Virus record (IMG/VR): IMGVR_UViG_3300037502_001322
Location: 1 to 64,000 of that record
From: a virus
Length of the DNA stretch: 64,000 nucleotides
Strand: one strand, 5' to 3'
The notes beneath the pieces were generated by a model. It did no database searches. It was not told where the DNA came from and saw only the letters and a program-made list of their open reading frames with translations. Shown here piece by piece: positions 1 to 64,000 of the stretch (the first letter of the stretch is position 1; every line of letters begins with the position of its first letter). Both the position numbers and the translations under genes were made by a program.

Positions 1-242
1 AGAATACTAATCTCTTTGATGCACTTTGTCAATTGTTTCTGAACAAATTCTACATCTTGTTGGGCATAGTTAGTGTCTTCTGGTTGAAATTTAGAAGCTT
101 CACAATAGGCTGAATACATCTTCAACCCTTTCAGTTCACCATTATAAGATGTTATTTGGTTTGAAATTGATTGAATATAGAAAAGGAGAGCTTCACTCCC
201 CAAATCTTTAATATCATTAGTTGATTCTATTTGTTTAATCAT
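1..242 (-). CDS. Hypothetical protein, 3' end cut off by the window
   Basis: An open frame of 80 codons starts with ATG at 242 and runs off the left edge without a stop. The start overlaps the stop of the upstream gene (ATGATTAA), which is usual for coupled translation in this leftward cluster. The visible part is soluble and helical-looking (starts MIKQIESTNDIKDLGSEALL; contains KQLTKCIKEI near the edge). I do not recognise a family. The gene is real by context and spacing; its function is unknown. Confidence 0.7.
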   Translation of the reverse strand, partial: MIKQIESTNDIKDLGSEALLFYIQSISNQITSYNGELKGLKMYSAYCEASKFQPEDTNYAQQDVEFVQKQLTKCIKEISI

Positions 243-930
243 TTACGTAAACCTCAGACTCTTTGTATAATTCTCTTACCCAATAATGACCATCGGTTAT
301 CATTTTAAAATAATCATACTCTTCCATGGTTGGCTTCATCCAATCTTTAAAGTAATCTTGTAGGTCATAAGAGTTACCATTCAATATTGCTTTTAAAGTA
401 ATGAAATCAATTATCAAAGGAAAATTCTTATACCTACAAACACCATCTTTAACAAAACCAAGTCCCGTAGAGTAACCTTTACCCGTTAAAACTATTTGTT
501 CAGGGTAATTGTCTTCAATACTAAATACTGCATTTGGTAGTAATCTCGCTATGAAATTTTTGAAATTAAAATTACCAAAATTGAGGCCGCTTTTACTTGG
601 ATAATCTACAAGAATCTTACCGGGAACATTTTTGACACAATTATCTGCTTCTATAGTAGACAAAGAGTTTTTAATATTGCAATCTAAATCTTGGGCGATA
701 TGTGCCCAATGTTCACCCCATTCTTCAAATTCGTTAAATAAGGAGTCTACATCAGATAATTCCTTATCAATACTGCTAATAATAGAATTAGCTTCTGATT
801 CATAATTCTCATCAATAACTTTCATCAGATCTAATAGAGATTGTCTAATAGATCTTACCGTAGCATCTCTCTCAAAACTATCTGGTTTATCAACAACACC
901 AAATCTCTGTTCATCAGTTATCTTCCACAT
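235..930 (-). CDS. Hypothetical protein with C-terminal WxxPTxxE motif
   Basis: A 231-residue protein starting at an ATG preceded by AAGGAG. The N-terminal third is acidic and helical. Near the C-terminus it carries DYFKDWMKPTMEEYDYFKM, the signature shared by at least six other small proteins of this phage (4442, 5081, 7974, 9440, 10536, 62758). The shared block looks like a small helical domain ending the protein, while the N-terminal parts differ. It is translationally coupled to the truncated gene on its left and lies 11 bases after the nucleotidyltransferase-like gene. Function unknown. Confidence 0.75.
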   Translation of the reverse strand: MWKITDEQRFGVVDKPDSFERDATVRSIRQSLLDLMKVIDENYESEANSIISSIDKELSDVDSLFNEFEEWGEHWAHIAQDLDCNIKNSLSTIEADNCVKNVPGKILVDYPSKSGLNFGNFNFKNFIARLLPNAVFSIEDNYPEQIVLTGKGYSTGLGFVKDGVCRYKNFPLIIDFITLKAILNGNSYDLQDYFKDWMKPTMEEYDYFKMITDGHYWVRELYKESEVYVND

Positions 931-941
931 TATTAAACTCC

Positions 942-2111
942 TTAGAAGTTACTTTCATTATCTTTTAGTAGATACTTAGGATCAAACACAGGTTTCTCTT
1001 TATAAAGAGTCTTCTTGCAATCAGGGTCAACCATCTCAAGATAGTCCATTGATACTTCATTCTGAGGAAGAAACAGCCTGAATTCTTTCCAGAAATGATG
1101 GTGTTTGATACTCCAACTTTTACCAAAATCTACTTTAGTAGAACCTTCCATATCTCCTGCCACCATTTCAAAATAGACACAAGAATACTCTAAATCTTCT
1201 TCGTTAGATTTGTTATCGTACCTCTTAAGAACAGTATAAGTCAAATTCTTTTTCTTAGCAGAATCTATTTTAGTTCTAAAATCAGAGAAGTTAGTCCACT
1301 TGACAGTAGTGTTGTCCCTACTATTAGGAAGAAGATTATAACTTGACTCTAATTTACAACTATCAACAACCAAGTCGATTGCTTCTGTTGGGTTAAATTC
1401 CCAACCTTCTCCTAATTTCTTTTCCAGTTGTTCTTTAAGTTTCTTAACTTTTAGACCATACATAGATCCAATGTGTTCTATTAATTTTTCGGAAGAACTT
1501 AAGTCAATCTTTGAAATCTCAGAATATACTTTAAGCTTTTCCGACAGTGGTGCACTGTACCCTCGAAATGAATACTTATCAAGACGCAAGGCGCTCACAA
1601 GAGGGTAATCTGTTCCTTTCCAGAACATCAGTTTACGTTGTCCTAAATGTTTAAAGAAATCCCTATGGTGAACAATAATTTTAGAGTGAAAACTATAGGC
1701 ACACATATTGATTGTAAAGTCAAAAGATTTGAAAATAGACTCACAACTGCTAACCTGATACCAATCAACTAACTCTCTGTCTTTAGGGTGGAACTTATAG
1801 TAAATAAGTTGCAGTATTATTCCTTGACTTTTGATAGTCATTGACTTATCAGTTATGAAATATTGTGCGTCAAAATTACTTGGGAGCGTAAAGATAAATT
1901 TATCTAACATCTCTTTAGATTCGAAATACAAATCAAAATCTGAGATTTCAGAAGAAGAGAAATAACTTGTCATTGCGCCACCAGCAAGAATAGCTTTTGA
2001 GGCAACAAGAGCTTCTTTAACGCTATCACTAAACGTGTTCTCTATCCTTTTAGTGAACTCATTATCTTCCATAATTTCTATGCTTTCTTGATTTTCTTTA
2101 AATTCTACCAT
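942..2111 (-). CDS. Nucleotidyltransferase-fold protein (poly(A) polymerase/CCA-adding head-like)
   Basis: A 389-residue protein with an AAGGAG ribosome site. Residues of about 43-62 read ILAGGAMTSYF..SEISDFDLYFES, matching the GG-x(n)-S..SDxDxY signature of the polymerase-beta nucleotidyltransferase fold; the two acidic residues of SDFDLY would be the metal ligands. Downstream motifs (FDFTINMCAYSF; a later RDFFKHLGQRKL..YPLVSALRLDKYSFRGY) resemble the head and neck of tRNA CCA-adding/poly(A) polymerases. The substrate cannot be read. It could be an RNA-tailing enzyme, a tRNA repair enzyme, or a toxin-like nucleotidyltransferase. It overlaps the next upstream gene by 14 bases, so it is co-transcribed. 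Confidence 0.6.
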   Translation of the reverse strand: MVEFKENQESIEIMEDNEFTKRIENTFSDSVKEALVASKAILAGGAMTSYFSSSEISDFDLYFESKEMLDKFIFTLPSNFDAQYFITDKSMTIKSQGIILQLIYYKFHPKDRELVDWYQVSSCESIFKSFDFTINMCAYSFHSKIIVHHRDFFKHLGQRKLMFWKGTDYPLVSALRLDKYSFRGYSAPLSEKLKVYSEISKIDLSSSEKLIEHIGSMYGLKVKKLKEQLEKKLGEGWEFNPTEAIDLVVDSCKLESSYNLLPNSRDNTTVKWTNFSDFRTKIDSAKKKNLTYTVLKRYDNKSNEEDLEYSCVYFEMVAGDMEGSTKVDFGKSWSIKHHHFWKEFRLFLPQNEVSMDYLEMVDPDCKKTLYKEKPVFDPKYLLKDNESNF

Positions 2112-2724
2112 TACTATTAAACTCCTTATTGAATTTCTCCACTAATTGATCAAAATAATCATCTCTAATATAGTCTTGAGTGTAGTCTTTATAGTTCGAC
2201 TTGTCAACAAATAAATTTCCTTTATGGAAACACCTTCCGTAAAAACAAATATTGAACAACTCTTTTACCTTTTGTTCGAATATGTTTAACGGACAGTTAA
2301 TAACCTTCTCATTAGCTTCTATTGGATAAATATCAGAGACCATCCACAGATAATCTATTTGATCGGATGATAACACACGACATTCTTCATTACCTTGTTG
2401 CTCTCTGTTTAGGTCAATCATATCGAAGACTGTATAAACATCAAACAGCCCAGCATAAACATTTGGGTTATTGATTAAGGATACCGCCCTACTTTTTACT
2501 TGTTGTGTTTTAGGTAAAACAATTAATTGGAATTGATTTAAATTAAACTGTCTTCTAAACATCACATTAAAATGAGTAGCTGACCCGTAAGGGTTTATAG
2601 AGTGATTGAATACTATCAACGTACCAATAGTTATAGTAGAGTTAGTTGCATAACTCTTTGGATGAAATTTAAAAGAAAAAGAGCCCCTTGATAGGGGCTT
2701 TGCAGTTTCTAACTCAACGTTCAT
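2098..2724 (-). CDS. Hypothetical protein with terminator hairpin in its first codons
   Basis: A 208-residue protein. I chose the ATG at 2724 rather than a longer frame because it overlaps the stop of the upstream gene, as throughout this cluster; longer versions lack a ribosome site. No known domain is recognised. A DYLWM segment (SSDQIDYLWMVSDIYPI) is weakly like the C-terminal motif family in the neighbouring genes. Codons 9-15 form a G+C-rich hairpin followed by a T-rich run that looks like an intrinsic terminator, so expression may depend on translation of the leader. Confidence 0.65.
   Translation of the reverse strand: MNVELETAKPLSRGSFSFKFHPKSYATNSTITIGTLIVFNHSINPYGSATHFNVMFRRQFNLNQFQLIVLPKTQQVKSRAVSLINNPNVYAGLFDVYTVFDMIDLNREQQGNEECRVLSSDQIDYLWMVSDIYPIEANEKVINCPLNIFEQKVKELFNICFYGRCFHKGNLFVDKSNYKDYTQDYIRDDYFDQLVEKFNKEFNSNGRI
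2671..2699 (-). terminator. Intrinsic terminator inside the 5' end of a gene
   Basis: On the minus strand AGCCCC-TATCAA-GGGGCT is followed by CTTTTTCTTTT. Stem and U-rich tail are those of a Rho-independent terminator. It lies wholly within codons 9-18 of the gene ending at 2098, so it may attenuate the distal genes. Confidence 0.6.
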
Positions 2725-2977
2725 TAATAATCTCCATATACTTTTCTTTAATCTTTTCCTGCTTCTCTTTGTCTTCAATAGATTCACACATGAAGAAATA
2801 ATCCCACTCGTCTGTTGTAGGTTCTGTTTGATTATTAAAATAACTTTTAGCTTGTGTTGCCAAACTGTGTAGACTTTCAATTACAATTAAGTTCCCATCA
2901 GCAAGACCTTCAACCTTAGTTCCAAATAAATCTAATGAGAAATTGTGAGGATTGTAAGATTTACTGATATTTGTCAT
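2714..2977 (-). CDS. Small hypothetical protein, W-P-T-motif relative
   Basis: An 87-residue acidic protein. The ATG at 2977 (MTNISKSYN) is preferred over the longer frame; the gene overlaps the end of the VWA gene by 17 bases and its own stop overlaps the next start. The C-terminal part contains EPTTDEWDYFFM, matching the P-T-x-x-E-x-x-Y-F-x-M core of the phage motif family but without the upstream W. Function unknown. Confidence 0.6.
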   Translation of the reverse strand: MTNISKSYNPHNFSLDLFGTKVEGLADGNLIVIESLHSLATQAKSYFNNQTEPTTDEWDYFFMCESIEDKEKQEKIKEKYMEIINER

Positions 2978-4442
2978 AATTAATCGCCTTACCGAAAGGA
3001 GCATCAAAGTTATTATTATCGTTAATGATGAACAATGTCTTTTGAGAATAAGGTTTAAATTTATTCTTTAGTTCTTGATTCATATTAAAGAAACCATCAG
3101 TGAATATAACCAACTGGTCAATCTTCTTGAGTTCTTCCAGTTTAGGGACAATACAACCAAGAGATGTCCCACCGCCTCCTTTCAATTGGAACGATTTCAT
3201 CTTTGTTAGATTAGATTGGTCATAAGTGTAAACATCATAAGCTTTAGTGTCCCAACAGAACACATTAATTTCAAAACAATTATATTGTTTAGTGATACCA
3301 GCAACTTCACTTAGCACTGTGTGCAATGCTTCTTGTGTCACCGACCCTGAACTGTCAACAGCAATAACCACAGAAACAGTTTCTTGTCTTGCTTTAGCTG
3401 GCAACACAATTTGTTGATTATAGTTCAATTGCCCAGACTCTTTCAAGTGTTTTGTCAGTGCAAAAGAACGACGATGGATTCGTTTATAATCGTGGTTGTG
3501 TTTAATCAAAGAAGGAATAACTTTCTTAAGATGCTTCTTCCAATTGATTTTAGGTTTCTTCCACTCCTTCATAATATCACGGATGTGAGAAGGTGTGCTG
3601 TCACCAGCATTCTGAGAAGCCATCTGAATATCAACTTTCATTTTATCAGAGGCTTTCTGATAGTCTTCTTTAGACATCTCAAACTTCTTGCCTGCAAGAG
3701 GATCAAGTCCTAACATCTCTTCCATAGGAGATTGAATAGAAGGTTTGTCTTGTGAGGAAGAAGGCATATGATAAGAACCTTTAGAACTTGCACATTTCCC
3801 GTTGTCCTCTGAATCTTTATTATCTTGTCGTTCTTTCTTCAACAAATCATAGACTTGTTCAGAAGTCAAATCATCATATTGTTCACTGTAGAGTCCTGCT
3901 GCAATAATAGGAGATTTAGTGATAGCTGCATTATAATCACCTTTGTACCAATCTTTCACAATTTGACGGTTAATCTTATAATCCCCAGCTTCATTATAAA
4001 GTTCAGGATCTCTTGTTCCTCGTCTCAGGAAATGTTCATTAACAATATGGTCAATCTCATGCCTGAACACAAACATGATATCATTAACATTGCAACCTTT
4101 CTTTTTAGTTTCAAGAATTTCTTTCAGTTCGTCATATTGTTCTTGTGTGACTCGTTGTTCAGTCAACATATGGTTCAAACGAGAAAGACTTTCATTATAA
4201 CGAACTTCAGGCATACCAGCAACAAATTCAGGATTAAACCAAATAGAGAAACCATCTGTTCCGGCGGTAGGAACAAAAGAATAATCTAACTTTAACTTTT
4301 GGTTCATTGCAAGCTGAGCATAGAAGGGATGTTCTCTAAGCATATCAAGGCGAGCCTTGCGAATCATCTTGATAGCTTTGTCTTCAAGCGCTTTAATAGA
4401 ATCTTTTTCTTCTTGACTCATAAGTTTCATTTTAGTATTCAT
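2961..4442 (-). CDS. VWA-domain protein with N-terminal metallopeptidase-like domain (DUF2201 type)
   Basis: A 493-residue protein of two parts. Residues 1-200 hold an HExxH zinc motif, HEIDH at 128-132 with another His at 137, as in the 'putative metallopeptidase' half of DUF2201 proteins. After a low-complexity linker (about 205-240), residues 355-493 form a VWA domain with MIDAS motif DSSGS (363-367), a GGGGTS loop (422-426) and IFTDG (446-450). VWA proteins of this type pair with MoxR AAA+ ATPases, and a MoxR gene lies about 1 kb upstream in the same direction. The pair probably acts as a chaperone/remodelling machine on host or virion proteins; the client is unknown. Confidence 0.8.
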   Translation of the reverse strand: MNTKMKLMSQEEKDSIKALEDKAIKMIRKARLDMLREHPFYAQLAMNQKLKLDYSFVPTAGTDGFSIWFNPEFVAGMPEVRYNESLSRLNHMLTEQRVTQEQYDELKEILETKKKGCNVNDIMFVFRHEIDHIVNEHFLRRGTRDPELYNEAGDYKINRQIVKDWYKGDYNAAITKSPIIAAGLYSEQYDDLTSEQVYDLLKKERQDNKDSEDNGKCASSKGSYHMPSSSQDKPSIQSPMEEMLGLDPLAGKKFEMSKEDYQKASDKMKVDIQMASQNAGDSTPSHIRDIMKEWKKPKINWKKHLKKVIPSLIKHNHDYKRIHRRSFALTKHLKESGQLNYNQQIVLPAKARQETVSVVIAVDSSGSVTQEALHTVLSEVAGITKQYNCFEINVFCWDTKAYDVYTYDQSNLTKMKSFQLKGGGGTSLGCIVPKLEELKKIDQLVIFTDGFFNMNQELKNKFKPYSQKTLFIINDNNNFDAPFGKAINYDKYQ

Positions 4443-4828
4443 TACATATTACCCTCAAAATATTCATCACCAAAAGCATAATAACAGTTTTCTTCCGACC
4501 AAGGTAACCTAAAACCTTCTACCATTTCAAGATAATTCTGTTCCTCTTTAGATGGTCTCTTCCAGTTTTTGAAATAAGAAACCCACGAATACATAAGAAT
4601 ATCTTTCCCGTAGACTGTCAAGAAACTTTCGTTGTAAGGATGAACAGTAAACCCGTAAGTAACACCCAGAGCACCCCACGTTTTGTTAATGCCGTTCCAC
4701 CAAGAAGGTTGCCAATGGTCTCTGCGAGGGTGATACATTTCCTTTCTTTCCTCAAAATCGTTATGTTGAAACTTATCCAACCAATTTTTATTCGCTAAAT
4801 AGAAGTCATTGTCAGTTTCTACTATCAT
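4442..4828 (-). CDS. Hypothetical protein with C-terminal WxxPSxxE motif
   Basis: A 128-residue protein with an AGGAG site overlapping the upstream stop. The C-terminal part carries YFKNWKRPSKEEQNYLEM followed by RLPWSEEN, a near copy of the same block in the gene at 5081-5425. The N-terminal half is aromatic-rich (HWQPSWWNGINKTWG). Its last codon overlaps the VWA gene start (TAATG), so the two are translationally coupled. Function unknown. Confidence 0.7.
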   Translation of the reverse strand: MIVETDNDFYLANKNWLDKFQHNDFEERKEMYHPRRDHWQPSWWNGINKTWGALGVTYGFTVHPYNESFLTVYGKDILMYSWVSYFKNWKRPSKEEQNYLEMVEGFRLPWSEENCYYAFGDEYFEGNM

Positions 4829-4832
4829 TTTA

Positions 4833-5078
4833 TTAAACTCCTAATATTCCACAAATTAACATAGACCATAGACAAACAATAGCACCAAAGGACATAAGAT
4901 TCAAGTAAACCGAACCATATTTCTCATTCTTAGATTTACAATCTTTATAATTTAGGATTCTAACAAATTCTTTCTGTCCAAGGTAATAATAAAAGAATAC
5001 CAGCCAAACAGATAATTGAGTCCCGACAATAGCAAAAGATTTAGTTAACTCATAAGCAGAAAAGAATTGTTCAATCAT
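4833..5078 (-). CDS. Small two-helix membrane protein
   Basis: An 81-residue protein. The ATG at 5078 is chosen because GGAGGATT precedes it. Two hydrophobic helices are visible, around residues 12-33 (AIVGTQLSVWLVFFYYYLG) and 60-80 (LMSFGAIVCLWSMLICGIL), separated by a basic loop. It is probably an inner-membrane protein. It overlaps the end of the preceding gene. No family recognised. Confidence 0.6.
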   Translation of the reverse strand: MIEQFFSAYELTKSFAIVGTQLSVWLVFFYYYLGQKEFVRILNYKDCKSKNEKYGSVYLNLMSFGAIVCLWSMLICGILGV

Positions 5079-5080
5079 TG

Positions 5081-5425
5081 TTAATCCTCCCAAATAAAGG
5101 GTTCGTCTTCACTCCAAGGAAGACGATAGCCATTAACTAATTCATAATAACCCATCTCTTCTTTGGTTGGTCTTTTCCAGTTAAGGAAATATTCCTTTAT
5201 GTTATTCTTATCCTCACTCTCCCCATAATTTAACGCTATTAAATTCCCGTTTTTATTAACTTCTAAAGAATATTCATTAGATAATACATACAATTTAGAA
5301 GGGTCTCTGTGTATATAATCAATATTACCGTCCCACCATGCAGGGACATCATCGATTCCATAATCATTGTGTTCAAATTTATCTAGCCAACTCTTATTCA
5401 GTTTTACAAACATATGAACATTCAT
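5081..5425 (-). CDS. Hypothetical protein with C-terminal WxxPTxxE motif
   Basis: A 114-residue protein, first gene after the MoxR terminator. It ends with YFLNWKRPTKEEMGYYEL and RLPWSEDEPF, closely matching the protein at 4442-4828, so the two are tandem paralogues in the C-terminal block. N-terminal sequences also share SWLDKFEHNDY / NWLDKFQHNDF. GGAG precedes the start by about ten bases. Function unknown. Confidence 0.7.
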   Translation of the reverse strand: MNVHMFVKLNKSWLDKFEHNDYGIDDVPAWWDGNIDYIHRDPSKLYVLSNEYSLEVNKNGNLIALNYGESEDKNNIKEYFLNWKRPTKEEMGYYELVNGYRLPWSEDEPFIWED

Positions 5426-5474
5426 ATTCTATAATCTCCAATATACATATAACCATAGATTAATCATAACACAA

Positions 5475-5513
5475 ACAAAGAAAAAGGCAACCATCTTTTC
5501 AGATAGTCGCCTT
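5475..5513 (-). terminator. Intrinsic terminator after the MoxR gene
   Basis: On the minus strand AAGGCGACTATCT-GAAA-AGATGGTTGCCTT forms a 13-pair stem (two G-U pairs) with a GNRA-type loop, followed by TTTCTTTG. It lies just past the stop of the MoxR gene at 5530. Confidence 0.8.
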
Positions 5514-5529
5514 AAAATTAATATTTTAT

Positions 5530-6681
5530 TTATTCAGAGAAGCAATCTTGAAGACTCATATATTTAACAATAATCTTCTTCATGCTTCCAAGTTGAGCAG
5601 CTTTAGCTGAAAGCATTGTCCTAGTTTTAGCTTCACGTATTGTGTCATTAACTTTACGAACTGTCGCAACGAACATCTCAACTTCTTGCCCAAAAGACTC
5701 AAGTAAGAAGTGGAAGTAGTTATCCAACTTAACCATGAAATCTTCAGTTGGTAGAACATCTTCAGGTTTTTCCATATGCTCTTTAATCAGAGACAAACAA
5801 CCTTGAGTGATCATGTACATATGGGAAGGTTCATAATCGTCTGCTTCATATTTCTTAACTCGACCTTCAAGGATATCAAACGCTGAAGGAAGTTTACCAT
5901 TAAGTTGATAAGAAGCTTTCAGCTCAATCATTGGTGCTGAGCCGACCAAACCTTGAATGCCAATCCAACCAAGACGTTCACTAATCAGTTTCTTATCCAT
6001 CTCATGCAACACACCAGAAACAGCTTCCCAGCTACGGGCAGTGCAGAAAGAAGGTTCATCATTCTGAGGATCTGTGTTAAAGAATTCAGGATTAGAGCGC
6101 AACAGACCTACCACCGCAGGATGAATGTTATTATCTGAAGCATAACCTTCCAACCATCCTTCAACGTCAGGTTTAACTTCAACAATCATTAGACGGTTAG
6201 CCAAAGGACTAAGGAGTTCATAACCTGCACCATTATCGAACACACGGTTAGCAGCAAGAGAAATTCGTGCTTTCTCAGGGAAATGAAACTCACCAATGCG
6301 ACGATCCAAACAAATCTGATAGCAAACATGTTGCATTGCTGGTGTTCCGTGAAGAACCTCATCCAGAAAGATGATGCCCTCCCAATCAGGATCTTTAGGC
6401 CAGAAACTAACAAAAGCATAGACTGTTTCAACTGAACCGTCTTCTTGTGTCACAGGAACTTGAATACCTGAAAGGTCTGTTGGTTCTTTATCTGACACAC
6501 GAACATCAATAATGTTTCCATTATAACGTTCTTGAGCATATTGATTAACAATATGGCTCTTCCCAGACCCTGCTGGACCAAGGACAAGACAAGGACGTTT
6601 AACACGAAACCCCAATTCAATCATTTCAGGAATATCTTCAACACCGATTTGATTAGTGAAAATATAATCTTGTGAACTCAT
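5530..6681 (-). CDS. MoxR-family AAA+ ATPase
   Basis: A 383-residue AAA+ protein with Walker A GPAGSGKS (35-42), Walker B IIFLDE (103-108) and a sensor-1 AANR (143-146). Length and order fit MoxR/AAA_5 ATPases, which form hexameric rings and work with VWA-domain partners to remodel protein complexes. The matching VWA protein is encoded at 2961-4442 with three small genes between. AAAGGAGAA precedes the ATG. A strong terminator follows at 5475-5513, so in most transcripts this gene is separated from its partner. Confidence 0.85.
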   Translation of the reverse strand: MSSQDYIFTNQIGVEDIPEMIELGFRVKRPCLVLGPAGSGKSHIVNQYAQERYNGNIIDVRVSDKEPTDLSGIQVPVTQEDGSVETVYAFVSFWPKDPDWEGIIFLDEVLHGTPAMQHVCYQICLDRRIGEFHFPEKARISLAANRVFDNGAGYELLSPLANRLMIVEVKPDVEGWLEGYASDNNIHPAVVGLLRSNPEFFNTDPQNDEPSFCTARSWEAVSGVLHEMDKKLISERLGWIGIQGLVGSAPMIELKASYQLNGKLPSAFDILEGRVKKYEADDYEPSHMYMITQGCLSLIKEHMEKPEDVLPTEDFMVKLDNYFHFLLESFGQEVEMFVATVRKVNDTIREAKTRTMLSAKAAQLGSMKKIIVKYMSLQDCFSE

Positions 6682-6711
6682 TAGCTATTCTCCTTTGTTT
6701 AACTTAAACTA

Positions 6712-7254
6712 TTATCTCTTAAGAAATACATGATTGTCAATCTTTTTAACTCTAACCATGCTGTCTGACCACTTCGGTTTCACTTTATAAGGATTGAAAT
6801 AATGGTCAGCATTTCCGACCACATTCTTCCCTTCACCTTTGATAACTTTACTCGCTATTCTGTAAGCTGTCAACCTAGATTTGAATTCTCTCATTTTTAA
6901 ATCTTCAACATCTTGCCAGAAACTAAACTGAGCTTTTTGTTTAACAACCCCAACTATTGTATCAGGCCAATGCTTAGAAACAACCCTATTTTCAATAACA
7001 TTCGCAATAGCATAAAGACCATCAATACTTTCTGACCTACCTTCGTGGTACAGAGTCAATGCTAACATTTCAAGGTCTTGTTGTGGTGATCTTGGAATAT
7101 TAACAGGTTCATAGTAGTAAATCCAGTCTGACGAATAGTTATATTCTGTTTGAACATTAGCAGAAACTAAATTAGAGAAAGCTAATGAAGTTACAAAACC
7201 TACAGATAAAATAAAAGCAGGGATTTTAACCCTGCAAATAAAGTTAGTGTTCAT
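6712..7254 (-). CDS. Cell-wall hydrolase, SleB-like (Hydrolase_2), with signal peptide
   Basis: A 180-residue protein. Residues 9-33 form an N-terminal hydrophobic segment ending near SANV, a likely signal peptide. Residues 62-180 show the SleB pattern: LALTLYHEGRSES (catalytic Glu probably 71), AIANVIENRV, WPDTIVGVVKQKAQFSF and HYFNP. The family cleaves peptidoglycan glycan strands as a lytic transglycosylase. This gene is far from the late lysis cassette, so it may act early or be a secreted/virion enzyme. Codons 7-18 contain a terminator-like hairpin. AAAGGGA precedes the ATG. Confidence 0.8.
   Translation of the reverse strand: MNTNFICRVKIPAFILSVGFVTSLAFSNLVSANVQTEYNYSSDWIYYYEPVNIPRSPQQDLEMLALTLYHEGRSESIDGLYAIANVIENRVVSKHWPDTIVGVVKQKAQFSFWQDVEDLKMREFKSRLTAYRIASKVIKGEGKNVVGNADHYFNPYKVKPKWSDSMVRVKKIDNHVFLKR
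7203..7235 (-). terminator. Intrinsic terminator inside the 5' end of the hydrolase gene
   Basis: On the minus strand GCAGGG-TTAAAAT-CCCTGC is followed by TTTTATTTTATCTG. It lies in codons 7-18 of the SleB-like gene, overlapping the signal-peptide coding region. It resembles the arrangement at 2671-2699. Confidence 0.6.
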
Positions 7255-7265
7255 TGTCAGTCCCT

Positions 7266-7547
7266 TTACTGGTTATTAATTTTAATCAGAACTATACAAG
7301 CGGCACGAAGAATATTCTTATCAATATGATAAGTTCCAAGAACAGGTGTTGGTCCGTGATATGCTATAGGATAAACAGAAACACCAGCTTTGAATTCTAA
7401 ACTTATTTGATATTCTTGACACAGCTCAAGAGTTCTCTTCCAATCATTGCACCAATCGACTGGTTTATCTGTTGATTCCACAATATCGTTAACCAGTTCA
7501 TTAATGGTTTTGTCTGAGACATTATTCCAATCTACATTAACTACCAT
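7266..7547 (-). CDS. NinX-like protein (DUF2591 type)
   Basis: A 93-residue protein with an AAGGAG site. The pattern of a short N-terminal helix, W near residue 32, a central ISLEF...VYPIAY and a terminal LRAACIVLIKINNQ resembles DUF2591/NinX proteins of lambdoid phages, which usually end in a LRAxxIVxLxxxQ block. The family has no assigned biochemical role. It lies between the hydrolase and a frameshifted gene in one leftward run. Confidence 0.55.
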   Translation of the reverse strand: MVVNVDWNNVSDKTINELVNDIVESTDKPVDWCNDWKRTLELCQEYQISLEFKAGVSVYPIAYHGPTPVLGTYHIDKNILRAACIVLIKINNQ

Positions 7548-7601
7548 TTGTTATACTCCTTTATTATCTGATTACTCAGCCTACACACTTGGTTGCCTAA
7601 A

Positions 7602-7893
7602 CTATTCACCTAACACCATATTGATATCATCTCTCAAATCTCTGAGACTGTCAAGATCAAAAACACAATTAACTTTATAAGGTTTTCCTTGTGCTCCGAC
7701 AAAAAAAGGGAAGTTCTACGTGAGCAACATTATCTTCTTTAGAAGAATCATAATTGTTCACAACACCAGTGAAAGCATCAACCCACTGATAAACTATCTT
7801 CTTATCAACCTTTCTTTTATTATGAAAGTCAACATTAATCACATTAGATTTGTGAATCTTAGTGCGAGGGTCAGTGTAAGTTTCTTGTGTCAT
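7602..7893 (-). pseudogene. Hypothetical gene broken by a frameshift at a T7 run
   Basis: The frame starting at ATG 7893 (AAGGAG site) reads MTQETYTDPRTKIHK... up to ELPFF and then hits a stop after 72 codons. If one T of the seven-T run (near 7703-7709) is skipped, reading continues sensibly as FVGAQGKPYKV and on to DDINMVLGE, stopping at 7602-7604. The restored protein is about 96 residues. This is a single-base insertion, a sequencing error in the homopolymer, or a +1 recoding site. Function unknown. Confidence 0.6.
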
Positions 7894-7973
7894 TTGTAGT
7901 TCTCCTTATTATCTTGATTTAAAATATTAACATTCATAGTTTATCTTAAATTCATACTGACATACTATAGCAC

Positions 7974-8492
7974 TTAAAATGCCTTGTCAATATCTTTTCT
8001 ATTCTCTACGATAGGGAGTGGCTGACCTTCACTCCAGATCAAATCAATATCAGTTACCATTTTAAAATAATTAAGTTCGTCTCGTGTAGGTCTTGTCCAA
8101 TCTTGAAAATATACAGGAAGATGAATTTCCTCCTGATTTGATGTAATTATTCTGCAATGATTGTTACCATAGTCGTACACCATTCCTTGTTTAATTGAAC
8201 CTCGATCTCCTTGGTACACTGCAAGATAACGTGTAGATTCGTTATGAAAAAGTTCAGGATAAGGCATACCTAATGAGTCAAGAAACCTTACCATCAAAGA
8301 AATAACTTCACCGAACTCTCCTTGCAACATCCATTCATCTCGTGAGTGTAAATGGACACCGAAAGTCTTAACATAGAGGGGTTCATAAGGCTCTAAATTA
8401 ATTTTACTTATAGGTAAATTATCTTCGTGATAATACCTGTTCATCCAACCTTCCGTGAAATTAAACACCTTCATCTGTTCTTCATAACTCAT
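7974..8492 (-). CDS. Hypothetical protein with C-terminal WxxPTxxE motif
   Basis: A 172-residue protein; ATG 8492 (MSYEEQMKVF) is chosen because AAGGAA lies about eight bases upstream, whereas the longer TTG start lies on top of it. The C-terminal block YFQDWTRPTRDELNYFKM followed by LIWSEGQPLP places it in the phage motif family. It is the first gene of the leftward cluster, downstream of a conserved leader element at 8603-8673. The right-arm paralogue at 62758 lies downstream of the same element. Confidence 0.7.
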   Translation of the reverse strand: MSYEEQMKVFNFTEGWMNRYYHEDNLPISKINLEPYEPLYVKTFGVHLHSRDEWMLQGEFGEVISLMVRFLDSLGMPYPELFHNESTRYLAVYQGDRGSIKQGMVYDYGNNHCRIITSNQEEIHLPVYFQDWTRPTRDELNYFKMVTDIDLIWSEGQPLPIVENRKDIDKAF

Positions 8493-8602
8493 AATCAATT
8501 TCCTTGTTTAATAAATATCACCTATATAAATATGCAACAATCAAAGCATACACTAATCTCCACAGAACGTCAACTTGAAACCGGATTATACTTGTTAAAA
8601 CA

Positions 8603-8673
8603 CACCTAAAAACGATTTCTAGGTCATACCCCAAGCCTACCTACAGGGGCACTGTTAGAGTCGCTTAGAATAC
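8603..8673 (-). promoter_or_regulatory. Conserved leader/promoter element, copy A
   Basis: Read on the minus strand this contains TCTAACAG, a CCCC...GGGG hairpin around TGTAGGTAGGCTT, then TAGAAATCGTTTTTAGG. The same order occurs at 62644-62713 and 63162-63241, each upstream of a gene start. A TATAAT-like hexamer (AGTATAATCC) follows about 15 bases further, near 8585. It is likely a promoter with operator, or a structured 5' leader. Confidence 0.6.
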
Positions 8674-8735
8674 ACCAGAATCAGCTAAATTGCCTATACT
8701 TTGTTATAGCTGTGAAGCACTTCTTGGATTTCAGG

Positions 8736-8762
8736 CAAAAGAAAACCCGGCGCGAGGCCGGG
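8736..8762 (-). terminator. Strong leftward intrinsic terminator
   Basis: On the minus strand GCCCGGC-CTCGC-GCCGGG is followed by TTTTCTTTTG. A near copy with the same flank (TTTCAGGCAAAAGAAAACCC on the plus strand) occurs at 57171-57199. No protein gene lies immediately to its right on the minus strand, so it implies a leftward non-coding transcript. Confidence 0.75.
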
Positions 8763-9359
8763 CTTACTAATAACCATTTTTAAACAATAGCATCAACAAG
8801 ACCTTGGGTGGTAAGTTTAACACAGAGACTTGTGCGTTACTTATCCTTCAAGGTCTTTTATCTAATCCACACCTATCTTAGTTATTATACTACCCAACAT
8901 TCAAATAGATGATATCTATAAGAAAGAGATATAACTGTATAATGAAATTAAGATAATTAATCAACATTATTATCATTTATCAGGGACGTAATTTTCTACG
9001 TTTACGGGATACAGTTCAACACTGTATCAGTGGTATGACTTATTATAAAAGATAAATCATCACTCTTTATTAGATCCGTAAGAGAAGGCTCGTGACACCC
9101 TGTAGACCCGGTTATTATGATAGCGACAAAGGTCTTCGTTCCTTTGTTGTGCAAGCTAACATCATTCCCCGGTTTACCACCCGTTCTAACCTGTTTATCC
9201 CTTAAGCATTATTGCAACATATTGTAAGCGTGGTTGGGAAGTCGTCTTGAAAACTCTGATAATAATGGTATTATTGTAGTGATAGTAACCCTAATCACTG
9301 TAGGTTATACACCCTCTGGTTGATTATACCTTTTTATCCAAGTTTTGTATTTATCGTGG
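8763..9359. other. Structured non-coding region between divergent gene blocks
   Basis: About 600 bases without a plausible gene between the leftward cluster and the rightward replication cluster. It holds several hairpins: AAGACCTTG/CAAGGTCTT closing a long imperfect stem at 8798-8857, ACGTA/TACGT near 8985-9001, GATACAG/CTGTATC at 9008-9028, and ACAAAGG/CCTTTGT near 9128-9150. A minus-strand TATAAT lies at 9323-9328. A terminator closes it on the left. Candidates are a non-coding RNA, a replication origin, or both. Confidence 0.5.
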
Positions 9360-9389
9360 TTGACTTGGTGTAAAACCACGTGGTACAAT
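9360..9389 (+). promoter_or_regulatory. Sigma-70-type promoter for the rightward early block
   Basis: TTGACT (9360-9365), 18 bases, TACAAT (9384-9389). The -35 sits in an inverted repeat, GTGGTT...AACCAC. It lies 50 bases before the first plus-strand gene at 9440. Confidence 0.6.
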
Positions 9390-9439
9390 CAATCATAGTC
9401 AAAGTTTATCACTATTTACTATGAAAATCAAGAGGTGTT

Positions 9440-9832
9440 ATGTCTTTGGAATATGAAAGGTACCAATCGTTTAACAAATTCTTAGAAGATAACGGAGATT
9501 GGTGTTTTATGCCTGCAATAGGGTTCAACACGATTTACCCTGTATGTTTTATAAATAAAACAGAAGATTTTATTGTTAGAGTAGAAGCTTTCTCGCTATC
9601 TAACCTTAATAGTATTCTTTGTATAAATGATAGAAATAGCTTACTTATGTTCACTGACACTGAAGGGTGGTCTTCAAAAAGTGTAATCCTTGTAGGAAAA
9701 GACCTTAACAGGGGTACAGATGATGTGTGTAGTATGTTTGAGGATTGGAAGACTCCAACACAAGAAGAGAAAGACTATTTTAAAATGATTTATGGTATGA
9801 CAATACCGTGGAATATTTTTGTCTGTAATTAA
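9440..9832 (+). CDS. Hypothetical protein with C-terminal WxxPTxxE motif
   Basis: A 130-residue protein, first of the rightward block, with AAGAGGTG before the ATG. It ends with MFEDWKTPTQEEKDYFKMIY and TIPWN, close to the C-termini at 10536-10834 and 62758-63111 (MIYG-x-x-IPW form). The N-terminal part differs from its relatives. Function unknown; its position suggests early expression. Confidence 0.7.
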   Translation: MSLEYERYQSFNKFLEDNGDWCFMPAIGFNTIYPVCFINKTEDFIVRVEAFSLSNLNSILCINDRNSLLMFTDTEGWSSKSVILVGKDLNRGTDDVCSMFEDWKTPTQEEKDYFKMIYGMTIPWNIFVCN

Positions 9833-9912
9833 ACTGTTTGACTCTGAATTATTACTGTGATAAGGTATAATCATATTGATAATCACTTAGTCGCCTTCTT
9901 GGAGAATCTAAT

Positions 9913-10512
9913 ATGAATGTTAAATACAACACCAACGACTTATCAGAAAGATTACTTTATATCGAGAATCTTGAACACAAGATAAAATGTTTAAAGGGTC
10001 AGATTATTGCTAACAATGAAGGCGAATCTAAAATAAGGGAACATAAAGTCAGGTTGGAACGCTTTCAACAAGAATTAAATAAATTTAAAGGATCTAATAT
10101 GGACAGAATCCCTCTTACAGACAATGACGAGCACCATGATAAAGCCCAAGTCGGTTGTGAATCAGAAATTCCTTTTGATTTGCTTGTTGCAAATAAATAT
10201 AAACAGTTGTATAATTCTGCTATGTCAAGGAAGAAAGAGTTTGCACTGACTCTGAATGATGTTAGCAAGTTGCTCAAACGAAAGACCTGTCAGTATACAG
10301 GAGTTACTTTCGGGGAAGGCGATTTGTGCAGAAGCATAGATAGATTTGATAACAAAATAGGTTACACTAAAGAGAACTGTTTTGCTGTTACTAAACGAGC
10401 TAACGATATTAAGAATCATTTGCTTGAAAGGGAAGATTCTGCATTAGGTTTGAAATTTAAAGAGTTGAAGAGGTTTGTTGAAAGTTTAGATAAACTTGGT
10501 TTTAAAAGTTAA
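9913..10512 (+). CDS. HNH-like endonuclease-fold protein
   Basis: A 199-residue protein. Residues 1-60 look like a coiled coil (repeated LEHKIKCLKGQI, RLERFQQELNKFK). The C-terminal half reads CQYTGVTFGEGD...RSIDRFDNKIGYTKENC...KRANDIKN, a pattern seen in phage HNH-type nucleases where C-x-Y-T-G, S-x-D-R-x-D-x-x-x-G-Y and a late N-x-x-K stand for the fold. It may be a homing-type nuclease or DNA-binding relative. A TATAAT (9866-9871) with a poorly spaced -35 lies upstream. GGAGAA precedes the ATG. Confidence 0.5.
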   Translation: MNVKYNTNDLSERLLYIENLEHKIKCLKGQIIANNEGESKIREHKVRLERFQQELNKFKGSNMDRIPLTDNDEHHDKAQVGCESEIPFDLLVANKYKQLYNSAMSRKKEFALTLNDVSKLLKRKTCQYTGVTFGEGDLCRSIDRFDNKIGYTKENCFAVTKRANDIKNHLLEREDSALGLKFKELKRFVESLDKLGFKS

Positions 10513-10535
10513 GTTGATTGAAGGAGAATTGTGTG

Positions 10536-10834
10536 ATGAAAAATCAATATGGGTGGGAAGTTGGAGAGATTGGTATAGTAACTGAAGAAAGTGGATTTTC
10601 TAAAGGAAGTATTGTACAATTCGAAACAGATGACGGGACTGACACCCCCCTTTATGGAAGCTATTGAGTGGTAATTGCGAATATAGATTATCTGAAGGAA
10701 ATCAACCGGGAGCATATTGTTTTTATGATATTGTAATCAACCTATCAGGTTATTTCAAGAATTGGAAAAATCCGACACAAGAAGAAAGAGACTATTTCGA
10801 AATGATTTATGGAATCGATATTAAAGATATTTAA
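10536..10834 (+). pseudogene. WxxPTxxE-family gene with a frameshift at a C6 run
   Basis: ATG 10536 (AAGGAG upstream) opens MKNQYGWEVGEIGIV..., which stops after GSY at about 10667. In another frame directly after the CCCCCC run at 10645-10650 the sequence continues to SGYFKNWKNPTQEERDYFEM and MIYGIDIKDI, ending at 10834, exactly the family's C-terminal block. Adding one C restores a protein of about 99 residues. Either a real mutation or a homopolymer error. Confidence 0.65.
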
Positions 10835-10850
10835 TAATAGGGGAATATTC

Positions 10851-11306
10851 ATGGCTACGACCACATCTAACAAAGTCAATATATTTATTGGTAAGAATAT
10901 TGAAGAGCTAACCTTTACTAAAGGTGGTTACTCTCAAAAAGAAAAACAAAACCTACCTTTTATTATAGAAGATCATAAGACAATAGTAGTTGATGTGATG
11001 AGTGCAGCTTGGGAATTTCCTGAAGAAAGGAAACACACGCACAAGCTTGCACAAGAATTAGTCAGACAGTTAAAGATGATTGAATATTACGATATTAATA
11101 TTATGACACACTCAAAAACTTGTATTGAAGTGGTCAGTGAGTTTATAGTGCAAGGTAAGTTGAAACCAGAACAAGTTTCTGTAACTATAATTTCTAATGA
11201 TAATAAAAATATTGAGCAAGTTTGCGGTTTTGATAGGGATGGTTGTTTAGAAGAAGGTTGGCCTATTGGCTTCATGAGTGTTGATTGGCAAGAATTAGAA
11301 TTGTGA
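10851..11306 (+). CDS. Hypothetical protein, possibly the C-terminal half of an ABC/OLD-type ATPase
   Basis: A 151-residue protein; ATG 10851 (MATTTSNKVN) is preferred over an upstream in-frame ATG because AGGGGA precedes it and the upstream one lies in the previous gene. The stretch TIVVDVMSAAWEFPEERKHTHKLAQELV...INIMTHSKTCIEVVSEFI resembles the Walker B/H-loop part of SMC/OLD-type ATPases (D..EaglHp...l...THS). No P-loop is present, so it would be inactive alone. Uncertain. Confidence 0.5.
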   Translation: MATTTSNKVNIFIGKNIEELTFTKGGYSQKEKQNLPFIIEDHKTIVVDVMSAAWEFPEERKHTHKLAQELVRQLKMIEYYDINIMTHSKTCIEVVSEFIVQGKLKPEQVSVTIISNDNKNIEQVCGFDRDGCLEEGWPIGFMSVDWQELEL

Positions 11307-11326
11307 CAGAGTAAGAGGAATTACTT

Positions 11327-11740
11327 ATGAGTTATGAAGAGAAACAAGAAATTAAAGATTTTATCGTTAAGATTGAAAATATGTTGAAGACTAAATCTGC
11401 TGATGAAGTTTCTGAAGAGATTTATAAAATTGCAGAGAGTTTAGTAAAAGAACAAGAATTAGCAGCTCAGATAGAACTGCTAAACATAGATCAGTGGTAC
11501 CAACACGAAGGCTTGACATTAACTTCTGCTATTATTAGTATGCTTGAGAAAGAGTTAGGTTATCCTGAAGACAGTTGGGATGAAACTTTTAAACACCAAG
11601 TTTGTCATCCTTCAATCTGGAATGAAAGAACTAATAATTTGTTGAAGAATGCTATTGACAATCTTGCTGAGTTGTACCAAGCTATAGGCGAGTGGGAGGA
11701 AGATTTTGATGATAGTGTTAATAAAGGGGAGTCAGAATGA
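11327..11740 (+). CDS. Hypothetical acidic protein
   Basis: A 137-residue, acidic, helical protein with AGAGGAA before the ATG. Its last codon overlaps the next gene (ATGA), so the two are coupled. No domain recognised. Confidence 0.65.
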   Translation: MSYEEKQEIKDFIVKIENMLKTKSADEVSEEIYKIAESLVKEQELAAQIELLNIDQWYQHEGLTLTSAIISMLEKELGYPEDSWDETFKHQVCHPSIWNERTNNLLKNAIDNLAELYQAIGEWEEDFDDSVNKGESE

Positions 11741-11979
11741 AAGTTGAACAACGAACAGTCTATATTGCACATGACGGTAAAGAATTTGATTCAGCAGGAG
11801 CTTGTCACGATTATGAAGATTCTTTAGCATTGCAAGATTATTTTGAGGAATCTTGTTACCATTATTACGGTAGGTTGCAGTTGGAAGATGTTCATGCTTT
11901 GAAGGATTTCCTGAAGCAAGGCAAAGAACATATTTTACCTTTTATGGGTTGGAAAGAAATAGAAGCTGATGGTACTTAA
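11737..11979 (+). CDS. Small hypothetical protein
   Basis: An 80-residue protein coupled by a 4-base overlap to the gene before it. It begins MKVEQRTVYIAHDGKEFDS and has several Tyr/His residues (ESCYHYYGRL). The start resembles small phage proteins with a 'V-x-x-x-x-Y-x-A-x-D-G-x-x-F' opening. Function unknown. Confidence 0.6.
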   Translation: MKVEQRTVYIAHDGKEFDSAGACHDYEDSLALQDYFEESCYHYYGRLQLEDVHALKDFLKQGKEHILPFMGWKEIEADGT

Positions 11980-12017
11980 ATAATAATTAATTGATTAATT
12001 TAGAAAAAGGAGTTGAT

Positions 12018-12251
12018 ATGGGTGTTTTAGCTTGCGACAGAAATGGCTGTCATCACATTATGTGTCAATATGTCTCTAACAGTTACGGATATCTCTGTGA
12101 GTATTGTTTTGAAGAATTGAAAAGCAAACCTAACGCAGATATCTATGAGTTCATGAATTCAGAACCTACTCCAGAAGAAAGTAACTACCTATGGACAACT
12201 TTTATTGAATCTGAGTTTAAGGATCGATACTGCGAGGACTTTGATGAATAA
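12018..12251 (+). CDS. Small putative zinc-binding protein
   Basis: A 77-residue protein. The ATG at 12018 is chosen for its AAAGGAG site; an earlier in-frame start lacks one. Cysteines and histidines are arranged CDRNGCHHIMC...CEYC, compatible with one zinc site. The C-terminal EPTPEESNYLW is weakly like the phage P-T-x-x-E motif. Its end overlaps the helicase start by eight bases. Confidence 0.55.
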   Translation: MGVLACDRNGCHHIMCQYVSNSYGYLCEYCFEELKSKPNADIYEFMNSEPTPEESNYLWTTFIESEFKDRYCEDFDE

Positions 12252-13536
12252 ACTTACTTATGGAACAACAGAAGATGCGCTTGACTTGATATTGTCAGGA
12301 GAGAACTGTTGCATAACTGGTCCGGGAGGTTCAGGCAAGAGCCATCTTATTGGAACTATTAAAACCTTCTTTGAGAGTGACACAATCTTTGTTGCACCGA
12401 CAGGGTTAGCTGCCCTAAACATTGGTGGGCAGACTTGTCACAGAACCTTTGGATTGGGTTTTGGTGTATATAAACAAGGTCTTCCATTTAAATTGAATAA
12501 GGAACGTAAAGCTGTTCTCTCCTCTAAACAAATTAGTCGCATAGTGATAGACGAAGCTTTCTCTCTTCGTACTGACAAGTTTATTGAAATCATTGATAAA
12601 CTAAAATGGATTAGAAAGATAAAGAAAGGACAGAAGCTTGACTTGCAAGTTATTCTGTTAGGAGACTGTTTACAGATAGGTCCAGTAACATCTCAAAAAG
12701 AATACAAAGAGTTCTATGAGAATTATGACTCACCTTATGTGTTTGATTGTGAAACTTTCAACGAACTTGACTTTAAACGAATTGAGCTAACTAAAATTTA
12801 TCGACAATCAGATGTTGAATTTAAGTCTATTCTGAATAAAGTAAGAAAAGCAGAGGATGTTAGAGAGTGTTGTCATTATCTTAATTCTAAAGTTGTTGGG
12901 AAACCAATAAAACAGAATAGTGTAGTTATCGCCACAACCAATAAGGATGTTGATCGGATAAATAAGACAGCACTAAATAAGATTGAAGGTTTCCATAAAA
13001 CTTTCTATGCAAGTGTTGTTGGTGATTTTAAAGAGCAACCTGCACCACAAACATTAGAGTTGAAAGTCGGTGCTCAGGTTATTATCACTGCCAATTCTGG
13101 TTTGACTGAATTGAAACAAACGTACATTAACGGCAATGTTGGTGTTGTTGAAAAGATAACAAATTATAAAATAGATGTTAGGATAGCTGATGACTCTGAG
13201 TTGAAAGGAGAATTAGTTTCTTTAAGCAAACACACGTGGTACAATGTAGAACAATATGTTTATAAACATCCTAACGGGAGAGAAGAGCTTAAAGAAAGAA
13301 TGATTGGTTCTTATGAACAGTTTCCTGTTAAACTTGGATTTGCCATATCAGCACATAAATCCCAAGGTCAAACCTTCAGTGATGCACATCTTGATTTTGG
13401 TTATCGTTGCTTTGCTCCAAGTCAAGCGTACGTTGCATTGTCAAGGGTTAAATCTGTAGAAGGAATAACCTTTGAAAGACCGATAAAACCTGAAGATATT
13501 TTTGTTGACAGTAAAGCGTTGAGGTATTATAGTTAG
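12244..13536 (+). CDS. Pif1/RecD2-like superfamily 1 DNA helicase
   Basis: A 430-residue helicase; ATG 12244 is chosen because it overlaps the upstream stop and begins just before the conserved N-terminal helix. Motifs: Walker A GPGGSGKS (26-33), motif Ia APTGLAALNI (51-60), Walker B VIDEAF (101-106), LLGDCLQIGPV (motif III), IYRQSD (motif IV), and near the C-terminus the UvrD_C2-type SAHKSQGQTF with AYVALSRVKS (motifs V-VI). This family moves 5'-3' on DNA; T4 Dda is a phage example. It heads the replication genes. Confidence 0.85.
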   Translation: MNKLTYGTTEDALDLILSGENCCITGPGGSGKSHLIGTIKTFFESDTIFVAPTGLAALNIGGQTCHRTFGLGFGVYKQGLPFKLNKERKAVLSSKQISRIVIDEAFSLRTDKFIEIIDKLKWIRKIKKGQKLDLQVILLGDCLQIGPVTSQKEYKEFYENYDSPYVFDCETFNELDFKRIELTKIYRQSDVEFKSILNKVRKAEDVRECCHYLNSKVVGKPIKQNSVVIATTNKDVDRINKTALNKIEGFHKTFYASVVGDFKEQPAPQTLELKVGAQVIITANSGLTELKQTYINGNVGVVEKITNYKIDVRIADDSELKGELVSLSKHTWYNVEQYVYKHPNGREELKERMIGSYEQFPVKLGFAISAHKSQGQTFSDAHLDFGYRCFAPSQAYVALSRVKSVEGITFERPIKPEDIFVDSKALRYYS

Positions 13537-13582
13537 GTTGTATTCAGATACACAAGCATTACAACAGATTAGGAGATAACAA

Positions 13583-13777
13583 ATGAAAGATTATTCACAA
13601 ATTAATGTTAAAGATATGACTGACCAAGAACTGAACGGACGACTATGCTTTCTTGCTCGTGAACGACTTTACTTTGAGAAAGAGCTTCTTTTGATTAACG
13701 GTGAAATCTCAGAAGTGTTGGAAGAACAAGGTCAACGTAATTTTAAAAAGAGTATGAGGGGTTCTGAAAATGATTAG
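13583..13777 (+). CDS. Small hypothetical coiled-coil protein
   Basis: A 64-residue protein with an AGGAG site. Residues 15-50 are a leucine/glutamate-rich helix (LARERLYFEKELLLINGEIS) that could form a coiled coil. It overlaps the next gene by eight bases. Function unknown. Confidence 0.6.
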   Translation: MKDYSQINVKDMTDQELNGRLCFLARERLYFEKELLLINGEISEVLEEQGQRNFKKSMRGSEND

Positions 13778-14090
13778 AATATACAAACGGCTTCTTAAAT
13801 TTTGCAGAAATAAAGTGAGAGAACAACATTTACAGAAATATAACAATGATGTGAAATGTCCAAACTGTAATGATTGGTTTTCTCTGTCTTCGCTAAACTA
13901 TAAACATGAACATGTCACTAATCCTTCATGGGGTTTTCATCTCAAATGTGGGCAGTGTAAACATGAATCTTATTGGAATGCTGAGATAGCTCCCGTTCTA
14001 ATTTTGTGTAATGCTAATGGGATTCCTTTAGAAAAGAATCCTAAAATAGTGACAACAACCAAAGGTTATTTAAATGATGAACAGCTTTGA
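13770..14090 (+). CDS. Small zinc-ribbon protein
   Basis: A 106-residue protein. Two CxxC pairs, CPNCNDWF and CGQCKHES, spaced about 30 residues apart, make a likely zinc ribbon in the middle; the N-terminus is strongly basic (RIYKRLLKFCRNKVRE), suggesting nucleic acid contact. It overlaps both neighbours. Function unknown. Confidence 0.6.
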   Translation: MIRIYKRLLKFCRNKVREQHLQKYNNDVKCPNCNDWFSLSSLNYKHEHVTNPSWGFHLKCGQCKHESYWNAEIAPVLILCNANGIPLEKNPKIVTTTKGYLNDEQL

Positions 14091-14322
14091 TGATTTAATT
14101 CTTGAGTTTGCAAGACAAAACATAGATATCATGCGAGATAAGAGTTATGACTTTTGGGATGTGAATGTAGATCAATTAAATGTTATTGAACGCAGCCTTC
14201 ACGATTGGAATGTTGTATTTTCCTTGAGTTCACGTGATGTTTATGAGATCATTAACAGCGAGACAGTAGAGATTACCTTTGAAGAATTGTTGCTGTGGTT
14301 GTACAACAAAAAGACACAATAA
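14074..14322 (+). CDS. Small hypothetical protein
   Basis: An 82-residue acidic protein overlapping the previous gene by 17 bases; a second ATG three bases on could equally be the start. No domain recognised. Confidence 0.55.
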   Translation: MMNSFDDLILEFARQNIDIMRDKSYDFWDVNVDQLNVIERSLHDWNVVFSLSSRDVYEIINSETVEITFEELLLWLYNKKTQ

Positions 14323-14339
14323 AAACAAAAGGGTAATTT

Positions 14340-14699
14340 ATGGAAGAATCTAAAATTAAAGATTTGAGTTATATTGTCAGCGACTTTAACGAGGAATACA
14401 TTGGTGTAGACCTTGTAGTTATGTCGGAAGGGAGGCAAGAAGTCTTCACGATTGAAGCTGATTATTCAGTTAAAAACTCAATAGATGAATTGTGTTTCGA
14501 CAGTGTAAATAATCACGTTAGTCTTGTTTCTGACTCTGAACAAGATTGTGAAATAGTTGTTGAGTCTTTTGATGTTTACGACCAGCATGGTCAAATCAGT
14601 TATAAGCTTGATGAGATTTATTCTGAAAATGAATTAGAATCTTTCTTGACAAAATTGATTCATAACCGTATAATGTTTAGTCACGTCATTGATAACTAA
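14340..14699 (+). CDS. Hypothetical acidic protein
   Basis: A 119-residue, strongly acidic, beta-rich looking protein with AAGGGTAA before the ATG. No family recognised. It lies between small proteins and the primase-helicase in one transcription direction. Confidence 0.6.
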   Translation: MEESKIKDLSYIVSDFNEEYIGVDLVVMSEGRQEVFTIEADYSVKNSIDELCFDSVNNHVSLVSDSEQDCEIVVESFDVYDQHGQISYKLDEIYSENELESFLTKLIHNRIMFSHVIDN

Positions 14700-14716
14700 G
14701 TTGAGAGGAATAGGAA

Positions 14717-15229
14717 ATGAAAGACAATCAAAAAGAACAACAAGAAGTTATTCGCAATGTTCAATCTGCATTGAACCTGCTTGACACTTATATGCAATCA
14801 ACCAATCAAGCTTTCAGGAATGTTCTTATTGCTGGAGTTCAAACAGGAGGATTCAATTCTCTTGAAGTGCAAGTGATTAGCCTTAAGCGATTCATGAATG
14901 CTCTTGGTTATGTGGAAGTCTATGCTGGAGAAGACAACGAGCAAATGACACGAGGATTTATTCTTAAACATCCTTATGTCCATAAAGACTGTTTGCCTGT
15001 CTCTGTTAGTTTTAATGATGCTATTTATCTGCATAACGTTGCTTTCGCTGAAATGAATAATCTGCCTTTTGTGACTATTAAGAAAATTCCTCGTGGATTG
15101 ATTGAAGATGCACGGCACTTCAAGATTGTTCAAACTATCGGACTTCAGGTTGTGAAGCAAACAATGAAACGAAATAATAAACGTGGTTCTGTTATTCGGA
15201 CAACAAAAGAATTTGTTAAGTTTGTTTAA
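14717..15229 (+). CDS. Hypothetical protein upstream of the primase-helicase
   Basis: A 170-residue protein with GAGAGGAATAGG before the ATG. The N-terminal half is helical, the C-terminus basic (KQTMKRNNKRGSVIR). Tight linkage to the primase-helicase suggests a replication-associated role, but no domain is recognised. Confidence 0.6.
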   Translation: MKDNQKEQQEVIRNVQSALNLLDTYMQSTNQAFRNVLIAGVQTGGFNSLEVQVISLKRFMNALGYVEVYAGEDNEQMTRGFILKHPYVHKDCLPVSVSFNDAIYLHNVAFAEMNNLPFVTIKKIPRGLIEDARHFKIVQTIGLQVVKQTMKRNNKRGSVIRTTKEFVKFV

Positions 15230-15262
15230 AAATAGTTAACTTATTTATTGGGAGACTATGAT

Positions 15263-17086
15263 TTGAAGGTAGAGAGGTATGGTGTTAGTATTGACTTAAG
15301 CTATGAACATAAAACTGGTTGCCCTAAATGTATATCTCAAGGTAGAGATAAGAAAGGTGAGAACCTTCACGTTTATGGCTTAGGGGACAATAAAAGGCAC
15401 TTAGGTGCTTTTTGTTTTAGTTCTTCTTGTGGGTATACAATACCTTCGGAAGATTGGTTAGAAGAAAACAGACCAATTAAAATAGAAGATATGGAGTATG
15501 AACTATTGAGTACAGAATTTAATAAAGAGGTACACGATGGCATTAAGTCTATTACAACCTTTAATAGCAAAGGTTATCGTGGAATCTCCACGGAAACGTC
15601 TAAGTATTTTGGAGTTAGGTATGAGTGCAGCCAAGAAACTGGAGATGTGGTGGCATCATACTATCCCGTAACTAAAGGGGTTACTGAAGGAATACCTGTA
15701 GGAGATGCCATTACAGGATATAAAATTAGACAGCACCCAAAAAGTTTTAGGGCTGTCGGTGAGGTTGGTAAAGAAAGTGATTTGTTTGGTATGTTTAGGT
15801 TTCAAAGTCACAAAGGTATTCTTGTAATTTGTGGTGGTGAAGTTGATCAATTATCTATGTATCAGGTTTTGAAAGAAGACTATGATAAGAGGGGTAATAC
15901 TAAATATGATGAAGTAGCTGTAGTTAGCCCTACCACAGGTGAGGGAAGTATTTCACAGATCAAGTATCATTATAATTACTTCAAGAACTTTAATAAAATT
16001 ATTATTGCTTACGACAATGACGAGGCAGGAAGAATAGCAACAGAAGCCACCGCCCAGGTTCTTCCAAGAGGTAAGGTTTTTGTTATGCCACTAAGAAATA
16101 AAGATATAAATGAATACATTCAAAAAGGAATGGAAAAACAACTGATATCTGATTTCTGGTCTGCTAAGCCTTGGACTCCAGATGGTGTTAAGAGCAGCTT
16201 TGATGGTTTCTATGATATTGAATCAGAACTTCTTCGTGAAAGAATAACTTTGCCTCCATATATGCACAAACTACAGTACAATATGGGAGGAGGGTTTGTG
16301 CAGGGCGCCACTCACAACATAATTGCCGCTACAGGTGTTAGCAAGACTACCCATGTCAGGCATATGGTTTACCATATGATAATGAACTCTGGACTAAAGC
16401 CTACGATTATTTCATTAGAAGAAACAGCAGTTAAGTATAACTTAGAACTTCTTCAGCTTCATGCAAAAGAAAACTTTATGTTCGGAAAGACAGGTCAAGA
16501 GATAATAGATTACCTTAAAACACCAAGAATGGCCAAACTTCAACAGGAACTTATTATGGATGAAAACGGACAACCAAGATATTATATCCTCGATGAGCGT
16601 TCTGGCAATATCAAGTCAATAGAAGATTTGATTGAAATGCTTCACAAGAAGCATGGCAGTGAGATTTTTATTTGTGATGTTCTTAGCGACCTTCTTCGTG
16701 GCAGTAGTGCAGATTTGGCAGAAGATCATATGGCATTCCAACGCAGAATGAATAAAGAAGGAGTGACATTCTTTAATACTCACCACACAAGAAAGCCTTC
16801 AGCAGACAAGGATGGTAAAGAAAGAAAAACAACAGAATATGATGTACTTGGTACAGGAAGTTTTGTGCAATCAGGGCACACTAATATTGTACTTAACAGG
16901 GACAAGTTAGCACAAAATGGAATAGAACGTAACACTACTCAAGTCAGTATGCCTAAGTGTCGTGGAGGTATAACTGGGGAAGTAACTGGATGGTTTTGGG
17001 ATTTTAATACATTACAGTGTTATGATGTAGAAGATTACAAGAAAGATAATCCTCATTTATTTGTAGGAGAAAGTAATAATGAGTGA
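15263..17086 (+). CDS. T7 gp4-type primase-helicase
   Basis: Three parts in order: a zinc-binding primase module (CPKC at 20-23, FCFSSSC around 50), a TOPRIM domain (ICGGEVDQLSMYQ with Glu as metal ligand; IIAYDNDEAGR), and a DnaB-like ring helicase from about residue 330 (GGGFVQGATHNII, ISLEET, IFICDVLSDLLR, FNTHHTRK). I start at TTG 15263 because GGGAGA lies eight bases upstream; a TTG at 15248 would add five residues. The P-loop reads AATGVSKTT, with Ser where Gly is usual before Lys. It unwinds the fork and primes lagging-strand synthesis together with the polymerase encoded downstream. Confidence 0.85.
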   Translation: MKVERYGVSIDLSYEHKTGCPKCISQGRDKKGENLHVYGLGDNKRHLGAFCFSSSCGYTIPSEDWLEENRPIKIEDMEYELLSTEFNKEVHDGIKSITTFNSKGYRGISTETSKYFGVRYECSQETGDVVASYYPVTKGVTEGIPVGDAITGYKIRQHPKSFRAVGEVGKESDLFGMFRFQSHKGILVICGGEVDQLSMYQVLKEDYDKRGNTKYDEVAVVSPTTGEGSISQIKYHYNYFKNFNKIIIAYDNDEAGRIATEATAQVLPRGKVFVMPLRNKDINEYIQKGMEKQLISDFWSAKPWTPDGVKSSFDGFYDIESELLRERITLPPYMHKLQYNMGGGFVQGATHNIIAATGVSKTTHVRHMVYHMIMNSGLKPTIISLEETAVKYNLELLQLHAKENFMFGKTGQEIIDYLKTPRMAKLQQELIMDENGQPRYYILDERSGNIKSIEDLIEMLHKKHGSEIFICDVLSDLLRGSSADLAEDHMAFQRRMNKEGVTFFNTHHTRKPSADKDGKERKTTEYDVLGTGSFVQSGHTNIVLNRDKLAQNGIERNTTQVSMPKCRGGITGEVTGWFWDFNTLQCYDVEDYKKDNPHLFVGESNNE

Positions 17087-17858
17087 AAATAGTAGATCTA
17101 AAAAGATTATACAAACAAAAGCTAAGAATTATGTAGGAAAGACCTTCAAGGTTAATTGTGGTTGGGTAGGAGAGGTTCTTGAATATAAAGGGAGTAGCGA
17201 CCTTACCGTTAGGTGGCAAGATGGCAGTGTAGAGGATAAAATTTACTCTGCTAATCTTAAATCTGGGTCACACAGGCCAAAAATGTTTCCTGGTGTTGTT
17301 GGAGTAGGGATTTTCGATAAAAGAGGACAAGAGTACTGCAAAGACATATATTGGAAGTGGTCAAGTATGATTAAGAGGTGCTATTGTGAACACTACCTTA
17401 AAGATAAACCTACATACAGAGGAGTCACTGTCTCTGAGGAGTGGAAAGTGTTCAGTAATTTCAGTAAGTGGGCAGAGCAGTTTGGGGATATAAAGAGCCT
17501 TGAGTTGGATAAAGATTTCTTGGGAGACGGGACGCATTATTCAGAGGAAACGTGTTGTTTCATACCAAGCTATATTAATAGTTTAGATATACACAATATC
17601 TATGGCAGTAAGGGAGTAACTTATAATAAGAGGTTAGATAAATGGGAGGCAAGTGTAAGTAACACTCAGTATTGTGGAAGAAGAGAGAATAAATATATAG
17701 GAGTGTACTTTGACAAAGAAGATGCCCACTTGGCTTATATTAGGGCCAAAAAGAATGTAGTTCTTGAAAGACTTGATTGGTACAGAAAAGAAGATTTTTA
17801 TGATAGTAGGGTAGAGGGTACTATACTTAGAAGTAAACTTTTCACAGATTATCAATAA
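17079..17858 (+). CDS. Free-standing homing endonuclease-like protein with AP2-type DNA-binding domain
   Basis: A 259-residue protein. An N-terminal beta segment (KTFKVNCGWVGEVLEYKG) is followed by W-x-x-M-x-x-RCY..., GVTVSEEW..F..FSKWAEQFG, ELDKDFLGDGTHYSEETC.FIP..IN, the pattern of a common phage HNH-like nuclease family. The C-terminal 80 residues (GVTYNKRLDKWEASVS, YIGVYFDKEDAHLAYIRAK) match the AP2 DNA-binding fold. It sits between the primase-helicase and DNA polymerase, overlapping the former by eight bases: a typical site for a mobile endonuclease gene that spares both neighbours. Confidence 0.75.
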   Translation: MSENSRSKKIIQTKAKNYVGKTFKVNCGWVGEVLEYKGSSDLTVRWQDGSVEDKIYSANLKSGSHRPKMFPGVVGVGIFDKRGQEYCKDIYWKWSSMIKRCYCEHYLKDKPTYRGVTVSEEWKVFSNFSKWAEQFGDIKSLELDKDFLGDGTHYSEETCCFIPSYINSLDIHNIYGSKGVTYNKRLDKWEASVSNTQYCGRRENKYIGVYFDKEDAHLAYIRAKKNVVLERLDWYRKEDFYDSRVEGTILRSKLFTDYQ

Positions 17859-17916
17859 AAAGATCTTTACTAATCGTTCCCTTCAGTGTACTATATAAAA
17901 ATACAAAGGAGGTTAA

Positions 17917-20073
17917 ATGAAAAAGATATACAATTACAAAAAAGCAACAGTCTTCGATCTTGAAACTGATGGTCTTATAGATACGGTTAGTAAGATTTAT
18001 ATTTGTGGTTACAAAATGTATAACCAAGACAAAGTTAATATCTTTTGGGGAGATAAACAAGAAAACCGTATTCGTGCCATGCTTCAGTGGCATATTGATA
18101 ATAAAATTCCTATGGTGTGTCATAATGGAATAACCTATGACATACCTGTATTAGAGAAAGTTTACAATATAGATCTTTCTGAATTAATGGTTATTGATAC
18201 TTTAGCCTTGTCTTGGTATTTAAATATAGATAAAAAGAAACATTCGTTAGAGGCATTATCTTTTGATTACAATGTTTCTGATAAGTTTCAAGTAGATCAA
18301 GATGATTGGATTAATCTTACTAAAGAGCAGGCTATAAGCCGTGTTACTGCTGACGTAGATATTAACGTGGCTGTTTATAATGATTTTATCGAACGTCTCG
18401 AGGATATGTATTCCTTAGCTAAAGAACAGATAGATTCAGGTAATGTAGGCGGAAAGAGGGTATCTAAGAATGAAGTTATTTATCTTGACAGGTTTGTAGG
18501 TGATAGTGTAGAAGAACATGTAAATAGAATACTTACATTTCTAATGGCTAAGAAGGATGCTCAGGCTTTACAAGAGAAGACAGGTTGGGACGTAGACGTT
18601 CCCTACTTAAAAGAAAACATAAAAAAGCTTGAAGCTTTAGTTGAAGAATCCGCCAAAAATCTTGAGAAAGTTATGCCTCCTATTCCTGAATACAAAGATC
18701 GTCCTGAGCCAAAACTAAAGTTTAAGAAAAATGGAGATTTATCTAAGTCAGGAGAAAATTGGGAAAGGCTTAAAAAAGGACTTTCTGAGAAAAAAGAAGA
18801 TGATTGGGGAAATAAGCTTTTTCTTGTTCGTAAAGAAGGCTACATAACAGAGTTGACAGGCTATAATCAACCTAATATAAACGGACATCAGCAAGTTAAA
18901 GATTTCTTATTTAGGCATGGTTGGAAGCCTAAGACTTTTAAGTATGTTAGAGATGAAGAGGCCTTTGATCTTTGGTTAAAGAACAAGCCAAGGCAGGGGG
19001 CACAGCACTGGGAGTGGAGTTCTTGGAAAGAATCAAAACCTGAGGATAGAGGAATACCTCAAATAAGGATAGAGGGTGGAGATGGTAAAGAGCTTTGTGA
19101 AAGTGTCAGTGAACTTGCTGAAACTGTTCCTGAGATAAAGTATCTTGAAGAGTACAGTGTTATGAAACACAGACTTGATACTATGAAAGGAATATTAAGT
19201 AGGGTAGACAGTAACGGTAAAGTTTATGCCACTTGTCATGGATATACTAACACCCTAAGACTTAAGCATATGGCACCAATAGTAAATCTTCCTGGAGCAA
19301 ACAAGAAGTATGCCGAACCTATTCGTGGGTGTTTGATTGCTAAAGACGGTTACATAAGTTGTGGCTCTGATCTTTCAGCCTTGGAGGATAGAGTAAAGCA
19401 CCATTTTATGATACCCCATGATCCAAACTACGTTAATACAATGATGGACCCGGACTTTGATCCTCATATACTTATGGCGCTGTCTTCTGGAATGATAAGT
19501 GAGAAAGAGTTTAACGATTTTAAAAAAGGAATTAAACCTTTACATGTAATACAGGCCCGTGCGGCAGGAAAGACAACAAATTATGCCTGTGTATATTCCG
19601 CTGGACCTAAGACCATAGCAGAAGGTGCAGGAGTTTCTCTAGAAGAAGGCGAAAAACTTCATAAAGGCTATTGGGAATTAAACTGGTCAGTAAAGGCTAT
19701 AGCAGAAGAGCAAGTTGTTATAACTGATAAGCTAGGAGTTAAGTGGCTTGTCAACCCAATTAACGGACACTGTTACTCAGTTAGGAGTGAGAAAGATTAT
19801 TTCTCAACACTTGCACAAGGAACTGGCAGTTATTTTTTTGATATGTGGGTTGATAAGATAATAGCTAAGCAGAAAAATTTGTGGAGTAAGTGTACCCTAA
19901 CAGCATCTATGCACGATGAAATTGTGTTGGTAGTGAGGGACAATGACAGAATAAAAAACTTGTTTGATAAAATTATTCGTGATAGTATTAAAGAGGTTAG
20001 TGAGGAATTTATGGTAAGACGTGAGCTTGGTTGTGACGTACAATTCAACAAAAGGTACTCAGAAATTCACTAA
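17917..20073 (+). CDS. Family A DNA polymerase, T7-like, with 3'-5' exonuclease
   Basis: A 718-residue protein, close to T7 gp5 (704). Exonuclease motif I is ATVFDLETDG (Asp14, Glu16), II is CHNGITYDIPVL, III is VTADVDINVAVY. In the polymerase, motif A is CGSDLSALEDR, motif B is RAAGKTTNYACVYSAG (O-helix) and motif C is SMHDEIVLVV (Asp667, Glu668). Fingers, palm and proofreading residues all look intact. AAAGGAGG precedes the ATG. It works with the upstream primase-helicase and downstream SSB as a T7-style replisome. Confidence 0.92.
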   Translation: MKKIYNYKKATVFDLETDGLIDTVSKIYICGYKMYNQDKVNIFWGDKQENRIRAMLQWHIDNKIPMVCHNGITYDIPVLEKVYNIDLSELMVIDTLALSWYLNIDKKKHSLEALSFDYNVSDKFQVDQDDWINLTKEQAISRVTADVDINVAVYNDFIERLEDMYSLAKEQIDSGNVGGKRVSKNEVIYLDRFVGDSVEEHVNRILTFLMAKKDAQALQEKTGWDVDVPYLKENIKKLEALVEESAKNLEKVMPPIPEYKDRPEPKLKFKKNGDLSKSGENWERLKKGLSEKKEDDWGNKLFLVRKEGYITELTGYNQPNINGHQQVKDFLFRHGWKPKTFKYVRDEEAFDLWLKNKPRQGAQHWEWSSWKESKPEDRGIPQIRIEGGDGKELCESVSELAETVPEIKYLEEYSVMKHRLDTMKGILSRVDSNGKVYATCHGYTNTLRLKHMAPIVNLPGANKKYAEPIRGCLIAKDGYISCGSDLSALEDRVKHHFMIPHDPNYVNTMMDPDFDPHILMALSSGMISEKEFNDFKKGIKPLHVIQARAAGKTTNYACVYSAGPKTIAEGAGVSLEEGEKLHKGYWELNWSVKAIAEEQVVITDKLGVKWLVNPINGHCYSVRSEKDYFSTLAQGTGSYFFDMWVDKIIAKQKNLWSKCTLTASMHDEIVLVVRDNDRIKNLFDKIIRDSIKEVSEEFMVRRELGCDVQFNKRYSEIH

Positions 20074-20081
20074 AACAATAG

Positions 20082-20109
20082 TTGACATTATTCTGTAAAT
20101 CCTTATAAT
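20082..20109 (+). promoter_or_regulatory. Consensus sigma-70 promoter
   Basis: TTGACA (20082-20087), 16 bases, TATAAT (20104-20109): perfect hexamers. It lies just after the DNA polymerase gene and about 105 bases before the gene at 20214. Confidence 0.8.
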
Positions 20110-20213
20110 GTCTCTCATTATTGACTCATTAAACAAACGAAGTGTTTAAACAATATATCATTTAACTAACCTATCATTATATAGGCACAAACAACAAAGA
20201 GGAGATGATTAAT

Positions 20214-20462
20214 ATGTCAAACCAACAAGTTTCCGATAAATCTAAGACTAAGTTCGTTATTATTTATCGTGACCAAGCAGGTTATGAACACAATAACATT
20301 ATGTACCGTAGTCTGTTTGCTTCAACTAAGATTCTGGAGGCTGGCGACACTATGGAAGAAGTGATGGAAACTGCATCACGGTACAATCTGAAAGACTTTG
20401 AGGCTCTTGAACGAAAAGGTTCTTATCGTGTGAAACCTACAATTAGTTATGAAAAAGTTTAA
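20214..20462 (+). CDS. Small hypothetical protein
   Basis: An 82-residue protein. ATG 20214 is chosen over 20205 because AGAGGAG lies about nine bases before it. It reads MSNQQVSDKSKTKFVIIYRDQAG..., a beta-alpha looking fold with no recognised family. First gene after a consensus promoter, so probably well expressed. Confidence 0.65.
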   Translation: MSNQQVSDKSKTKFVIIYRDQAGYEHNNIMYRSLFASTKILEAGDTMEEVMETASRYNLKDFEALERKGSYRVKPTISYEKV

Positions 20463-20510
20463 ACTACGATTAATGTGTAACACTTAACATTCAAATAAGA
20501 GAGGAACAAA

Positions 20511-20843
20511 TTGTCAAAAACTAAAGAATCTATTGAGTCAGTTGAAAACAATAATAATCAAGAACACTCACAAGAAAAGCTGGTTCTTCCAGAGCTAATC
20601 GATGCCCATTACGCAGCATTTGGCATCGTGTATTGTTCACCTAAGTATCACACTAAAGATAAAGAAGGTAATCTATCTTGTGACCACGACAAGCTTGATA
20701 AAGAGTTTGCTAACTTTATCGATTGTGATGTCGAAACAGCCCAAGCTGTTCGAAACAAGATTGCAACTGAGACTCTATTTATAACCGAGTGGGTCACACA
20801 AGATATCAATAAAATTCTTGCAACCATTGGTTCTTTGAAGTAA
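20511..20843 (+). CDS. Hypothetical protein, TTG start
   Basis: A 110-residue protein starting with TTG at 20511, preceded by GAGAGGAA at the right distance; no ATG is available in frame. Acidic N-terminus (ESIESVENNNNQEHSQE), then a compact helical part. It lies between the polymerase and the SSB. Function unknown. Confidence 0.6.
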   Translation: MSKTKESIESVENNNNQEHSQEKLVLPELIDAHYAAFGIVYCSPKYHTKDKEGNLSCDHDKLDKEFANFIDCDVETAQAVRNKIATETLFITEWVTQDINKILATIGSLK

Positions 20844-20898
20844 GATAAGATTTAAACCAAAAACAAAGTAATTCAGATTAAATAGGAGAATATAATTT

Positions 20899-21606
20899 AT
20901 GAGTAATGAAATCACTGTGAAAGTTGTGCAACAATCTAACCCTGCTAAGAAGCAACCGCAGATTGAACGTCTGGAGAATGTTACACTGATGTACGTGCGA
21001 CTTCAGAAACCGGTTAATAAATTTGAATCGACTGACAAAGAGTTTGTTCTTTCTTTTGTTTGTGATGAAGACACCAGTGACCAATTCAGTGAGAAGTTTC
21101 CTAAAGCTTCAGTGAAGAAAGTTAAAACCGAACAATTCAAAGATAAGCACGGAATTGAACCTCCGTTCCCTAATGACAAGAATCAATATGTGATTAAGAT
21201 GGGTGTTCGTGCTGAAATGAAAGACAAAGAGACTGGTCAGATGATAGAGATTCCTTATTTCTACGACACTCGTCCTAAAGTATATGAACTTTCAGAAGGT
21301 AAAGCTGTTGATGTAACTCTTGATAAGATGGTAGGTAACGGCTCTAAAGGTCATATTCAATATGCTGTAGCTTCGAACTCCTTCGGTCAGTTTTGTTTTC
21401 TTAGGGCAGTTCTGGTCACTGATTTGATTGAGGTGGAGAGTTCCGGCGGTGGTGTTCATAATCCATTTAGTGACCTTGGGCTAGATGTGGTCCCTGCTGA
21501 AGTCAATGAAACCAAACAAGTCAGTAAACCTTCTCAACCTGAGCAGGAAGTGAAACGAGCAGAATCAGACCCTTTCAGTGATATGGCAGAAGAAGGCTTT
21601 AGCTAG
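20899..21606 (+). CDS. Single-stranded DNA-binding protein (T7 gp2.5-like role)
   Basis: A 235-residue protein. The first 185 residues are beta-rich with an OB-fold look (ENVTLMYVRLQKPVNKFEST, FVLSFVCDEDTSD, YFYDTRPKVYELSEG). The C-terminal 45 residues are disordered and end with the acidic-aromatic tail DPFSDMAEEGFS, typical of phage and bacterial SSBs, where it recruits replication partners. Position after the polymerase supports this. AGGAGAA precedes the ATG. Confidence 0.75.
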   Translation: MSNEITVKVVQQSNPAKKQPQIERLENVTLMYVRLQKPVNKFESTDKEFVLSFVCDEDTSDQFSEKFPKASVKKVKTEQFKDKHGIEPPFPNDKNQYVIKMGVRAEMKDKETGQMIEIPYFYDTRPKVYELSEGKAVDVTLDKMVGNGSKGHIQYAVASNSFGQFCFLRAVLVTDLIEVESSGGGVHNPFSDLGLDVVPAEVNETKQVSKPSQPEQEVKRAESDPFSDMAEEGFS

Positions 21607-21627
21607 GACATCCCGTTTTAATTTAAC

Positions 21628-21656
21628 TTGACAAAGACAACTAAATAACTTATTCT
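21628..21656 (+). promoter_or_regulatory. Sigma-70-type promoter
   Basis: TTGACA (21628-21633), 17 bases, TATTCT (21651-21656), 54 bases before the gene at 21710. The spacing is optimal; the -10 has two departures from consensus. Confidence 0.65.
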
Positions 21657-21709
21657 AAGTGCAGCTTCTTTCATTAGAGGTTGCACTTTTATTTTAATAG
21701 GAGAATTTT

Positions 21710-22702
21710 ATGAATAAAATTAATAAGGCCAATAACGGCATTATTCAACAACTAGTGTTTCGAAACAAAGCAGATAAAGTGTTTGTTGGTGCCAAGATTA
21801 ACAGTCAATGGTTTGGATTTGGCTTGTTTGAATCTAAAGAAAAGTTCCCACTAACTGAAGGACAAATGATTAGGTTTGAATATACTGTTGGTGAATCTTT
21901 TGGAGAAGTTAATCTTCAAACTGTTCAAGTCAACGCAAACAGCAGTTCTAATGTCGATTCTACTGCGTCTGAAACACACTCCAAGCAATTGGAAGGTCAA
22001 GGAAATGCAAACCCTAAGGGTAGTGATAAGAATGCAAAACAGAGCCAAAACAGCAGCAATAAAGCTAAGGTTAAGCCCAAAGCTAAACTTTATGGGGAAG
22101 TGATTAAATCTAATGAAAGTTCTATGGTTGTAGAGCTAAAAGATGATAAACTTGGTGATGTGTTTGTTGTTCTTGACTCAGAGAAATATGATGAAGTGAA
22201 GAAAGCAGGCTCAGGAGATTGTGTTGGTGCGAGGTTCACCGGGTTTAGTGAATATAATGAAGAAAAGAAAGGCTATGAGATTAAGTCAGGTTTTAAAGTT
22301 TATAAACCTGTTAAAGAAGTGAAACAATCCGAATTAGTAGAGAAGATTAGTCCTGTTCAAGATGCACCATTCAATTCCAAAGAACGGCAGTTTAAAATGA
22401 CTGTTGGCAATCTTATGAATGTTGCTGCTATTGCTTGTAAGTGTGATATAGACGGTTCAGTTGTTCTCGCTAAAGAGTTGTATCCTAAAGTAGAGGAATT
22501 GAGAGTTAAACTTATCACTCAATATAAAGAAGCACGTTCAGATGGGGATATCAGTAGTAAGTTAGGGGACTGTTTGAAACATGCAGCATTCACTGTTTCT
22601 CAACAACAAAATTCAGTCAGTGTAGTTGATGATATTTGTAAACTTGCTGAGGAGTGGGTTCATAAACATATTGAAGTGGAAGATTACTTGAATAACATAT
22701 AA
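21710..22702 (+). CDS. Hypothetical multi-domain replication-region protein
   Basis: A 330-residue protein of four parts: a beta-rich N-terminal 70 residues (IIQQLVFRNKADKVFVGAKI, FRYEY-like), a Ser/Asn/Lys-rich linker (about 70-125), a second beta-rich segment (KLYGEVIKSNESSMVVELKD) and a helical C-terminus (KMTVGNLMNVAAIACKC to the end). The two beta segments could be OB-like folds, so a single-strand DNA or recombination role is possible, but no family is recognised. Own promoter upstream. Confidence 0.6.
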   Translation: MNKINKANNGIIQQLVFRNKADKVFVGAKINSQWFGFGLFESKEKFPLTEGQMIRFEYTVGESFGEVNLQTVQVNANSSSNVDSTASETHSKQLEGQGNANPKGSDKNAKQSQNSSNKAKVKPKAKLYGEVIKSNESSMVVELKDDKLGDVFVVLDSEKYDEVKKAGSGDCVGARFTGFSEYNEEKKGYEIKSGFKVYKPVKEVKQSELVEKISPVQDAPFNSKERQFKMTVGNLMNVAAIACKCDIDGSVVLAKELYPKVEELRVKLITQYKEARSDGDISSKLGDCLKHAAFTVSQQQNSVSVVDDICKLAEEWVHKHIEVEDYLNNI

Positions 22703-22731
22703 TAGATTAAATTAAAGGTAAGAGGTTAAAA

Positions 22732-22959
22732 GTGAATAATAAGAAAGGTGGTTCTAAATATATTTTTGATTGCGACGCAAGTGTGCCTATAGAAGACATA
22801 AAACAAGTTTGGAAAAATAACATAATAAACATTTTAGGTAAAAATGACGTAACTCTAGATGATATTTTTCAACTACTCTACGAAGATTTGATAGAGAACC
22901 CTAAGGATATTAAACCGCTTTCAGTCGAAGAGAATGTTGTGTATGAACATATCGAGTAA
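22732..22959 (+). CDS. Small hypothetical protein, GTG start
   Basis: A 75-residue protein beginning with GTG 22732 after GGTAAGAGG. It has YIFDCDASVPIEDIKQVWKN near the start. Its TAA is followed in the same frame by an open stretch that continues into the next small gene, so it may once have been joined to it. Confidence 0.55.
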   Translation: MNNKKGGSKYIFDCDASVPIEDIKQVWKNNIINILGKNDVTLDDIFQLLYEDLIENPKDIKPLSVEENVVYEHIE

Positions 22960-22983
22960 TATACCGAACAGGATGAAAGGGGA

Positions 22984-23136
22984 ATGCCGATTCTTTTGAA
23001 TCCAGAAGATTGGATTGGTGCTGAGTTGGTAAATGGTAGGACTCGTTCTTGTTATGCTTATGAAGCTCCTTGGACAGACCCAGAAAACCCAGTTAGATAT
23101 TTTATTGTATACAAGAAGGAAGGAGGGACTGAATGA
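22984..23136 (+). CDS. Very small hypothetical protein
   Basis: A 50-residue frame, MPILLNPEDWIGAELVNG... to KKEGGTE, with AAAGGGG just before the ATG and a 4-base overlap (ATGA) with the next start. The sequence between the previous stop (22957-22959) and this ATG is open in the same frame. Sequence quality and coupling favour a real gene. Confidence 0.5.
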   Translation: MPILLNPEDWIGAELVNGRTRSCYAYEAPWTDPENPVRYFIVYKKEGGTE

Positions 23137-23426
23137 ATTCTTCTGATAAATTTAATAAGATTATAAATTTCATTAGTCAGTATGATAACAACCAACTAAG
23201 AAGTGAGTTTAATGAAGTGACAACTATAAGACTAAAGGTTAAATGTAAATCCTCTTTCTCTACACAAACTAATTATGCTTTTTGTGAATGGGTAAGGGGT
23301 GATGTAGACTATTTTATCTACTATCCAATAAGTGGCTACTATTTCACTGATGATATGTTTGAAATGCCAATTAATAGAGAAGACTTTAAAGATAATTTTG
23401 TTATTCTTAAAATGATAAAGATGTAA
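23133..23426 (+). CDS. Small hypothetical protein ending the rightward block
   Basis: A 97-residue protein with AAGGAGGGA before the ATG. It is rich in Phe/Tyr (CEWVRGDVDYFIYYPISGYYF). It is the last gene before a convergent terminator. Function unknown. Confidence 0.6.
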   Translation: MNSSDKFNKIINFISQYDNNQLRSEFNEVTTIRLKVKCKSSFSTQTNYAFCEWVRGDVDYFIYYPISGYYFTDDMFEMPINREDFKDNFVILKMIKM

Positions 23427-23443
23427 GGTTAACATATAGAAAG

Positions 23444-23479
23444 AGCGCCTTGGGTTGATTCCCTTGGCGCTTTTATTTT
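23444..23479 (+). terminator. Intrinsic terminator at the convergence point
   Basis: AGCGCCTTGGG-TTGATT-CCCTTGGCGCT, with a two-base internal mismatch, followed by TTTATTTTAA. It ends the rightward replication block facing the leftward structural block. Confidence 0.8.
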
Positions 23480-23493
23480 AATTACAGTTTAAG

Positions 23494-23844
23494 TTAAGAT
23501 TCAATAATATACCAAGTACCGTCTGGTTTACCAATAGTAATCCAAGTGTAAGGTAAGTCGTCTCGCCTCATTAATTTAGTGTATCTGTTATCTAATATCC
23601 ACCCATCAACAGAGCAAACTAAGTGTCCTTCTCCGTCTTCGGTTAGGCAATATACTAAATCAGAGGGAATACCTTTAGTAGATAGCTCTTGTCTGCACCA
23701 AAGAGCAAAGTCTTCGCAATCTCCAACTAAGTTGATAGTCCAATATTCTGGTATGTTGTATTGAGCTTGATCCGTTATATACTGATGATTATTTAAAGCA
23801 TTAGTCAGTGCGTCTTGGAGCAATTCTTGCAATATCTCTAACAT
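23494..23844 (-). CDS. Transglutaminase-like cysteine peptidase (BTLCP/DUF920 type)
   Basis: A 116-residue protein with the family's compact triad: GDCEDFALWC (Cys43), GEGHLVCSV (His74) and ILDNRY (Asp85). Bacterial transglutaminase-like cysteine peptidases of this type cleave or cross-link proteins and are often secreted; phage versions lie near tail or lysis genes. It is the last gene of the late leftward block, next to a predicted small lipoprotein. No signal peptide is seen, so it could act in the cytoplasm on virion or host proteins. Confidence 0.75.
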   Translation of the reverse strand: MLEILQELLQDALTNALNNHQYITDQAQYNIPEYWTINLVGDCEDFALWCRQELSTKGIPSDLVYCLTEDGEGHLVCSVDGWILDNRYTKLMRRDDLPYTWITIGKPDGTWYIIES

Positions 23845-23978
23845 TGCCCACCCCTTTTCCTATACTCAATACATCCGTGGGGAGGTAACGCTTCTATGCT
23901 TGTTTCAAAAGGAGTAGGTGGTTGTTGGACGGTACAACCTATTAGCAGTAAGTTAGATAGCAGAAGTATCTTCTTCAA
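23838..23978 (-). CDS. Small putative lipoprotein, TTG start
   Basis: A 46-residue frame read from TTG 23978: (M)KKILLLSNLLLIGC, then TVQQPPTPFETS. This is a textbook lipoprotein signal with lipobox L-I-G-C at residues 12-15 and a proline-rich mature start. It overlaps the genes on both sides in other frames. The ribosome site is weak, which is the main doubt. It could be a second outer-membrane lipoprotein besides the Rz1-like one at 31801. Confidence 0.45.
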   Translation of the reverse strand: MKKILLLSNLLLIGCTVQQPPTPFETSIEALPPHGCIEYRKRGGQC

Positions 23979-24249
23979 TAACTGCCCAGTCTTCGGATAA
24001 CCCTTTAACAATTTCATAAGATTCGCTCACCTGATATAAATCTCTAACTTGCTGAGTATTCTGCTCAAGAGTTTTCTCTTCATCATAGGTATATTCAGAA
24101 GAAACATCAACTGAAGTGGTAGTTAGGTTTTCATCGGGATGCTTTCGCCAAGCAAACCAATATTGAGTAGTTCCTACACAACCCTTAGATACCGCCACTT
24201 GTTGACTAAACTCTTGAGCTTCTGGTTCTGTACTAAATAGTATAAACAT
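23953..24249 (-). CDS. Hypothetical acidic protein
   Basis: A 98-residue protein, MFILFSTEPEAQEFSQQVA..., rich in Glu/Thr and ending in EDWAVIEEDTSAI. It lies between the fibre gene and the transglutaminase-like gene. The C-terminal 'W-x-V-I-E/D' type ending is seen in small tail-fibre accessory proteins, but I cannot assign it. Confidence 0.6.
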   Translation of the reverse strand: MFILFSTEPEAQEFSQQVAVSKGCVGTTQYWFAWRKHPDENLTTTSVDVSSEYTYDEEKTLEQNTQQVRDLYQVSESYEIVKGLSEDWAVIEEDTSAI

Positions 24250-24268
24250 ATTAATTCCTAAAATTAGT

Positions 24269-24299
24269 GAAAAGAAGGAGCTGCTTTAGTTGACAGCTC
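24269..24299 (-). terminator. Probable intrinsic terminator after the fibre gene
   Basis: On the minus strand GAGCTG-TCAACTAAAG-CAGCTC is followed by CTTCTTTTC. A six-pair stem with a modest U-rich tail, just past the stop of the gene at 24322. Confidence 0.5.
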
Positions 24300-24321
24300 A
24301 TGCTGAAATCCCGGCATATCG

Positions 24322-25716
24322 TTAAGGTATATTAAAGTGTGCCATAATGTTCAAATCAATGGCTGTAGTGCCTGCGTGGTTTAAGTTTGGGTAGAGGATG
24401 ACTTCGGATAGGTGGCCGTTGAGAAATGCCGTAGTAGCATTTGATCTAGCTCCCAAGTACAAAGGGAAATTGCCGAAAACTGTACCTGATGGGTTTGTTG
24501 CAGAACTGAACTCGGACAAGTTTGTTCTACTAGAAATATAGGGTGCGCTAGAGAATTTAAATGAATCTGTTTTGATGACACTGACAGGTGCAGCAACCGA
24601 ACCTGTAACTACCGCTGTCGTGGCTGTACCTCGCAGATATGAAGAAAGATTTGGTGACCCGTTTGCATCCACAACCCTCGTATGAAATGTTCCGGCGTTA
24701 GCTGAAAACGAGGAAGAAAACTCTAATATAGATGCTGCTGCGGCATCACTTAACTTTCTCACCGCCGTGTAAACATTAACTTTATCTGTCCCAGTCAAAT
24801 CAATTGTCGGTGTCACCAGCCAATCGTCCACCCCATCAAACTTCGGCGCAGGTCTGTCGTTAATCCGTTGAATCACCCCCGCGAGCACCAGGGCGGGCTG
24901 ACTTGCTGCGGTGGCCTGGGTGGCGTTGAAGCTGTTCCCCGACTGGTCGTATATAGTGGTTACAAAACCACCACCATAAGCATTTGCTTCTGTCTTTTGG
25001 TAGGGTAATGGTTCTGATCCTGCTACTAGTTGATAACCAGTAACTTTGAAAGTTCTGTTGGAGTTACCAGCATATTTATAGACCCCCGTATTGTTAGAGG
25101 TTGCTGATGGTATAAATCGAGTAGCAGAAACCCTATATAAACTACCTGATATATGTTCTACAGTATGTGGTACGACACCGATATTGCCTATATCAAGGGC
25201 AAAATCGCTATCTGCTCCCTCTGCTGTAGCGCCAAAGTTAGGTGCTAATCCGTCGTCCATCTCTACAAAAACAGATAAGGTGGCATTACCCCCTACTAAA
25301 GTGCCGTAATTATGGTTATTCTTTGAAGCGTAAGAAGTAGTTGTCCCATTATAGCCAAAAGCAATACCACCATCATATCCCGTAAATGTGGTAGCAGAGA
25401 TCAAACCACCTCTAACTGGAGCATCAGTGAGACCATTAGGGAACTCGCTTCTCGTCAGCAAATTATGTCCAACAAACTCTGTTAAATCTTCTTCATTCAG
25501 GACTAATTCTTCAAGAATAGGGTCGTACTTATAACCTATATCTAACTCAGTGTTATCATAAGACCTTCGAACCCTGACTAAAGGCCCTTTATAGCCATTT
25601 CTTAATCTTCGGGAAGCGGATAACCCTAATGAAGCACCTTCAGCGAAACTCAGAACTCCTTCTTTAGCTCTTCTATTTGGGTCTAATAGACTTGGAGGTT
25701 TTCTTAATTTTCCCAT
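24322..25716 (-). CDS. Tail fibre/adhesin with arabinofuranosidase-like lectin folds
   Basis: A 464-residue probable receptor-binding protein. N-terminal LGLSASRRLRNGYKGPLVRVRR followed by TELDIGY is the usual opening of phage 'ArabFuran-catal'-like fibre domains. A concanavalin-like lectin half follows (TTIYDQSGNSFNATQ, PAPKFDGVDDWL, LYLGARSN, HLSEVILYP). Such domains bind surface polysaccharide. Bases 24830-24960 are much richer in G+C than the surroundings, suggesting recent exchange of the binding domain. Last gene of the fibre group; it abuts the fibre gene at 25717. Confidence 0.65.
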   Translation of the reverse strand: MGKLRKPPSLLDPNRRAKEGVLSFAEGASLGLSASRRLRNGYKGPLVRVRRSYDNTELDIGYKYDPILEELVLNEEDLTEFVGHNLLTRSEFPNGLTDAPVRGGLISATTFTGYDGGIAFGYNGTTTSYASKNNHNYGTLVGGNATLSVFVEMDDGLAPNFGATAEGADSDFALDIGNIGVVPHTVEHISGSLYRVSATRFIPSATSNNTGVYKYAGNSNRTFKVTGYQLVAGSEPLPYQKTEANAYGGGFVTTIYDQSGNSFNATQATAASQPALVLAGVIQRINDRPAPKFDGVDDWLVTPTIDLTGTDKVNVYTAVRKLSDAAAASILEFSSSFSANAGTFHTRVVDANGSPNLSSYLRGTATTAVVTGSVAAPVSVIKTDSFKFSSAPYISSRTNLSEFSSATNPSGTVFGNFPLYLGARSNATTAFLNGHLSEVILYPNLNHAGTTAIDLNIMAHFNIP

Positions 25717-26403
25717 TTAGATAACCCTCCAATTAGCTCCATCAAAAATAACAGTAATAGAGAATGAACTATCAAGGTCTGCCCACAATACGGTTAGACC
25801 ATCGCTATCAATAATATCAATTAAACCATTAGCAGATGCAATATTCTTAATTGCAAAAGTTAAACCATTAACTGTTGTCACAGGAAGAGTCACATTTCTA
25901 TCTGCACCGTTTGGGTCAATGAATTGGTAAACCTGAGAAGATTCTGTGAGTGTGATATTTCCTGTGGCTGTGGTTATGGTCACTTCACTTCTTAGAGAAT
26001 CAACTTGTGCTTCAGCTTCATCAGCGGCGGTCTCAGCCCTAACAAGAGCATCAGCAACAGCAACTGCCGCATCAAATTGAGTTAACACCCAATTAGGATC
26101 ACCAACAGGAGTGGCCCCCATAGGGATAGGGTTCAAACTTGTTGCTGTTGGTGCATAGTAATAGAAACCGTCAGTGAAACGTCTCAATTGGTTAAAGACT
26201 GTCTCATCAAGACCTTGAGTCCAATCAGTAGGAGTCTTGAAATAAAAGTTATCTGTTAATGCTTTCCTGAGAGAATCAACAGGACCAGACTCTGTATTGA
26301 TAGTTGAAGTAGCATCTTCATTCATGATTCGATGTAGTTGATTAGACGAGTCTATAGCTAAGTCAACAGCATCACGATATGTAGTCGCGGGAAATGTCGC
26401 CAT
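25717..26403 (-). CDS. Tail fibre/tail-spike-like structural protein
   Basis: A 228-residue protein. The stretch SGPVDSLRKALTDNFYFKTP..W..G matches the opening of many phage tail-fibre and spike proteins. A helical coiled-coil region (VAVADALVRAETAADEAEAQVDS) follows, then a beta-rich C-terminus (TLPVTTVNGLTFAIKN..., FDGANWRVI) typical of fibre tips. It abuts the lectin-fold fibre protein and probably forms a complex with it. Confidence 0.65.
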   Translation of the reverse strand: MATFPATTYRDAVDLAIDSSNQLHRIMNEDATSTINTESGPVDSLRKALTDNFYFKTPTDWTQGLDETVFNQLRRFTDGFYYYAPTATSLNPIPMGATPVGDPNWVLTQFDAAVAVADALVRAETAADEAEAQVDSLRSEVTITTATGNITLTESSQVYQFIDPNGADRNVTLPVTTVNGLTFAIKNIASANGLIDIIDSDGLTVLWADLDSSFSITVIFDGANWRVI

Positions 26404-26420
26404 TTAATATTTCCTCATAA

Positions 26421-26930
26421 TTAGAAATAGTTTATTATAGTAAGGTATAAAATAGTTGTTAACCCCAAACATATTCTTACAGGAGAGTAGATATTAATTT
26501 TAGGGCCATGGTTCACTGAATCTTTTAAATTTATATTAATTAACAGAATGGTTAATAATTCATAGTGCCAGTTAGTTATAAAGTATAACAACCAGTCTTT
26601 GTTGTTTAGGATTTCAACTATGTGGTAAGGTTGAGTATGAATAACAATCGAAGAGAATATGATTGTTAACCCAACAGTAATTAACAGGTTAACATCTTTG
26701 TTATAGTTAATATAAACACTCTGATTCGCTATTAACCTTAAGCATAAAATGAGAACTGAAATATCTAATAAGATTAAGTACTGTTGGTTGTAAAATAAGA
26801 ATTCATAACTTAGTAAATAATCTGTTATAACATAGTACAAACAATAACAAACTAAAATGAATTGATTGAAGTCTTTTCTAATTGTTAATAAACTAACCAC
26901 ACAACAAATACTTAACTGGTAGCTATTCAT
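26421..26930 (-). CDS. Integral membrane protein of unknown function
   Basis: A 169-residue, strongly hydrophobic protein with about five membrane helices (LSICCVVSLLT, FILVCYCLYYVITDYLL, YLILLDISVLILCLRLIA, LLITVGLTIIFSSIVI, LLTILLININL, ICLGLTTILYLTII). AGGTGA precedes the ATG. It sits among fibre genes. Roles in superinfection exclusion or entry are possible, but nothing in the sequence decides this. Confidence 0.6.
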   Translation of the reverse strand: MNSYQLSICCVVSLLTIRKDFNQFILVCYCLYYVITDYLLSYEFLFYNQQYLILLDISVLILCLRLIANQSVYINYNKDVNLLITVGLTIIFSSIVIHTQPYHIVEILNNKDWLLYFITNWHYELLTILLININLKDSVNHGPKINIYSPVRICLGLTTILYLTIINYF

Positions 26931-26977
26931 AAGTCACCTATCGGTTATATGGTTAGTTAAATTCATTGGCAGTATAA

Positions 26978-27337
26978 TTAACCGTTATCATTCCATCGAC
27001 GGCTGGTATTATTAACTCTTTCAGTTAATAGTTCTTTTAATGCTTCCATTCTTGAATTCATTTTACTATCAAGAGAATCAAACTTAGATTCCAACCTCGA
27101 TTCAAACTCTTTGAACATATCTTTAAGTTCACCACGGGTCACAGCTTCAGCTTCTAATCTTATAAGCTGTTCTCTTGTTTGATGATAAGAGTCTTTAAGA
27201 TGGTCAAATTCATCAGAGAGTTTATCATGTTTTTTAATGAAACTTTTAAAGTTATGTCCTAACAAAGATGCGAATAAAGAAATACCTATGGTTATGAATG
27301 GTAATATAAATTTTAAGAATATTTCAAATAAGGGCAT
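26978..27337 (-). CDS. Membrane-anchored coiled-coil protein
   Basis: A 119-residue protein: one N-terminal membrane helix (about 5-27, IFLKFILPFITIGISLFASLL) and then a long charged coiled coil (LSDEFDHLKDSYHQTREQLIRLEAEA...FESRLESKFDSLDSKMNSRMEAL). The layout resembles small phage membrane proteins near tail-fibre or lysis genes. Function unknown. Confidence 0.6.
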   Translation of the reverse strand: MPLFEIFLKFILPFITIGISLFASLLGHNFKSFIKKHDKLSDEFDHLKDSYHQTREQLIRLEAEAVTRGELKDMFKEFESRLESKFDSLDSKMNSRMEALKELLTERVNNTSRRWNDNG

Positions 27338-27349
27338 AAGTTTCTCTAT

Positions 27350-28330
27350 TTAAACACCTATAGCAAACCAATTGATAAAACCACCAGCAACAGTAGTGTC
27401 AAACTCCTTGATAACGGCTATAAAGTTTGTGGTCGAAGGATTTCTGAAGCTGGTAGTAACACCGGGTTGAGTAGTTTCGGCAACAACGCTGACGTGAAAT
27501 ACTACTGTAGTAAAAGATATAGGATATGTAATACTCGTCTCCAAAACACCAGCAATATCAGCGTAGGATACCCTCCCCCATTGAATAAGCAATCCTCCCG
27601 GAAACCTCTGATACCCATTTGGGGTTAAACTGTGATTAGCTCCAGCAAAGAACCCAGTTATATCTAAACTATGAGTATGGCTTGTGCTTGTCACAGAGTT
27701 AGAAGTAGAGTTTGTTATCGTTCCTGGAGTACCTAATGTTAAAGTCCGATTAGTACTCAAATCTCCGCCACCAGTGAGGCCATTTCCGGCAGAAACACTT
27801 CTCCCACTCAAGTCAATTTGATGGTTATGAGTTGAACCTGCATTAGTATTAGTGCTTGATACAGTAATTGTAGAAGGTGTACCTAAAGAAATAGTTCTAT
27901 TAGCACTTAAATCTCCCCCACCCGTAAGACCATTAGTACCAGTAATTGCTCTACCACTCAGATCTATTTGGTGAGTATGTGAAGTGGTGGTAACATTATT
28001 GGTACTTGCAGTAGTTATAGTAGAAGGTGTTCCGAGTGTTAAAGTCACGTCTCCTGCAAGAGAACCGCCTCCAGTAAGACCATTCCCAGCATTAACGTTA
28101 ACATCTCGTGTGGATGAAATGCCTTCAGCAATCTCTTGTTCAAGAAACTCAACCCATTGTCCTACATTATTGAATAACCAATTAAACTCTTCTGCACTTG
28201 GTTCTTGTCCTTTATCAAAACCGATAGTCCGCAAAGTCTCTTTAGGTCTCTGCTTGTTTACATTACCCGTGTTGGGTAGATTAGTGTCTTGAGTTGCCCA
28301 CTCAGGAAAAAACTCCGGTCTTTCTGCCAT
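27350..28330 (-). CDS. Tail fibre protein with three 50-residue repeats
   Basis: A 326-residue fibre. The N-terminal 80 residues (EPSAEEFNWLFNNVGQWVEFLEQEI) look like a baseplate-attachment and trimerisation part. Residues 83-232 are three exact-length 50-residue repeats of the form GLTGGGDLSxNRTLTLGTP...HTHxIDLSG. Each has an HxH pair (HTH, HNH, HTH), as in T4 gp37-type needles where HxH binds iron in a trimer. The C-terminal 90 residues (SLTPNGYQRFPGGLLIQWGR...WFAIGV) are a common phage fibre-tip domain. Confidence 0.8.
   Translation of the reverse strand: MAERPEFFPEWATQDTNLPNTGNVNKQRPKETLRTIGFDKGQEPSAEEFNWLFNNVGQWVEFLEQEIAEGISSTRDVNVNAGNGLTGGGSLAGDVTLTLGTPSTITTASTNNVTTTSHTHQIDLSGRAITGTNGLTGGGDLSANRTISLGTPSTITVSSTNTNAGSTHNHQIDLSGRSVSAGNGLTGGGDLSTNRTLTLGTPGTITNSTSNSVTSTSHTHSLDITGFFAGANHSLTPNGYQRFPGGLLIQWGRVSYADIAGVLETSITYPISFTTVVFHVSVVAETTQPGVTTSFRNPSTTNFIAVIKEFDTTVAGGFINWFAIGV
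27635..28084 (-). repeat. Three tandem 150-base repeats in the fibre gene
   Basis: Three in-frame units of 150 bases encode residues 83-132, 133-182 and 183-232. The protein units are of identical length; each contains GNGLTGGG or NGLTGGG at the start and an HxH near residue 37. They are likely expanded or contracted by recombination. Confidence 0.75.
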
Positions 28331-28374
28331 TATCCAGTCCTCTTTATTTAAATCTTATTAGTTTGTATATGATG

Positions 28375-30183
28375 TTAATTAGTTAATACTGTCCAACCAC
28401 GAGAGATAAGAGTATTTTTGTCAGTAGTACCTTGTGCTGAAGGAGCACTATTACCTGTTCCGTCAAGGGTTAACACACATGTCCCATCTGCTGAGGTCCT
28501 GCCACCTTCGACAAAATCAGCAAGCAATTTATCAACAGCACTTTCAGTGAGTAGATTGTTTTGCGCATTAAACTCCCCAAGGGATGGTGCAATCGGCAAC
28601 ACTCCAATCTCGGTATGACTCAAGTACCCAACTATCTTATTATTTGAGACATTCATCGATGTTAAGTTAGTCAGTCTACTTAAATCACAAACATTACCTT
28701 GAATTAGGTTACTGCTTAAATTCACAGTAATTATCCCTGTCATAAATTCAAAGTTAGGGAAATACCCATTCAAACTATTTCCTGAAATATCAAACACAGT
28801 TAGGAGACCGTCCCGATAAGTGTCAAAAGGAATAGTTATAGCAAAAGGTGATGTCAATCCATTAGCGACTAAATCTGTAGTTGTGTTATTTGTAGTAACA
28901 GAATAAGATGCTTCGTTACCACCATAAAAATCAATCTGATAATTACCGTCAACTCTCGTGGTATCAACTCTGTGAAATATTGTAGAATCTGTGGTAGAGC
29001 CTATAAAGATTTGTTTGGGAGTATTAAACATTCTGACGTAAGAATTATACTCCCCAAGTTTAGGTTTACGAGAAAGTACTGCCAACTCTTTTAATTTTAA
29101 GAATGGAGGTGCAACTATTGTTGAGGGCACATCTTGAAGACTTTGAACATTTCCATAGACAGTGTTAACAATAAAAGTCCCGTTTTCAAAAGGAGTTAAT
29201 CCTGACACACTTAACTCATCATCAACCAAATCAAAAGTCATGGATATATCATTTATATCTAATTGTGGTTGCAAACTATTTGTGTTTTGTACAAAGTGGA
29301 AACCGCCTACTTGATCAAACCACTCAACAACAAAAGCATCACTAACACCAACAAAATCTATAATATCTTGACCATCAATCTGATTGTTAATAGAACCTAT
29401 TGTCAATGTAGTGTCGTCAGAACTTCTTCTAATCTTTATGAAACTTCCATCTGAATCTCTCGTTAATTTATCAGATGTACCAAAACCAGATGTTGTTTCT
29501 TTGAATCTGTCAACCACACCAGTATAAGGGAATTCAGTAATATAAGAGTCTGCTGAACTAACTAATGAACCTATTTTGGAGAATTCTTCTGTTAAGTTAG
29601 GCACTTCGTCAAACACACTCCCTAAACCAGTGTCTTCTCGTTGTAATGCGGGAACTATTTCAGAATTAAATAAAAGAGGATTGCCAAATCTATCTATGAT
29701 CCGATAACTGGTAAGAATAGGTAAAGTCTCTATTAATTCATCAACTACCACTTGGGTATCAAAACAAGCCAAGAACAAACTTAAATCTGAACTCTTCTGA
29801 ATACCGCTATACGTGACGATATTATCTAACTCTCCACCAACAATGCGGGAGATAATATTTATTAGTTCAGGTCGTGTGCCAGTGTTTCTTGCTTTGTAAG
29901 AAGTTAATTGAAGAAAAACTCGGTAAGTGTTATCGTCTTGACCTAACCTAGGTATTCCTAATTCTTCGCCTATAATGTCTAATTGTTGCCCTGACGCTAA
30001 ATCTAATAAGAACGCTTCAGCAAGGACAACAGCTTCATCATACAAAGATTGCTTCAATGAAGCTACAGTTTTAATTATAGCTTCAATAACAGGACGTTCT
30101 TCGAATTGTTTTAAATCAAGAAATAAGGATTCCTCTGTAACATCCTTACTCTTTATGAAATTTATATCTCTAGGAGTTGTCAC
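28375..30183 (-). CDS. Baseplate protein (DUF2612-like) fused to fibre and leucine-rich-repeat domains
   Basis: A 602-residue composite. Residues 1-200 fit DUF2612/P2 gpI-like baseplate proteins (LLDLASGQQLDIIGEELGIPR, NTYRVFLQLTSYKARNTGT). Residues of about 225-330 carry SFIKIRRSSDDTTLTIG and FVVEWFDQVGG, the same fibre domain type as the gene at 24322. The C-terminal 130 residues are a short leucine-rich-repeat array (LTVFDISGNSLNGYFP, ITVNLSSNLIQGNV, LTSMNVSNNKIVGYL, LGEFNAQNNLLTESAV). It follows the J-like gene, as gpI does in P2. Confidence 0.7.
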   Translation of the reverse strand: MTTPRDINFIKSKDVTEESLFLDLKQFEERPVIEAIIKTVASLKQSLYDEAVVLAEAFLLDLASGQQLDIIGEELGIPRLGQDDNTYRVFLQLTSYKARNTGTRPELINIISRIVGGELDNIVTYSGIQKSSDLSLFLACFDTQVVVDELIETLPILTSYRIIDRFGNPLLFNSEIVPALQREDTGLGSVFDEVPNLTEEFSKIGSLVSSADSYITEFPYTGVVDRFKETTSGFGTSDKLTRDSDGSFIKIRRSSDDTTLTIGSINNQIDGQDIIDFVGVSDAFVVEWFDQVGGFHFVQNTNSLQPQLDINDISMTFDLVDDELSVSGLTPFENGTFIVNTVYGNVQSLQDVPSTIVAPPFLKLKELAVLSRKPKLGEYNSYVRMFNTPKQIFIGSTTDSTIFHRVDTTRVDGNYQIDFYGGNEASYSVTTNNTTTDLVANGLTSPFAITIPFDTYRDGLLTVFDISGNSLNGYFPNFEFMTGIITVNLSSNLIQGNVCDLSRLTNLTSMNVSNNKIVGYLSHTEIGVLPIAPSLGEFNAQNNLLTESAVDKLLADFVEGGRTSADGTCVLTLDGTGNSAPSAQGTTDKNTLISRGWTVLTN

Positions 30184-30207
30184 AAGAGTTATCTCCTTTA
30201 TTCAAAA

Positions 30208-31704
30208 TTAAACAACTTGGTTATAAACAATGTTGTCTTCAATCAAAACAGCAATTTGGTCAAACTCCACAGTAATGTCACTAGTGGTATAATCAATTTC
30301 TGCCTGCTCTACATATTTAATCTCTACAGTAAGAGACGCTAATCTGCCGACAACCAAAGAACTGAGGATAGCTGCCTGCAATTGTAAAACAGTAACAGTT
30401 CCACCTATAATATAAGAGTCAGACAAACTCACCAGAGATTCATTTATATTAGAAATTTCTGTTGAATTTAAAGGAAGTGTATCGGATGTAGAATAGGTGA
30501 TTCTAACATTTATCTGTTTAACTGTTGCTGGAGTATATCGTATAATCTCTGTTGAACTATCTTCATATGTAAACGTAGTAGATTGAGTTCCAAAGGTCAG
30601 AGTGTTGATCGGCTTTTTAATAGCAATGGTTTCGAATATTTCAGAAGGAGTTCCGCCATAGACTATAGTGTTGAAACTGTAAGCGTCAACTTCGGGCAAA
30701 TCCACTGATGTTGGATTATCATAAATCCTGACTTTATTAACACCTGAAAGGTCTGATATAGCTTTTATAATTGCAGGTTTAGTTGAAGCCAAAGCCTCTT
30801 CGGCAAGAGAAGCTCCTCTGGTTCTGTACTCAGCATCAGTTTCTACTTCAGATCCCGGATTAAATTCTTTGTAGTTATAAGTAGAAACATATCCAGTGAA
30901 AGGAGGAGTTAACTGAGTAATACCTCCGACCTGAACAGGAAACACACCAGCTTCAGTACAAATAACTTCAAATATAGACCACTTAGTGCCAATGTTAAAA
31001 TCTGCATAAAAGAAAATAGAACTATCAAGACCTGTAGGGGTTGATAAAGACCCTATATTAAATCCAACATAAACAGTATCTGAACCCGAATCTACAAAGA
31101 CTTTAGATGTGTCCGCAGGGTTTATGTTAGCTTGAATGAATGTAACTAAGTCAGCAGAAAAATTAATAGAAGATGTTGTGAAAGCTTGACTAACTAAATC
31201 ACCACTGGTAAAATTACGGATAGTAAAGGTAATAGTGGGTGCAATAGCGACAGCATTACTACGAATTACCCTGTAAGCGAAGATATTATCTCTGAACTGA
31301 GTAACAGAACGAGGGGTATAAGTTTTACCATTATTTGATGTAAATTGTGTAGTCAAAGATAGAGTGTTTAACCAAGGAGCAAATCTATCCGTTTGGACTA
31401 CAACTTCACCTGTTCCTGGTTCAGCATTCCTACGGAAAATACCTCTACGGGAGAGAATATCGTCCAAATACTTACCTTCAGCACCACTCAAGGTTCTTGA
31501 GTTATAAACTGCTTCCATCAACCCCCAAAGCTGGGAATCTTGATATGCAAATATTTTAAATAAAGTCCCTAATCTTGAATTATCTCCAAGATTGGTGAAT
31601 TGCCCATAATTTTCTCTTGCTGTGATATTGTACTCGTTTATAATATCATTAAGAGAGGGTCGGACAAACCCATAAGGCTGTACACCGAAATCCTCTAAAG
31701 CCAA
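30208..31704 (-). CDS. Baseplate J-like protein
   Basis: A 498-residue protein of the baseplate_J family (P2 gpJ, T4 gp6 core). It opens with MALEDFGVQPYGFVRPSLNDI and a helical DSQLWGLMEAVYNSRTLSGAEGKYLDDI block, followed by GxF-type RRNAEPGTGEVVVQTD, an insertion, and the family core around DAEYRTRGASLAEEALASTKPAIIKAI and VRIYDN. It forms the wedge ring of the contractile baseplate. A late-type promoter lies upstream at 31751-31779. Confidence 0.85.
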   Translation of the reverse strand: MALEDFGVQPYGFVRPSLNDIINEYNITARENYGQFTNLGDNSRLGTLFKIFAYQDSQLWGLMEAVYNSRTLSGAEGKYLDDILSRRGIFRRNAEPGTGEVVVQTDRFAPWLNTLSLTTQFTSNNGKTYTPRSVTQFRDNIFAYRVIRSNAVAIAPTITFTIRNFTSGDLVSQAFTTSSINFSADLVTFIQANINPADTSKVFVDSGSDTVYVGFNIGSLSTPTGLDSSIFFYADFNIGTKWSIFEVICTEAGVFPVQVGGITQLTPPFTGYVSTYNYKEFNPGSEVETDAEYRTRGASLAEEALASTKPAIIKAISDLSGVNKVRIYDNPTSVDLPEVDAYSFNTIVYGGTPSEIFETIAIKKPINTLTFGTQSTTFTYEDSSTEIIRYTPATVKQINVRITYSTSDTLPLNSTEISNINESLVSLSDSYIIGGTVTVLQLQAAILSSLVVGRLASLTVEIKYVEQAEIDYTTSDITVEFDQIAVLIEDNIVYNQVV

Positions 31705-31750
31705 TATTCCTCCAAAGCTTACAAATTGTTATTAATCAAAAACTTAATAA

Positions 31751-31779
31751 AGTTTAACACAATAGGTGTTTAAAATCAA
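31751..31779 (-). promoter_or_regulatory. Late promoter TTGATT-N17-TAAACT
   Basis: On the minus strand TTGATT (31779-31774), 17 bases, TAAACT (31756-31751), about 47 bases before the J-like gene. An 8-base inverted repeat CAATAGGT/ACCTATTG (31784-31791 and 31760-31767) brackets the -35, a possible operator. Confidence 0.65.
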
Positions 31780-31800
31780 TTTAACCTATTGTTTATTAAA

Positions 31801-32091
31801 TCATTGTTCGTTTAGAACATCTAACAGGATATCAACTTTAGTATTGTTTCGTTCTTTGCATTCGTGGTATTGAGCAGACCATTCTCTTGCCATTCTAAGC
31901 CAAGCTTCTCCATCTTTATTGTCTACTGAAGGTAATTCTTCTTCACATTTAACGAGCAAGTTCGCTTGTCTTATTTGGTTTGCCTGATCCGTACTGATTG
32001 AGTATTGACAACCCATCATCATCGATACAGACGTTACGATAAACAGGACGCTCAATAACTTCCCTTTCTTTTGTATGAATAATTCTTTCAT
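31801..32091 (-). CDS. Rz1: Outer-membrane spanin lipoprotein
   Basis: A 96-residue frame that starts inside the Rz gene in another register. It opens MKELFIQKKGKLLSVLFIVTS and VSMMMGC, with a lipobox ending at Cys28. Overlap of a small lipoprotein with an inner-membrane spanin is the hallmark of Rz/Rz1 pairs. The mature part is about 68 residues and would link to Rz across the periplasm to fuse the membranes in the last lysis step of a Gram-negative host. Confidence 0.8.
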   Translation of the reverse strand: MKELFIQKKGKLLSVLFIVTSVSMMMGCQYSISTDQANQIRQANLLVKCEEELPSVDNKDGEAWLRMAREWSAQYHECKERNNTKVDILLDVLNEQ

Positions 32092-32293
32092 TAGCTTTCA
32101 ACTCTTTTAGTTTTTCTTCCAAACGGATAGCAGCATCTAACTGCTTATCTTGTTGCTCTTTGAAAAATTCATCCAACTTCTTTTTAATTTCAAGTTCATT
32201 AGAATCTCTTTTCCAATCATTGATAACATAACCTGAAGTTATTCCAGCAAAGAAAACGCTAAGTGTTAAGATTAACTTTAATTTAAAACTCAT
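31949..32293 (-). CDS. Rz: Inner-membrane spanin
   Basis: A 114-residue protein. I use ATG 32293 (MSFKLKLILTLSVFF) because AGAGGA precedes it; the longer frame adds five residues. One N-terminal membrane helix (about 4-22) is followed by a charged coiled coil (NELEIKKKLDEFFKEQQDKQLD...IRLEEKLKELK), as in i-spanins. The Rz1 gene overlaps its 3' half. Together they complete lysis after the holin and amidase. Confidence 0.8.
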   Translation of the reverse strand: MSFKLKLILTLSVFFAGITSGYVINDWKRDSNELEIKKKLDEFFKEQQDKQLDAAIRLEEKLKELKANERIIHTKEREVIERPVYRNVCIDDDGLSILNQYGSGKPNKTSELAR

Positions 32294-32300
32294 AGTTCCT

Positions 32301-32534
32301 CTAATCATTCTTTGATTTAGGAGATAATCCCCACTTAAGGTGAGTCAGCTTAGTTATCAAATTGGGAGCAACTACAACCACAGCATACAAATATCCATAC
32401 CATTCAGGCAATGACTCTGTTAGTGTAAAGTTAATGAAAGCGGCAGTCATAATAGAACAACCAATAGTGTGCCAAAACTTCTGATGACTTACTTTCCCAT
32501 CATCACCCACAAACAATGCTCCGAACCATTTCAT
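32301..32534 (-). CDS. Holin, DUF2644-like
   Basis: A 77-residue protein; ATG 32534 (MKWFGALFVGDDGK) is chosen since GGAG lies just before it. Two membrane helices (FWHTIGCSIMTAAFINFTL and YGYLYAVVVVAPNLITKLT) with a charged C-terminus. The opening 'F-x-G-D-x-G-K-V-S-H-x-K-F-W' is that of DUF2644 holin-like proteins. It lies between amidase and spanins, completing a four-gene lysis cassette. Confidence 0.7.
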   Translation of the reverse strand: MKWFGALFVGDDGKVSHQKFWHTIGCSIMTAAFINFTLTESLPEWYGYLYAVVVVAPNLITKLTHLKWGLSPKSKND

Positions 32535-32546
32535 TATCACTCCAGA

Positions 32547-33107
32547 TTAAGCAGTAAGAAATACATCTTCATAATAACAAACAATAGAATCAAAATAAGA
32601 CTTCACTAACATGTCCTGACTTTCTTTTTTCAGCATCCTGTGTAGTTCGGTGTCATTACTAATGAAGAAAGGTTCAGTGATGATGGTGGGCATTTTTGTA
32701 TTCTTAAGTAAATACCCGCCACGAGAATTATCACTTAAAGGTTTAACTCCCCTGTCCCTAAGTTTCAGGTTTCGAGAAACATTGACCTGAAAATATGATG
32801 CTAACTCCAAACCTTTCAATGAAGATTTCCAATATAACATCTCACAACCATGAGCTAATTTATTTTCGGCAGCATTTAAATGAAACTCTACCGCAATATC
32901 ACAAAAAGTTTCATTTACTTTCTGTGGAAGTCTAGAATAAGAATCCCTATAAACAATAACAGACTCAATCTCAGGATATTCAGAACTGATTTTATGAGCT
33001 AGCTTGTTAACCAGTTCTTTATTATAACTAAACTCATTTATGTTGTAAGTGGAGTTATAAGCTCCACCATCTTTCTCTGAATGTCCTACAATAAGAGAAA
33101 CTTTCAT
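32547..33107 (-). CDS. Endolysin, N-acetylmuramoyl-L-alanine amidase (Amidase_3)
   Basis: A 186-residue zinc amidase. Key residues match the family: VGHSEKDGGA (His9), NEFSYN (Glu25), EFHLNA (His76) and ITEPFFISN (catalytic Glu145). It cuts the bond between muramic acid and the stem peptide. There is no signal peptide, so it needs the holin encoded 13 bases downstream. AGAGGTATC precedes the ATG. Confidence 0.85.
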   Translation of the reverse strand: MKVSLIVGHSEKDGGAYNSTYNINEFSYNKELVNKLAHKISSEYPEIESVIVYRDSYSRLPQKVNETFCDIAVEFHLNAAENKLAHGCEMLYWKSSLKGLELASYFQVNVSRNLKLRDRGVKPLSDNSRGGYLLKNTKMPTIITEPFFISNDTELHRMLKKESQDMLVKSYFDSIVCYYEDVFLTA

Positions 33108-33137
33108 ATTTAAGATACCTCTAAAATTTATTAATAT

Positions 33138-33662
33138 TTAACTCCAAGTGGATTGCCATGTAAATTCTTGAAGCGCCAATTCAAAGTTAATGTGTTCATA
33201 CAAATCATTAGTAGCAGTAAAGTCAATAGCATCGGAACAATTCTCAACAGAAGAACTATCAGATGGTGTTGGATAATTAAATTCTTGATAAGGGTCAAGA
33301 TTAAAATCAATCCTCAAATCACCTTCAGGAGTAGACACTACAAAATCCAAATGGTAGAATCTTGTCAGGCCATCAAAAATAGAATTGAATGACCTTAATG
33401 TTTGGTCAGCAGCTAATTCTCTATTTATGATAGATAGCAATATAGCGTCAACTTCTGTTTTAGATTTAGCAATCCCTATGATTGCCTGTTTGTATGGAAC
33501 ACCAAAGGAAGTGTTAATGAACCACTCCTCCCTGAAAGTTCTAAGAACAATTCCTAATCGTTGTCTTAGACCTTCTTGTCTTGTCTGAGTGAAAACTAAA
33601 TCACCTGTTTCGTCAAGAACAAGGTCATTAGTTTCTTGATCTAATAGAAAATCAAATAACAT
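33138..33662 (-). CDS. Baseplate wedge protein, gp25-like
   Basis: A 174-residue protein. Residues 1-125 match the gp25/GPW family (DFLLDQETNDLVLDETGDLVF, GLRQRLGIVLRTFREEWFINT, FGVPYKQAIIG, DLRIDFNL). It starts sheath polymerisation at the baseplate. The last 22 residues (LYEHINFELALQEFTWQSTWS type) are an extension also found at the end of the neck protein at 43102-43776. Confidence 0.85.
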   Translation of the reverse strand: MLFDFLLDQETNDLVLDETGDLVFTQTRQEGLRQRLGIVLRTFREEWFINTSFGVPYKQAIIGIAKSKTEVDAILLSIINRELAADQTLRSFNSIFDGLTRFYHLDFVVSTPEGDLRIDFNLDPYQEFNYPTPSDSSSVENCSDAIDFTATNDLYEHINFELALQEFTWQSTWS

Positions 33663-33677
33663 TATACATCCTATTTA

Positions 33678-34475
33678 TTAAACCGGAGGTCCACTATTAT
33701 CTCCGCCAGCTTGAACTCCACTATGAACATGAGTATTAAGATTAACTCCAGCGGCAGTAATGATATTGCCATCAGATGTTATTGTTAAGCCGTTCATAGT
33801 TATGGTACCATCTGTTGCTGTGGTGATACTCGCACCAGCCCCTACAAGACTCATAGAGCCGTCTGGTGATAACGTTATACTACCGTTAGCATTACTTATT
33901 GAAACGCTTCCAGATTCGTCTACGACCGTCTGAGCGTTAGTGTTTACTTGAGTTATCGTCCCATCTTCAGCAAGAGTGACTGTACCTTGTCCATTAGTGA
34001 TATTTACGCTATTAGGTGTGATATTAATCTTAACCAGATCGTTTTCAATCACTATATCTGTAGGACTAAAAGCTTTTGCTCTTGGTAAGGTAGATGTAGT
34101 AGACCAGCCAATGGGATACATACCTAAGACTTTGCTAAAGTCACTAACCGTGGGAGAACTTCCGTCACTCTCTAATGCAGACGCAGGGTCTCTTTCACTA
34201 AAGTGAATGACGACTGTCGCACCAACCTTAATTGGCATTGTTACAAAAGCATCAAATCCGTCATTAAGGAATAGCGGTGGTATGTCTCCAATAGAAGGGT
34301 ATTCGATAAATTTGCTGAGACTGTAACGAGCCTTAAGAAGGGGTTTTGCTTGAATGTACCCTGTATCATAATTCACTGCCTCAACAACAGCAGGAATAGC
34401 TACATGAATATCTTCTAACCTCTTTTCCAATAGAGACTCAATAGCTGTGCTAAATCTATTAGTTGGGTTAGCCAC
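33678..34475 (-). CDS. Tail spike / membrane-piercing protein, Gp138-type OB fold
   Basis: A 265-residue spike. The N-terminal 110 residues look like the Gp138 OB domain (IPAVVEAVNYDTGYIQAKPLL, IPPLFLNDGFDAFVTMPIKVGATVVIHF). A repetitive beta-helix follows (TVTLAEDGTITQVN, SITLSPDGSMSL). The C-terminal tip is NTHVHSGVQAGGDNSGPPV with an HxH iron site, as in P2 gpV-type needles. I choose GTG 34475 because GGAGG lies five bases upstream; an ATG at 34487 has no site. It overlaps the hub gene by eight bases. Confidence 0.8.
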   Translation of the reverse strand: MANPTNRFSTAIESLLEKRLEDIHVAIPAVVEAVNYDTGYIQAKPLLKARYSLSKFIEYPSIGDIPPLFLNDGFDAFVTMPIKVGATVVIHFSERDPASALESDGSSPTVSDFSKVLGMYPIGWSTTSTLPRAKAFSPTDIVIENDLVKINITPNSVNITNGQGTVTLAEDGTITQVNTNAQTVVDESGSVSISNANGSITLSPDGSMSLVGAGASITTATDGTITMNGLTITSDGNIITAAGVNLNTHVHSGVQAGGDNSGPPV

Positions 34476-35346
34476 TTGCACCTCCATTATTAACAGCAAC
34501 AGAACCCGGAGTTTCTATAGCCTCTACATTACTCTCCCAGTTTGAACCTTCGTATTCTCCTTTGTGTGTAACTTTAGTCACTTTATAAGCACCATCATAC
34601 TTACGACTTTTTACATACACAGTAGAGCCCGGTTTTATTGCACCATCCAACAAACACCTAAACCTAATCCCTTTAACTGGGGCATCATCTGTCTGTGCTT
34701 TCCCTTCAGATTGGGATAGTGGTTCAGGAGATCCTAACAAACCTGATGTCTCTGAAATATAAGCAACTCTTTGTCGAAGCAATCCGTTATATTTGATAAT
34801 ATAGACCTGACCATCTTGAATAGAATAATCAGCTTCCAATTCCTTGGACAGTTCTTTGAGAATGGAACTGGATTTACCCATCCAAGAGTAAGATTTTCTG
34901 GTCATCTTAGAATCATCTATTGTTTCCATATTGCCTACAGATAATCCCATATCTTTAGTCAAATCTCTAAGTACGGTTTTAACTGGTGTGCCTGAAGGAT
35001 AGTAACGAGAACTTAAAGCTTCTCGAATATTAACAGAAGCATCCCCTAATATTAGTTTAGTTTGCCTTGTTTCTTTATCAAACACATCTTCAATTCGTTC
35101 TACATTTCCTTTGAAGATAGTTTTCAACTGCCCACCGTAATCTTCAGAATAACCGGCCTCCAATATAACAGCAACAGAGTTACCGGAATTTGCTTCTAAG
35201 TAGTCTACAATATCATCTGATGTGTTTGTGATGGTTATAAACCCTTTGTTGGCTTTGTCAGAATCATCTTTATTTATCTCAAAAGATATATTACTCTCAG
35301 TTATTAAAAAACCAGTTCTACTATTGTTTCTGGCTTCTTGGTTCAC
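34468..35346 (-). CDS. Baseplate hub protein (gpD/gp27-like); true start probably further upstream
   Basis: At least 292 residues from GTG 35346, with hub-type features (FKGNVERIEDVFDKETRQTK, TVLRDLTKDMGLSVGNM, LKELSKELEADYSIQDGQVYI, FRCLLDGAIKPGSTVYV). It forms the base of the tail tube under the spike. The GTG has no ribosome site. The same frame stays open for 36 more codons and reads well (ISFIRKYRLLFGLPIKVG...), with AGGGGG four bases before an ATC at 35454. So either a rare ATC/ATA start is used, or the start codon has mutated. Confidence 0.75.
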   Translation of the reverse strand: MNQEARNNSRTGFLITESNISFEINKDDSDKANKGFITITNTSDDIVDYLEANSGNSVAVILEAGYSEDYGGQLKTIFKGNVERIEDVFDKETRQTKLILGDASVNIREALSSRYYPSGTPVKTVLRDLTKDMGLSVGNMETIDDSKMTRKSYSWMGKSSSILKELSKELEADYSIQDGQVYIIKYNGLLRQRVAYISETSGLLGSPEPLSQSEGKAQTDDAPVKGIRFRCLLDGAIKPGSTVYVKSRKYDGAYKVTKVTHKGEYEGSNWESNVEAIETPGSVAVNNGGASG

Positions 35347-35441
35347 AAAGTTTTCAGCATCAGTATTTTCTGTGAAACTTTCAGTAGTATTTAATTTATT
35401 TCCTACTTTAATAGGTAGTCCAAAAAGAAGCCTATATTTTC

Positions 35442-35801
35442 TTATGAAAGAGATACTGCCCCCTTTTCTTCATCAGTTGCGTCTGTTGTAAGATAAACCA
35501 ACCTAAATCTTTTATTTTGACCAAAATTATCTTTATCTATTCTTCCATAGTTCTTAACCATATCCCTAACATACAAAAAACCTTTAGGAACATTCTCCAT
35601 ATAATTAAATGGAAGAAGCAGATTTTGCCCAACAGACAACATGAAACTAACAACAGGGTCTTCTCCTGTTACTCCAATATAACACATCCATGTCTCAGAA
35701 TATGTATTCCATCTTATTCTGAAGTCATAGACTTGTCCTTCTAACTCAACTCGGTAAGTTGAATCAACACTCTTACCACAAGGGATAGAAAACATTGCCA
35801 T
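35442..35801 (-). CDS. Baseplate plug-like protein (DUF6983 type)
   Basis: A 119-residue protein, FSIPCGKSVDSTYRVELEGQ, YDFRIRWNTYSETWMCYIG, QNLLLPFNYMENVPKGFLYV. This 'WN-x-R/Y...W' pattern fits the small baseplate plug/DUF6983 proteins found between Dit-like and hub genes in myoviruses. Its end overlaps the putative extended start of the hub gene. Confidence 0.65.
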   Translation of the reverse strand: MAMFSIPCGKSVDSTYRVELEGQVYDFRIRWNTYSETWMCYIGVTGEDPVVSFMLSVGQNLLLPFNYMENVPKGFLYVRDMVKNYGRIDKDNFGQNKRFRLVYLTTDATDEEKGAVSLS

Positions 35802-36451
35802 TAAAATCCCCCTATTCTCTCAGCTTGTTGTGCTCTTGTGCGCTCAACATGAGACTGTTTCTGAGAAGCGCCATCTGATTTATTTTCAGTTCCGTCTATG
35901 TTAGCATTAGAGGATTGTGTAGAAGACCCATTAGCTGTTTGAGAAACAGGTTGAGATGTTCCTTCTAACGTAACAGATTGTGCAGTTACAAATCGAACTC
36001 TCTCTATTCCTATCCTAAACACTAATTGGTCTGCTTCTTGTGCATTAACGTTATAATCTAAAGATGTCACTACACAATCATCGAATATCTCAAATTCAGT
36101 TATAAGAGTGAAAATAACTTTTGATTCTTTTAATGTTCTTAAATAATCTACAGCTTTCTGTGTACGTTTAACATCTAAATTATATTCAACAATATTACCT
36201 TGATATGGTTGGATAGGGGTGTTAGTCACAACCCCTATAACTTCGAACTTATCGTTATTACTATAAATATGATCAGCGATATCTTGTTTTGATTCCACAG
36301 GATGCAGTGTTAAATTATTAGTCAGATTGACATTAACGTTTGTGACTGCATCAAATATCAGCGTGGAAAAATCAGCGGCTGAAGCACCGCTGACATATGG
36401 TAATTGTTTACCAAAAGATGTACCACCGGCCACTATAACATTAGTTGCCAC
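35801..36451 (-). CDS. Dit-like baseplate/tail-tip protein
   Basis: A 216-residue protein starting with GTG 36451 after AAAGGAGG. The block NNLTLHPVESKQDIADHIYSN with FEVIGVVTNTPIQPYQG is the 'T-x-H-P-V-E...I-x-D-H' signature of the Dit-like domain at the tube tip. The C-terminal 50 residues are low-complexity Ser/Asn/Gln (TSQPVSQTANGSSTQSSN). It sits between tape measure and plug genes, as expected for the first tail-tip ring. Confidence 0.7.
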   Translation of the reverse strand: MATNVIVAGGTSFGKQLPYVSGASAADFSTLIFDAVTNVNVNLTNNLTLHPVESKQDIADHIYSNNDKFEVIGVVTNTPIQPYQGNIVEYNLDVKRTQKAVDYLRTLKESKVIFTLITEFEIFDDCVVTSLDYNVNAQEADQLVFRIGIERVRFVTAQSVTLEGTSQPVSQTANGSSTQSSNANIDGTENKSDGASQKQSHVERTRAQQAERIGGF

Positions 36452-36462
36452 TAAGCCTCCTT

Positions 36463-39400
36463 TTAATCTTCAGAAATATCATGAACTACGGTGCTTCTCC
36501 AACCTTGTAGATTAGCTTCAACTCTTGTATCAACAAACTTTTCAGCACCATTGCTCGGATTGAAGATAACTTTGATTTCCCCTTTCTCTTGGTCAGTAAC
36601 CGATTTAGTTACCTTCAGTTCTGTAGGTTGGTTGTTAGACTTATTGACAGATGTGGCTGAATCAGATACAGTTGGAGGTACAAACATGTTGTACGGATTT
36701 AACCTGTCACCTGTTTCTTTAATAAATTTATCTCTTTCTTGAGAGGATTGAATCAAGCTTGTTTTGTTAGATAAATCATTAAATAAGTTTTCAAGTTTAT
36801 GACGAAGACCTTCAAAGAATGCGCCTATTTTATCAAAGAATGGTTTTGCTTTCTCATACATAGACTTAGCCCACTCTGTTGCACCTAAAGCATGGAGAAG
36901 TTCTCCTACCATAATAAGTGTACCAACAAAAGGAATAAATCTGCCAAAAAGCAAACCTAAACTTCCTGCAACTCTACCGACTCCTCCTGCTGCACCAGAT
37001 AAAGATCTTGCTCCGAAAGCAGTGGCGAAGATGCCCCCAGCCTTACCGAAAGGTAGAAGCTTAGAACCTAACCACATTAACGAGCTTCCAAACAGCTTCA
37101 TAATTTTGAACAATGACAAGAATATAAATGCTGCTGGAGCTATTGCTGCGAGCCACATTGCAATATTAGCACCATTAGATTTCATGCTCTCTTCTGTGAT
37201 ACCTAACCAGTTAGCAAAGTCTGCCATGTAGGCGACTGCAAGTTCTATAGGTGTTACTACTAACCACAATGCTCTATGAAACACACCAGATAAGAAATTA
37301 GCAACTGGTTGTAACATGAACATTAAGTTTTCTAATGCACCGAATAGAAATTGCAACCCTGGTCCTAACCCTGCATCAAAAGATTCTCTCTTAAAATCAT
37401 TAAACGTATTGATTAATCTGTTAAGGTCAGCATTGAAGTTTTTAGTCATAGTATCAAGTTCACCAGACACTTTCTTTCTCATTAATGCTGCCAATTTAGG
37501 TAATGCTTCCAAGGGAAACATCAACCCATTTTCCATATCTTTACGGAGTTGTTTGGTGGATATTCCCATTGCCTCAGCCATTAAGGCTACGGCACCGGGC
37601 CGTTGTGTTCAGTTAAGCTCGCAAAACTTAACCCGCACCATTATGTGCAGCTACATATCTCTATGCAGACCAGATCATATCATTATCCTTAACTAAGGAT
37701 ATCTACCACTTCGAATGCCCTTAGCTTGCACCCTACGCCTTTCGGCTGATCGTTGAACGTTCATCTTATTTGTTAAAGATGATTCGCTGCTGATTGTCTT
37801 TATTGTAATGATTATTAGGGTTCGTTAAATATCACTACTTAATATCCTACATTACACTTAACAAGAGTTTCCAGCAATTCAATAGATTATTCGATACACA
37901 TTACTGTGTAAAGGGACTTTTCCAAATCCTGTCACCTAGTTGGTTATTTAATTCTTCCCAGACGTTCAGTTAAGTTCGCAACACTTAACCCGCACCATTA
38001 CGTGCTGCTTATAGTTTCCCCATAAGAGCAGACCATATCATCATCCCGTTAATCGGGGTTGCCTCCTGTTTGGAGTGCCATTAGCTTGCACCCTACTCGG
38101 TTACATTCATCACCGATGGTCGTTGAACCTTCTTTCTCATTGGTTTTATTAGATATTGATTAGATATATGTTTCCAAGATATACCGGATCTTATTTTAGT
38201 TGCTTGTTGTTTAGATATCCCAAATTCAATAACAGCTTCTTTTGGAGAACCACCTTCTTCGAAGAACTTACAAACTTTATGGACAACTTCTTCCGTCAGC
38301 TTAGATCTTCCATTAAGTTCTCCTTTCAAAGACGGAATTAATCCATCTTCCCACGCCTGTATAGTATTAGAGAATAAATCGCACCACTCTAAGTTATTTA
38401 CGTTGTTATTCAATTTATCATTATCTAAATGTTTTACTAAAACCTCACCCCAATGTTCTTTGGAACATTTCTCTACTAATTCTTGAGATGGACTATTAAG
38501 AAAAAGTTCAGCTACAAGCCTGTGAATCTTTAAAGTTTTTACATGACCATTTATAGTGACTTGTGTAATGCGATAGCCTTGTTTATTGATTCTAGTGTAT
38601 CTGACCTTTTTGTTTTTATAATTCCTAACTTCTCCGAGATTGGAGATCTCTAACATGGTGTAGATAGGATGACGTTTGTACTCAATGAGAAAACTTGGCT
38701 GCTGATTGCCCATTATTGACTCCTTAATTTAAAAAGAGTATTATACGCTAAACGTACATAATTGTCAATAATTAGGGTGTCCCAGCAATTAAAGAGGTTT
38801 TACATGGCCCAAGAATTAAGCCATGATTTGGTTTTTAGAGAACATTTGTTCGAGGGCTTTAAATATCCCATCCATTTCATCAGGAGTGTTACCAAAAGCG
38901 ACACCTGCTTCCATGAAAGAACTAAATATCTCGTTAACTTGTTCTAAAGGAGCTCCTGCTGAATTAGCAGCAAATGCAAATTTAGCAAAAGATTTAGCAG
39001 AATCAAGATAGGTCACACCTAACCTTTCTGCCTCTTTTCTTAAATACTCCATCTGGGAAGTTGCTTCATCCCCGAATACAACTCTCATCATCGATTCCAT
39101 TCTTTGGAATTGACTTCCTATAGTTGCCACACTCATAACAGCGCTAAACGCCGTAAATGAGGCTGTGCCTGCAACCATAGCACTTCTAAGACCTTTATAC
39201 TGGTCAGACAATCCTTTGACTGAAGCCGAATGCCTTCTCATATCAGAATTAAGGATGTTCAACCTTATTCTATAAGTAGAAGCTGTAATTGAACCAATTT
39301 TTAATTCATTATTGAGGTCATTCAATCTATCCCAATACTGTTTTATCTCAGCAGGTCTAAAAGATCCTCCTCTTAATCTTAAAGTATCTTTGAATCTTTC

Positions 39401-39916
39401 AGCACCAACTCCAGCTAACTCACCTCGCCTTAGTTGTTCTCTTGCCCGCATTCTTCGTTGTTTGTTTAACTCTTTTCTTAAGTTAATCGCATTTCGAACT
39501 TTCTGTTTATGCTCAGCAGCTTCTTGTTTAACCCTCGCGTCATGAGCTTTTCTATCAGCATCTATTTTTCTTTTATCTGCTTGGTCAAAAAGCTTTTGAA
39601 AATCAGATTGTCTTTTTAACTCAGACTTCCACCAATATTCATAGTTCTTGTCTAAAACTCTCTTCTGTGCAGTGTGGTCTAAATTAACACCGCCTTTCTT
39701 GGCCATTTTAGCTCTTTCACGGGACTCTTTCTTTATTCCATCCACAACCTTTCTTTGTTGTTGGACTTGTGTTTTTGCTACTCTGATTGGATTAGAGACT
39801 TTATCCATCATCTTCTTTAATCTATAGATCTCTTGTTTTGCTTTCTTAAAACTTGACCTATCAATCTGAGCAACAACTTTATTAATTAGCTTGCTGGCTA
39901 TTAATGTCTTTGCCAT
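36463..39916 (-). CDS. Tape-measure protein, split by two group I introns (three exons)
   Basis: Exon 1 is 39916-38819, exon 2 is 37957-37926 (32 bases) and exon 3 is 37600-36463; together 2268 bases, 755 residues. Exon 1 ends ...LEQMFSKNQIMA, exon 2 supplies EELNNQLGDR and two bases, exon 3 continues (M)PGAVALMAEAMGIS. The joined stretch is the well-known tape-measure N-terminal signature (EEL..QLG.r.PGAv..mA.AmG), which proves the joints. The N-terminal part is a basic coiled coil; exon 3 has hydrophobic segments (LVVTPIELAVAYMAD, LWLAAIAPAAFIFLSLF-like). It sets tail length and is ejected on infection. At 755 residues it predicts a tail near 100 nm by the usual rule. Confidence 0.9.
37601..37925 (-). 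ncRNA. Group I intron 2 in the tape-measure gene
   Basis: A 325-base intron without a reading frame. Minus-strand core: AATTGCTGGAAA (P), GACAATCAGCAGC (Q), GTTCAACGATCA (R, with P7) and AATGATATGATCTGG (S). P1 pairs exon GGAT with AGTCC, giving the U-G pair at the 5' splice site. It ends ...CTGAACACAACG with the terminal G; splicing completes an ATG codon (AT|G). Confidence 0.85.
38093..38713 (-). CDS. Intron-encoded HNH homing endonuclease with NUMOD-type domains
   Basis: A 206-residue protein inside intron 1. N-terminal NUMOD4-like segment (HPIYTMLEISNLGEVRNYKNKKV) is followed by IHRLVAELFLN and the HNH core VLVKHLDNDKLNNNVNNLEW, in which the first His of the usual H-x-D-G/H-N is kept (KHLDND). 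The C-terminal GELNGRSKLTEEVVHKVCKFFEEG..SPKEAVIEFGISKQQATKI looks like a DNA-binding helix-turn-helix. AAGGAG precedes the ATG, and a consensus promoter lies 27 bases further up. The last codons overlap the ribozyme's P7 region. It would spread the intron by cutting intron-less tape-measure genes. Confidence 0.85.
   Translation of the reverse strand: MGNQQPSFLIEYKRHPIYTMLEISNLGEVRNYKNKKVRYTRINKQGYRITQVTINGHVKTLKIHRLVAELFLNSPSQELVEKCSKEHWGEVLVKHLDNDKLNNNVNNLEWCDLFSNTIQAWEDGLIPSLKGELNGRSKLTEEVVHKVCKFFEEGGSPKEAVIEFGISKQQATKIRSGISWKHISNQYLIKPMRKKVQRPSVMNVTE
38740..38768 (-). promoter_or_regulatory. Consensus sigma-70 promoter inside the intron
   Basis: On the minus strand TTGACA (38768-38763), 17 bases, TATAAT (38745-38740): perfect hexamers and spacing. 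It lies inside the intron directly before the HNH gene, allowing expression independent of the late tail transcript. Confidence 0.85.
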
Positions 39917-39983
39917 TTAGCTAACCTCCATTGTTTTTATAAGTAAATGATAACAATAATGATTATTGTTTATGACTTGCTAT

Positions 39984-40012
39984 AGTTTATAACAAAACCC
40001 TTTTAATATCAA
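39984..40012 (-). promoter_or_regulatory. Late promoter TTGATA-N17-TAAACT before the tape-measure gene
   Basis: On the minus strand TTGATA (40012-40007), 17 bases, TAAACT (39989-39984), about 68 bases before the tape-measure ATG. It follows a terminator at 40051-40080, so the tape measure has its own transcript. Confidence 0.6.
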
Positions 40013-40050
40013 TTCCATAACATTCTTAGGATATTTCGTAAACTATAGAT

Positions 40051-40080
40051 AAAAGAAAAGCCCCACCTTAAAGATGGAGC
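40051..40080 (-). terminator. Intrinsic terminator between tail chaperone and tape measure
   Basis: On the minus strand GCTCCA-TCTTTAAGG-TGGGGC (one G-U pair) is followed by TTTTCTTTT. It lies 26 bases past the stop of the GT frame. Confidence 0.75.
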
Positions 40081-40105
40081 GTTATATGGGGTCACGTTTT
40101 ATATT

Positions 40106-40932
40106 TTAAACGAAAGGCAGTTTTCCTTTCTGATTCTTATTGTTCTCTGCTTGTTTGCTCTGCTTTTCTGATTCTTTATGTTGGACTTCCTGAATATAAT
40201 CTTGAATATCCAGAAACTCATTCAACTTAAACAAGTACTCCATATCGTACATATTAAGACTATACCTTGTCTCTGATACTCGTTTATCTGTTATTACACG
40301 CAACAATAGAGAATCTAACCACATTAATGAGTTATGTGTGTTAACGTAAGTTAGTGCGTTCTTTAACCCTCGGGAAAGAGTTGTTTCAAGTGTCCCATTG
40401 GAAGTGCTGTTTTGAGAAGGCCGAACAAACCTTTTCTCTTGAAAAAAGGGCCGTAGTTCACCTCCAGAACTTTAACCGCAAGGTCGATCATTAGGTAAGG
40501 CTCACGACCGAACACTTCATTGATTCTATCACCAACAGCAACAGCAGTATTACCCTGAGCATAGGTAGTGGAGAACAGAATAGAGAAGAACCGATTAATA
40601 TCTTCTTCCTGCATAGTCTCAAACAATGTTATGATTGCCATCGGAAGAGATTCTGACAGATTGACAGAAGATGCTGCTTTCTCCAGTTGGTCAATAGAGG
40701 CACCCTTCAATTCACTAACAGCAGAGCCAAGAAGAATAGAAATAGGGGTAATAATAAATTTACCAATGATGGGCATATTGGACCAAAAACGATCTGGACC
40801 CCAGTGGTTAATAGTAAACATTTTCTTTCCGTCTTCAAACTCAATATCAATATTGGTTTGTTTCATAGAAAGAATGCCTTGAGGCGGGGATTGCATTTGA
40901 TTATAATTCTGATTGGAACCTAAAAGACTCAT
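40106..40932 (-). CDS. Tail assembly chaperone, GT-type -1 frameshift product
   Basis: If ribosomes slip by -1 on C CCT TTT TTC (40450-40441), the frame changes after residue 164 and stays open as QEKRFVRPSQNSTSNG..., passes the G stop, and continues through GLKNALTYVNTHNSLMW to the stop at 40106, giving about 275 residues. The -1 frame is closed by a TAA about 30 bases before the slip site, so the shift must occur there or later. The 72-codon frame from ATG 40324 is just the end of this extension. The layout is that of lambda G/GT. Confidence 0.75.
40363..40932 (-). CDS. Tail assembly chaperone, G-type product
   Basis: A 189-residue protein directly upstream of the tape measure, the usual position of tail assembly chaperones. 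It contains a gp-like helical core (LPMAIITLFETMQEEDINRFFSILFS). At residues 162-164 the codons CCT TTT TTC form a slippery site (40450-40441). Without slipping, translation ends at GHLKQLFPEG. Upstream is a promoter TTGACT-N17-TATCAT. Chaperones of this type coat the tape measure during tail assembly. Confidence 0.75.
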   Translation of the reverse strand: MSLLGSNQNYNQMQSPPQGILSMKQTNIDIEFEDGKKMFTINHWGPDRFWSNMPIIGKFIITPISILLGSAVSELKGASIDQLEKAASSVNLSESLPMAIITLFETMQEEDINRFFSILFSTTYAQGNTAVAVGDRINEVFGREPYLMIDLAVKVLEVNYGPFFKRKGLFGLLKTALPMGHLKQLFPEG

Positions 40933-41005
40933 GCGTTCACTCCTGTGAAATATGAATAGTTTGTTTAAATACGTTTATAATTTAAAGACTAAATTAACCT
41001 ACATT

Positions 41006-41034
41006 ATGATAATCTATTTTAACTTTAAAGTCAA
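41006..41034 (-). promoter_or_regulatory. Late promoter TTGACT-N17-TATCAT before the tail chaperone
   Basis: On the minus strand TTGACT (41034-41029), 17 bases, TATCAT (41011-41006), about 75 bases before the chaperone ATG. A hairpin CATTAAC/GTTAATG lies near 41085-41103, between tube gene and promoter. Confidence 0.55.
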
Positions 41035-41119
41035 TGCTTAGTCACTACCCTTTTAAATAAAGAGATGCACTTCCTTGTGCCGCATTAACCTTTCAGTTAA
41101 TGAAAATCAGATATTGAAA

Positions 41120-41611
41120 TTAACCAAGAGAGTTGGGGGTGATTGAACCGAGAGCACCAAGACCTGCACCAATAGCAGATTGACCCATAGATGCATTAGA
41201 TACCCAAATAGTCCATTCAATTACAGGAATACCATCACCATCTACAGTATAGTCACCTTGTTGCATAACGATACCTACAGGAGAGATAAGACTCAAACCA
41301 GTCGGGTCTTCAAAGTAAACAGGGAAACCTACCAAACGGGAAGCTTTAGAAGCAGTTACCCATGAAGCAAGAATAGCATTAGTTTCTTTCGCAGTTTCTT
41401 GGATTTGAATAGTGATAGTGCCGGATTCATTTCGGTTAATACCAACCGAGAATTCACCATCAGCACCAACCATAGTGTTGAAATGATCTTCGTTTCGAGA
41501 AATAGTTATCTTAGAACCTTCTGCGAAACCATAAGGTTGCCACCCACCAAGCAACAACTTGCAGGATGCTGAGTCGTACGCACGAGGAAGTGTCAGATAC
41601 GGATTAGCCAT
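41120..41611 (-). CDS. Tail tube protein (DUF3277 type)
   Basis: A 163-residue beta-rich protein, ANPYLTLPRAYDSASCKLLLGG, EGSKITISRNEDHFNTMVGADGEFSVG, GTITIQIQETAKETNAIL. The 'G-x-x-G-F-A-E-G..I-x-I-x-x-x-E..F-x-x-x-x-G-x-D-G-x' pattern is typical of DUF3277/phi-type tube proteins next to DUF3383 sheaths. It polymerises into the inner tube around the tape measure. Confidence 0.85.
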   Translation of the reverse strand: MANPYLTLPRAYDSASCKLLLGGWQPYGFAEGSKITISRNEDHFNTMVGADGEFSVGINRNESGTITIQIQETAKETNAILASWVTASKASRLVGFPVYFEDPTGLSLISPVGIVMQQGDYTVDGDGIPVIEWTIWVSNASMGQSAIGAGLGALGSITPNSLG

Positions 41612-41622
41612 ATTATTTAAAA

Positions 41623-41658
41623 CTCCATAATAAAAGGTTGCTGTCTAAGAGCAACCTT
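41623..41658 (-). terminator. Intrinsic terminator between sheath and tube genes
   Basis: On the minus strand AAGGTTGCT-CTTAGAC-AGCAACCTT, a nine-pair stem, is followed by TTATTATG just before the tube ATG. It would reduce sheath-tube readthrough; part of the tube message may start elsewhere. Confidence 0.65.
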
Positions 41659-41690
41659 GTTAATCTAAATTTATTTAATTAAACTGACTC

Positions 41691-43055
41691 TTAGCGGTCG
41701 AGAATAACACCAGCACGAATCTTGATGTAATGTACAGGAGTGCGATAAACTACTTCAACAAGCAGGTCGCGCCAAGTACGATTAGCCAGATCATCAGCAG
41801 TGATTTGAGAACGGTCGGGGATGATAATCTTAGGACGCAGGTCAGAAGAGCTTCCATCACTATTTTGAATAAGGCCATTCTTATCACCAAAGATTGCACC
41901 GTTAGCGATATCCCGATTCAAGGGATTATCATACAGAGCTTGAGCAATCAGGGCTGCACCATCTTCATCCATAGTAACCTTGGAAAGGATATCAGACTTA
42001 CGTTTCAGCAGACCAAACAGAGACTCTTCAACACGAGAAGCGAAGTACAGAGCATAGTGCATATAGTCAAGAAATACACCAGAAGCCATACGACCGTCAC
42101 GGTAGAAACCAACACCCTTATCCCGCAGGTACAAGTTACCATTCCAAGTTACGATATTAACTTTCTGGGAGTCACTCAGTTTATTAGGAGTAATACCAAC
42201 AAGAGTTTTACCGTGCATAGTGGAAGTGCCGGGGATAGTAGAAGCATATGCACCAATTACAGCAGCTTCAGGAACAGTAGTATCCGCATCTGGTGCCCAC
42301 ATTGCAAAACAAGTGTTATTATAAGCCAGTTCAGCAACTTTCTGAAGAGTGTTGTTAAGGGTATTATCTCTAATACCAGTGTCTTGAGAAGACCAAACAA
42401 AAATCTTACGATTGGTTTCAGCCCAAGCAGCGGCGGCAAGGACATCAACTTCAGTGTGACTATCCTGAGCTACCCAGAAGAAAGCATTGGTCTCTTCCAG
42501 AATATCATTCAGTGCAGTAGTCACACTCTCAAGAGTAGATGTTACACTCATGTTAGCGGTAACAGAAACAGTGAAAGTTGCATCAGGAGTAACAGTCAGG
42601 GTCAGGGTGCTAATACTTACAACAGCAGTAACTTGTGCAGCAAAAGCAGAAGCATCAATCTGATCTTTGATTTCACCAAGAATAGTCGCTTCATCTTCAA
42701 TGGTCGCTGTGAAAGTGAAGTCAGTATCTACAGCACCATCAGTGAAGGTCACAGTATAAGTTTCAGCAGCGGCAGTAGGAAGAGTAATAACCCATTCATC
42801 AACAGACCGTTTACCTACATAAATTTGAGAGGGTTTAGCAACACCGTTGAACATGTGGGTAGCTGCTTGATAAACAACACCGTTTACATCAAAACCGTCA
42901 TCCTCAAGAGCAGCAGTGGATGTGTAAACACGATAACGTTCAGAGAAATTATTATGAGAGGAGAGGAACAAAGGAATGTCGAATTGAGCACCTTCAATTG
43001 CTGTTGCTCCAAGAAGCAACTGGACGTCAATTACATTAGGTTCAAAAGTAGCCAT
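41691..43055 (-). CDS. Contractile tail sheath protein (DUF3383 type)
   Basis: A 454-residue protein. The opening IDVQLLLGATAIEGAQFDIPLFLSS, the AATHMFNGVAKPSQIYVGKR block, a beta-rich insertion (about 75-180, TYTVTFTDGAVDTDFTFTATI) and the C-terminal DLANRTWRDLLVEVVYRTPVHYIKIRAGVIL match DUF3383 sheath proteins of myoviruses. It contracts around the tube to drive DNA ejection. Upstream and downstream partners (neck, tube) are in the canonical order. Confidence 0.88.
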   Translation of the reverse strand: MATFEPNVIDVQLLLGATAIEGAQFDIPLFLSSHNNFSERYRVYTSTAALEDDGFDVNGVVYQAATHMFNGVAKPSQIYVGKRSVDEWVITLPTAAAETYTVTFTDGAVDTDFTFTATIEDEATILGEIKDQIDASAFAAQVTAVVSISTLTLTVTPDATFTVSVTANMSVTSTLESVTTALNDILEETNAFFWVAQDSHTEVDVLAAAAWAETNRKIFVWSSQDTGIRDNTLNNTLQKVAELAYNNTCFAMWAPDADTTVPEAAVIGAYASTIPGTSTMHGKTLVGITPNKLSDSQKVNIVTWNGNLYLRDKGVGFYRDGRMASGVFLDYMHYALYFASRVEESLFGLLKRKSDILSKVTMDEDGAALIAQALYDNPLNRDIANGAIFGDKNGLIQNSDGSSSDLRPKIIIPDRSQITADDLANRTWRDLLVEVVYRTPVHYIKIRAGVILDR

Positions 43056-43101
43056 TATTTATAGGACTCCTTAATTAAAAAGATAAAATTGTGTAAGTAT
43101 T

Positions 43102-43776
43102 TTAAACCCACGTAGCTTCCCAAGTACCATCTAAGGGAAGTTCATAGTTAATATGTTCATAAACAAGATTACTGTAGGTAATTACCTCCGAAGTGACCCA
43201 ATATATCCATGATGGGTTCACCGTAAAATTTAAAGGATAATTACCTCCTTCTTCTGTTGTTTTAACATTTACAAAAAGTTTTTCAGCAATTACGGAAGGA
43301 ATTGGGTCAGCATCTGAAACACCTATATTAAGAACAACCGTCATTCTTGCTCTTAACTCTTTTTCAGCACCATCAAGAACAGTATCAGCTTTTGCTACAG
43401 AGGATACTTGTGAAACCCCTATCCCAAAATCAAGAAGATGTTTTCTCTTCAAATTGATGTGCTCAAAAGAATGAGTTATCTGCATTAATCTTGAAGTAGG
43501 TCTTCCTCTGAAGCTCATTACCTCTAAAAGGACTTCATACCAATTTATCGCAATCTGCCTATCCTGCGTATCCAATTGGTCAGGATAAAAAGACCTTCCT
43601 GTACGATTAATATTAGTAACTTGAAGTCCTACATACTCTTCTTCGATTCGAGGCCAATCTCTGTCTAACAAGAACATCTTAACACCGGAAGGTGTCTCAT
43701 CTGATATTGTTGCTTCTTTTATAAACAAACCCATTTGATTAAGTATGGTATCTTCTATATTATAAAATTCAGCCAT
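43102..43776 (-). CDS. Neck / tail terminator-like protein
   Basis: A 224-residue protein just upstream of the sheath gene. The first 180 residues (VFLLDRDWPRI-type MFLLDRDWPRIEEEYVGLQ, PDQLDTQDRQIAINWYEVLLEV, RPTSRLMQITHSF) are compatible with the neck terminator (gp12-like) family. Its last residues, VYEHINYELPLDGTWEATWV, copy the extension at the end of the gp25-like wedge protein (33138). Assignment rests mainly on gene order. Confidence 0.6.
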   Translation of the reverse strand: MAEFYNIEDTILNQMGLFIKEATISDETPSGVKMFLLDRDWPRIEEEYVGLQVTNINRTGRSFYPDQLDTQDRQIAINWYEVLLEVMSFRGRPTSRLMQITHSFEHINLKRKHLLDFGIGVSQVSSVAKADTVLDGAEKELRARMTVVLNIGVSDADPIPSVIAEKLFVNVKTTEEGGNYPLNFTVNPSWIYWVTSEVITYSNLVYEHINYELPLDGTWEATWV

Positions 43777-43785
43777 AATTAATCC

Positions 43786-44187
43786 TTATTCATTATTAGG
43801 GTCTTTGACAACAACAGCATGATAATGCGGTATTAGCTGATTGTTCCATTTCTTAACACTAATGACTGTGAATAGGGAAACACCATTGACACCATCTATT
43901 TCCAACTGGTCAGAGATTTGATTTGTCCCTTCAACTGCAACAGTTATTGGAGTATTGGTAAAAACGTTATATGCTTCTTTTGCACGTAACCCCTCATCTA
44001 ATACTTGTAACTGTTGTCCAGTTAGAGGTTGTACCGTGCAGCGTAATGCAGCAAAAGGTGTGGATGTTGTGCTCTCTAAGTCATTCTCAAAAACACCACC
44101 GGTTTCTTTTACAACAAACCTGTGATATCCTTGAAGTGTTATTCTTGGGATGAATCCGGAATTGCGGAGATAAGTGAATTGCAACAA
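43786..44187 (-). CDS. Putative head-tail completion protein
   Basis: A 133-residue protein beginning with TTG 44187 after AGGAGG. Beta-rich (ITLQGYHRFVVKETGGVF, LRCTVQPLTGQQLQVLDEGLRAKEAYNVF, HYHAVVVKDPNNE). Similar small proteins with a 'QPLTGxQLxxLPEGxRxxxxYxxFT' block occur next to neck proteins in many myoviruses. Gene order supports a connector or neck role. Confidence 0.6.
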   Translation of the reverse strand: MLQFTYLRNSGFIPRITLQGYHRFVVKETGGVFENDLESTTSTPFAALRCTVQPLTGQQLQVLDEGLRAKEAYNVFTNTPITVAVEGTNQISDQLEIDGVNGVSLFTVISVKKWNNQLIPHYHAVVVKDPNNE

Positions 44188-44259
44188 ACCTCCTAAAAGA
44201 TTTCTAAAGATTTATTAAATTGATTATTGACTTATAATCTCAGGATATTAACTTAACTA

Positions 44260-44288
44260 AGTTTAACACAATAGTTAAACAAATTCAA
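44260..44288 (-). promoter_or_regulatory. Late promoter TTGAAT-N17-TAAACT
   Basis: On the minus strand TTGAAT (44288-44283), 17 bases, TAAACT (44265-44260), 73 bases before the gene starting at 44187. It lies just past the stop of the gene at 44293. Confidence 0.6.
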
Positions 44289-44292
44289 CAAT

Positions 44293-44847
44293 TTACCTTT
44301 TCTTCTTAAAAGGATTGGATGTAAATGTATACTTATAAGGAGTATTCTTTGTGTAGCCGTAAGTTTTAGCATCATATCTCATTTTCCACCCGAGCCTAAA
44401 CTTAAGACATTTTCCGGGTAAGGTTTTTATGAATGCCCTTATTTGGTAGTAATGTGTTCCCTTAATATACGTAAAAGACCACCCTGCTTTATAAGGGTCG
44501 TCGTTGCTGTCTAAGTCCCCCTTAACCACAATAGTTTCACCTTGTTCTATATGACAAGCTAAAACACTCCACGAGAAACCATAAGCAGGATTGCGGATCA
44601 ACCACAGCATCCTACGGATATATTTAGGCCATCTTAGACTAACTACATTAACAAACCCGGAATCTCCATCTAAAGGAGCGTCCGGCGTTTGAAACCAAGA
44701 TAAATAAGTGGGCAGTTTATCTTTACCTATAGCAAACAAAGGTAAGATTGGGCTGAGTAAGTAACACAAGAATATCACAGTTAAGTGTATGGGTAGAATT
44801 ATTATTGATAAAATAAACCCCCAAACAAGTTTAATTGATTGTTTCAT
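44293..44847 (-). CDS. Membrane-associated hypothetical protein in the neck region
   Basis: A 184-residue protein with one or two membrane helices at residues 5-40 (LVWGFILSIIILPIHLTVIFLCYLLSPILPLF) and a soluble remainder rich in Trp/Tyr (GFSWSVLACHIEQGE, AGWSFTYIKGTHYYQIRAFI). Proteins like this recur in phages of enteric and marine bacteria among head-tail genes, without known function. GGGGAA precedes the ATG. Confidence 0.6.
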   Translation of the reverse strand: MKQSIKLVWGFILSIIILPIHLTVIFLCYLLSPILPLFAIGKDKLPTYLSWFQTPDAPLDGDSGFVNVVSLRWPKYIRRMLWLIRNPAYGFSWSVLACHIEQGETIVVKGDLDSNDDPYKAGWSFTYIKGTHYYQIRAFIKTLPGKCLKFRLGWKMRYDAKTYGYTKNTPYKYTFTSNPFKKKR

Positions 44848-44849
44848 AA

Positions 44850-45320
44850 TTATTCCCCATCACCTTCATCCTTTCCAACTTTAAACTTAGAATCATTTCT
44901 TAATTGTTTTGTGTCAACAAGAATAGTGTCATGTCCTTTCTTAGCCACTGTCTCAGGTTTCAAAGGAATGAAGTCTTGACTGTCAATGGACTCTGCTATA
45001 GCCTTCTGTCCTAATTTGCCAATTTTGGTGTATGCGACATTGGGTTTGATTCCTAAAGCAATAGCATCACCTATAACATCTGCAATACGGATATCACCGT
45101 ACATATTATTACCAGCCATGGTCATAAAAGGACGAGAAGGAATATTATTTTTAGTAGAACCAAATTCATGAATAGCAGCTAAGTCGCTCATAGCTAATCC
45201 GGAAGATTCGTGAGTGTGTTCTTCGAAATATCCTATTTCAACACAGTTTTCTTCAAGTTCTTTTAGGTTATCAAATATCTCATCCCATCTATCAAATTCA
45301 AAATAAGAGCTACCTTTCAT
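44850..45320 (-). CDS. Neck/tail completion protein (HK97 gp10 or Mu gpG-like)
   Basis: A 156-residue protein. The segment CVEIGYFEEHTHESSGLAMSD, then AAIHEFGSTKNNIPSRPFM, is the recognised 'A-x-x-x-E-F-G..x-x-I-P-x-R-P-F-(M/L)' signature of HK97 gp10/phage virion morphogenesis proteins. The C-terminus (FIPLKPETVAKKG, LVDTKQLRNDSKFKV) also fits. It joins the capsid connector to the tail. Confidence 0.75.
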   Translation of the reverse strand: MKGSSYFEFDRWDEIFDNLKELEENCVEIGYFEEHTHESSGLAMSDLAAIHEFGSTKNNIPSRPFMTMAGNNMYGDIRIADVIGDAIALGIKPNVAYTKIGKLGQKAIAESIDSQDFIPLKPETVAKKGHDTILVDTKQLRNDSKFKVGKDEGDGE

Positions 45321-45333
45321 AATAGCCTCTTAA

Positions 45334-46182
45334 TTAGAATCCAGCGGGAAGAGGAAGATCAGGGTTTCCTTCATACCATGTAATATAAGCAGAGACTTGT
45401 TGAGATTGTGTGTCTATACCAACAGAGCTGAAACGCAGGAGATATGATGTGTTAGGTCTCATTATCCGTTCTTTACCAACATCACCAGAACCACCAGTAG
45501 CTTGGTTTTGAGATGAACCAAAGAAGAAATCATCAGCGAATATTTTAGTTCCTACAGCAGTCACTGTTGGTGCAGACAGTAGAGTAACTGTACTGACTTG
45601 TGGATTAATATCATTATGGTTTTGGAAGGGGTCTGAAACACCTCCAGTGTAAGTTGGAGAACGTCTGATCTGAGCAACAAGACCTACACCACTATAACTG
45701 AATGACCTTTCTTTAAGAATAACAGGTTTACTTCCAGTAACAAAGATAGAATCTATATTACCTGAGCCCGGAAGAGTTATCAAACGAGAGGCTTCAAATT
45801 GCAGCCCATTTTTGATGTTAGACTCAATATAAAACTGGACATTCATGGCTCTGTTACCATTATATATCCCTGCCGGGGCTGGTTCACTTCCTATATAATC
45901 ATCAAGACGTTGAACACTAACTTTACAACCAATATTCTGTGCTTTAAGATAAACTCCTTTAGTCTCAGGAGATACAGGGAATGTGTGGTTTACACCAGAC
46001 CCATAAGGAGATAGAACAATACCACCAACATCTTCAGCTTGAGGTGCGATATCTGAGATATATACAGAAAGATAACCAGAACCTTTATTTTGGATAATTA
46101 AAGGAAGTCCTTGTGGAAAACCTGTGACTTGATAAACATCAACCCATTGATTAACACCAACAGATATATCTAAAGTCGCCAT
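45334..46182 (-). CDS. Virion structural protein of unknown role
   Basis: A 282-residue, beta-rich protein (VGVNQWVDVYQVTGFPQGLPLIIQ, GNRAMNVQFYIESNIKNG, MRPNTSYLLRFSSVG). It lies between the capsid/connector and neck genes, in a well-translated position (AAGGAT before ATG). Related proteins occur in phages as a 'virion structural protein'; decoration or collar function is possible. Confidence 0.55.
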   Translation of the reverse strand: MATLDISVGVNQWVDVYQVTGFPQGLPLIIQNKGSGYLSVYISDIAPQAEDVGGIVLSPYGSGVNHTFPVSPETKGVYLKAQNIGCKVSVQRLDDYIGSEPAPAGIYNGNRAMNVQFYIESNIKNGLQFEASRLITLPGSGNIDSIFVTGSKPVILKERSFSYSGVGLVAQIRRSPTYTGGVSDPFQNHNDINPQVSTVTLLSAPTVTAVGTKIFADDFFFGSSQNQATGGSGDVGKERIMRPNTSYLLRFSSVGIDTQSQQVSAYITWYEGNPDLPLPAGF

Positions 46183-46200
46183 AATGTGTTATCCTTATTG

Positions 46201-46719
46201 TTAGTTATAGAATCGACGACGAGGTGATTTAAAGTTTGAACTATAAATGTTATCTGGACAAAACTCGTCAGAGTAGAACTCTCCTAATGAATATCCGTTG
46301 CCACGAGAGTCAAAGTCATTCTTAACGCGAGCAACTTCTTCTTGTGAAACACCACCAACGATAATGTTATTGAATGTGGATTTAGTTAGCGATGGGTCAA
46401 CAATGTTAGGGTTAGCTAAAAGGTACTCTAAGAACTTACGATAACCAGTTGAAGGGTCTGCATCAGTCCTATCAATCTGAAGTTGTCCTTCCATCTCATA
46501 GTGCCTACCAGAGATAGCTTGTGTGGATAGTTGAAGAATAGTCCAGTTGAGTGTGTCAACCATTGCATTATAAATGACGATATAATCATTATCTGGGGTT
46601 GACGCCAACTGAGTTTCCCAACGAATGACAAATAAGTTAATCATTGTGTCAGGAATCAGGACTGTGTCAGGAAGAAAGAGTCGAATATAATCAACTTTCT
46701 CTTGTGTGGTGAGAGCCAT
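46201..46719 (-). CDS. Putative head-tail connector/adaptor
   Basis: A 172-residue protein with an AAGGAG site. The N-terminal half is helical (TTQEKVDYIRLFLPDTVLIP, DTLNWTILQLST), as in HK97 gp6-type adaptors, and it is the first structural gene after the capsid gene. A TAAACT hexamer with a weak -35 lies upstream near 46780. Assignment is by position and helical content. Confidence 0.5.
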   Translation of the reverse strand: MALTTQEKVDYIRLFLPDTVLIPDTMINLFVIRWETQLASTPDNDYIVIYNAMVDTLNWTILQLSTQAISGRHYEMEGQLQIDRTDADPSTGYRKFLEYLLANPNIVDPSLTKSTFNNIIVGGVSQEEVARVKNDFDSRGNGYSLGEFYSDEFCPDNIYSSNFKSPRRRFYN

Positions 46720-46865
46720 TATTAACTCCTTGTTTAATAAGAGAGATTATCATTTGATTTGTTATTTAAACAAACATAGTTTAACATATTCTTAAACCAA
46801 AAGAAATAAAACACAAAACAATCTGAGGATTGGTTAATGAAATATATTGACTTTCATTTGGATTT

Positions 46866-46905
46866 GATATAAAAGAAAACCATCTATCGGTTAGGACAGA
46901 TGGTT
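46866..46905 (-). terminator. Intrinsic terminator after the free-standing endonuclease gene
   Basis: On the minus strand AACCATCT-(12-base loop)-AGATGGTT is followed by TTCTTTTATATC. It closes the endonuclease transcription unit on its downstream side. Confidence 0.75.
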
Positions 46906-46963
46906 AAGAATGGCAATATAAATTATAGTGTAAATTATAATATTAACTACTGATAGTTTATTA

Positions 46964-48313
46964 TTACTCTTTATATTTGTAGTCCTCTGGATTCAAACCG
47001 TAGTTAGTTTTAATATAGTCGAGAATCTTGGGTAAATTTTTGACTTGAGTTGTTTCTGTGTACCCATCAGGCATTGTATTTTTAGTTACAAACTTAGTAC
47101 CTACCAACTTCTTAATCTCACTCTCCAACTCTCGTATAAATCTTCCATCTGAAGATTTAAACTCATACAATATCCTTGGAACATATTTAGTGTACCTTCT
47201 CTGGTATGAAACCCTACCATTAACATCAAGGTTAGTTATTCCGTATTTTAAGAATGATAAGTTATCTTTATTCCACACAACTAAGTACAACGAACCCGGT
47301 TTTATATTATTAAACCCTGCTTTTGCATGATTTGGACAGCCACTACCGTTCAAATGAGATGTAGCGGACTGTACAAAATATTCTGAACAAACTTTACAGT
47401 AAATCTCTACTTTATATTTAGCTTGTACGTATATTGTATTTGAGTAATCATACTCGTTATCTGGATGTACTTTCTTAGCTTTCATTATAAACTCTTCGAT
47501 ATTACTAAGAACTTGTTTCCTTTTAAATTCCTTTAAGCACAACGGGCAGCCTCCATTACCGCTAAGATGAAGGTGAGGTAGTTGCTCAAACTCATGGGAA
47601 TGTTTATTACATATAATTTTAACTTTTGTCTTTGTATTAAGATATATAGCATTTCTATAATCATATTTATCACCGTGCATCTTTACAGCACGACTAATAA
47701 AAGACTCGATGTTTCCTCTACAAGAATCTTTTGCACATAAAGGACAGCCTGAACCAAGCAAGTGTTTATTGGGAGTCTGTAGGAATTCTCCGTGCAATTT
47801 ACAAACTATAGCTACTTTAGTTGATACGTTTTTATAATCAACTTTAGAATAGTCATATTTGTTATTGTGTATCACTGTAGCATCATTTGTAAAAGATTCT
47901 GCACTTCTTTTCTTACCGCAAGGATGGCACTTTTTATGATTTGCTCCTTTCAAATGAGAATTAGGAGTTTGCTCAAAATGTTCTTTACATTTATTACACC
48001 AAATAGTAACTTTTGTTCTGGTATTTTTATAGATCACTTCAGAATAATCATATTTACTCCCATGCTTTTTCTTTGCTTCCTCTATAAAACTTTCCTTATC
48101 TACAGCTTTGTACACGTCTCCACAGAGACGACAGCCACTCTTCCCATAAATGTGGCTTGAAGGTGTCTTCTCAAAGATAATATTGTGTTCAGGACATATT
48201 ATTTTTACTTTAGTTATATTATTTTTGTACTCTACCAATGAGTAATCATACTTTCCTTTACCGTGAACTTCCTCGGCGTGTTTGATAAATTCTTCTTTTG
48301 TTTTTCTTGTCAC
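46964..48313 (-). CDS. Free-standing homing endonuclease-like protein (DUF723 repeats plus GIY-YIG-like domain)
   Basis: A 449-residue protein from GTG 48313 (AGGAG upstream). It has five repeats of about 60 residues of the form HGxKYDYSxVxYKNxxTKVxIxC...F.Q.P.xHLxGxGCPxC, as in DUF723; each has a CxxC-type zinc pair. The C-terminal 110 residues (SLYLVVWNKDNLSFLKYGITN.., RVSYQRRYTK, ELESEIKKLVG) look like a divergent GIY-YIG nuclease. It lies between the intron-bearing capsid gene and the connector gene, isolated by terminators on both sides, as expected for an inserted selfish gene. Confidence 0.75.
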   Translation of the reverse strand: MTRKTKEEFIKHAEEVHGKGKYDYSLVEYKNNITKVKIICPEHNIIFEKTPSSHIYGKSGCRLCGDVYKAVDKESFIEEAKKKHGSKYDYSEVIYKNTRTKVTIWCNKCKEHFEQTPNSHLKGANHKKCHPCGKKRSAESFTNDATVIHNNKYDYSKVDYKNVSTKVAIVCKLHGEFLQTPNKHLLGSGCPLCAKDSCRGNIESFISRAVKMHGDKYDYRNAIYLNTKTKVKIICNKHSHEFEQLPHLHLSGNGGCPLCLKEFKRKQVLSNIEEFIMKAKKVHPDNEYDYSNTIYVQAKYKVEIYCKVCSEYFVQSATSHLNGSGCPNHAKAGFNNIKPGSLYLVVWNKDNLSFLKYGITNLDVNGRVSYQRRYTKYVPRILYEFKSSDGRFIRELESEIKKLVGTKFVTKNTMPDGYTETTQVKNLPKILDYIKTNYGLNPEDYKYKE

Positions 48314-48321
48314 ACTTTTCT

Positions 48322-48366
48322 CCTGATATAAAATAACCCTATCCAGAATTATATCTGGATAGGGTT
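48322..48366 (-). terminator. Strong intrinsic terminator after the capsid gene
   Basis: On the minus strand AACCCTATCCAGA-TATAAT-TCTGGATAGGGTT, a 13-pair stem, is followed by ATTTTATATC. It sits 35 bases past the capsid stop and just before the endonuclease start. Confidence 0.8.
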
Positions 48367-48400
48367 TAATGTCAAGAGTTAAATTGTAATTTCGAAACTA

Positions 48401-49700
48401 TTACACGAGCACTGCGGTACTGTGTACGATAACCTCCGGCTTCACAGGAACAGCAAGAACGGAAGTTTCGCTCTCCAGTCGGTAAGAACGGTTAAAACTA
48501 TCTTCCTTATAAAGGAGAGTCAATTCTTGACCGGGCTGGTTAGCCATAGCAGCGTCATCTGCTGGAGCAAAGTACAGACGGAACATATCATCGTTAGAGG
48601 AAACCCAAGGCATAACTACGGCCTTATCAGCATCCAAATAATCGTTGATAACTTCAATTATAAACAGACCTTTGTGGCTGAAAGTACGGTTGATAGCGTT
48701 ACCACCCAGTCGCTTACGCAGAGGGTCTTGTTCACTGGAGTAATACTGGTATGCGGCCTGCACGATAGGATGCTGAATGAGCTTACTAAAGTAAGATTTA
48801 CCAGCAAACATAACCAGTTGGTACTCAGTCATCATATCCTGAGCATTTACAGCAATGTGCTGACGAGCTTCTTCCAAAGTCTCAAAGGGGTCAGTGGTTG
48901 CATCAGTCAGATCAACACCAACCTGCTTCTTAGTAACACCAAAAGCGGTGTAGTAATCGTATGCAGGTGTCACACCCTCACCTTCATAGGAAGTACCGTT
49001 GAAGATACAAGCAGACAGTACGCGCTCTTTCAGTTGAGCGTGCATACGGGTAATACGTTGCATGATGCGGATAACTTCATCTTGCAGGGTTTTGGACTCA
49101 TCACCAGAACCATACTTGCGAAAGTTCTGAATGTCTTCAGGTCGAATGTTACGCCTTTTATTCGAGTAAAGTCGCTACACTTTACCCCGTTCTCTTATGA
49201 ACTGCTTATAGTTTCCTATAAGAGTAGACTATATCACGGTCTTCGATTAAAATCGTTAAGACCCCTACCACTTCGAACACCAATCGCTTGTGTTCTACTC
49301 CCACTCACGGGATAGTCGTTGAACCTTCTTCTCTGTGAGAAGCTTGGCTGCTGATTGCCCTCGTCTTGACCGATACGTTAGGGGTTTCCAGCAATTCAAT
49401 AGGTTTTCACTTAATCATTTCTGATAAAGGGGACTGCATTCAATCCAGAGGGAAAAACGGAACGTTGAAGTTCACAGTTTGCGCGGTTTCAGAAGAAACG
49501 AAATTGCGCTCGCCGCCCCTACTACGTGCAGCAAACAAACCGTTAACTTCTTGAACACGTTCTACTTGGGCGACAGTAGTAGAAATATTATGAACACTGA
49601 ACATATCCATACCGGTCAGCAGGGACCAAGTACGTGGCAGTAAATTGATCTCCGAACTATAATCCAAGAGCAGGAAATCGGATGCGCGGGTAGTTGCCAT
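48401..49700 (-). CDS. Major capsid protein (lambda gpE family), split by one group I intron
   Basis: Exon 1 is 49700-49443 and exon 2 is 49153-48401; joined they give 336 residues, close to lambda E (341). Exon 1 ends NFNV.FFPLD and exon 2 continues RNIRPEDIQNFRKYGSG...MQRITRMHAQLKERVLSA, the family's 'I-x-x-x-D-I-Q-x-x-R' and long helix. N-terminal GERNFVSSETAQTVNFNVP also fits. The typical C-terminal PEVIVHS-type strand is present. It forms the capsid shell, stabilised by the decoration protein encoded upstream. Confidence 0.9.
49154..49442 (-). ncRNA. Group I intron in the major capsid gene
   Basis: A 289-base intron without a reading frame. P1 pairs exon GGAT plus intron TG with CAGTCC. 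Core: AATTGCTGGAAA (P), GGCAATCAGCAGCC (Q), GTTCAACGACTA (R), GTGATATAGTCTA (S). It ends GAATAAAAGG. Exon 1 ends in a whole codon (GAT), so removal joins PLD to RNIRPED in frame. Confidence 0.9.
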
Positions 49701-49776
49701 TATTTAAAACTCCTAAATGAGAAAAGTTTATCTATTGTAGATATCTATTATTGAAATAAAATGCTGTTAATAACTG

Positions 49777-50202
49777 TTAAGCTTCAACGGCGGCGGCAGT
49801 GCCAAACACTTTATCAGTAACTTTGTTAGCACCAGCAGCTTCAAAAGCAGCGATAGCGGTAGCAGAAGCAGCTTTAGCAGCACCAGTAGTGCCGTCAGCC
49901 ATCTTCACGTAGTTCTTATTCACGGTAACACCACGCTTAGCAACAACCAGAACATGATCCCCAGCAGCCAGACCGTCACCTTGGTCAACACGAACGTCAA
50001 CCAGAACAGCAACAGCGTCAGCTTCAGTGGTAGAGGCGCCATCTACTACGTTAATCAGTTTAGTACCGGAGACTTCCAGCAGCATACCAGCGGTAGAAGC
50101 GGCAGTAACGGTCACAGTAGCTTCTTCGAAAGACCAGCCCAAATCGCTTGACTGAACACCACCGAGAACTACATCACTATAAAATTTTTCAAGAGTAGCC
50201 AT
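49777..50202 (-). CDS. Head decoration protein (lambda gpD family)
   Basis: A 141-residue, alanine-rich protein (TLEKFYSDVVLGGVQSSDLGW, GMLLEVSGTKLINVVDGAS, AVLVDVRVDQGDGLAAGDHVLVV). This glycine/valine beta pattern with 'G-x-L-L..G' and 'A-x-x-V-L-V' is typical of gpD-like decoration proteins that cap capsid threefold sites. Gene order (scaffold, D, E) matches lambda. The coding bases are richer in G+C than most of the window, as for other abundant virion proteins here. Confidence 0.8.
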   Translation of the reverse strand: MATLEKFYSDVVLGGVQSSDLGWSFEEATVTVTAASTAGMLLEVSGTKLINVVDGASTTEADAVAVLVDVRVDQGDGLAAGDHVLVVAKRGVTVNKNYVKMADGTTGAAKAASATAIAAFEAAGANKVTDKVFGTAAAVEA

Positions 50203-50265
50203 TTAATTAATTTCCTTTATTAACGTTAATATTAGTTTTTTGTTTGACAGGTTTAACCTAAACGA

Positions 50266-50772
50266 TTAAAGCCATTCTTTCTGACCAAACTTAGCGGTGA
50301 TTCGCTCAGCAAGGCTTGATTTCTTAATAGCGGTTTGGTCTTCTTCTTTAGATTCTTCAGCACCAACTTCCGCACCCGGATTAGCAATAGCAAACTCTTC
50401 TTTTGCTTTATTCAGTTCTTCTTGAGCTTTCTGGAGCAGACCAACCAGAGTGTCCACAACGGGATTGTCAACGTTTTCCATCAGACCTTTAACCAGTTCA
50501 TCTTTTTGTTCATCAGCAACAAAGGTCAGAGATTTGGTCAGGGATTGGAAGGACTTTTCCAGATTAGCTTTTTGAGCTTTTTCAAGTTCCTCAGCACGAG
50601 CTGCTTTCTTTTCCAGCTCTTCCATTCGCTTCAGAAGTTCCATATATTCAGCAGATTTGGTGACATCGGAAACAGGAGCTTCTGTTTTCTCTACTTCAAC
50701 CTTTTCGGCATCAACTTGAACATCTGCTTTTTCAAGCTCTTGTTCTTGCTTAACTTCAGTTTCAGAACTCAT
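50266..50772 (-). CDS. Nested scaffold protein, internal start
   Basis: A 168-residue in-frame product from ATG 50772 (MSSETEVKQEQELEKAD). AAGAGGA lies about ten bases upstream. Bases 50750-50778 are nearly identical to the start of the portal gene (26 of 29), which supports a genuine translation start. The arrangement resembles lambda C/Nu3, where the scaffold is the C-terminal part of a longer protein. Confidence 0.55.
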   Translation of the reverse strand: MSSETEVKQEQELEKADVQVDAEKVEVEKTEAPVSDVTKSAEYMELLKRMEELEKKAARAEELEKAQKANLEKSFQSLTKSLTFVADEQKDELVKGLMENVDNPVVDTLVGLLQKAQEELNKAKEEFAIANPGAEVGAEESKEEDQTAIKKSSLAERITAKFGQKEWL

Positions 50773-51396
50773 TGAGTTATCATCCTCTTGTTTTTGAATT
50801 TCTTTCTTGGGTTTAGGTTTGTTTGAATAAGATTTAGGTTTCTTAGATTTTTCAATCTCTTCGATTGATTCTTGAATCTTCAGACCTTGTTCAAACTTGA
50901 TTTGAGTTTTAAGAATCTCAAGATATTCTTTAGGGTCAACACCATTAAAGTCTTTGAATGCTTCAAGAGATTTCATAAGTTTGATATGAGAAACTTTTTC
51001 GTCCAGATATTCCCGATGTTGTTCAGGAGTATGTTCGTAGTGATTCTCTTCTTCATATTCTTCTTGTTCTTTCAGGTAATACTCAAACTCGGTTTCCATT
51101 CCAAGAAGGTGAGTCAGCTTTTCAGCATCACTCCAATAAAGACCAAAGAAACGAACAAGGAACTCTTCCATTGAAAGTTCGACAGTGACTTGAGACAAAG
51201 CTTTAAGAATATCAGCGTTAACCTCAATATCCTCTGACTTCATAAGCAGTGCAATATCTTTCCAACCATTAGCACCATGACCTTGTGCTCGGTGGCACAC
51301 AGCCAGATGGGAACCTTCGTGGTCAAAACTCACATCGGTGATTTCACTAAAATTCTCAAGGTCTTTAAGAATCTTACCTTTATTTTTGATTGCCAT
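50266..51396 (-). CDS. Head scaffold precursor-like protein, long form
   Basis: A 376-residue protein in two parts. Residues 1-208 are an unrecognised globular plus Lys-rich segment (LTHLLGMETEFEYYLKEQEEYEEE, KSKKPKSYSNKPKPKKE). Residues 209-376 are an acidic coiled coil (ELEKADVQVDAEKVEVE, LKRMEELEKKAARAEELEKA) ending in a basic LAERITAKFGQKEWL, the build of a scaffolding protein. An internal ATG at 50772 has its own ribosome site. Sits between protease and decoration genes. Confidence 0.7.
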   Translation of the reverse strand: MAIKNKGKILKDLENFSEITDVSFDHEGSHLAVCHRAQGHGANGWKDIALLMKSEDIEVNADILKALSQVTVELSMEEFLVRFFGLYWSDAEKLTHLLGMETEFEYYLKEQEEYEEENHYEHTPEQHREYLDEKVSHIKLMKSLEAFKDFNGVDPKEYLEILKTQIKFEQGLKIQESIEEIEKSKKPKSYSNKPKPKKEIQKQEDDNSMSSETEVKQEQELEKADVQVDAEKVEVEKTEAPVSDVTKSAEYMELLKRMEELEKKAARAEELEKAQKANLEKSFQSLTKSLTFVADEQKDELVKGLMENVDNPVVDTLVGLLQKAQEELNKAKEEFAIANPGAEVGAEESKEEDQTAIKKSSLAERITAKFGQKEWL

Positions 51397-51416
51397 TATT
51401 TATCCTCTTAACTTAG

Positions 51417-52172
51417 TTATTCTTTGTTATCCTGATTAACTTCAGCACGAGGTTTATGAACAATGCCTTTAGCTCCAATGCTTAAACCCCCAACCACACC
51501 AGCTTTGCGAAGCAACCACAGAGTTTTATCAAGATATTTAATCTCAGCAACCCAAGTTCCTTCTGAAACAGTGATAGGGTTATCTTCAGTTCCAAAAGTC
51601 ATTTCTTCATCAATCACATAAGTCTTAAGGATTTGAATCTGGTCTGGGGCATTCTGTAAATGGAATAGATTAGGTTGAACTATCCCTTTCTGGAGATTGT
51701 AGTTGAAGTTCTCACAAGCTTTAAGGATAGTTTCTTCACTCATCCATTCACCATGAGCATCAGGCTTGTAAGGTTCATAAACCACTTCAAGTGTTATCTG
51801 TTCTTCGTGGTTAACCGCTTTGAATAGATTTAAGTCAGAGGAAAAGCTATTAGATTTAGAATCTTTCTCGTGTTTGATTATTAAACTTTCATCTTGAGCA
51901 GATTGCTCTTGTGAACCATCTTTAATAGCACCGAAGTGATTATCTAAAAAGCTCTCAAACATTTTCAAAAGAGAACCTTTATCATTAACCACTTCATTAT
52001 CATTAGTGTTTATAACTTTTGTCTGTGCTTGTTCTATTTCTTTCTTCTTTAGAAGATTAAGATATTCAATAGATGAAAGTTTGTTATTAGGAGAATCCAA
52101 CAAACCTCCATTAAATGTTATATTATTGATATTTATAACTATATCGCTTTTCAACTTTACTAAGTTTAACAT
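51417..52172 (-). CDS. Prohead protease, XkdF-like serine peptidase
   Basis: Up to 251 residues. The C-terminal 130 residues fit phage serine protease XkdF: LEVVYEPYKPDAHGEWMSEETI, NLFHLQNAPDQIQILKTYVID, GTWVAEIKYLDKTLWLLRKAG, VGGLSIGAKG; His of FHL and Ser of LSIG are the likely catalytic pair. It processes scaffold and capsid during head maturation. The ATG at 52172 has no ribosome site and lies between the -35 and -10 of a late promoter; a TTG at 52100 after GGAGG is a better start (about 227 residues). Confidence 0.8.
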   Translation of the reverse strand: MLNLVKLKSDIVININNITFNGGLLDSPNNKLSSIEYLNLLKKKEIEQAQTKVINTNDNEVVNDKGSLLKMFESFLDNHFGAIKDGSQEQSAQDESLIIKHEKDSKSNSFSSDLNLFKAVNHEEQITLEVVYEPYKPDAHGEWMSEETILKACENFNYNLQKGIVQPNLFHLQNAPDQIQILKTYVIDEEMTFGTEDNPITVSEGTWVAEIKYLDKTLWLLRKAGVVGGLSIGAKGIVHKPRAEVNQDNKE

Positions 52173-52191
52173 AATGGAAAAGTAAAATCAA
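52163..52191 (-). promoter_or_regulatory. Late promoter TTGATT-N17-TAAACT before the protease
   Basis: On the minus strand TTGATT (52191-52186), 17 bases, TAAACT (52168-52163). It overlaps the annotated ATG of the protease, supporting a later start. A nine-base inverted repeat AATGGAAAA/TTTTCCATT (52173-52181, 52215-52223) surrounds it. Confidence 0.65.
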
Positions 52192-52232
52192 CAACTTATC
52201 AAATTGTCAACTAATTTTCCATTATTTTATTA

Positions 52233-53828
52233 TTAACTTTCTAAATTAGCGGCATCGTTATCTTGTCCAGAGTTAGCTGAACCCGTCCCTGACGGCAGAC
52301 CCTCACTCATTCCATCACCAGAGCGTGATGTCTTTTCGGGAAGAATTGCATCAAGTTCTTCAGGACTCATATCATCAGGAATGCGATATTTAAAGTCCAA
52401 CCCTTCAAGAACTTCATTAATAAGTTCAGGAACACGGGGCAGGAAACCAACAGCAGCAACACGCTGAACAGCTTTAGATGTGTTATCGATATCCAAGTCA
52501 TCCACAAGTCCGGGAAGAATCTTAGGCATATCTGAATCTTTAAGCTTAATTCCATTAAGTGCCAATAGTTGAGGAATCAGTTCACGGTTAAAGACTTCAG
52601 CGTAGTACTCAATTTTATTCAGAATGATTTGACCATATAATCCTTTCTGCAAATCACCGAGAGCATATGAGCCACCTGAACCATTCTGGCCCAGCATAAT
52701 AAAGCCAGCTCCAAAGCAGTTAAGAATAGCCTTGTGGCGTTGCTCAATCAATTGTGTGGTGTCGAACTGCTTGCCTGCACCTTCTACGCCCAAGAACTTA
52801 ATCTCGTACTCTTTAGCGGTTGTAGAGCCTTCCTGAACGTCTGAAGGGAGCATCATATAGGCTTGTTCACCAGCGTGAAGGTTAGCCACATTCTGTTGCA
52901 GCTTCATCAAAGACTTGGCTTCAGGGCCATTAGGATTAGTCACAGCAGCATCGAAGATAGCTTTAGGTGCATGAATAACAGGAACACCAGACATATCTTT
53001 AGAAACACCAACAACTTCCAAGTCCTCAATAAGGACAATCTCACGCCAAGGTTTATAGGCACCAACTAAAGAGGAACGACCTAAAGGATTACCATTAGTT
53101 GAACCGGGAGCAAACAGAAGGAACTTATTTCGAGGAATAAAAATGTCTGTGGGATTCTCCACTTGAGTTTCAAAGAAAAGATTTGACAAAGCATTCAGAT
53201 TCTTAGTAGACTGGCGACAGCCTAAAATAGTGCGTGTGTCATCATCAAACTTAAAAGGCTTAGTTTCAGATAAACTCTTTTGTGCCCTTGGTGACAATCG
53301 TTTCAGCTTATAAGGAAACTCAGGATATTCACCAGAAACATTAGCTTCATAAGCTTTAACCAGAATAGAGAATCCATATTTCTCCGCAGTCTGAGCTTCG
53401 CGAACAGCCGCTCTCATTGATGTTTCCATATTATTGAGACACCAACTAACAAACTCTGTTGCTTTCTTTGACTCTTCAGACTCAGGATTACCAACGACTT
53501 TATATTGACTGAAAGCTTTTTCAATCATAACACGTTGAACTTCAAGAGCAACCCATACTGAAGGGTGGTAGTGCATAGCATCGAAGGTTTTAAGACATTG
53601 GGGCCAACGAAGGTCAGCCTTCATTTCTTCATTAACAATATCGTTAACAGCTTTGAGACCAAGATACCCAATGTCACCAATACGCAAACGAGAGGTTGCT
53701 ACGCTCATGCTGTTAAGTTTTTCAATTTGACGCTTTACTTCTCGTTGTTGCTTCTCTTCTTCGGATAGAGGCGGTCTCCCACGCCCCCGTTTCTTGGTTG
53801 TTTTATTAACTTCGGTTTCGGAATTCAT
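52233..53828 (-). CDS. Portal protein (DUF935-like)
   Basis: A 531-residue portal. It begins with a basic AT-hook-like KKRGRGRPPLSEEEK, unusual for a portal. Core motifs: MHYHPSVWVALEVQRVMIEKAFSQY, EAQTAEKYGFSILVKAYE, RNKFLLFAPGSTNGNPLGRSSL, YKPWREIVLIEDLEVVGVSKD, NCFGAGFIMLGQNGSGGSYALGD. These follow the DUF935/Mu gp29-type order (clip, crown helix, 'GSxALGD'). It forms the DNA channel at one capsid vertex and docks terminase. GGAGAG precedes the ATG. Confidence 0.85.
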   Translation of the reverse strand: MNSETEVNKTTKKRGRGRPPLSEEEKQQREVKRQIEKLNSMSVATSRLRIGDIGYLGLKAVNDIVNEEMKADLRWPQCLKTFDAMHYHPSVWVALEVQRVMIEKAFSQYKVVGNPESEESKKATEFVSWCLNNMETSMRAAVREAQTAEKYGFSILVKAYEANVSGEYPEFPYKLKRLSPRAQKSLSETKPFKFDDDTRTILGCRQSTKNLNALSNLFFETQVENPTDIFIPRNKFLLFAPGSTNGNPLGRSSLVGAYKPWREIVLIEDLEVVGVSKDMSGVPVIHAPKAIFDAAVTNPNGPEAKSLMKLQQNVANLHAGEQAYMMLPSDVQEGSTTAKEYEIKFLGVEGAGKQFDTTQLIEQRHKAILNCFGAGFIMLGQNGSGGSYALGDLQKGLYGQIILNKIEYYAEVFNRELIPQLLALNGIKLKDSDMPKILPGLVDDLDIDNTSKAVQRVAAVGFLPRVPELINEVLEGLDFKYRIPDDMSPEELDAILPEKTSRSGDGMSEGLPSGTGSANSGQDNDAANLES

Positions 53829-53922
53829 TGAGTTTTACTCTCCGTTTGATATAATGGTTTTCAGATACGGTTGTTTGGGTATCAGAATTTACTGACTTTG
53901 TTGGACAACTATAATCAGGTTA

Positions 53923-55951
53923 TTAGAAGCTGCTCAACTTTGTCGGGCAGCTATAATCCGGAATAGCTAAGGCAGTGTGAACTTTAGATGCTGCAAGGAA
54001 GTTGAATGCTGAAGCCACAGCATCGGCCCAGTCATCGTGACGATGTGTTGAAGATCTTTCACCATCGAATGCTTCCAATTCTTTCATTAAGGCTTCATAG
54101 GTTTTAGGAGAAAATGTAGATTTAACTATTCTAACAAAACCTTGTTCTGCTGCACTTGCGAACGGTTCAAATCTCTTAAGTTTGGATTTGTTACCGGGGG
54201 TTGGGTCTTTCTTTACTGTATAACCTGTCTCTATTAAAGGTTTAGCAGAATTCTGAAACTCAGATAATCCAGAAGCACCGGGATCTACAGGAAACACTAC
54301 AACAGTGTCTGAACCATCATATTCAGCTTGCTTCCTAATAGTGACATCCCTTTCCCCTACTGATTTGCAGAATCTACCTCCTGTTTCAGTAACATCGTCA
54401 TAATTGTCTGGGTGATGGTCGCCTGTAATATAATAGAAACCATCCCGGCATTTATACATCTTACAAGAAGCTGTGAAGTCTGGGTTTTTATAAGAGACTG
54501 TTCGTTCTTTGCCAGCTTTATCCCATGCCCTTACTGATTTACAATGAAGAGGAACTTTATCTACTTCTTTAAGAAATTCTCGTTTGAAATATTTAGCACC
54601 TTTAGGTCTTGCATCCCAATTACCAAAAAGCAACTGAGCTTTATCTACTGGGTTAAGACCTTCAAGAAATGCAAGATAATCAGGATTGCTTTCAAGCATT
54701 GGAGGATTATCATATATAAGAGCAGAAATAAACTGAAAGGATATAGGTCGGACATTATCACCGAATTTCTCTTTCAATTCTTCCGAAGAGTTACCCCAGA
54801 AAAACTCGCCATCTCTTGTTATAAACCATCTAACCTTTCCATCACGTTCTGGGTCAGGGAACCCTTCATCATCCAGATACCAATCAATCAGTTCTCGTAT
54901 TTTATGATCTGGATCCGGGTTACAAGTTATAACCATGCGTGAAGGGTATTTAGAGTTGGACCTCAAGCGAGACATCATATATTCTACATTGTGTTCATGA
55001 GTGGGCGCTACACCACTCACCGGGATAGACCCAGCTACATGTTTCCATATAGATCAGACTATATCATCACCTTCAGCACTATCTGTTCAGGTGTCGTGCG
55101 CTTCGAGTGTCAATCGCTTACACTCTACTCCCTTTCGGGATAGTCGTTGAACGTTCTTCTTAAATTAAGAAGCTTCGCTGCTGATTGCCTTCGTTTATCA
55201 ACGTTAAGGTTTTCCAGCAATTCACACGATTTTCAATAACACATTTCTGTATTATGCAGCTAGTTTTAACTGAGACCACTCAAACTGAGTACCTTCATCT
55301 ACACCTATCAATGAAAACTGGGCACCTTGTATGTTATACTTATCAGACTCCCTCTCCATATGACTAAACTTTTGTTTAGCCCCAGATGGCCATATAAACT
55401 CAAGAGCTTTTTCTCTAGCTCTTGGTCTTTGGTTTAGAGGTAACTGCATATAAATACTTTTAGCTGTATCCCATATCCCTCCTCCAGATGTAATTTGAGG
55501 TGTTGTCCTGCGAAACATTATAATGTTAGTGTTAGGGTCATCTACTATAAAAAGAGGTAAAAGTTGTAGCAAGTAGGATTTACCTGACAGATGTTCAGAT
55601 TGAGTCGTTAATTCAACCCCGCACCTTTATGTGCTGCTATGCATTTCTGCACAGTTCAGACTATATCATCAACCTAAACTGAGGTTGCCTCCCGTTTCGA
55701 ATTCACTTGAACCCTACACCTTACGGTTAGTCGTTGAACCTTCTTCTCATAGAGAAGCTTGGCTGCTGATCGGCTTAGCTTAAGTTATTAAACCTTAGCG
55801 TTCCAGCAATTAAAGAGGTTATTCAATCAGTGTCACCACTGAAGGCGGCCCGTTAACCGGCGGCACCACCTGCTACAAGTATTTGTGCTGTAGAATTAAG
55901 AATCATTTCCTGCTTCTTGGAAGCAGGGGCAAATAAAGGTTGATTACTCAT
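53923..55951 (-). CDS. terL: Terminase large subunit, split by two group I introns (three exons)
   Basis: Exon 1 is 55951-55856, exon 2 is 55587-55269 and exon 3 is 54986-53923; joined they give 492 residues in frame. Exon 1 ends ...ILVAGGAAG and exon 2 begins SGKSYLLQLLP, so the first intron interrupts the Walker A loop GGAAG|SGKS (28-36). Walker B is SLIGVDE (Asp129, Glu130) in exon 2. Exon 2 ends in FEWSQL (codon split), exon 3 continues EYMMSRLRSNSKYPSRMV. Nuclease motifs are in exon 3 (VVFPVDPGASGLSEF, HRHDDWADA). It packages DNA through the portal. Confidence 0.93.
54987..55268 (-). ncRNA. Group I intron 2 in terL
   Basis: A 282-base intron without a gene. P1 is a near-perfect hairpin CAGT^TA/TAGCTG. 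Core: AATTGCTGGAAA (P), GGCAATCAGCAGC (Q), GTTCAACGACTA (R), GATGATATAGTCTG (S). It ends GAACACAATG. The last nine bases before the splice resemble those of the tape-measure intron 2 (GAACACAACG). Confidence 0.88.
55588..55855 (-). ncRNA. Group I intron 1 in terL, inside the Walker A codons
   Basis: A 268-base intron without a gene. Core: AATTGCTGGAAC (P), CCGATCAGCAGCC (Q), GTTCAACGACTA (R), GATGATATAGTCTG (S). P1 pairs exon CGGT with GCCG. It ends GAACATCTG before TCAGGTAAATCC (Ser-Gly-Lys-Ser). It shares long stretches with the capsid intron (CAGCAGCCAAGCTTCTC near Q). Confidence 0.9.
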
Positions 55952-56110
55952 CAAACCTCTCTAATAAATTGTCAAAAGTTTCTTCTGAATCAAAACCAAT
56001 CAAAACAGAGCCTCCTAAGTTTCTTCTTATCAACTTTTCAGTTAAACCTAAGAATATTTCAAATTATTCTAAATAATTTCATTAAAATATAATTTAACTT
56101 TCTAATAAAT

Positions 56111-56139
56111 ATTATATCAGCAAAACCTTTCAAAATCAA
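56111..56139 (-). promoter_or_regulatory. Promoter for the head/packaging block
   Basis: On the minus strand TTGATT (56139-56134), 17 bases, TATAAT (56116-56111). It lies about 160 bases before the terL ATG and just after a terminator, so it probably starts the late head transcript. The 5' untranslated stretch is A+T-rich with no gene. Confidence 0.7.
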
Positions 56140-56193
56140 CCTTTAACAAGAATCATTAACATCTTCTTTCCATTATCTTACCTATTAATTTCA

Positions 56194-56231
56194 GATAAAA
56201 TAAAAGCACCAACCCGTTAAGGAAGGTGCTT
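56194..56231 (-). terminator. Intrinsic terminator upstream of terL
   Basis: On the minus strand AAGCACC-(14-base loop)-GGTGCTT is followed by TTATTTTATC. It closes the small membrane-protein operon at 56250-57072. Confidence 0.75.
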
Positions 56232-56249
56232 CTTATCAACATATCTTAC

Positions 56250-56531
56250 TTATTTCTTATTAAGTTCACGAACAATTCGTTCAAACTGTTCGTTATTAAC
56301 CCAAACAACCTTATCTTGGTTGTTATCAAGACCTTTAAGCTTAACCAATTTAATTGGTCGAGCGAAGTACATCACCACAAGAATGAAACAGACTGGCCAT
56401 ACCAAAAGAGTCCACAAAAGATACCAACCCCAATGTGAACCATTGTTCTCTTCACTAATCACTTCATAGCTCTCGTATGAACTAAGAACCAGATCTTCAG
56501 CTTTAACAACTTCGCGCTTTTTGAAAAACAT
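56250..56531 (-). CDS. Small membrane protein
   Basis: A 93-residue protein with an AAAGGAGAA site. One hydrophobic helix at about 34-56 (GWYLLWTLLVWPVCFILVVMY) flanked by an acidic N-terminus and a basic-then-mixed C-terminus. Third gene of a promoter-to-terminator unit (57131-56194). Function unknown. Confidence 0.6.
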   Translation of the reverse strand: MFFKKREVVKAEDLVLSSYESYEVISEENNGSHWGWYLLWTLLVWPVCFILVVMYFARPIKLVKLKGLDNNQDKVVWVNNEQFERIVRELNKK

Positions 56532-56594
56532 AATTTATTCTCCTTTGTTTATTTGACTTCTATTTAATCCACTAACACTTAATCTTCAATAATC

Positions 56595-56873
56595 TTAACA
56601 GCTCTTGAATCGATTTACAACCACTACTTTCACTATTTTCTTATGATATTTATCTTTATAAGTGCAAGTCTTAGTTGTTCCTTGTGTCTCAATATAAACC
56701 TTTCCATCCTTCAACTGCTTACTTGAAGTTGATTTAGCTTGTGCTTCAGAGCTAAACGCTGTTGCTATCAGTAACAATGATAGCAGAACAATAACCAACT
56801 GCAAAGCCCTTTTTACTCTTGGTGTTAGAACATATGTAACTTTTCTTTTATCATAAACCTTATGACCTTTCAT
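56595..56873 (-). CDS. Small secreted or membrane-anchored protein
   Basis: A 92-residue protein. A basic start (KVYDKRKVTYVLTPRVKRA) leads to a hydrophobic stretch at about 24-42 (LQLVIVLLSLLLIATAFSS) ending in SSEAQA, a signal-peptidase-type site. The mature part is about 46 residues, basic, with two cysteines (TKTCTYKDKYHKK, NRFKSC) that could form a disulphide. Possibly a periplasmic effector. AGGAGACA precedes the ATG. Confidence 0.6.
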   Translation of the reverse strand: MKGHKVYDKRKVTYVLTPRVKRALQLVIVLLSLLLIATAFSSEAQAKSTSSKQLKDGKVYIETQGTTKTCTYKDKYHKKIVKVVVVNRFKSC

Positions 56874-56889
56874 GAGTGTCTCCTATATT

Positions 56890-57072
56890 TTACTTTGCAA
56901 TAGCTTCCTTAACTATGCGGTAAATGCAGTATACCCCAAACCCATACCAAAACCACTCAGAAGTTAACATCTCTGCTATATAGTAAAGATAGCTAACCGG
57001 TTCACTGAAGTCTATAATATTGACGTCTTCAACCATATCTTGGAATAGCTTAACAAGTTTTTCTTCTATCAT
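56890..57072 (-). CDS. Small membrane-associated protein
   Basis: A 60-residue protein, first in its unit behind a perfect promoter at 57103-57131. Acidic N-terminal half, then a hydrophobic C-terminal helix (AEMLTSEWFWYGFGVYCIYRIV). AAAGGAGAA precedes the ATG. Function unknown. Confidence 0.6.
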   Translation of the reverse strand: MIEEKLVKLFQDMVEDVNIIDFSEPVSYLYYIAEMLTSEWFWYGFGVYCIYRIVKEAIAK

Positions 57073-57102
57073 GTCAGGTTCTCCTTTTGTCTAACTGGAC
57101 TA

Positions 57103-57131
57103 ATTATAGAACATTGCCAAGAGACTGTCAA
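57103..57131 (-). promoter_or_regulatory. Consensus sigma-70 promoter
   Basis: On the minus strand TTGACA (57131-57126), 17 bases, TATAAT (57108-57103): perfect hexamers and spacing, 30 bases before the gene at 57072. Confidence 0.85.
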
Positions 57132-57170
57132 CACTTAAAACGCTATTTTGATAAATTTAGTGAATTTCAG

Positions 57171-57199
57171 GCAAAAGAAAACCCGGCACTGAGGCCGGG
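57171..57199 (-). terminator. Strong leftward intrinsic terminator, copy of the one at 8736
   Basis: On the minus strand CCCGGC-CTCAGT-GCCGGG is followed by TTTTCTTTTG. Stem, tail and the next bases (GCCTGAAAT) match the terminator at 8736-8762. It closes the terS/tRNA-Thr unit. Confidence 0.8.
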
Positions 57200-57375
57200 C
57201 GAATAAACATAGGAGAATGTTATGAATGTAAGATATAAGAGATTTAGATAAAGATTTAGATAAAGATTTATATGAAGATAATCATCAGCATTGCACTGAC
57301 TTGTTGAGAATGATGATTGTTATTATGAGAGAGGTTTATTATTATTATTTATTATCTTAAATAACTTAAACACAT

Positions 57376-57453
57376 TTCAGTTAGTGTAGAGGTAGCGAAC
57401 CAACTAACCGGAGTAAGTGCGACTCCCACCGTAACATAACGGTCCACGGTGAA
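57376..57453 (-). ncRNA. Possible structured RNA after tRNA-Thr (three hairpins)
   Basis: Minus strand: CCGT-TATGTT-ACGG, then GGAGT-CGCACTT-ACTCC (perfect five-pair, seven-base loop), then GTTAG...CTAAC enclosing GGT/ACC. It follows the tRNA-Thr on the same transcript. It is not a tRNA, since no acceptor stem or T-loop consensus forms. Between it and the terminator, bases 57210-57375 hold only A+T-rich sequence with a GATTTAGATAAA repeat. Confidence 0.4.
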
Positions 57454-57463
57454 TTCTTTTATA

Positions 57464-57539
57464 TGGTGCAGGCAAAAGGCCTCGAACCCTTGACATCCAC
57501 ATTACAAGTGTGGCGCTCTACCGACTGAGCTATACCTGC
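57464..57539 (-). tRNA. tRNA-Thr (anticodon UGU)
   Basis: Full cloverleaf with encoded CCA: acceptor GCAGGTA/TGCCTGC, anticodon stem CCACA/TGTGG with loop CTTGTAA, T-loop GGGTTCGAGGC-type. It reads ACA codons, which are common in this A+T-rich genome. It lies 74 bases downstream of terS. Confidence 0.95.
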
Positions 57540-57613
57540 TTATCTATTTTAGATATCGTTGAATCTATATCAACTAACGTTGGATTTTACAGCTAACGCT
57601 GAATCTGTACCAA

Positions 57614-57928
57614 CTAACGTTGGATAGCAACTTTAGAAATCAAAGGAATAGATTCATTAAGAGCAGGAGTTTCAGAATCTTCTTCCTCTTGCATCATCTC
57701 TTCCAGAATCTTATTTCCACGTTCAATGATAAACTTGAATGCTTGTTGTCGTGTGGCGTGTGTTGCATCTTTATCTGTCATCAAATCAACCATTCCTTGA
57801 ATGGCATTAAGATAATGAGCAACAATCATTTCATCACCTTGAAGAATAGCTTCCTGAGCTTGACGTTCAAGAGACTCTACTCGTGAAGGACGTCCACGGC
57901 CTTTCTTTTTCTTTGTGTAAATTCCCAT
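57614..57928 (-). CDS. terS: Probable terminase small subunit
   Basis: A 104-residue protein. It opens with an AT-hook-like basic stretch, KKKKGRGRPSRVESLERQA, followed by helices (LQGDEMIVAHYLNAIQGMVD, HATRQQAFKFIIERGNKILEEM) and an acidic tail. Size, basic DNA-binding start and position near terL suit a small terminase subunit that recognises the packaging site. It is separated from terL by three small genes. A late-type promoter lies upstream. Confidence 0.6.
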   Translation of the reverse strand: MGIYTKKKKGRGRPSRVESLERQAQEAILQGDEMIVAHYLNAIQGMVDLMTDKDATHATRQQAFKFIIERGNKILEEMMQEEEDSETPALNESIPLISKVAIQR

Positions 57929-57973
57929 AAAGACTTAAACCTTTAATTTTAATTATAAACTCTAACTGAATAA

Positions 57974-58002
57974 AGTTTATCATAAATAAAGTTTAAAATC
58001 AA
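57974..58002 (-). promoter_or_regulatory. Late promoter TTGATT-N17-TAAACT before terS
   Basis: On the minus strand TTGATT (58002-57997), 17 bases, TAAACT (57979-57974), about 46 bases before the terS ATG. It matches those before the J-like and protease genes exactly in both hexamers. Confidence 0.7.
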
Positions 58003-58017
58003 TATTTTAGAATTAGG

Positions 58018-58159
58018 AAAGAATGTTGTTGGAAGTTTCTTTACAACTCCTCGCATACCGAGGGACCTATTACTTGAGACCTACATTGCCGCTTTTCTTC
58101 TTAGTAACGGTTGCATCTTCAAAACCACTTAGCAGTGCACAGACTTGACAACATTCTTT
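58018..58159. ncRNA. Possible 142-base structured RNA between tRNA-Leu and terS
   Basis: A perfect 12-base inverted repeat AAAGAATGTTGT/ACAACATTCTTT (58018-58029, 58148-58159) encloses inner hairpins, among them CCTCG/CGAGG near 58052-58066. No reading frame fits. On the minus strand it would be part of the tRNA transcript. It could be a processed small RNA or a DNA site used in packaging. Confidence 0.4.
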
Positions 58160-58206
58160 ATTAAATATTAAGATATTAAGTAGGTATAATATCTTTTTGA
58201 ATTATT

Positions 58207-58292
58207 TGGTGGCTCGTGAGAGATTCCAACTCTCAATCCCATAGGGCGTTTGGGCTTAAACCAAATGTGTATCGCAGTTCCACCAACGAGCC
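58207..58292 (-). tRNA. tRNA-Leu (anticodon UAA)
   Basis: An 86-base class II tRNA with long variable arm (CGCCCTATGGGATTGAG region) and encoded CCA. Acceptor GGCTCGT/ACGAGCC, anticodon stem TTTGG/CCAAA with loop TTTAAGC. It reads UUA, a codon abundant here. Confidence 0.93.
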
Positions 58293-58308
58293 GATAATCT
58301 TTTACAGT

Positions 58309-58385
58309 TGGTCCACCACGCAGGACTCGAACCTTCAACTGTCCGCTTAGAAGGCGGATGCTCTATCCTATTGAACTAGTGGTGG
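58309..58385 (-). tRNA. tRNA-Arg (anticodon UCU)
   Basis: A 77-base tRNA with acceptor CCACCAC/GTGGTGG, discriminator A and encoded CCA. Anticodon stem TCCGC/GCGGA with loop CTTCTAA. It reads AGA, a codon rare in many enteric hosts but frequent in these genes. Confidence 0.95.
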
Positions 58386-58396
58386 TAATAAAACTT

Positions 58397-58424
58397 ATTA
58401 TACAGAAATCCTTTTCAATGTCAA
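58397..58424 (-). promoter_or_regulatory. Consensus sigma-70 promoter for the tRNA genes
   Basis: On the minus strand TTGACA (58424-58419), 16 bases, TATAAT (58402-58397): perfect hexamers, 12 bases before the tRNA-Arg gene. Confidence 0.85.
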
Positions 58425-58433
58425 CATCCTATA

Positions 58434-58601
58434 TTATTTATTTTCTTCTTTGCTTGCCTCAATAGCACGACCTTGTTCAAGAGCTTTCTTTCTTGCACGT
58501 TCTATTGATTCTTTATTTCCTTGCTCGAAAATGTAACAAAATCCCTCAGGCCCCCATTTGAATCCGGGTTTGCCATCTTTCTGACAATTTTGAATTGGCA
58601 T
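58434..58601 (-). CDS. Small conserved phage protein
   Basis: A 55-residue protein. ATG 58601 shares a base with the stop of the gene before it (TAATG). Pattern: CQKDGKPGFKWGPEGFCYIF..., then ERARKKALEQGRAIEAS. This 'C..-x-x-PG-x-x-WG-x-x-G-x-C-Y-x-(Y/F)...A-x-x-K-A-x-x-Q-G-x-A-I' form recurs in phage head-region proteins of unknown role. Confidence 0.7.
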   Translation of the reverse strand: MPIQNCQKDGKPGFKWGPEGFCYIFEQGNKESIERARKKALEQGRAIEASKEENK

Positions 58602-58798
58602 TATTTGTCCTCCTCTTTTTCGTAATAACCTGTTTCCATTCTAACCTTCTCCTGTAAAGATTTCAATACTTCAAACATTTCTTCTTTAGTCATTTCTTTA
58701 GTTAATGTAGAACCTAAATCTGTTTTAGATTGTCCTCGGCTAAGAAGAACTTCATCCATTCGTTGTTTGTAGTCTTCCCATTCTTCAAGCATTTGCAA
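58601..58798 (-). CDS. Small hypothetical coiled-coil protein
   Basis: A 65-residue acidic, helical protein (MLEEWEDYKQRMDEVLLS, EEMFEVLKSLQEKVRM). It overlaps the previous gene by 14 bases and the next by one. Function unknown. Confidence 0.6.
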   Translation of the reverse strand: MQMLEEWEDYKQRMDEVLLSRGQSKTDLGSTLTKEMTKEEMFEVLKSLQEKVRMETGYYEKEEDK

Positions 58799-58982
58799 CG
58801 CCTACTGTATAAGTATCTCCATTAAATTCAATAGAACCTTTTACAAAAACTTTAACAGGAAGTTTACTTACATTCGTTTTAAAAGTTCTAACTTCTTTTG
58901 TTCCGCTTAAAATAACTTCCATAAGCTCGTGAGGCTTAGCTTTAATAATTTCTTTGAATCTTTTGCTTGTGTAAGGTTTCAT
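58785..58982 (-). CDS. Small hypothetical basic protein
   Basis: A 65-residue protein, basic at the start (YTSKRFKEIIKAKPHELM) and beta-rich at the end (LPVKVFVKGSIEFNGDTYTV). It overlaps the next gene by 14 bases. Function unknown. Confidence 0.6.
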   Translation of the reverse strand: MKPYTSKRFKEIIKAKPHELMEVILSGTKEVRTFKTNVSKLPVKVFVKGSIEFNGDTYTVGVANA

Positions 58983-58990
58983 AATATTCC

Positions 58991-59233
58991 TTATTTATTC
59001 TTGTTAACACCAAACTTAGTTTTCTTGCTGCGACCGAGAAGTTCAAGCAGACTTGCAACAATCAACACCCCGAACATAAATCCAATAACTACCAAGAGAG
59101 GTCCATACAGTGGTAGCGAAACAATCCACCAGCTCCAAGTGATATGACCTGTCAATTTCAGTGTCATAAAAATCAGAAACATTGCTAAAAAGAACCAAGA
59201 GCCTGCGCTATTTGTTTGTTTAACTTTAACCAT
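58991..59233 (-). CDS. Small membrane protein, two helices
   Basis: An 80-residue protein with two or three hydrophobic segments (AGSWFFLAMFLIFMTLKL, WSWWIVSLPLYGPLLVVIGFMFGVLIVASLL) and basic ends. AGGAGAATA precedes the ATG. Probably inner membrane; function unknown. Confidence 0.6.
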   Translation of the reverse strand: MVKVKQTNSAGSWFFLAMFLIFMTLKLTGHITWSWWIVSLPLYGPLLVVIGFMFGVLIVASLLELLGRSKKTKFGVNKNK

Positions 59234-59298
59234 TATATTTATTCTCCTATAGGTTTAGATGTGACCTTATAATACGTATATAGCAATACTCTGTAAAA

Positions 59299-59745
59299 TT
59301 ACTTTTTATACCTAAACCTATTAGCGCAACTGATTGAACAGAAAGGGCCATTATTACTTCTAGAATATTTTTGGTCCTTACTTAGTACAAATTCTTTTCC
59401 ACAATAACAACAAGGTTTGATTACATCAGGACTTCTTTTTCTGACCCGCTTAGAACCCTTTGATATATAAAAAAGACACTGGTCTTTTTTAGAAACTACT
59501 TTTAAATTCTGAATATCGAAATTATCTAAATTTCCATCAAGATGCACCACACCTTCACTGTTTTTAAGTTTTCTTTGTAAGAAACTTTCTACTATAGCTT
59601 TAGAATAGGACACCTGTTTATTCTTCTTAGGGGAAGAATAAAGGTATACATAAACCCAACCATCAGACCTTTTATAGGGACCGCTTACAGATTTATATTC
59701 AGGCCACAGCTCTAAAAGGTCTTCAACTATAACCAGATTTTCCAT
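59299..59745 (-). CDS. HNH-type endonuclease-like protein with C-terminal zinc finger
   Basis: A 148-residue protein from ATG 59745 (AGGAG at seven bases). The stretch VVHLDGNLDNFDIQNLKVVS matches the HNH core H-x-D-G-N-x-x-N...N-L of phage homing nucleases. Downstream is a C-x-x-C...C-x-x-x-C finger (PCCYCGKEFVLSKD, FCSISCANRFRYKK). The first part (YKSVSGPYKRSDGWVYVYLYS) resembles the usual substrate-recognition start. Free-standing, in the right arm. Confidence 0.7.
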   Translation of the reverse strand: MENLVIVEDLLELWPEYKSVSGPYKRSDGWVYVYLYSSPKKNKQVSYSKAIVESFLQRKLKNSEGVVHLDGNLDNFDIQNLKVVSKKDQCLFYISKGSKRVRKRSPDVIKPCCYCGKEFVLSKDQKYSRSNNGPFCSISCANRFRYKK

Positions 59746-59747
59746 CA

Positions 59748-60107
59748 CTATTCTCCTATATCTTTAAGGTTAGAATGTTCATCCCAAGAATTAGCACCAC
59801 TATCATCACAAAGATTCCCGTGAACATATTCAGGTTGGTAGGTTGTATCATAAGCAGCACTCAAACAACCTGAACATAAGTCTTCACCTAATTGTGCCAC
59901 AACAAATCGTTTACCGCAAGCCTGACAACTAAAATAAAACCCATTCTTTTCTTTGTTAGATTCGTGCTTGTACTTAATTGTTAGACCACGTTCTTTAGTT
60001 CGTTTGCTAATCTTAGGTTCAATCACAACTTCATCATCAATATAATCATTAATTGTTTCATTACCAATATCTACTATTTCTTTAACTTGTTTTTCATTAT
60101 CTTGCAT
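59748..60107 (-). CDS. Hypothetical zinc-finger protein
   Basis: A 119-residue protein. Four cysteines in CQACGKRF..QLGEDLCSGC form a likely zinc site in the middle, after an acidic N-terminus (EKQVKEIVDIGNETINDYID). It overlaps the start of the HNH gene. Possibly a regulator; function unknown. Confidence 0.6.
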   Translation of the reverse strand: MQDNEKQVKEIVDIGNETINDYIDDEVVIEPKISKRTKERGLTIKYKHESNKEKNGFYFSCQACGKRFVVAQLGEDLCSGCLSAAYDTTYQPEYVHGNLCDDSGANSWDEHSNLKDIGE

Positions 60108-60195
60108 CAGTCCCTTCTTTAAAATTAGTTGATTAATTTAACATATGTTTAATCTATCATAGAAGAATTCAAAATGCAAGATAAATATTCAATTA

Positions 60196-60660
60196 TCAGT
60201 TAAATTTGAAATCTTCGCATGTGTAACAAGCTGCTAAGTTATCACCCTTCTTGCATTTAGCTCTTGCTTCTCTCCATTTAGATTTCTGTTCGTACTCGTA
60301 GTCATGAACTTTCTTATAGTTCTCTTCGAAATTACCTAACATTGTTTCATCTAAATTATACCTGTTACCTTCATTTATTTTCTCAATAAGATCTTTAAAC
60401 TTTTTAGTGTTATATTTGTACCAAGTATTCTTACCCTTAACTCTCCACTTACCTTTCGGTGTGATTATAAACTTATCAAACAGTACAAACTGATTAGGCA
60501 CTGTGTACTCACAGACGTTTTCAGGTTTAACACCACACAGTAAGCTGAGAATCTTAATACTCTCAGTTCGAACGTAAGACACATCTTTATCGAAGTAATG
60601 TTCTTCTAAATAAATTTGATGTTTCACATATTTAGTTACCATTCTCTCTAATTCAGTCAT
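60196..60660 (-). CDS. Hypothetical protein
   Basis: A 154-residue basic protein with AAAGGAGA before the ATG. It has a C-terminal CKKGDNLAACYTCEDF with three cysteines that might bind metal. It lies 16 bases after the polymerase-like gene. No family recognised. Confidence 0.6.
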   Translation of the reverse strand: MTELERMVTKYVKHQIYLEEHYFDKDVSYVRTESIKILSLLCGVKPENVCEYTVPNQFVLFDKFIITPKGKWRVKGKNTWYKYNTKKFKDLIEKINEGNRYNLDETMLGNFEENYKKVHDYEYEQKSKWREARAKCKKGDNLAACYTCEDFKFN

Positions 60661-60676
60661 ATCATTTAATCTCCTT

Positions 60677-62035
60677 TTAATGCTTCTTGTCTATTTTGCA
60701 ATTCTTATCTGTCTTTAGAACATCTTTATAAGCTTCTCGCATTGTTTCACGGAGCATATCTTCGAGGTGTGCTTTGACCACGAAACTATCATGCCAAGGA
60801 AGGCATATTTCATTTTCCCACAAAAATTTATCCATAATGATTTCAGCAATTTTGCTGTCTATCATCTGAAATTTAACACCAACATCCTCAAAGAAGTAAT
60901 CAGAGATCCTATAATTCAAATCCATAAGCTCTTGACAAATTCTTTTAGTTGATATAGGCCCATCTATCCCATAATACCAACAATTTTCAAGATCCTTCCT
61001 ATTCCCAGAAATCCATTTAGATTTTCTTTCTTTGCCTATTTCAAACCCTAATGCTCCTGCTGCTTGCTCAATACTTCCGCTATTGAAACAACACAACAAT
61101 GCAAACTTACATACATTCCTGAAAGGATCGTAATTAGGTTGGTTAAATTCTTTTCTGAAACTATTAACCTTATTTTCATCAATGGGTATCAATGATTTGT
61201 TAGTAAGACTGTAAGGTTTAAACCCGTCAGGCATTTTATACCCAATCAACTCATAAGCAATACTAGCATGTAAAGATGAATAGTCAAGTTCAACAGTAGG
61301 TTCATCATCAATCTTAATTAATGGTCTAACTAAAGAACTTATAGTTTGAAGCTTCCCTGTGGTATCATAGAACCTACCACCTTTGGTAATATCTTCAGTA
61401 AACACACGCTTGTATGAAAGAAGAGGAAGTGTATGTTCACCAAGAGAAATCTTAGTATGCATTAGTTGTTCATTCTGTTTATCTACCACTCTACGAATCT
61501 CCTCTATACCCTTAACACCTTTGGTGGATTTATTAACTTTAGTTTTTCTTTCCCTAATCTCTACACTTTCTATACCTTCAAGAAGGTTAACTTTACCTTG
61601 TTTAAGATTATCCCATAGTGCTATATACGATTCATTCATTACTGTTACACTGGGTTTAAACTTAATTGCTCTACCCTTAGCATTGTACTCTACAACACCA
61701 CCTTTTTCAATAGTAACATAGCCTATATCCTCAAGAATATCTAAGAGAGCTACCATTCTACTATAAGCTAATCCTTGTTTGTTGTGACTATATTTATTCT
61801 TCATTAAAGGGATAATCAAAGATTTAGCATTACCTTTTAATGCTCTTGCTGTGTTAGTTACTAAAGACCTTACTTCTTTCTCATACTTCTTACTTGAAAC
61901 AGAAATAAGGTGCATAACTACACTCTCATACCATCTACTCTTATTGTAGAATAAATTAAAGTGAGTAGAATAAAAGAACATATAACTATAATTATCTTCA
62001 AACTCTATCTTATCTTTGTTTATATTCACATTCAA
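60677..62035 (-). CDS. Polymerase-like protein with Pol I/T7 RNAP-type motifs A, B and C
   Basis: A 452-residue protein from TTG 62035 (AGGAG five bases upstream; no in-frame ATG nearby). The N-terminal part holds a winged-helix-like segment (SRMVALLDILEDIGYVTIEKGG, 92-113). A GGRFY motif (219-223) precedes VELDYSSLHASIAYELIG (motif A, Asp251), RNVCKFALLCCFNSGS (motif B-like, Arg306 and Lys310) and CLPWHDSFVVKAHLEDMLRETM (motif C, His415, Asp416). Motif C is close to the HDSF of T7 RNA polymerase, and motif A to the DYS of family A DNA polymerases. It is much shorter than either. Activity unproven. Confidence 0.6.
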   Translation of the reverse strand: MNVNINKDKIEFEDNYSYMFFYSTHFNLFYNKSRWYESVVMHLISVSSKKYEKEVRSLVTNTARALKGNAKSLIIPLMKNKYSHNKQGLAYSRMVALLDILEDIGYVTIEKGGVVEYNAKGRAIKFKPSVTVMNESYIALWDNLKQGKVNLLEGIESVEIRERKTKVNKSTKGVKGIEEIRRVVDKQNEQLMHTKISLGEHTLPLLSYKRVFTEDITKGGRFYDTTGKLQTISSLVRPLIKIDDEPTVELDYSSLHASIAYELIGYKMPDGFKPYSLTNKSLIPIDENKVNSFRKEFNQPNYDPFRNVCKFALLCCFNSGSIEQAAGALGFEIGKERKSKWISGNRKDLENCWYYGIDGPISTKRICQELMDLNYRISDYFFEDVGVKFQMIDSKIAEIIMDKFLWENEICLPWHDSFVVKAHLEDMLRETMREAYKDVLKTDKNCKIDKKH

Positions 62036-62208
62036 TATAACTCCTATAATCTATCTAATAATATAATCTAATATACCAAAAATATAACACACTACCATAG
62101 TAATTAGTACACCTACATCGCGTAAACGTATGATACATAAAGGAAAAACACGATTTGATAGGGGGTTATTCTCCTAAAAACAACTCCCATTAAAGGCTCA
62201 TCTAACGT

Positions 62209-62442
62209 TCAAGCCGTATCTTCTTTATACTCAAGAATTACGTCTTCTACAGTCAGGTTTAGCTTACCAAGATACTCCTCCAACTTATCTACACTGACTC
62301 CTTTACCTTCGGTTTGAAACAGAGCGTAAATCTGTTGCCTATAGGTGACTCCGATCAGTTCACCGAACTTAGCTTGTGACATACCGAGACGATCCATTTC
62401 ATCCTTCAGTTTACTTACGATAATTTTCTTAATATTGCTCAA
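62209..62442 (-). CDS. XRE/Cro-like helix-turn-helix regulator
   Basis: A 77-residue protein from TTG 62442 after GGAGG. Residues 12-60 form an XRE-type helix-turn-helix (LKDEMDRLGMSQAKFGELIGV, YRQQIYALFQTEGKGVSVDKLEEYLGKL). Size and build are those of a small phage repressor or Cro. It lies next to a region with promoters in both directions and repeated TGTACCT half-sites, so it probably controls the switch between the flanking arms. Bases 62036-62208 hold no gene. Confidence 0.8.
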   Translation of the reverse strand: MSNIKKIIVSKLKDEMDRLGMSQAKFGELIGVTYRQQIYALFQTEGKGVSVDKLEEYLGKLNLTVEDVILEYKEDTA

Positions 62443-62469
62443 ACTTCCTCCAAAACATTAGGTACACAC

Positions 62470-62498
62470 AGTTTATAACAAAACAGGTACAATGTAAA
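62470..62498 (-). promoter_or_regulatory. Promoter TTTACA-N17-TAAACT with repeated half-sites before the XRE gene
   Basis: On the minus strand TTTACA (62498-62493), 17 bases, TAAACT (62475-62470). TGTACCT occurs in the spacer (62485-62491) and again just downstream (62460-62466), as direct repeats, likely operators for the regulator itself. Confidence 0.6.
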
Positions 62499-62576
62499 GT
62501 ATTTTATATGTCAACCTTTAGATTGACTTGATTTAGTCTACAACTAACAACAAGCACAGTCAAGCCAAATTTCTTG

Positions 62577-62604
62577 TTGACACTAAAACAGGTTGCGCTA
62601 TCTT
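62577..62604 (+). promoter_or_regulatory. Sigma-70-type promoter for the right-hand plus-strand cluster
   Basis: TTGACA (62577-62582), 16 bases, TATCTT (62599-62604). It precedes leader element copy B and the gene at 62758. Confidence 0.55.
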
Positions 62605-62643
62605 AAGATAAGTTTCTATAACGATAATATGAAGCGATATGAC

Positions 62644-62713
62644 GCATTCTGAGAGATTCTAACAGCAACCCTATAGGTAGGCTTAGGGTAGGGCATAGAA
62701 ATCGTTTATGGTG
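62644..62713 (+). promoter_or_regulatory. Conserved leader/promoter element, copy B
   Basis: TTCTGAGAGATTCTAACAGC, a CCCTA...TAGGG hairpin around TAGGTAGGCT, then ATAGAAATCGTTTATGG. It aligns over about 70 bases with copies A (8603-8673, minus) and C (63162-63241). It ends 45 bases before the gene start at 62758. Confidence 0.6.
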
Positions 62714-62757
62714 CTGTATAACACGCTTAGTCTTAGCTTAAGGAGAAGGTCTAAGGT

Positions 62758-63111
62758 ATGTTCTATGAAGAGTTTTATGAACCAAACAGAGTGTGGTTGG
62801 ATAGTGCAACTTCAGAGAAGGTTTCTAAAGGTGCTTACTTTACTGAGTGGAAGTTCTTGACTGAAGGTAGTGATGCAATTTTCCATGTTTCTCACAGTCC
62901 TGCTACGGTAGTCATAGATTTTGAGAACAACGGTAAATATGGTAGGTTTGTGGCTTGTAATTTCAGAGAAGACCCTACTAACAGAAAACTACTTGCATTG
63001 CAATACTTTGAAGACTGGACTAAACCAACTGAACAAGAGAAAGATTACTTTGAGATGATTTATGGTGTTAGAATTCCTTGGAGTGTTGACACACCTTTTG
63101 TTATGATGTAG
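62758..63111 (+). CDS. Hypothetical protein with C-terminal WxxPTxxE motif
   Basis: A 117-residue protein with AAGGAGAAGG before the ATG. It ends with YFEDWTKPTEQEKDYFEM, then IYGVRIPWSVDTPF. The family member at 7974-8492 also sits behind the same leader element, so gene and control region have spread together. Function unknown. Confidence 0.75.
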   Translation: MFYEEFYEPNRVWLDSATSEKVSKGAYFTEWKFLTEGSDAIFHVSHSPATVVIDFENNGKYGRFVACNFREDPTNRKLLALQYFEDWTKPTEQEKDYFEMIYGVRIPWSVDTPFVMM

Positions 63112-63161
63112 AGTATTGTAGATGTTGTGGCACGTTACCGTGTAGTATAGTAATTTACAGT

Positions 63162-63241
63162 GCGTTTTAAGAGCTTCTAACGAGTTACAAAGTATACCCT
63201 GTGGGGTTGGGTAGGGTAACAATTAGAAATCGTTTTTAGGT
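63162..63241 (+). promoter_or_regulatory. Conserved leader/promoter element, copy C
   Basis: TTTTAAGAGCTTCTAACGAG, a TACCC...GGGTA hairpin, then ATTAGAAATCGTTTTTAGG. The hairpin arms differ from copies A and B but keep pairing. A further inverted repeat TCTGAC/GTCAGA lies at 63271-63288, followed by GATAAT (63294-63299) before the next gene. Confidence 0.6.
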
Positions 63242-63322
63242 TCATTTTAGCCTGAACAAATGCACGCCAATCTGACGTTTAGGTCAGACTCTGGATAATA
63301 TCCTCATAATTAGGAGACAACT

Positions 63323-63517
63323 ATGGATTTTTATGATAGAAAGAAAATACGAACAGAATATTATTTTAAATTTGTTTACAAGTGGAAACTAAAAGAATGT
63401 GTTGCATGTAATGGTTCTGGATGGTACGATAGTTGTGATAAATACGGTGATAGCATTCCCTGCGGAGCTTGTGAAGGGACAGGCAAAGAGAGATATAAAC
63501 CGAGTGAGGAGAAATAA
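63323..63517 (+). CDS. Small zinc-finger protein, DnaJ-type CxxCxGxG
   Basis: A 64-residue protein with TTAGGAGA before the ATG. Residues 27-56 hold CVACNGSGWYDS and CGACEGTGKE, two C-x-x-C-x-G-x-G repeats as in the zinc domain of DnaJ. Small phage proteins of this kind are common and unassigned. Its stop overlaps the next start (TAATG). Confidence 0.7.
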   Translation: MDFYDRKKIRTEYYFKFVYKWKLKECVACNGSGWYDSCDKYGDSIPCGACEGTGKERYKPSEEK

Positions 63518-64000
63518 TGACAACAGTAATTATTGATACTAAACGTAAGACTATTTACACTGACTCTCAAGCAACAAACCAAAATGGAAGAAAAGAGCAG
63601 GTCAACAAGGTTGTTAATTTTCACAATATTGCTGTAACCGGTGCAGGTGACTTGAAAGATTTGCATAATGTAGCAGAAACAATCCGTAGAAGTTCATTTA
63701 GGGTTAGTGATTTTACAGAGCTGTATGAACCTTTTAAATTTAAACCTTTCTTTAACAGTATGAGTAGTATATTCGTAGTGCAAAGGTTAAGTGAAGATTG
63801 TTTTAAGTATTATATCGTACAGCAGGAAGTGAAGAAAACTTGGTACGGTAAACGTAAACCAGTTGTTACCTTGAAGAAAATAGGTCAAACTTGGTCTTGT
63901 GCTTACAATGGTTACTATATAACCGGCTCTGGTGCGAGTTATGCGATTCCTTTGTTGGTTGCAACAGGTTCACCCAAAACAACAATTCGCGTGATTTCTA
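63517..64000 (+). CDS. Proteasome-like (Ntn hydrolase fold) protein, cut off by the window
   Basis: 161 codons of an open frame that runs off the right edge. It starts MTTVIIDTKRKTIYTDSQAT, in which Thr2 would be the N-terminal nucleophile and DSQAT matches the 'D-S-x-x-T' of proteasome beta/HslV subunits. Further matches are the GAGDLKDLHN turn and ITGSGASYAIPLLVATGSPK, equivalent to the 'G-S-G-x-x-x-A...x-G-x-S/A-x-x-x-A' strand. Phages carry such proteins with unknown substrates. Coupled to the upstream zinc-finger gene. Confidence 0.7.
   Translation, partial: MTTVIIDTKRKTIYTDSQATNQNGRKEQVNKVVNFHNIAVTGAGDLKDLHNVAETIRRSSFRVSDFTELYEPFKFKPFFNSMSSIFVVQRLSEDCFKYYIVQQEVKKTWYGKRKPVVTLKKIGQTWSCAYNGYYITGSGASYAIPLLVATGSPKTTIRVIS

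Follow-up and report, generated by a model that had tools for sequence, protein, structure and literature searches.

The locus considered here combines a terminator, a non-coding gap, a switch of coding strand and a cell-wall hydrolase gene oriented opposite to that of relatives, and it raises the question of what the gap between the two divergent gene blocks does: whether it produces a non-coding RNA, serves as a replication origin, or marks the boundary between two operons.

The gap and its surroundings

The window, i.e., the whole stretch of DNA that was analysed, comprises bases 1-64000 of a 103,675-base IMG/VR record from an uncultured bacteriophage. Four group I introns (55035-55278, 55637-55869, 49205-49451 and 37651-37935, all on the minus strand), three tRNAs, a baseplate protein, a portal, a family A polymerase and a primase/helicase point to a myophage, and the closest matches to its primase come from the Klebsiella phages KP13-16 and vB_KpM_FBKp34 (50.6% and 50.4% amino acid identity), which their database records class as Stephanstirmvirinae. 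The first block of genes (235-8498) faces leftward; it is followed by a rightward block that begins at 9440 and reaches about 23.4 kb, a leftward one extending to 62 kb, a rightward one as far as about 95.6 kb, and then another leftward block. At its end, the record breaks off within a 29-bp tandem array of 5.4 identical copies (19520-19675 of L005, the piece that covers the end of the record), and it is therefore probably incomplete, with a likely assembly break at this end. In the convergent gap of the same piece, a cluster of strong inverted repeats at L005 12868-13010 (record 96868-97010; z about -7 on both strands) adjoins AACAAAT-type repeats.

The first leftward gene (7974-8492, minus strand, 172 aa) and the first rightward gene (9440-9832, plus strand, 130 aa) carry the same C-terminal tag and stand on either side of the gap 8610-9439, which is the longest stretch of the window without an open reading frame of at least 60 aa; the longest one wholly within it has 50 aa. 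Protein-coding potential is thus lacking, as it would be in a non-coding RNA gene, and the absence of a coding gene claimed by an earlier note on this DNA is borne out. A decayed tagged gene inside the gap was rejected by tblastn of three tagged proteins at E <= 5, and no tRNA or tmRNA was found there. A known RNA family was likewise rejected, as no Rfam 15 model, those of ROOL and GOLLD included, matched the gap, either in a scan of the window at gathering thresholds or in one of 7900-10300 at E <= 5. ROOL and GOLLD are described as large ornate phage RNAs (PMC12286853); the gap resembles them in being a large, many-helix non-coding stretch in a phage, but differs from them in matching none of the Rfam covariance models. 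Beyond the first rightward gene, the HNH/endonuclease VII-like gene 9913-10512 (plus strand) also matches the PHROGs annotated as decoy of host sigma70 and Srd anti-sigma factor.

No relatives of the gap were found when it and its surroundings were compared with phages and plasmids by blastn, all matches being terminator-like sequence or short weak pieces. Scans of viral_contigs with the proteins encoded at 9440-9829 and 7974-8498, with the primase alone and with the tag alignment retrieved no relatives either. The primase alignment matched 11 loci in viral_contigs at 38-54% identity, and the gap is absent from all 11; a 21-mer of the gap had no match in the same collection.

A terminator without an operon

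A leftward intrinsic terminator was located by the terminator scan at 8743-8765 on the minus strand, its T-run continuing to about 8736. Its hairpin (8765-8743) has nine pairs, six of them G-C, and stands directly before the T-run tail TCTTTTGCCT; on this sequence basis, its prediction as a real intrinsic terminator is confirmed, and with it the strong minus-strand terminator reported earlier. The surrounding interval 7000-11000 holds five terminator-like sites, this one included, against 1.6 +/- 1.2 in shuffles. It was also correctly stated that no coding gene lies upstream of the terminator for 670 bases: according to the list of open reading frames, the next one on the minus strand (14798-15160) is antisense inside a plus-strand gene, and leftward genes resume only with the block at about 23.5 kb.

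A copy of this terminator, 93% identical over 40 nt, occurs at 57200-57161 on the minus strand, at the end of a tRNA operon. The order along that strand is a 12/12 promoter (58424-58397), tRNA-Arg, tRNA-Leu, tRNA-Thr, the terminator (57200-57181) and, after another 50 nt, a second 12/12 promoter (57131-57103). The phage thus possesses terminator-promoter boundaries, and the layout predicts that the terminator at 57.2 kb ends an RNA operon and protects the operon behind it. The two sites share a G+C-rich stem and a T-run besides their sequence identity; unlike its counterpart, however, the 8743 terminator has no leftward gene upstream and no strong promoter directly after it, as downstream there is only a 9/12 site (8573-8545) in front of the leftward gene 7974-8492. 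Similar terminator stems were found by blastn in 146 phage records, lambda included, where the sequence 35795-35824 has the stem shape in common with the 8743 terminator (about 93% over 30 nt).

Gene orientation to the left of the gap offers a possible explanation for this orphan terminator. The cell-wall hydrolase gene 6712-7254 and the primase gene lie on opposite strands, whereas both genes are on one strand in all six relatives with a hydrolase match (10 relative loci compared). This suggests that the left block has been inverted, and an inversion would separate a terminator from the operon it once served, so that the orphan could be explained without an RNA gene; the gap is a possible candidate for the junction. 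We give an even chance to the reading of the gap as an operon boundary between divergent blocks, probably at or near an inversion junction, with the terminator insulating the leftward operon. Inversion would have turned the left block round, with the gap at or near the junction, and the terminator would stop transcripts coming in from the right before they reach the leftward operon, whose first gene would start after a copy of a reiterated element (copy A, described below). The rightward operon would start from a promoter-like site at 9360-9389. The hairpins of the gap would represent untranslated or unused sequence. The insulating role, the origin of the boundary by inversion and the absence of a dedicated RNA gene from these hairpins are what we infer from this arrangement.

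Transcription, folding and replication

The promoters in and around the gap bear on each of these readings. The TATAAT that had been noted on the minus strand at 9323 is indeed present (9328-9323), but it makes a weak promoter candidate: its -35 region, AATACA at a spacer of 17, matches at three of six positions, the promoter scan did not list it, and 8500-9440 contains three further exact TATAATs on the same strand. On that strand, the best score within the gap is 9/12 with a -35 match of 3/6, and no site reaches 10/12. The whole record contains 18 sites of at least 11/12, seven of them 12/12, and none of these falls in the gap; 13 of at least 11/12 were observed in the window, against 2 to 7 in mononucleotide shuffles. 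Among the promoter-like sites of the gap that precede a gene, the highest-scoring one is on the plus strand at 9360-9389 (TTGACT-18-TACAAT, with TG before the -10; 10/12), upstream of the gene 9440-9832.

The many hairpins described earlier are also real, in that both strands fold more stably than chance would predict. The plus strand of 8770-9340 reaches -140 kcal/mol (z -4.83), with none of 100 shuffles as stable, and the minus strand of 9320-8736, terminator included, reaches -152.6 kcal/mol (z -2.98), with one of 100 as stable. They are not unique, however. A scan that folded both strands of 92 windows of 500 nt, with 14 shuffles each, gave 184 values, among which 8801-9300 (plus) ranked 8th and 8701-9200 (plus) 12th, a result that supersedes a smaller scan in which the gap had come 2nd of 52 windows; the seven values below its best came from the windows at 47901 and 38801 (both strands each), 37401, 43701 and 17801, some windows that fold better being coding. 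Among the individual structures, a hairpin at 8798-8857 has 18 pairs, three of them G-U, when read as plus-strand RNA, and 9 + 7 pairs as minus-strand RNA (pair probability above 0.5), with z values for 8790-8863 of -4.43 (plus) and -3.50 (minus). A possible multi-branched domain at 8965-9267, predicted for the plus strand only, has as its closing stem a perfect inverted repeat of 11 bp (8965-8975/9257-9267), which could be a chance match in AT-rich DNA, and holds hairpins at 9008-9028, 9102-9177 and 9184-9239; for 8960-9275, z is -4.35 (plus) and -2.20 (minus).

In order to read the strand of a possible transcript from these folds, one can compare z values and G-U wobbles between strands. Nine sub-windows between 8770 and 9329 were compared, which overlap and were partly chosen after the fold was seen; in eight of them z is lower on the plus strand, and G-U wobbles account for 14 of 146 likely pairs on the plus strand versus 6 of 144 on the minus strand. 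As controls, the group I introns of the same phage show a lower z and more G-U on the sense strand in three of four cases, and the two strands of its tRNAs are poorly separated by these measures. The preference of the gap is a hint that would mildly favour rightward over the leftward transcription assumed earlier.

A non-coding RNA some 570 nt long, transcribed leftward from near 9315 to the terminator at 8743, would account for the placement and orientation of that terminator, upstream of which no leftward gene stands and whose near-identical copy ends a tRNA operon; the exact TATAAT and the z of the minus-strand fold are in keeping with it as well. We consider it unlikely all the same, given the poor -35 match, the lack of any stronger minus-strand promoter in the gap, the better folding of the opposite strand, and the absence of an Rfam match or a homologue. 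A structured RNA transcribed rightward, either free or as a long 5' leader of the gene 9440-9832, with hairpins at 8798-9300, would fit the stability of the plus strand, its G-U content and the strand preference that the introns mostly share; against this, no plus-strand promoter of at least 9/12 was found in 8500-8797, upstream of the first hairpin, no plus-strand terminator precedes 9440, the 10/12 site right before that gene makes a long leader unnecessary, and a single known sequence provides no covariation, so that we hold it to be quite unlikely. Doubtful to a still greater degree is the fuller proposal that the gap encodes a new, large and structured phage RNA some 500 nt long, transcribed rightward from 8798 to 9300, belonging to no known family and placed between divergent operons headed by same-tag genes, with the leftward terminator keeping its antisense transcripts out of the leftward operon.

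That the gap acts as a replication origin, as had also been proposed from its location, is very improbable. The GC skew does change sign at about 9 kb, hairpins occur on both strands and the AT content reaches 0.78 in 8900-8999, but the other strand switches each bring a change of sign too, and the skew thus follows the gene strand: in every one of the five blocks, coding-strand GC3 skew is positive (0.136, 0.158, 0.022, 0.136 and 0.026, four open reading frames that face against the rest of their block being set aside as probably spurious). An origin at 9 kb predicts strong skew at 97.6-103.7 kb and weak skew at 62.7-95.6 kb, and the observed values of 0.026 and 0.136 argue against it; the GC-skew check suggested earlier thus lends the origin no support, although on an incomplete record it is a weak test. 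Positive indications are lacking too, as the gap contains two-copy short direct repeats only and no iterons, none of the nine DnaA-box-like sites of the record lies in it, and repeats are more numerous in the gap near 96.5-97.7 kb.

We therefore return to the operon boundary, which is favoured by the twin boundary at 57.2 kb, by the lack of a leftward promoter of at least 10/12 in the gap and by the rank of its fold, which is high but not exceptional. Several points count against it. The orphan terminator would be more naturally explained by a leftward transcript, and in a densely coded phage it would be unusual for eighty-odd per cent of a kilobase to be filler. In addition, the gap folds with a lower z than the introns and tRNAs of the same phage: sub-windows picked after the fold was seen have plus-strand z values of -4.4 to -5.1, below those of all four group I introns and all three tRNAs on their own strands.

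An element and a tag beside the gap

Newly noticed here beside the gap is a reiterated element of about 75 nt. Copy A (8597-8672, minus strand; profile match 8671-8598) lies between the terminator and the leftward gene 7974-8492, and the 9/12 site mentioned above falls between it and that gene. Copy B (62645-62720, plus strand) stands just after a promoter-like site at 62577-62604 and before the gene 62758-63111, and copy C (63163-63248, plus strand) follows a promoter-like site at 63086-63114 and precedes an open reading frame starting at 63323; both promoter-like sites score 10/12. Copy A is 82% identical over 62 nt to 62646-62707 of copy B (E 8e-13), and copy C matches at 88% over 26 nt (E 4e-4). 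A probable copy D (L005 13491-13412, about 97.4-97.5 kb, minus strand) was found with a profile of the other three (E 0.029). The common core consists of ACCCT or CCCCT, 11-12 nt, GGGTA, a few bases and AATCG; a regular expression for it, written after copy D was seen, matches four places, against a shuffle average of 0.165, and none of 200 shuffles yielded four or more. The pattern GTAGGTAGGCTTRGGGTA had no match in viral_contigs, and a looser pattern matched seven viral and 13 bacterial stretches, all 20 of which lack the rest of the element and are taken as chance.

Each of the three clear copies precedes a gene, and two of these genes share the C-terminal tag. The consensus of the element forms one hairpin without double-sided changes and single copies fold differently, so that the element may act as RNA or as DNA. 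A comparison can be made with the put antitermination RNAs of phage HK022, which are about 70 nt long and lie downstream of the two early promoters (PMC9378689). The element is alike in its length of about 70 nt, in having two copies that head oppositely directed operons, and in the position of copies B and C downstream of promoter-like sites; it differs in that a two-hairpin fold is not common to its four copies, and in that the promoter scan found no promoter-like site between the terminator and copy A. A put-type antitermination RNA was not upheld for the element, as the two conserved stem-loops were not found.

The tag itself is a stretch of about 20-25 aa at the C-terminus of otherwise different small proteins, at no fewer than 13 places. 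The genes 7974-8492, 9440-9832 and 62758-63111 share it with a consensus of about YFxDWxxPTxxExDYFxM (also YFxDWxxPTxxExxYFxM). A tblastn search with 62758-63111 recovered 13 places at E <= 0.05, the query included: eight in the window (298, 2789, 4496, 5093 and 8016 on the minus strand; 9725, 10751 and 62758 on the plus strand) and five in L005 (5245, 6206, 8178, 8663 and 9842, all on the plus strand). No Pfam or PHROG match was found for the tag, and short matches occurred in Serratia phage Kashira (E 0.2) and Acinetobacter phage ABPH49 (E 0.9).

If the gap were to make an abundant structured RNA, it would be a phage RNA without known family at a transcription switch point; as the evidence stands, it is best read as an operon boundary. 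The element beside the tagged genes may matter more than the gap, since the recurrence of one sequence pattern in three copies, in a phage that is uncultured, suggests that they have a regulator or a leader in common.
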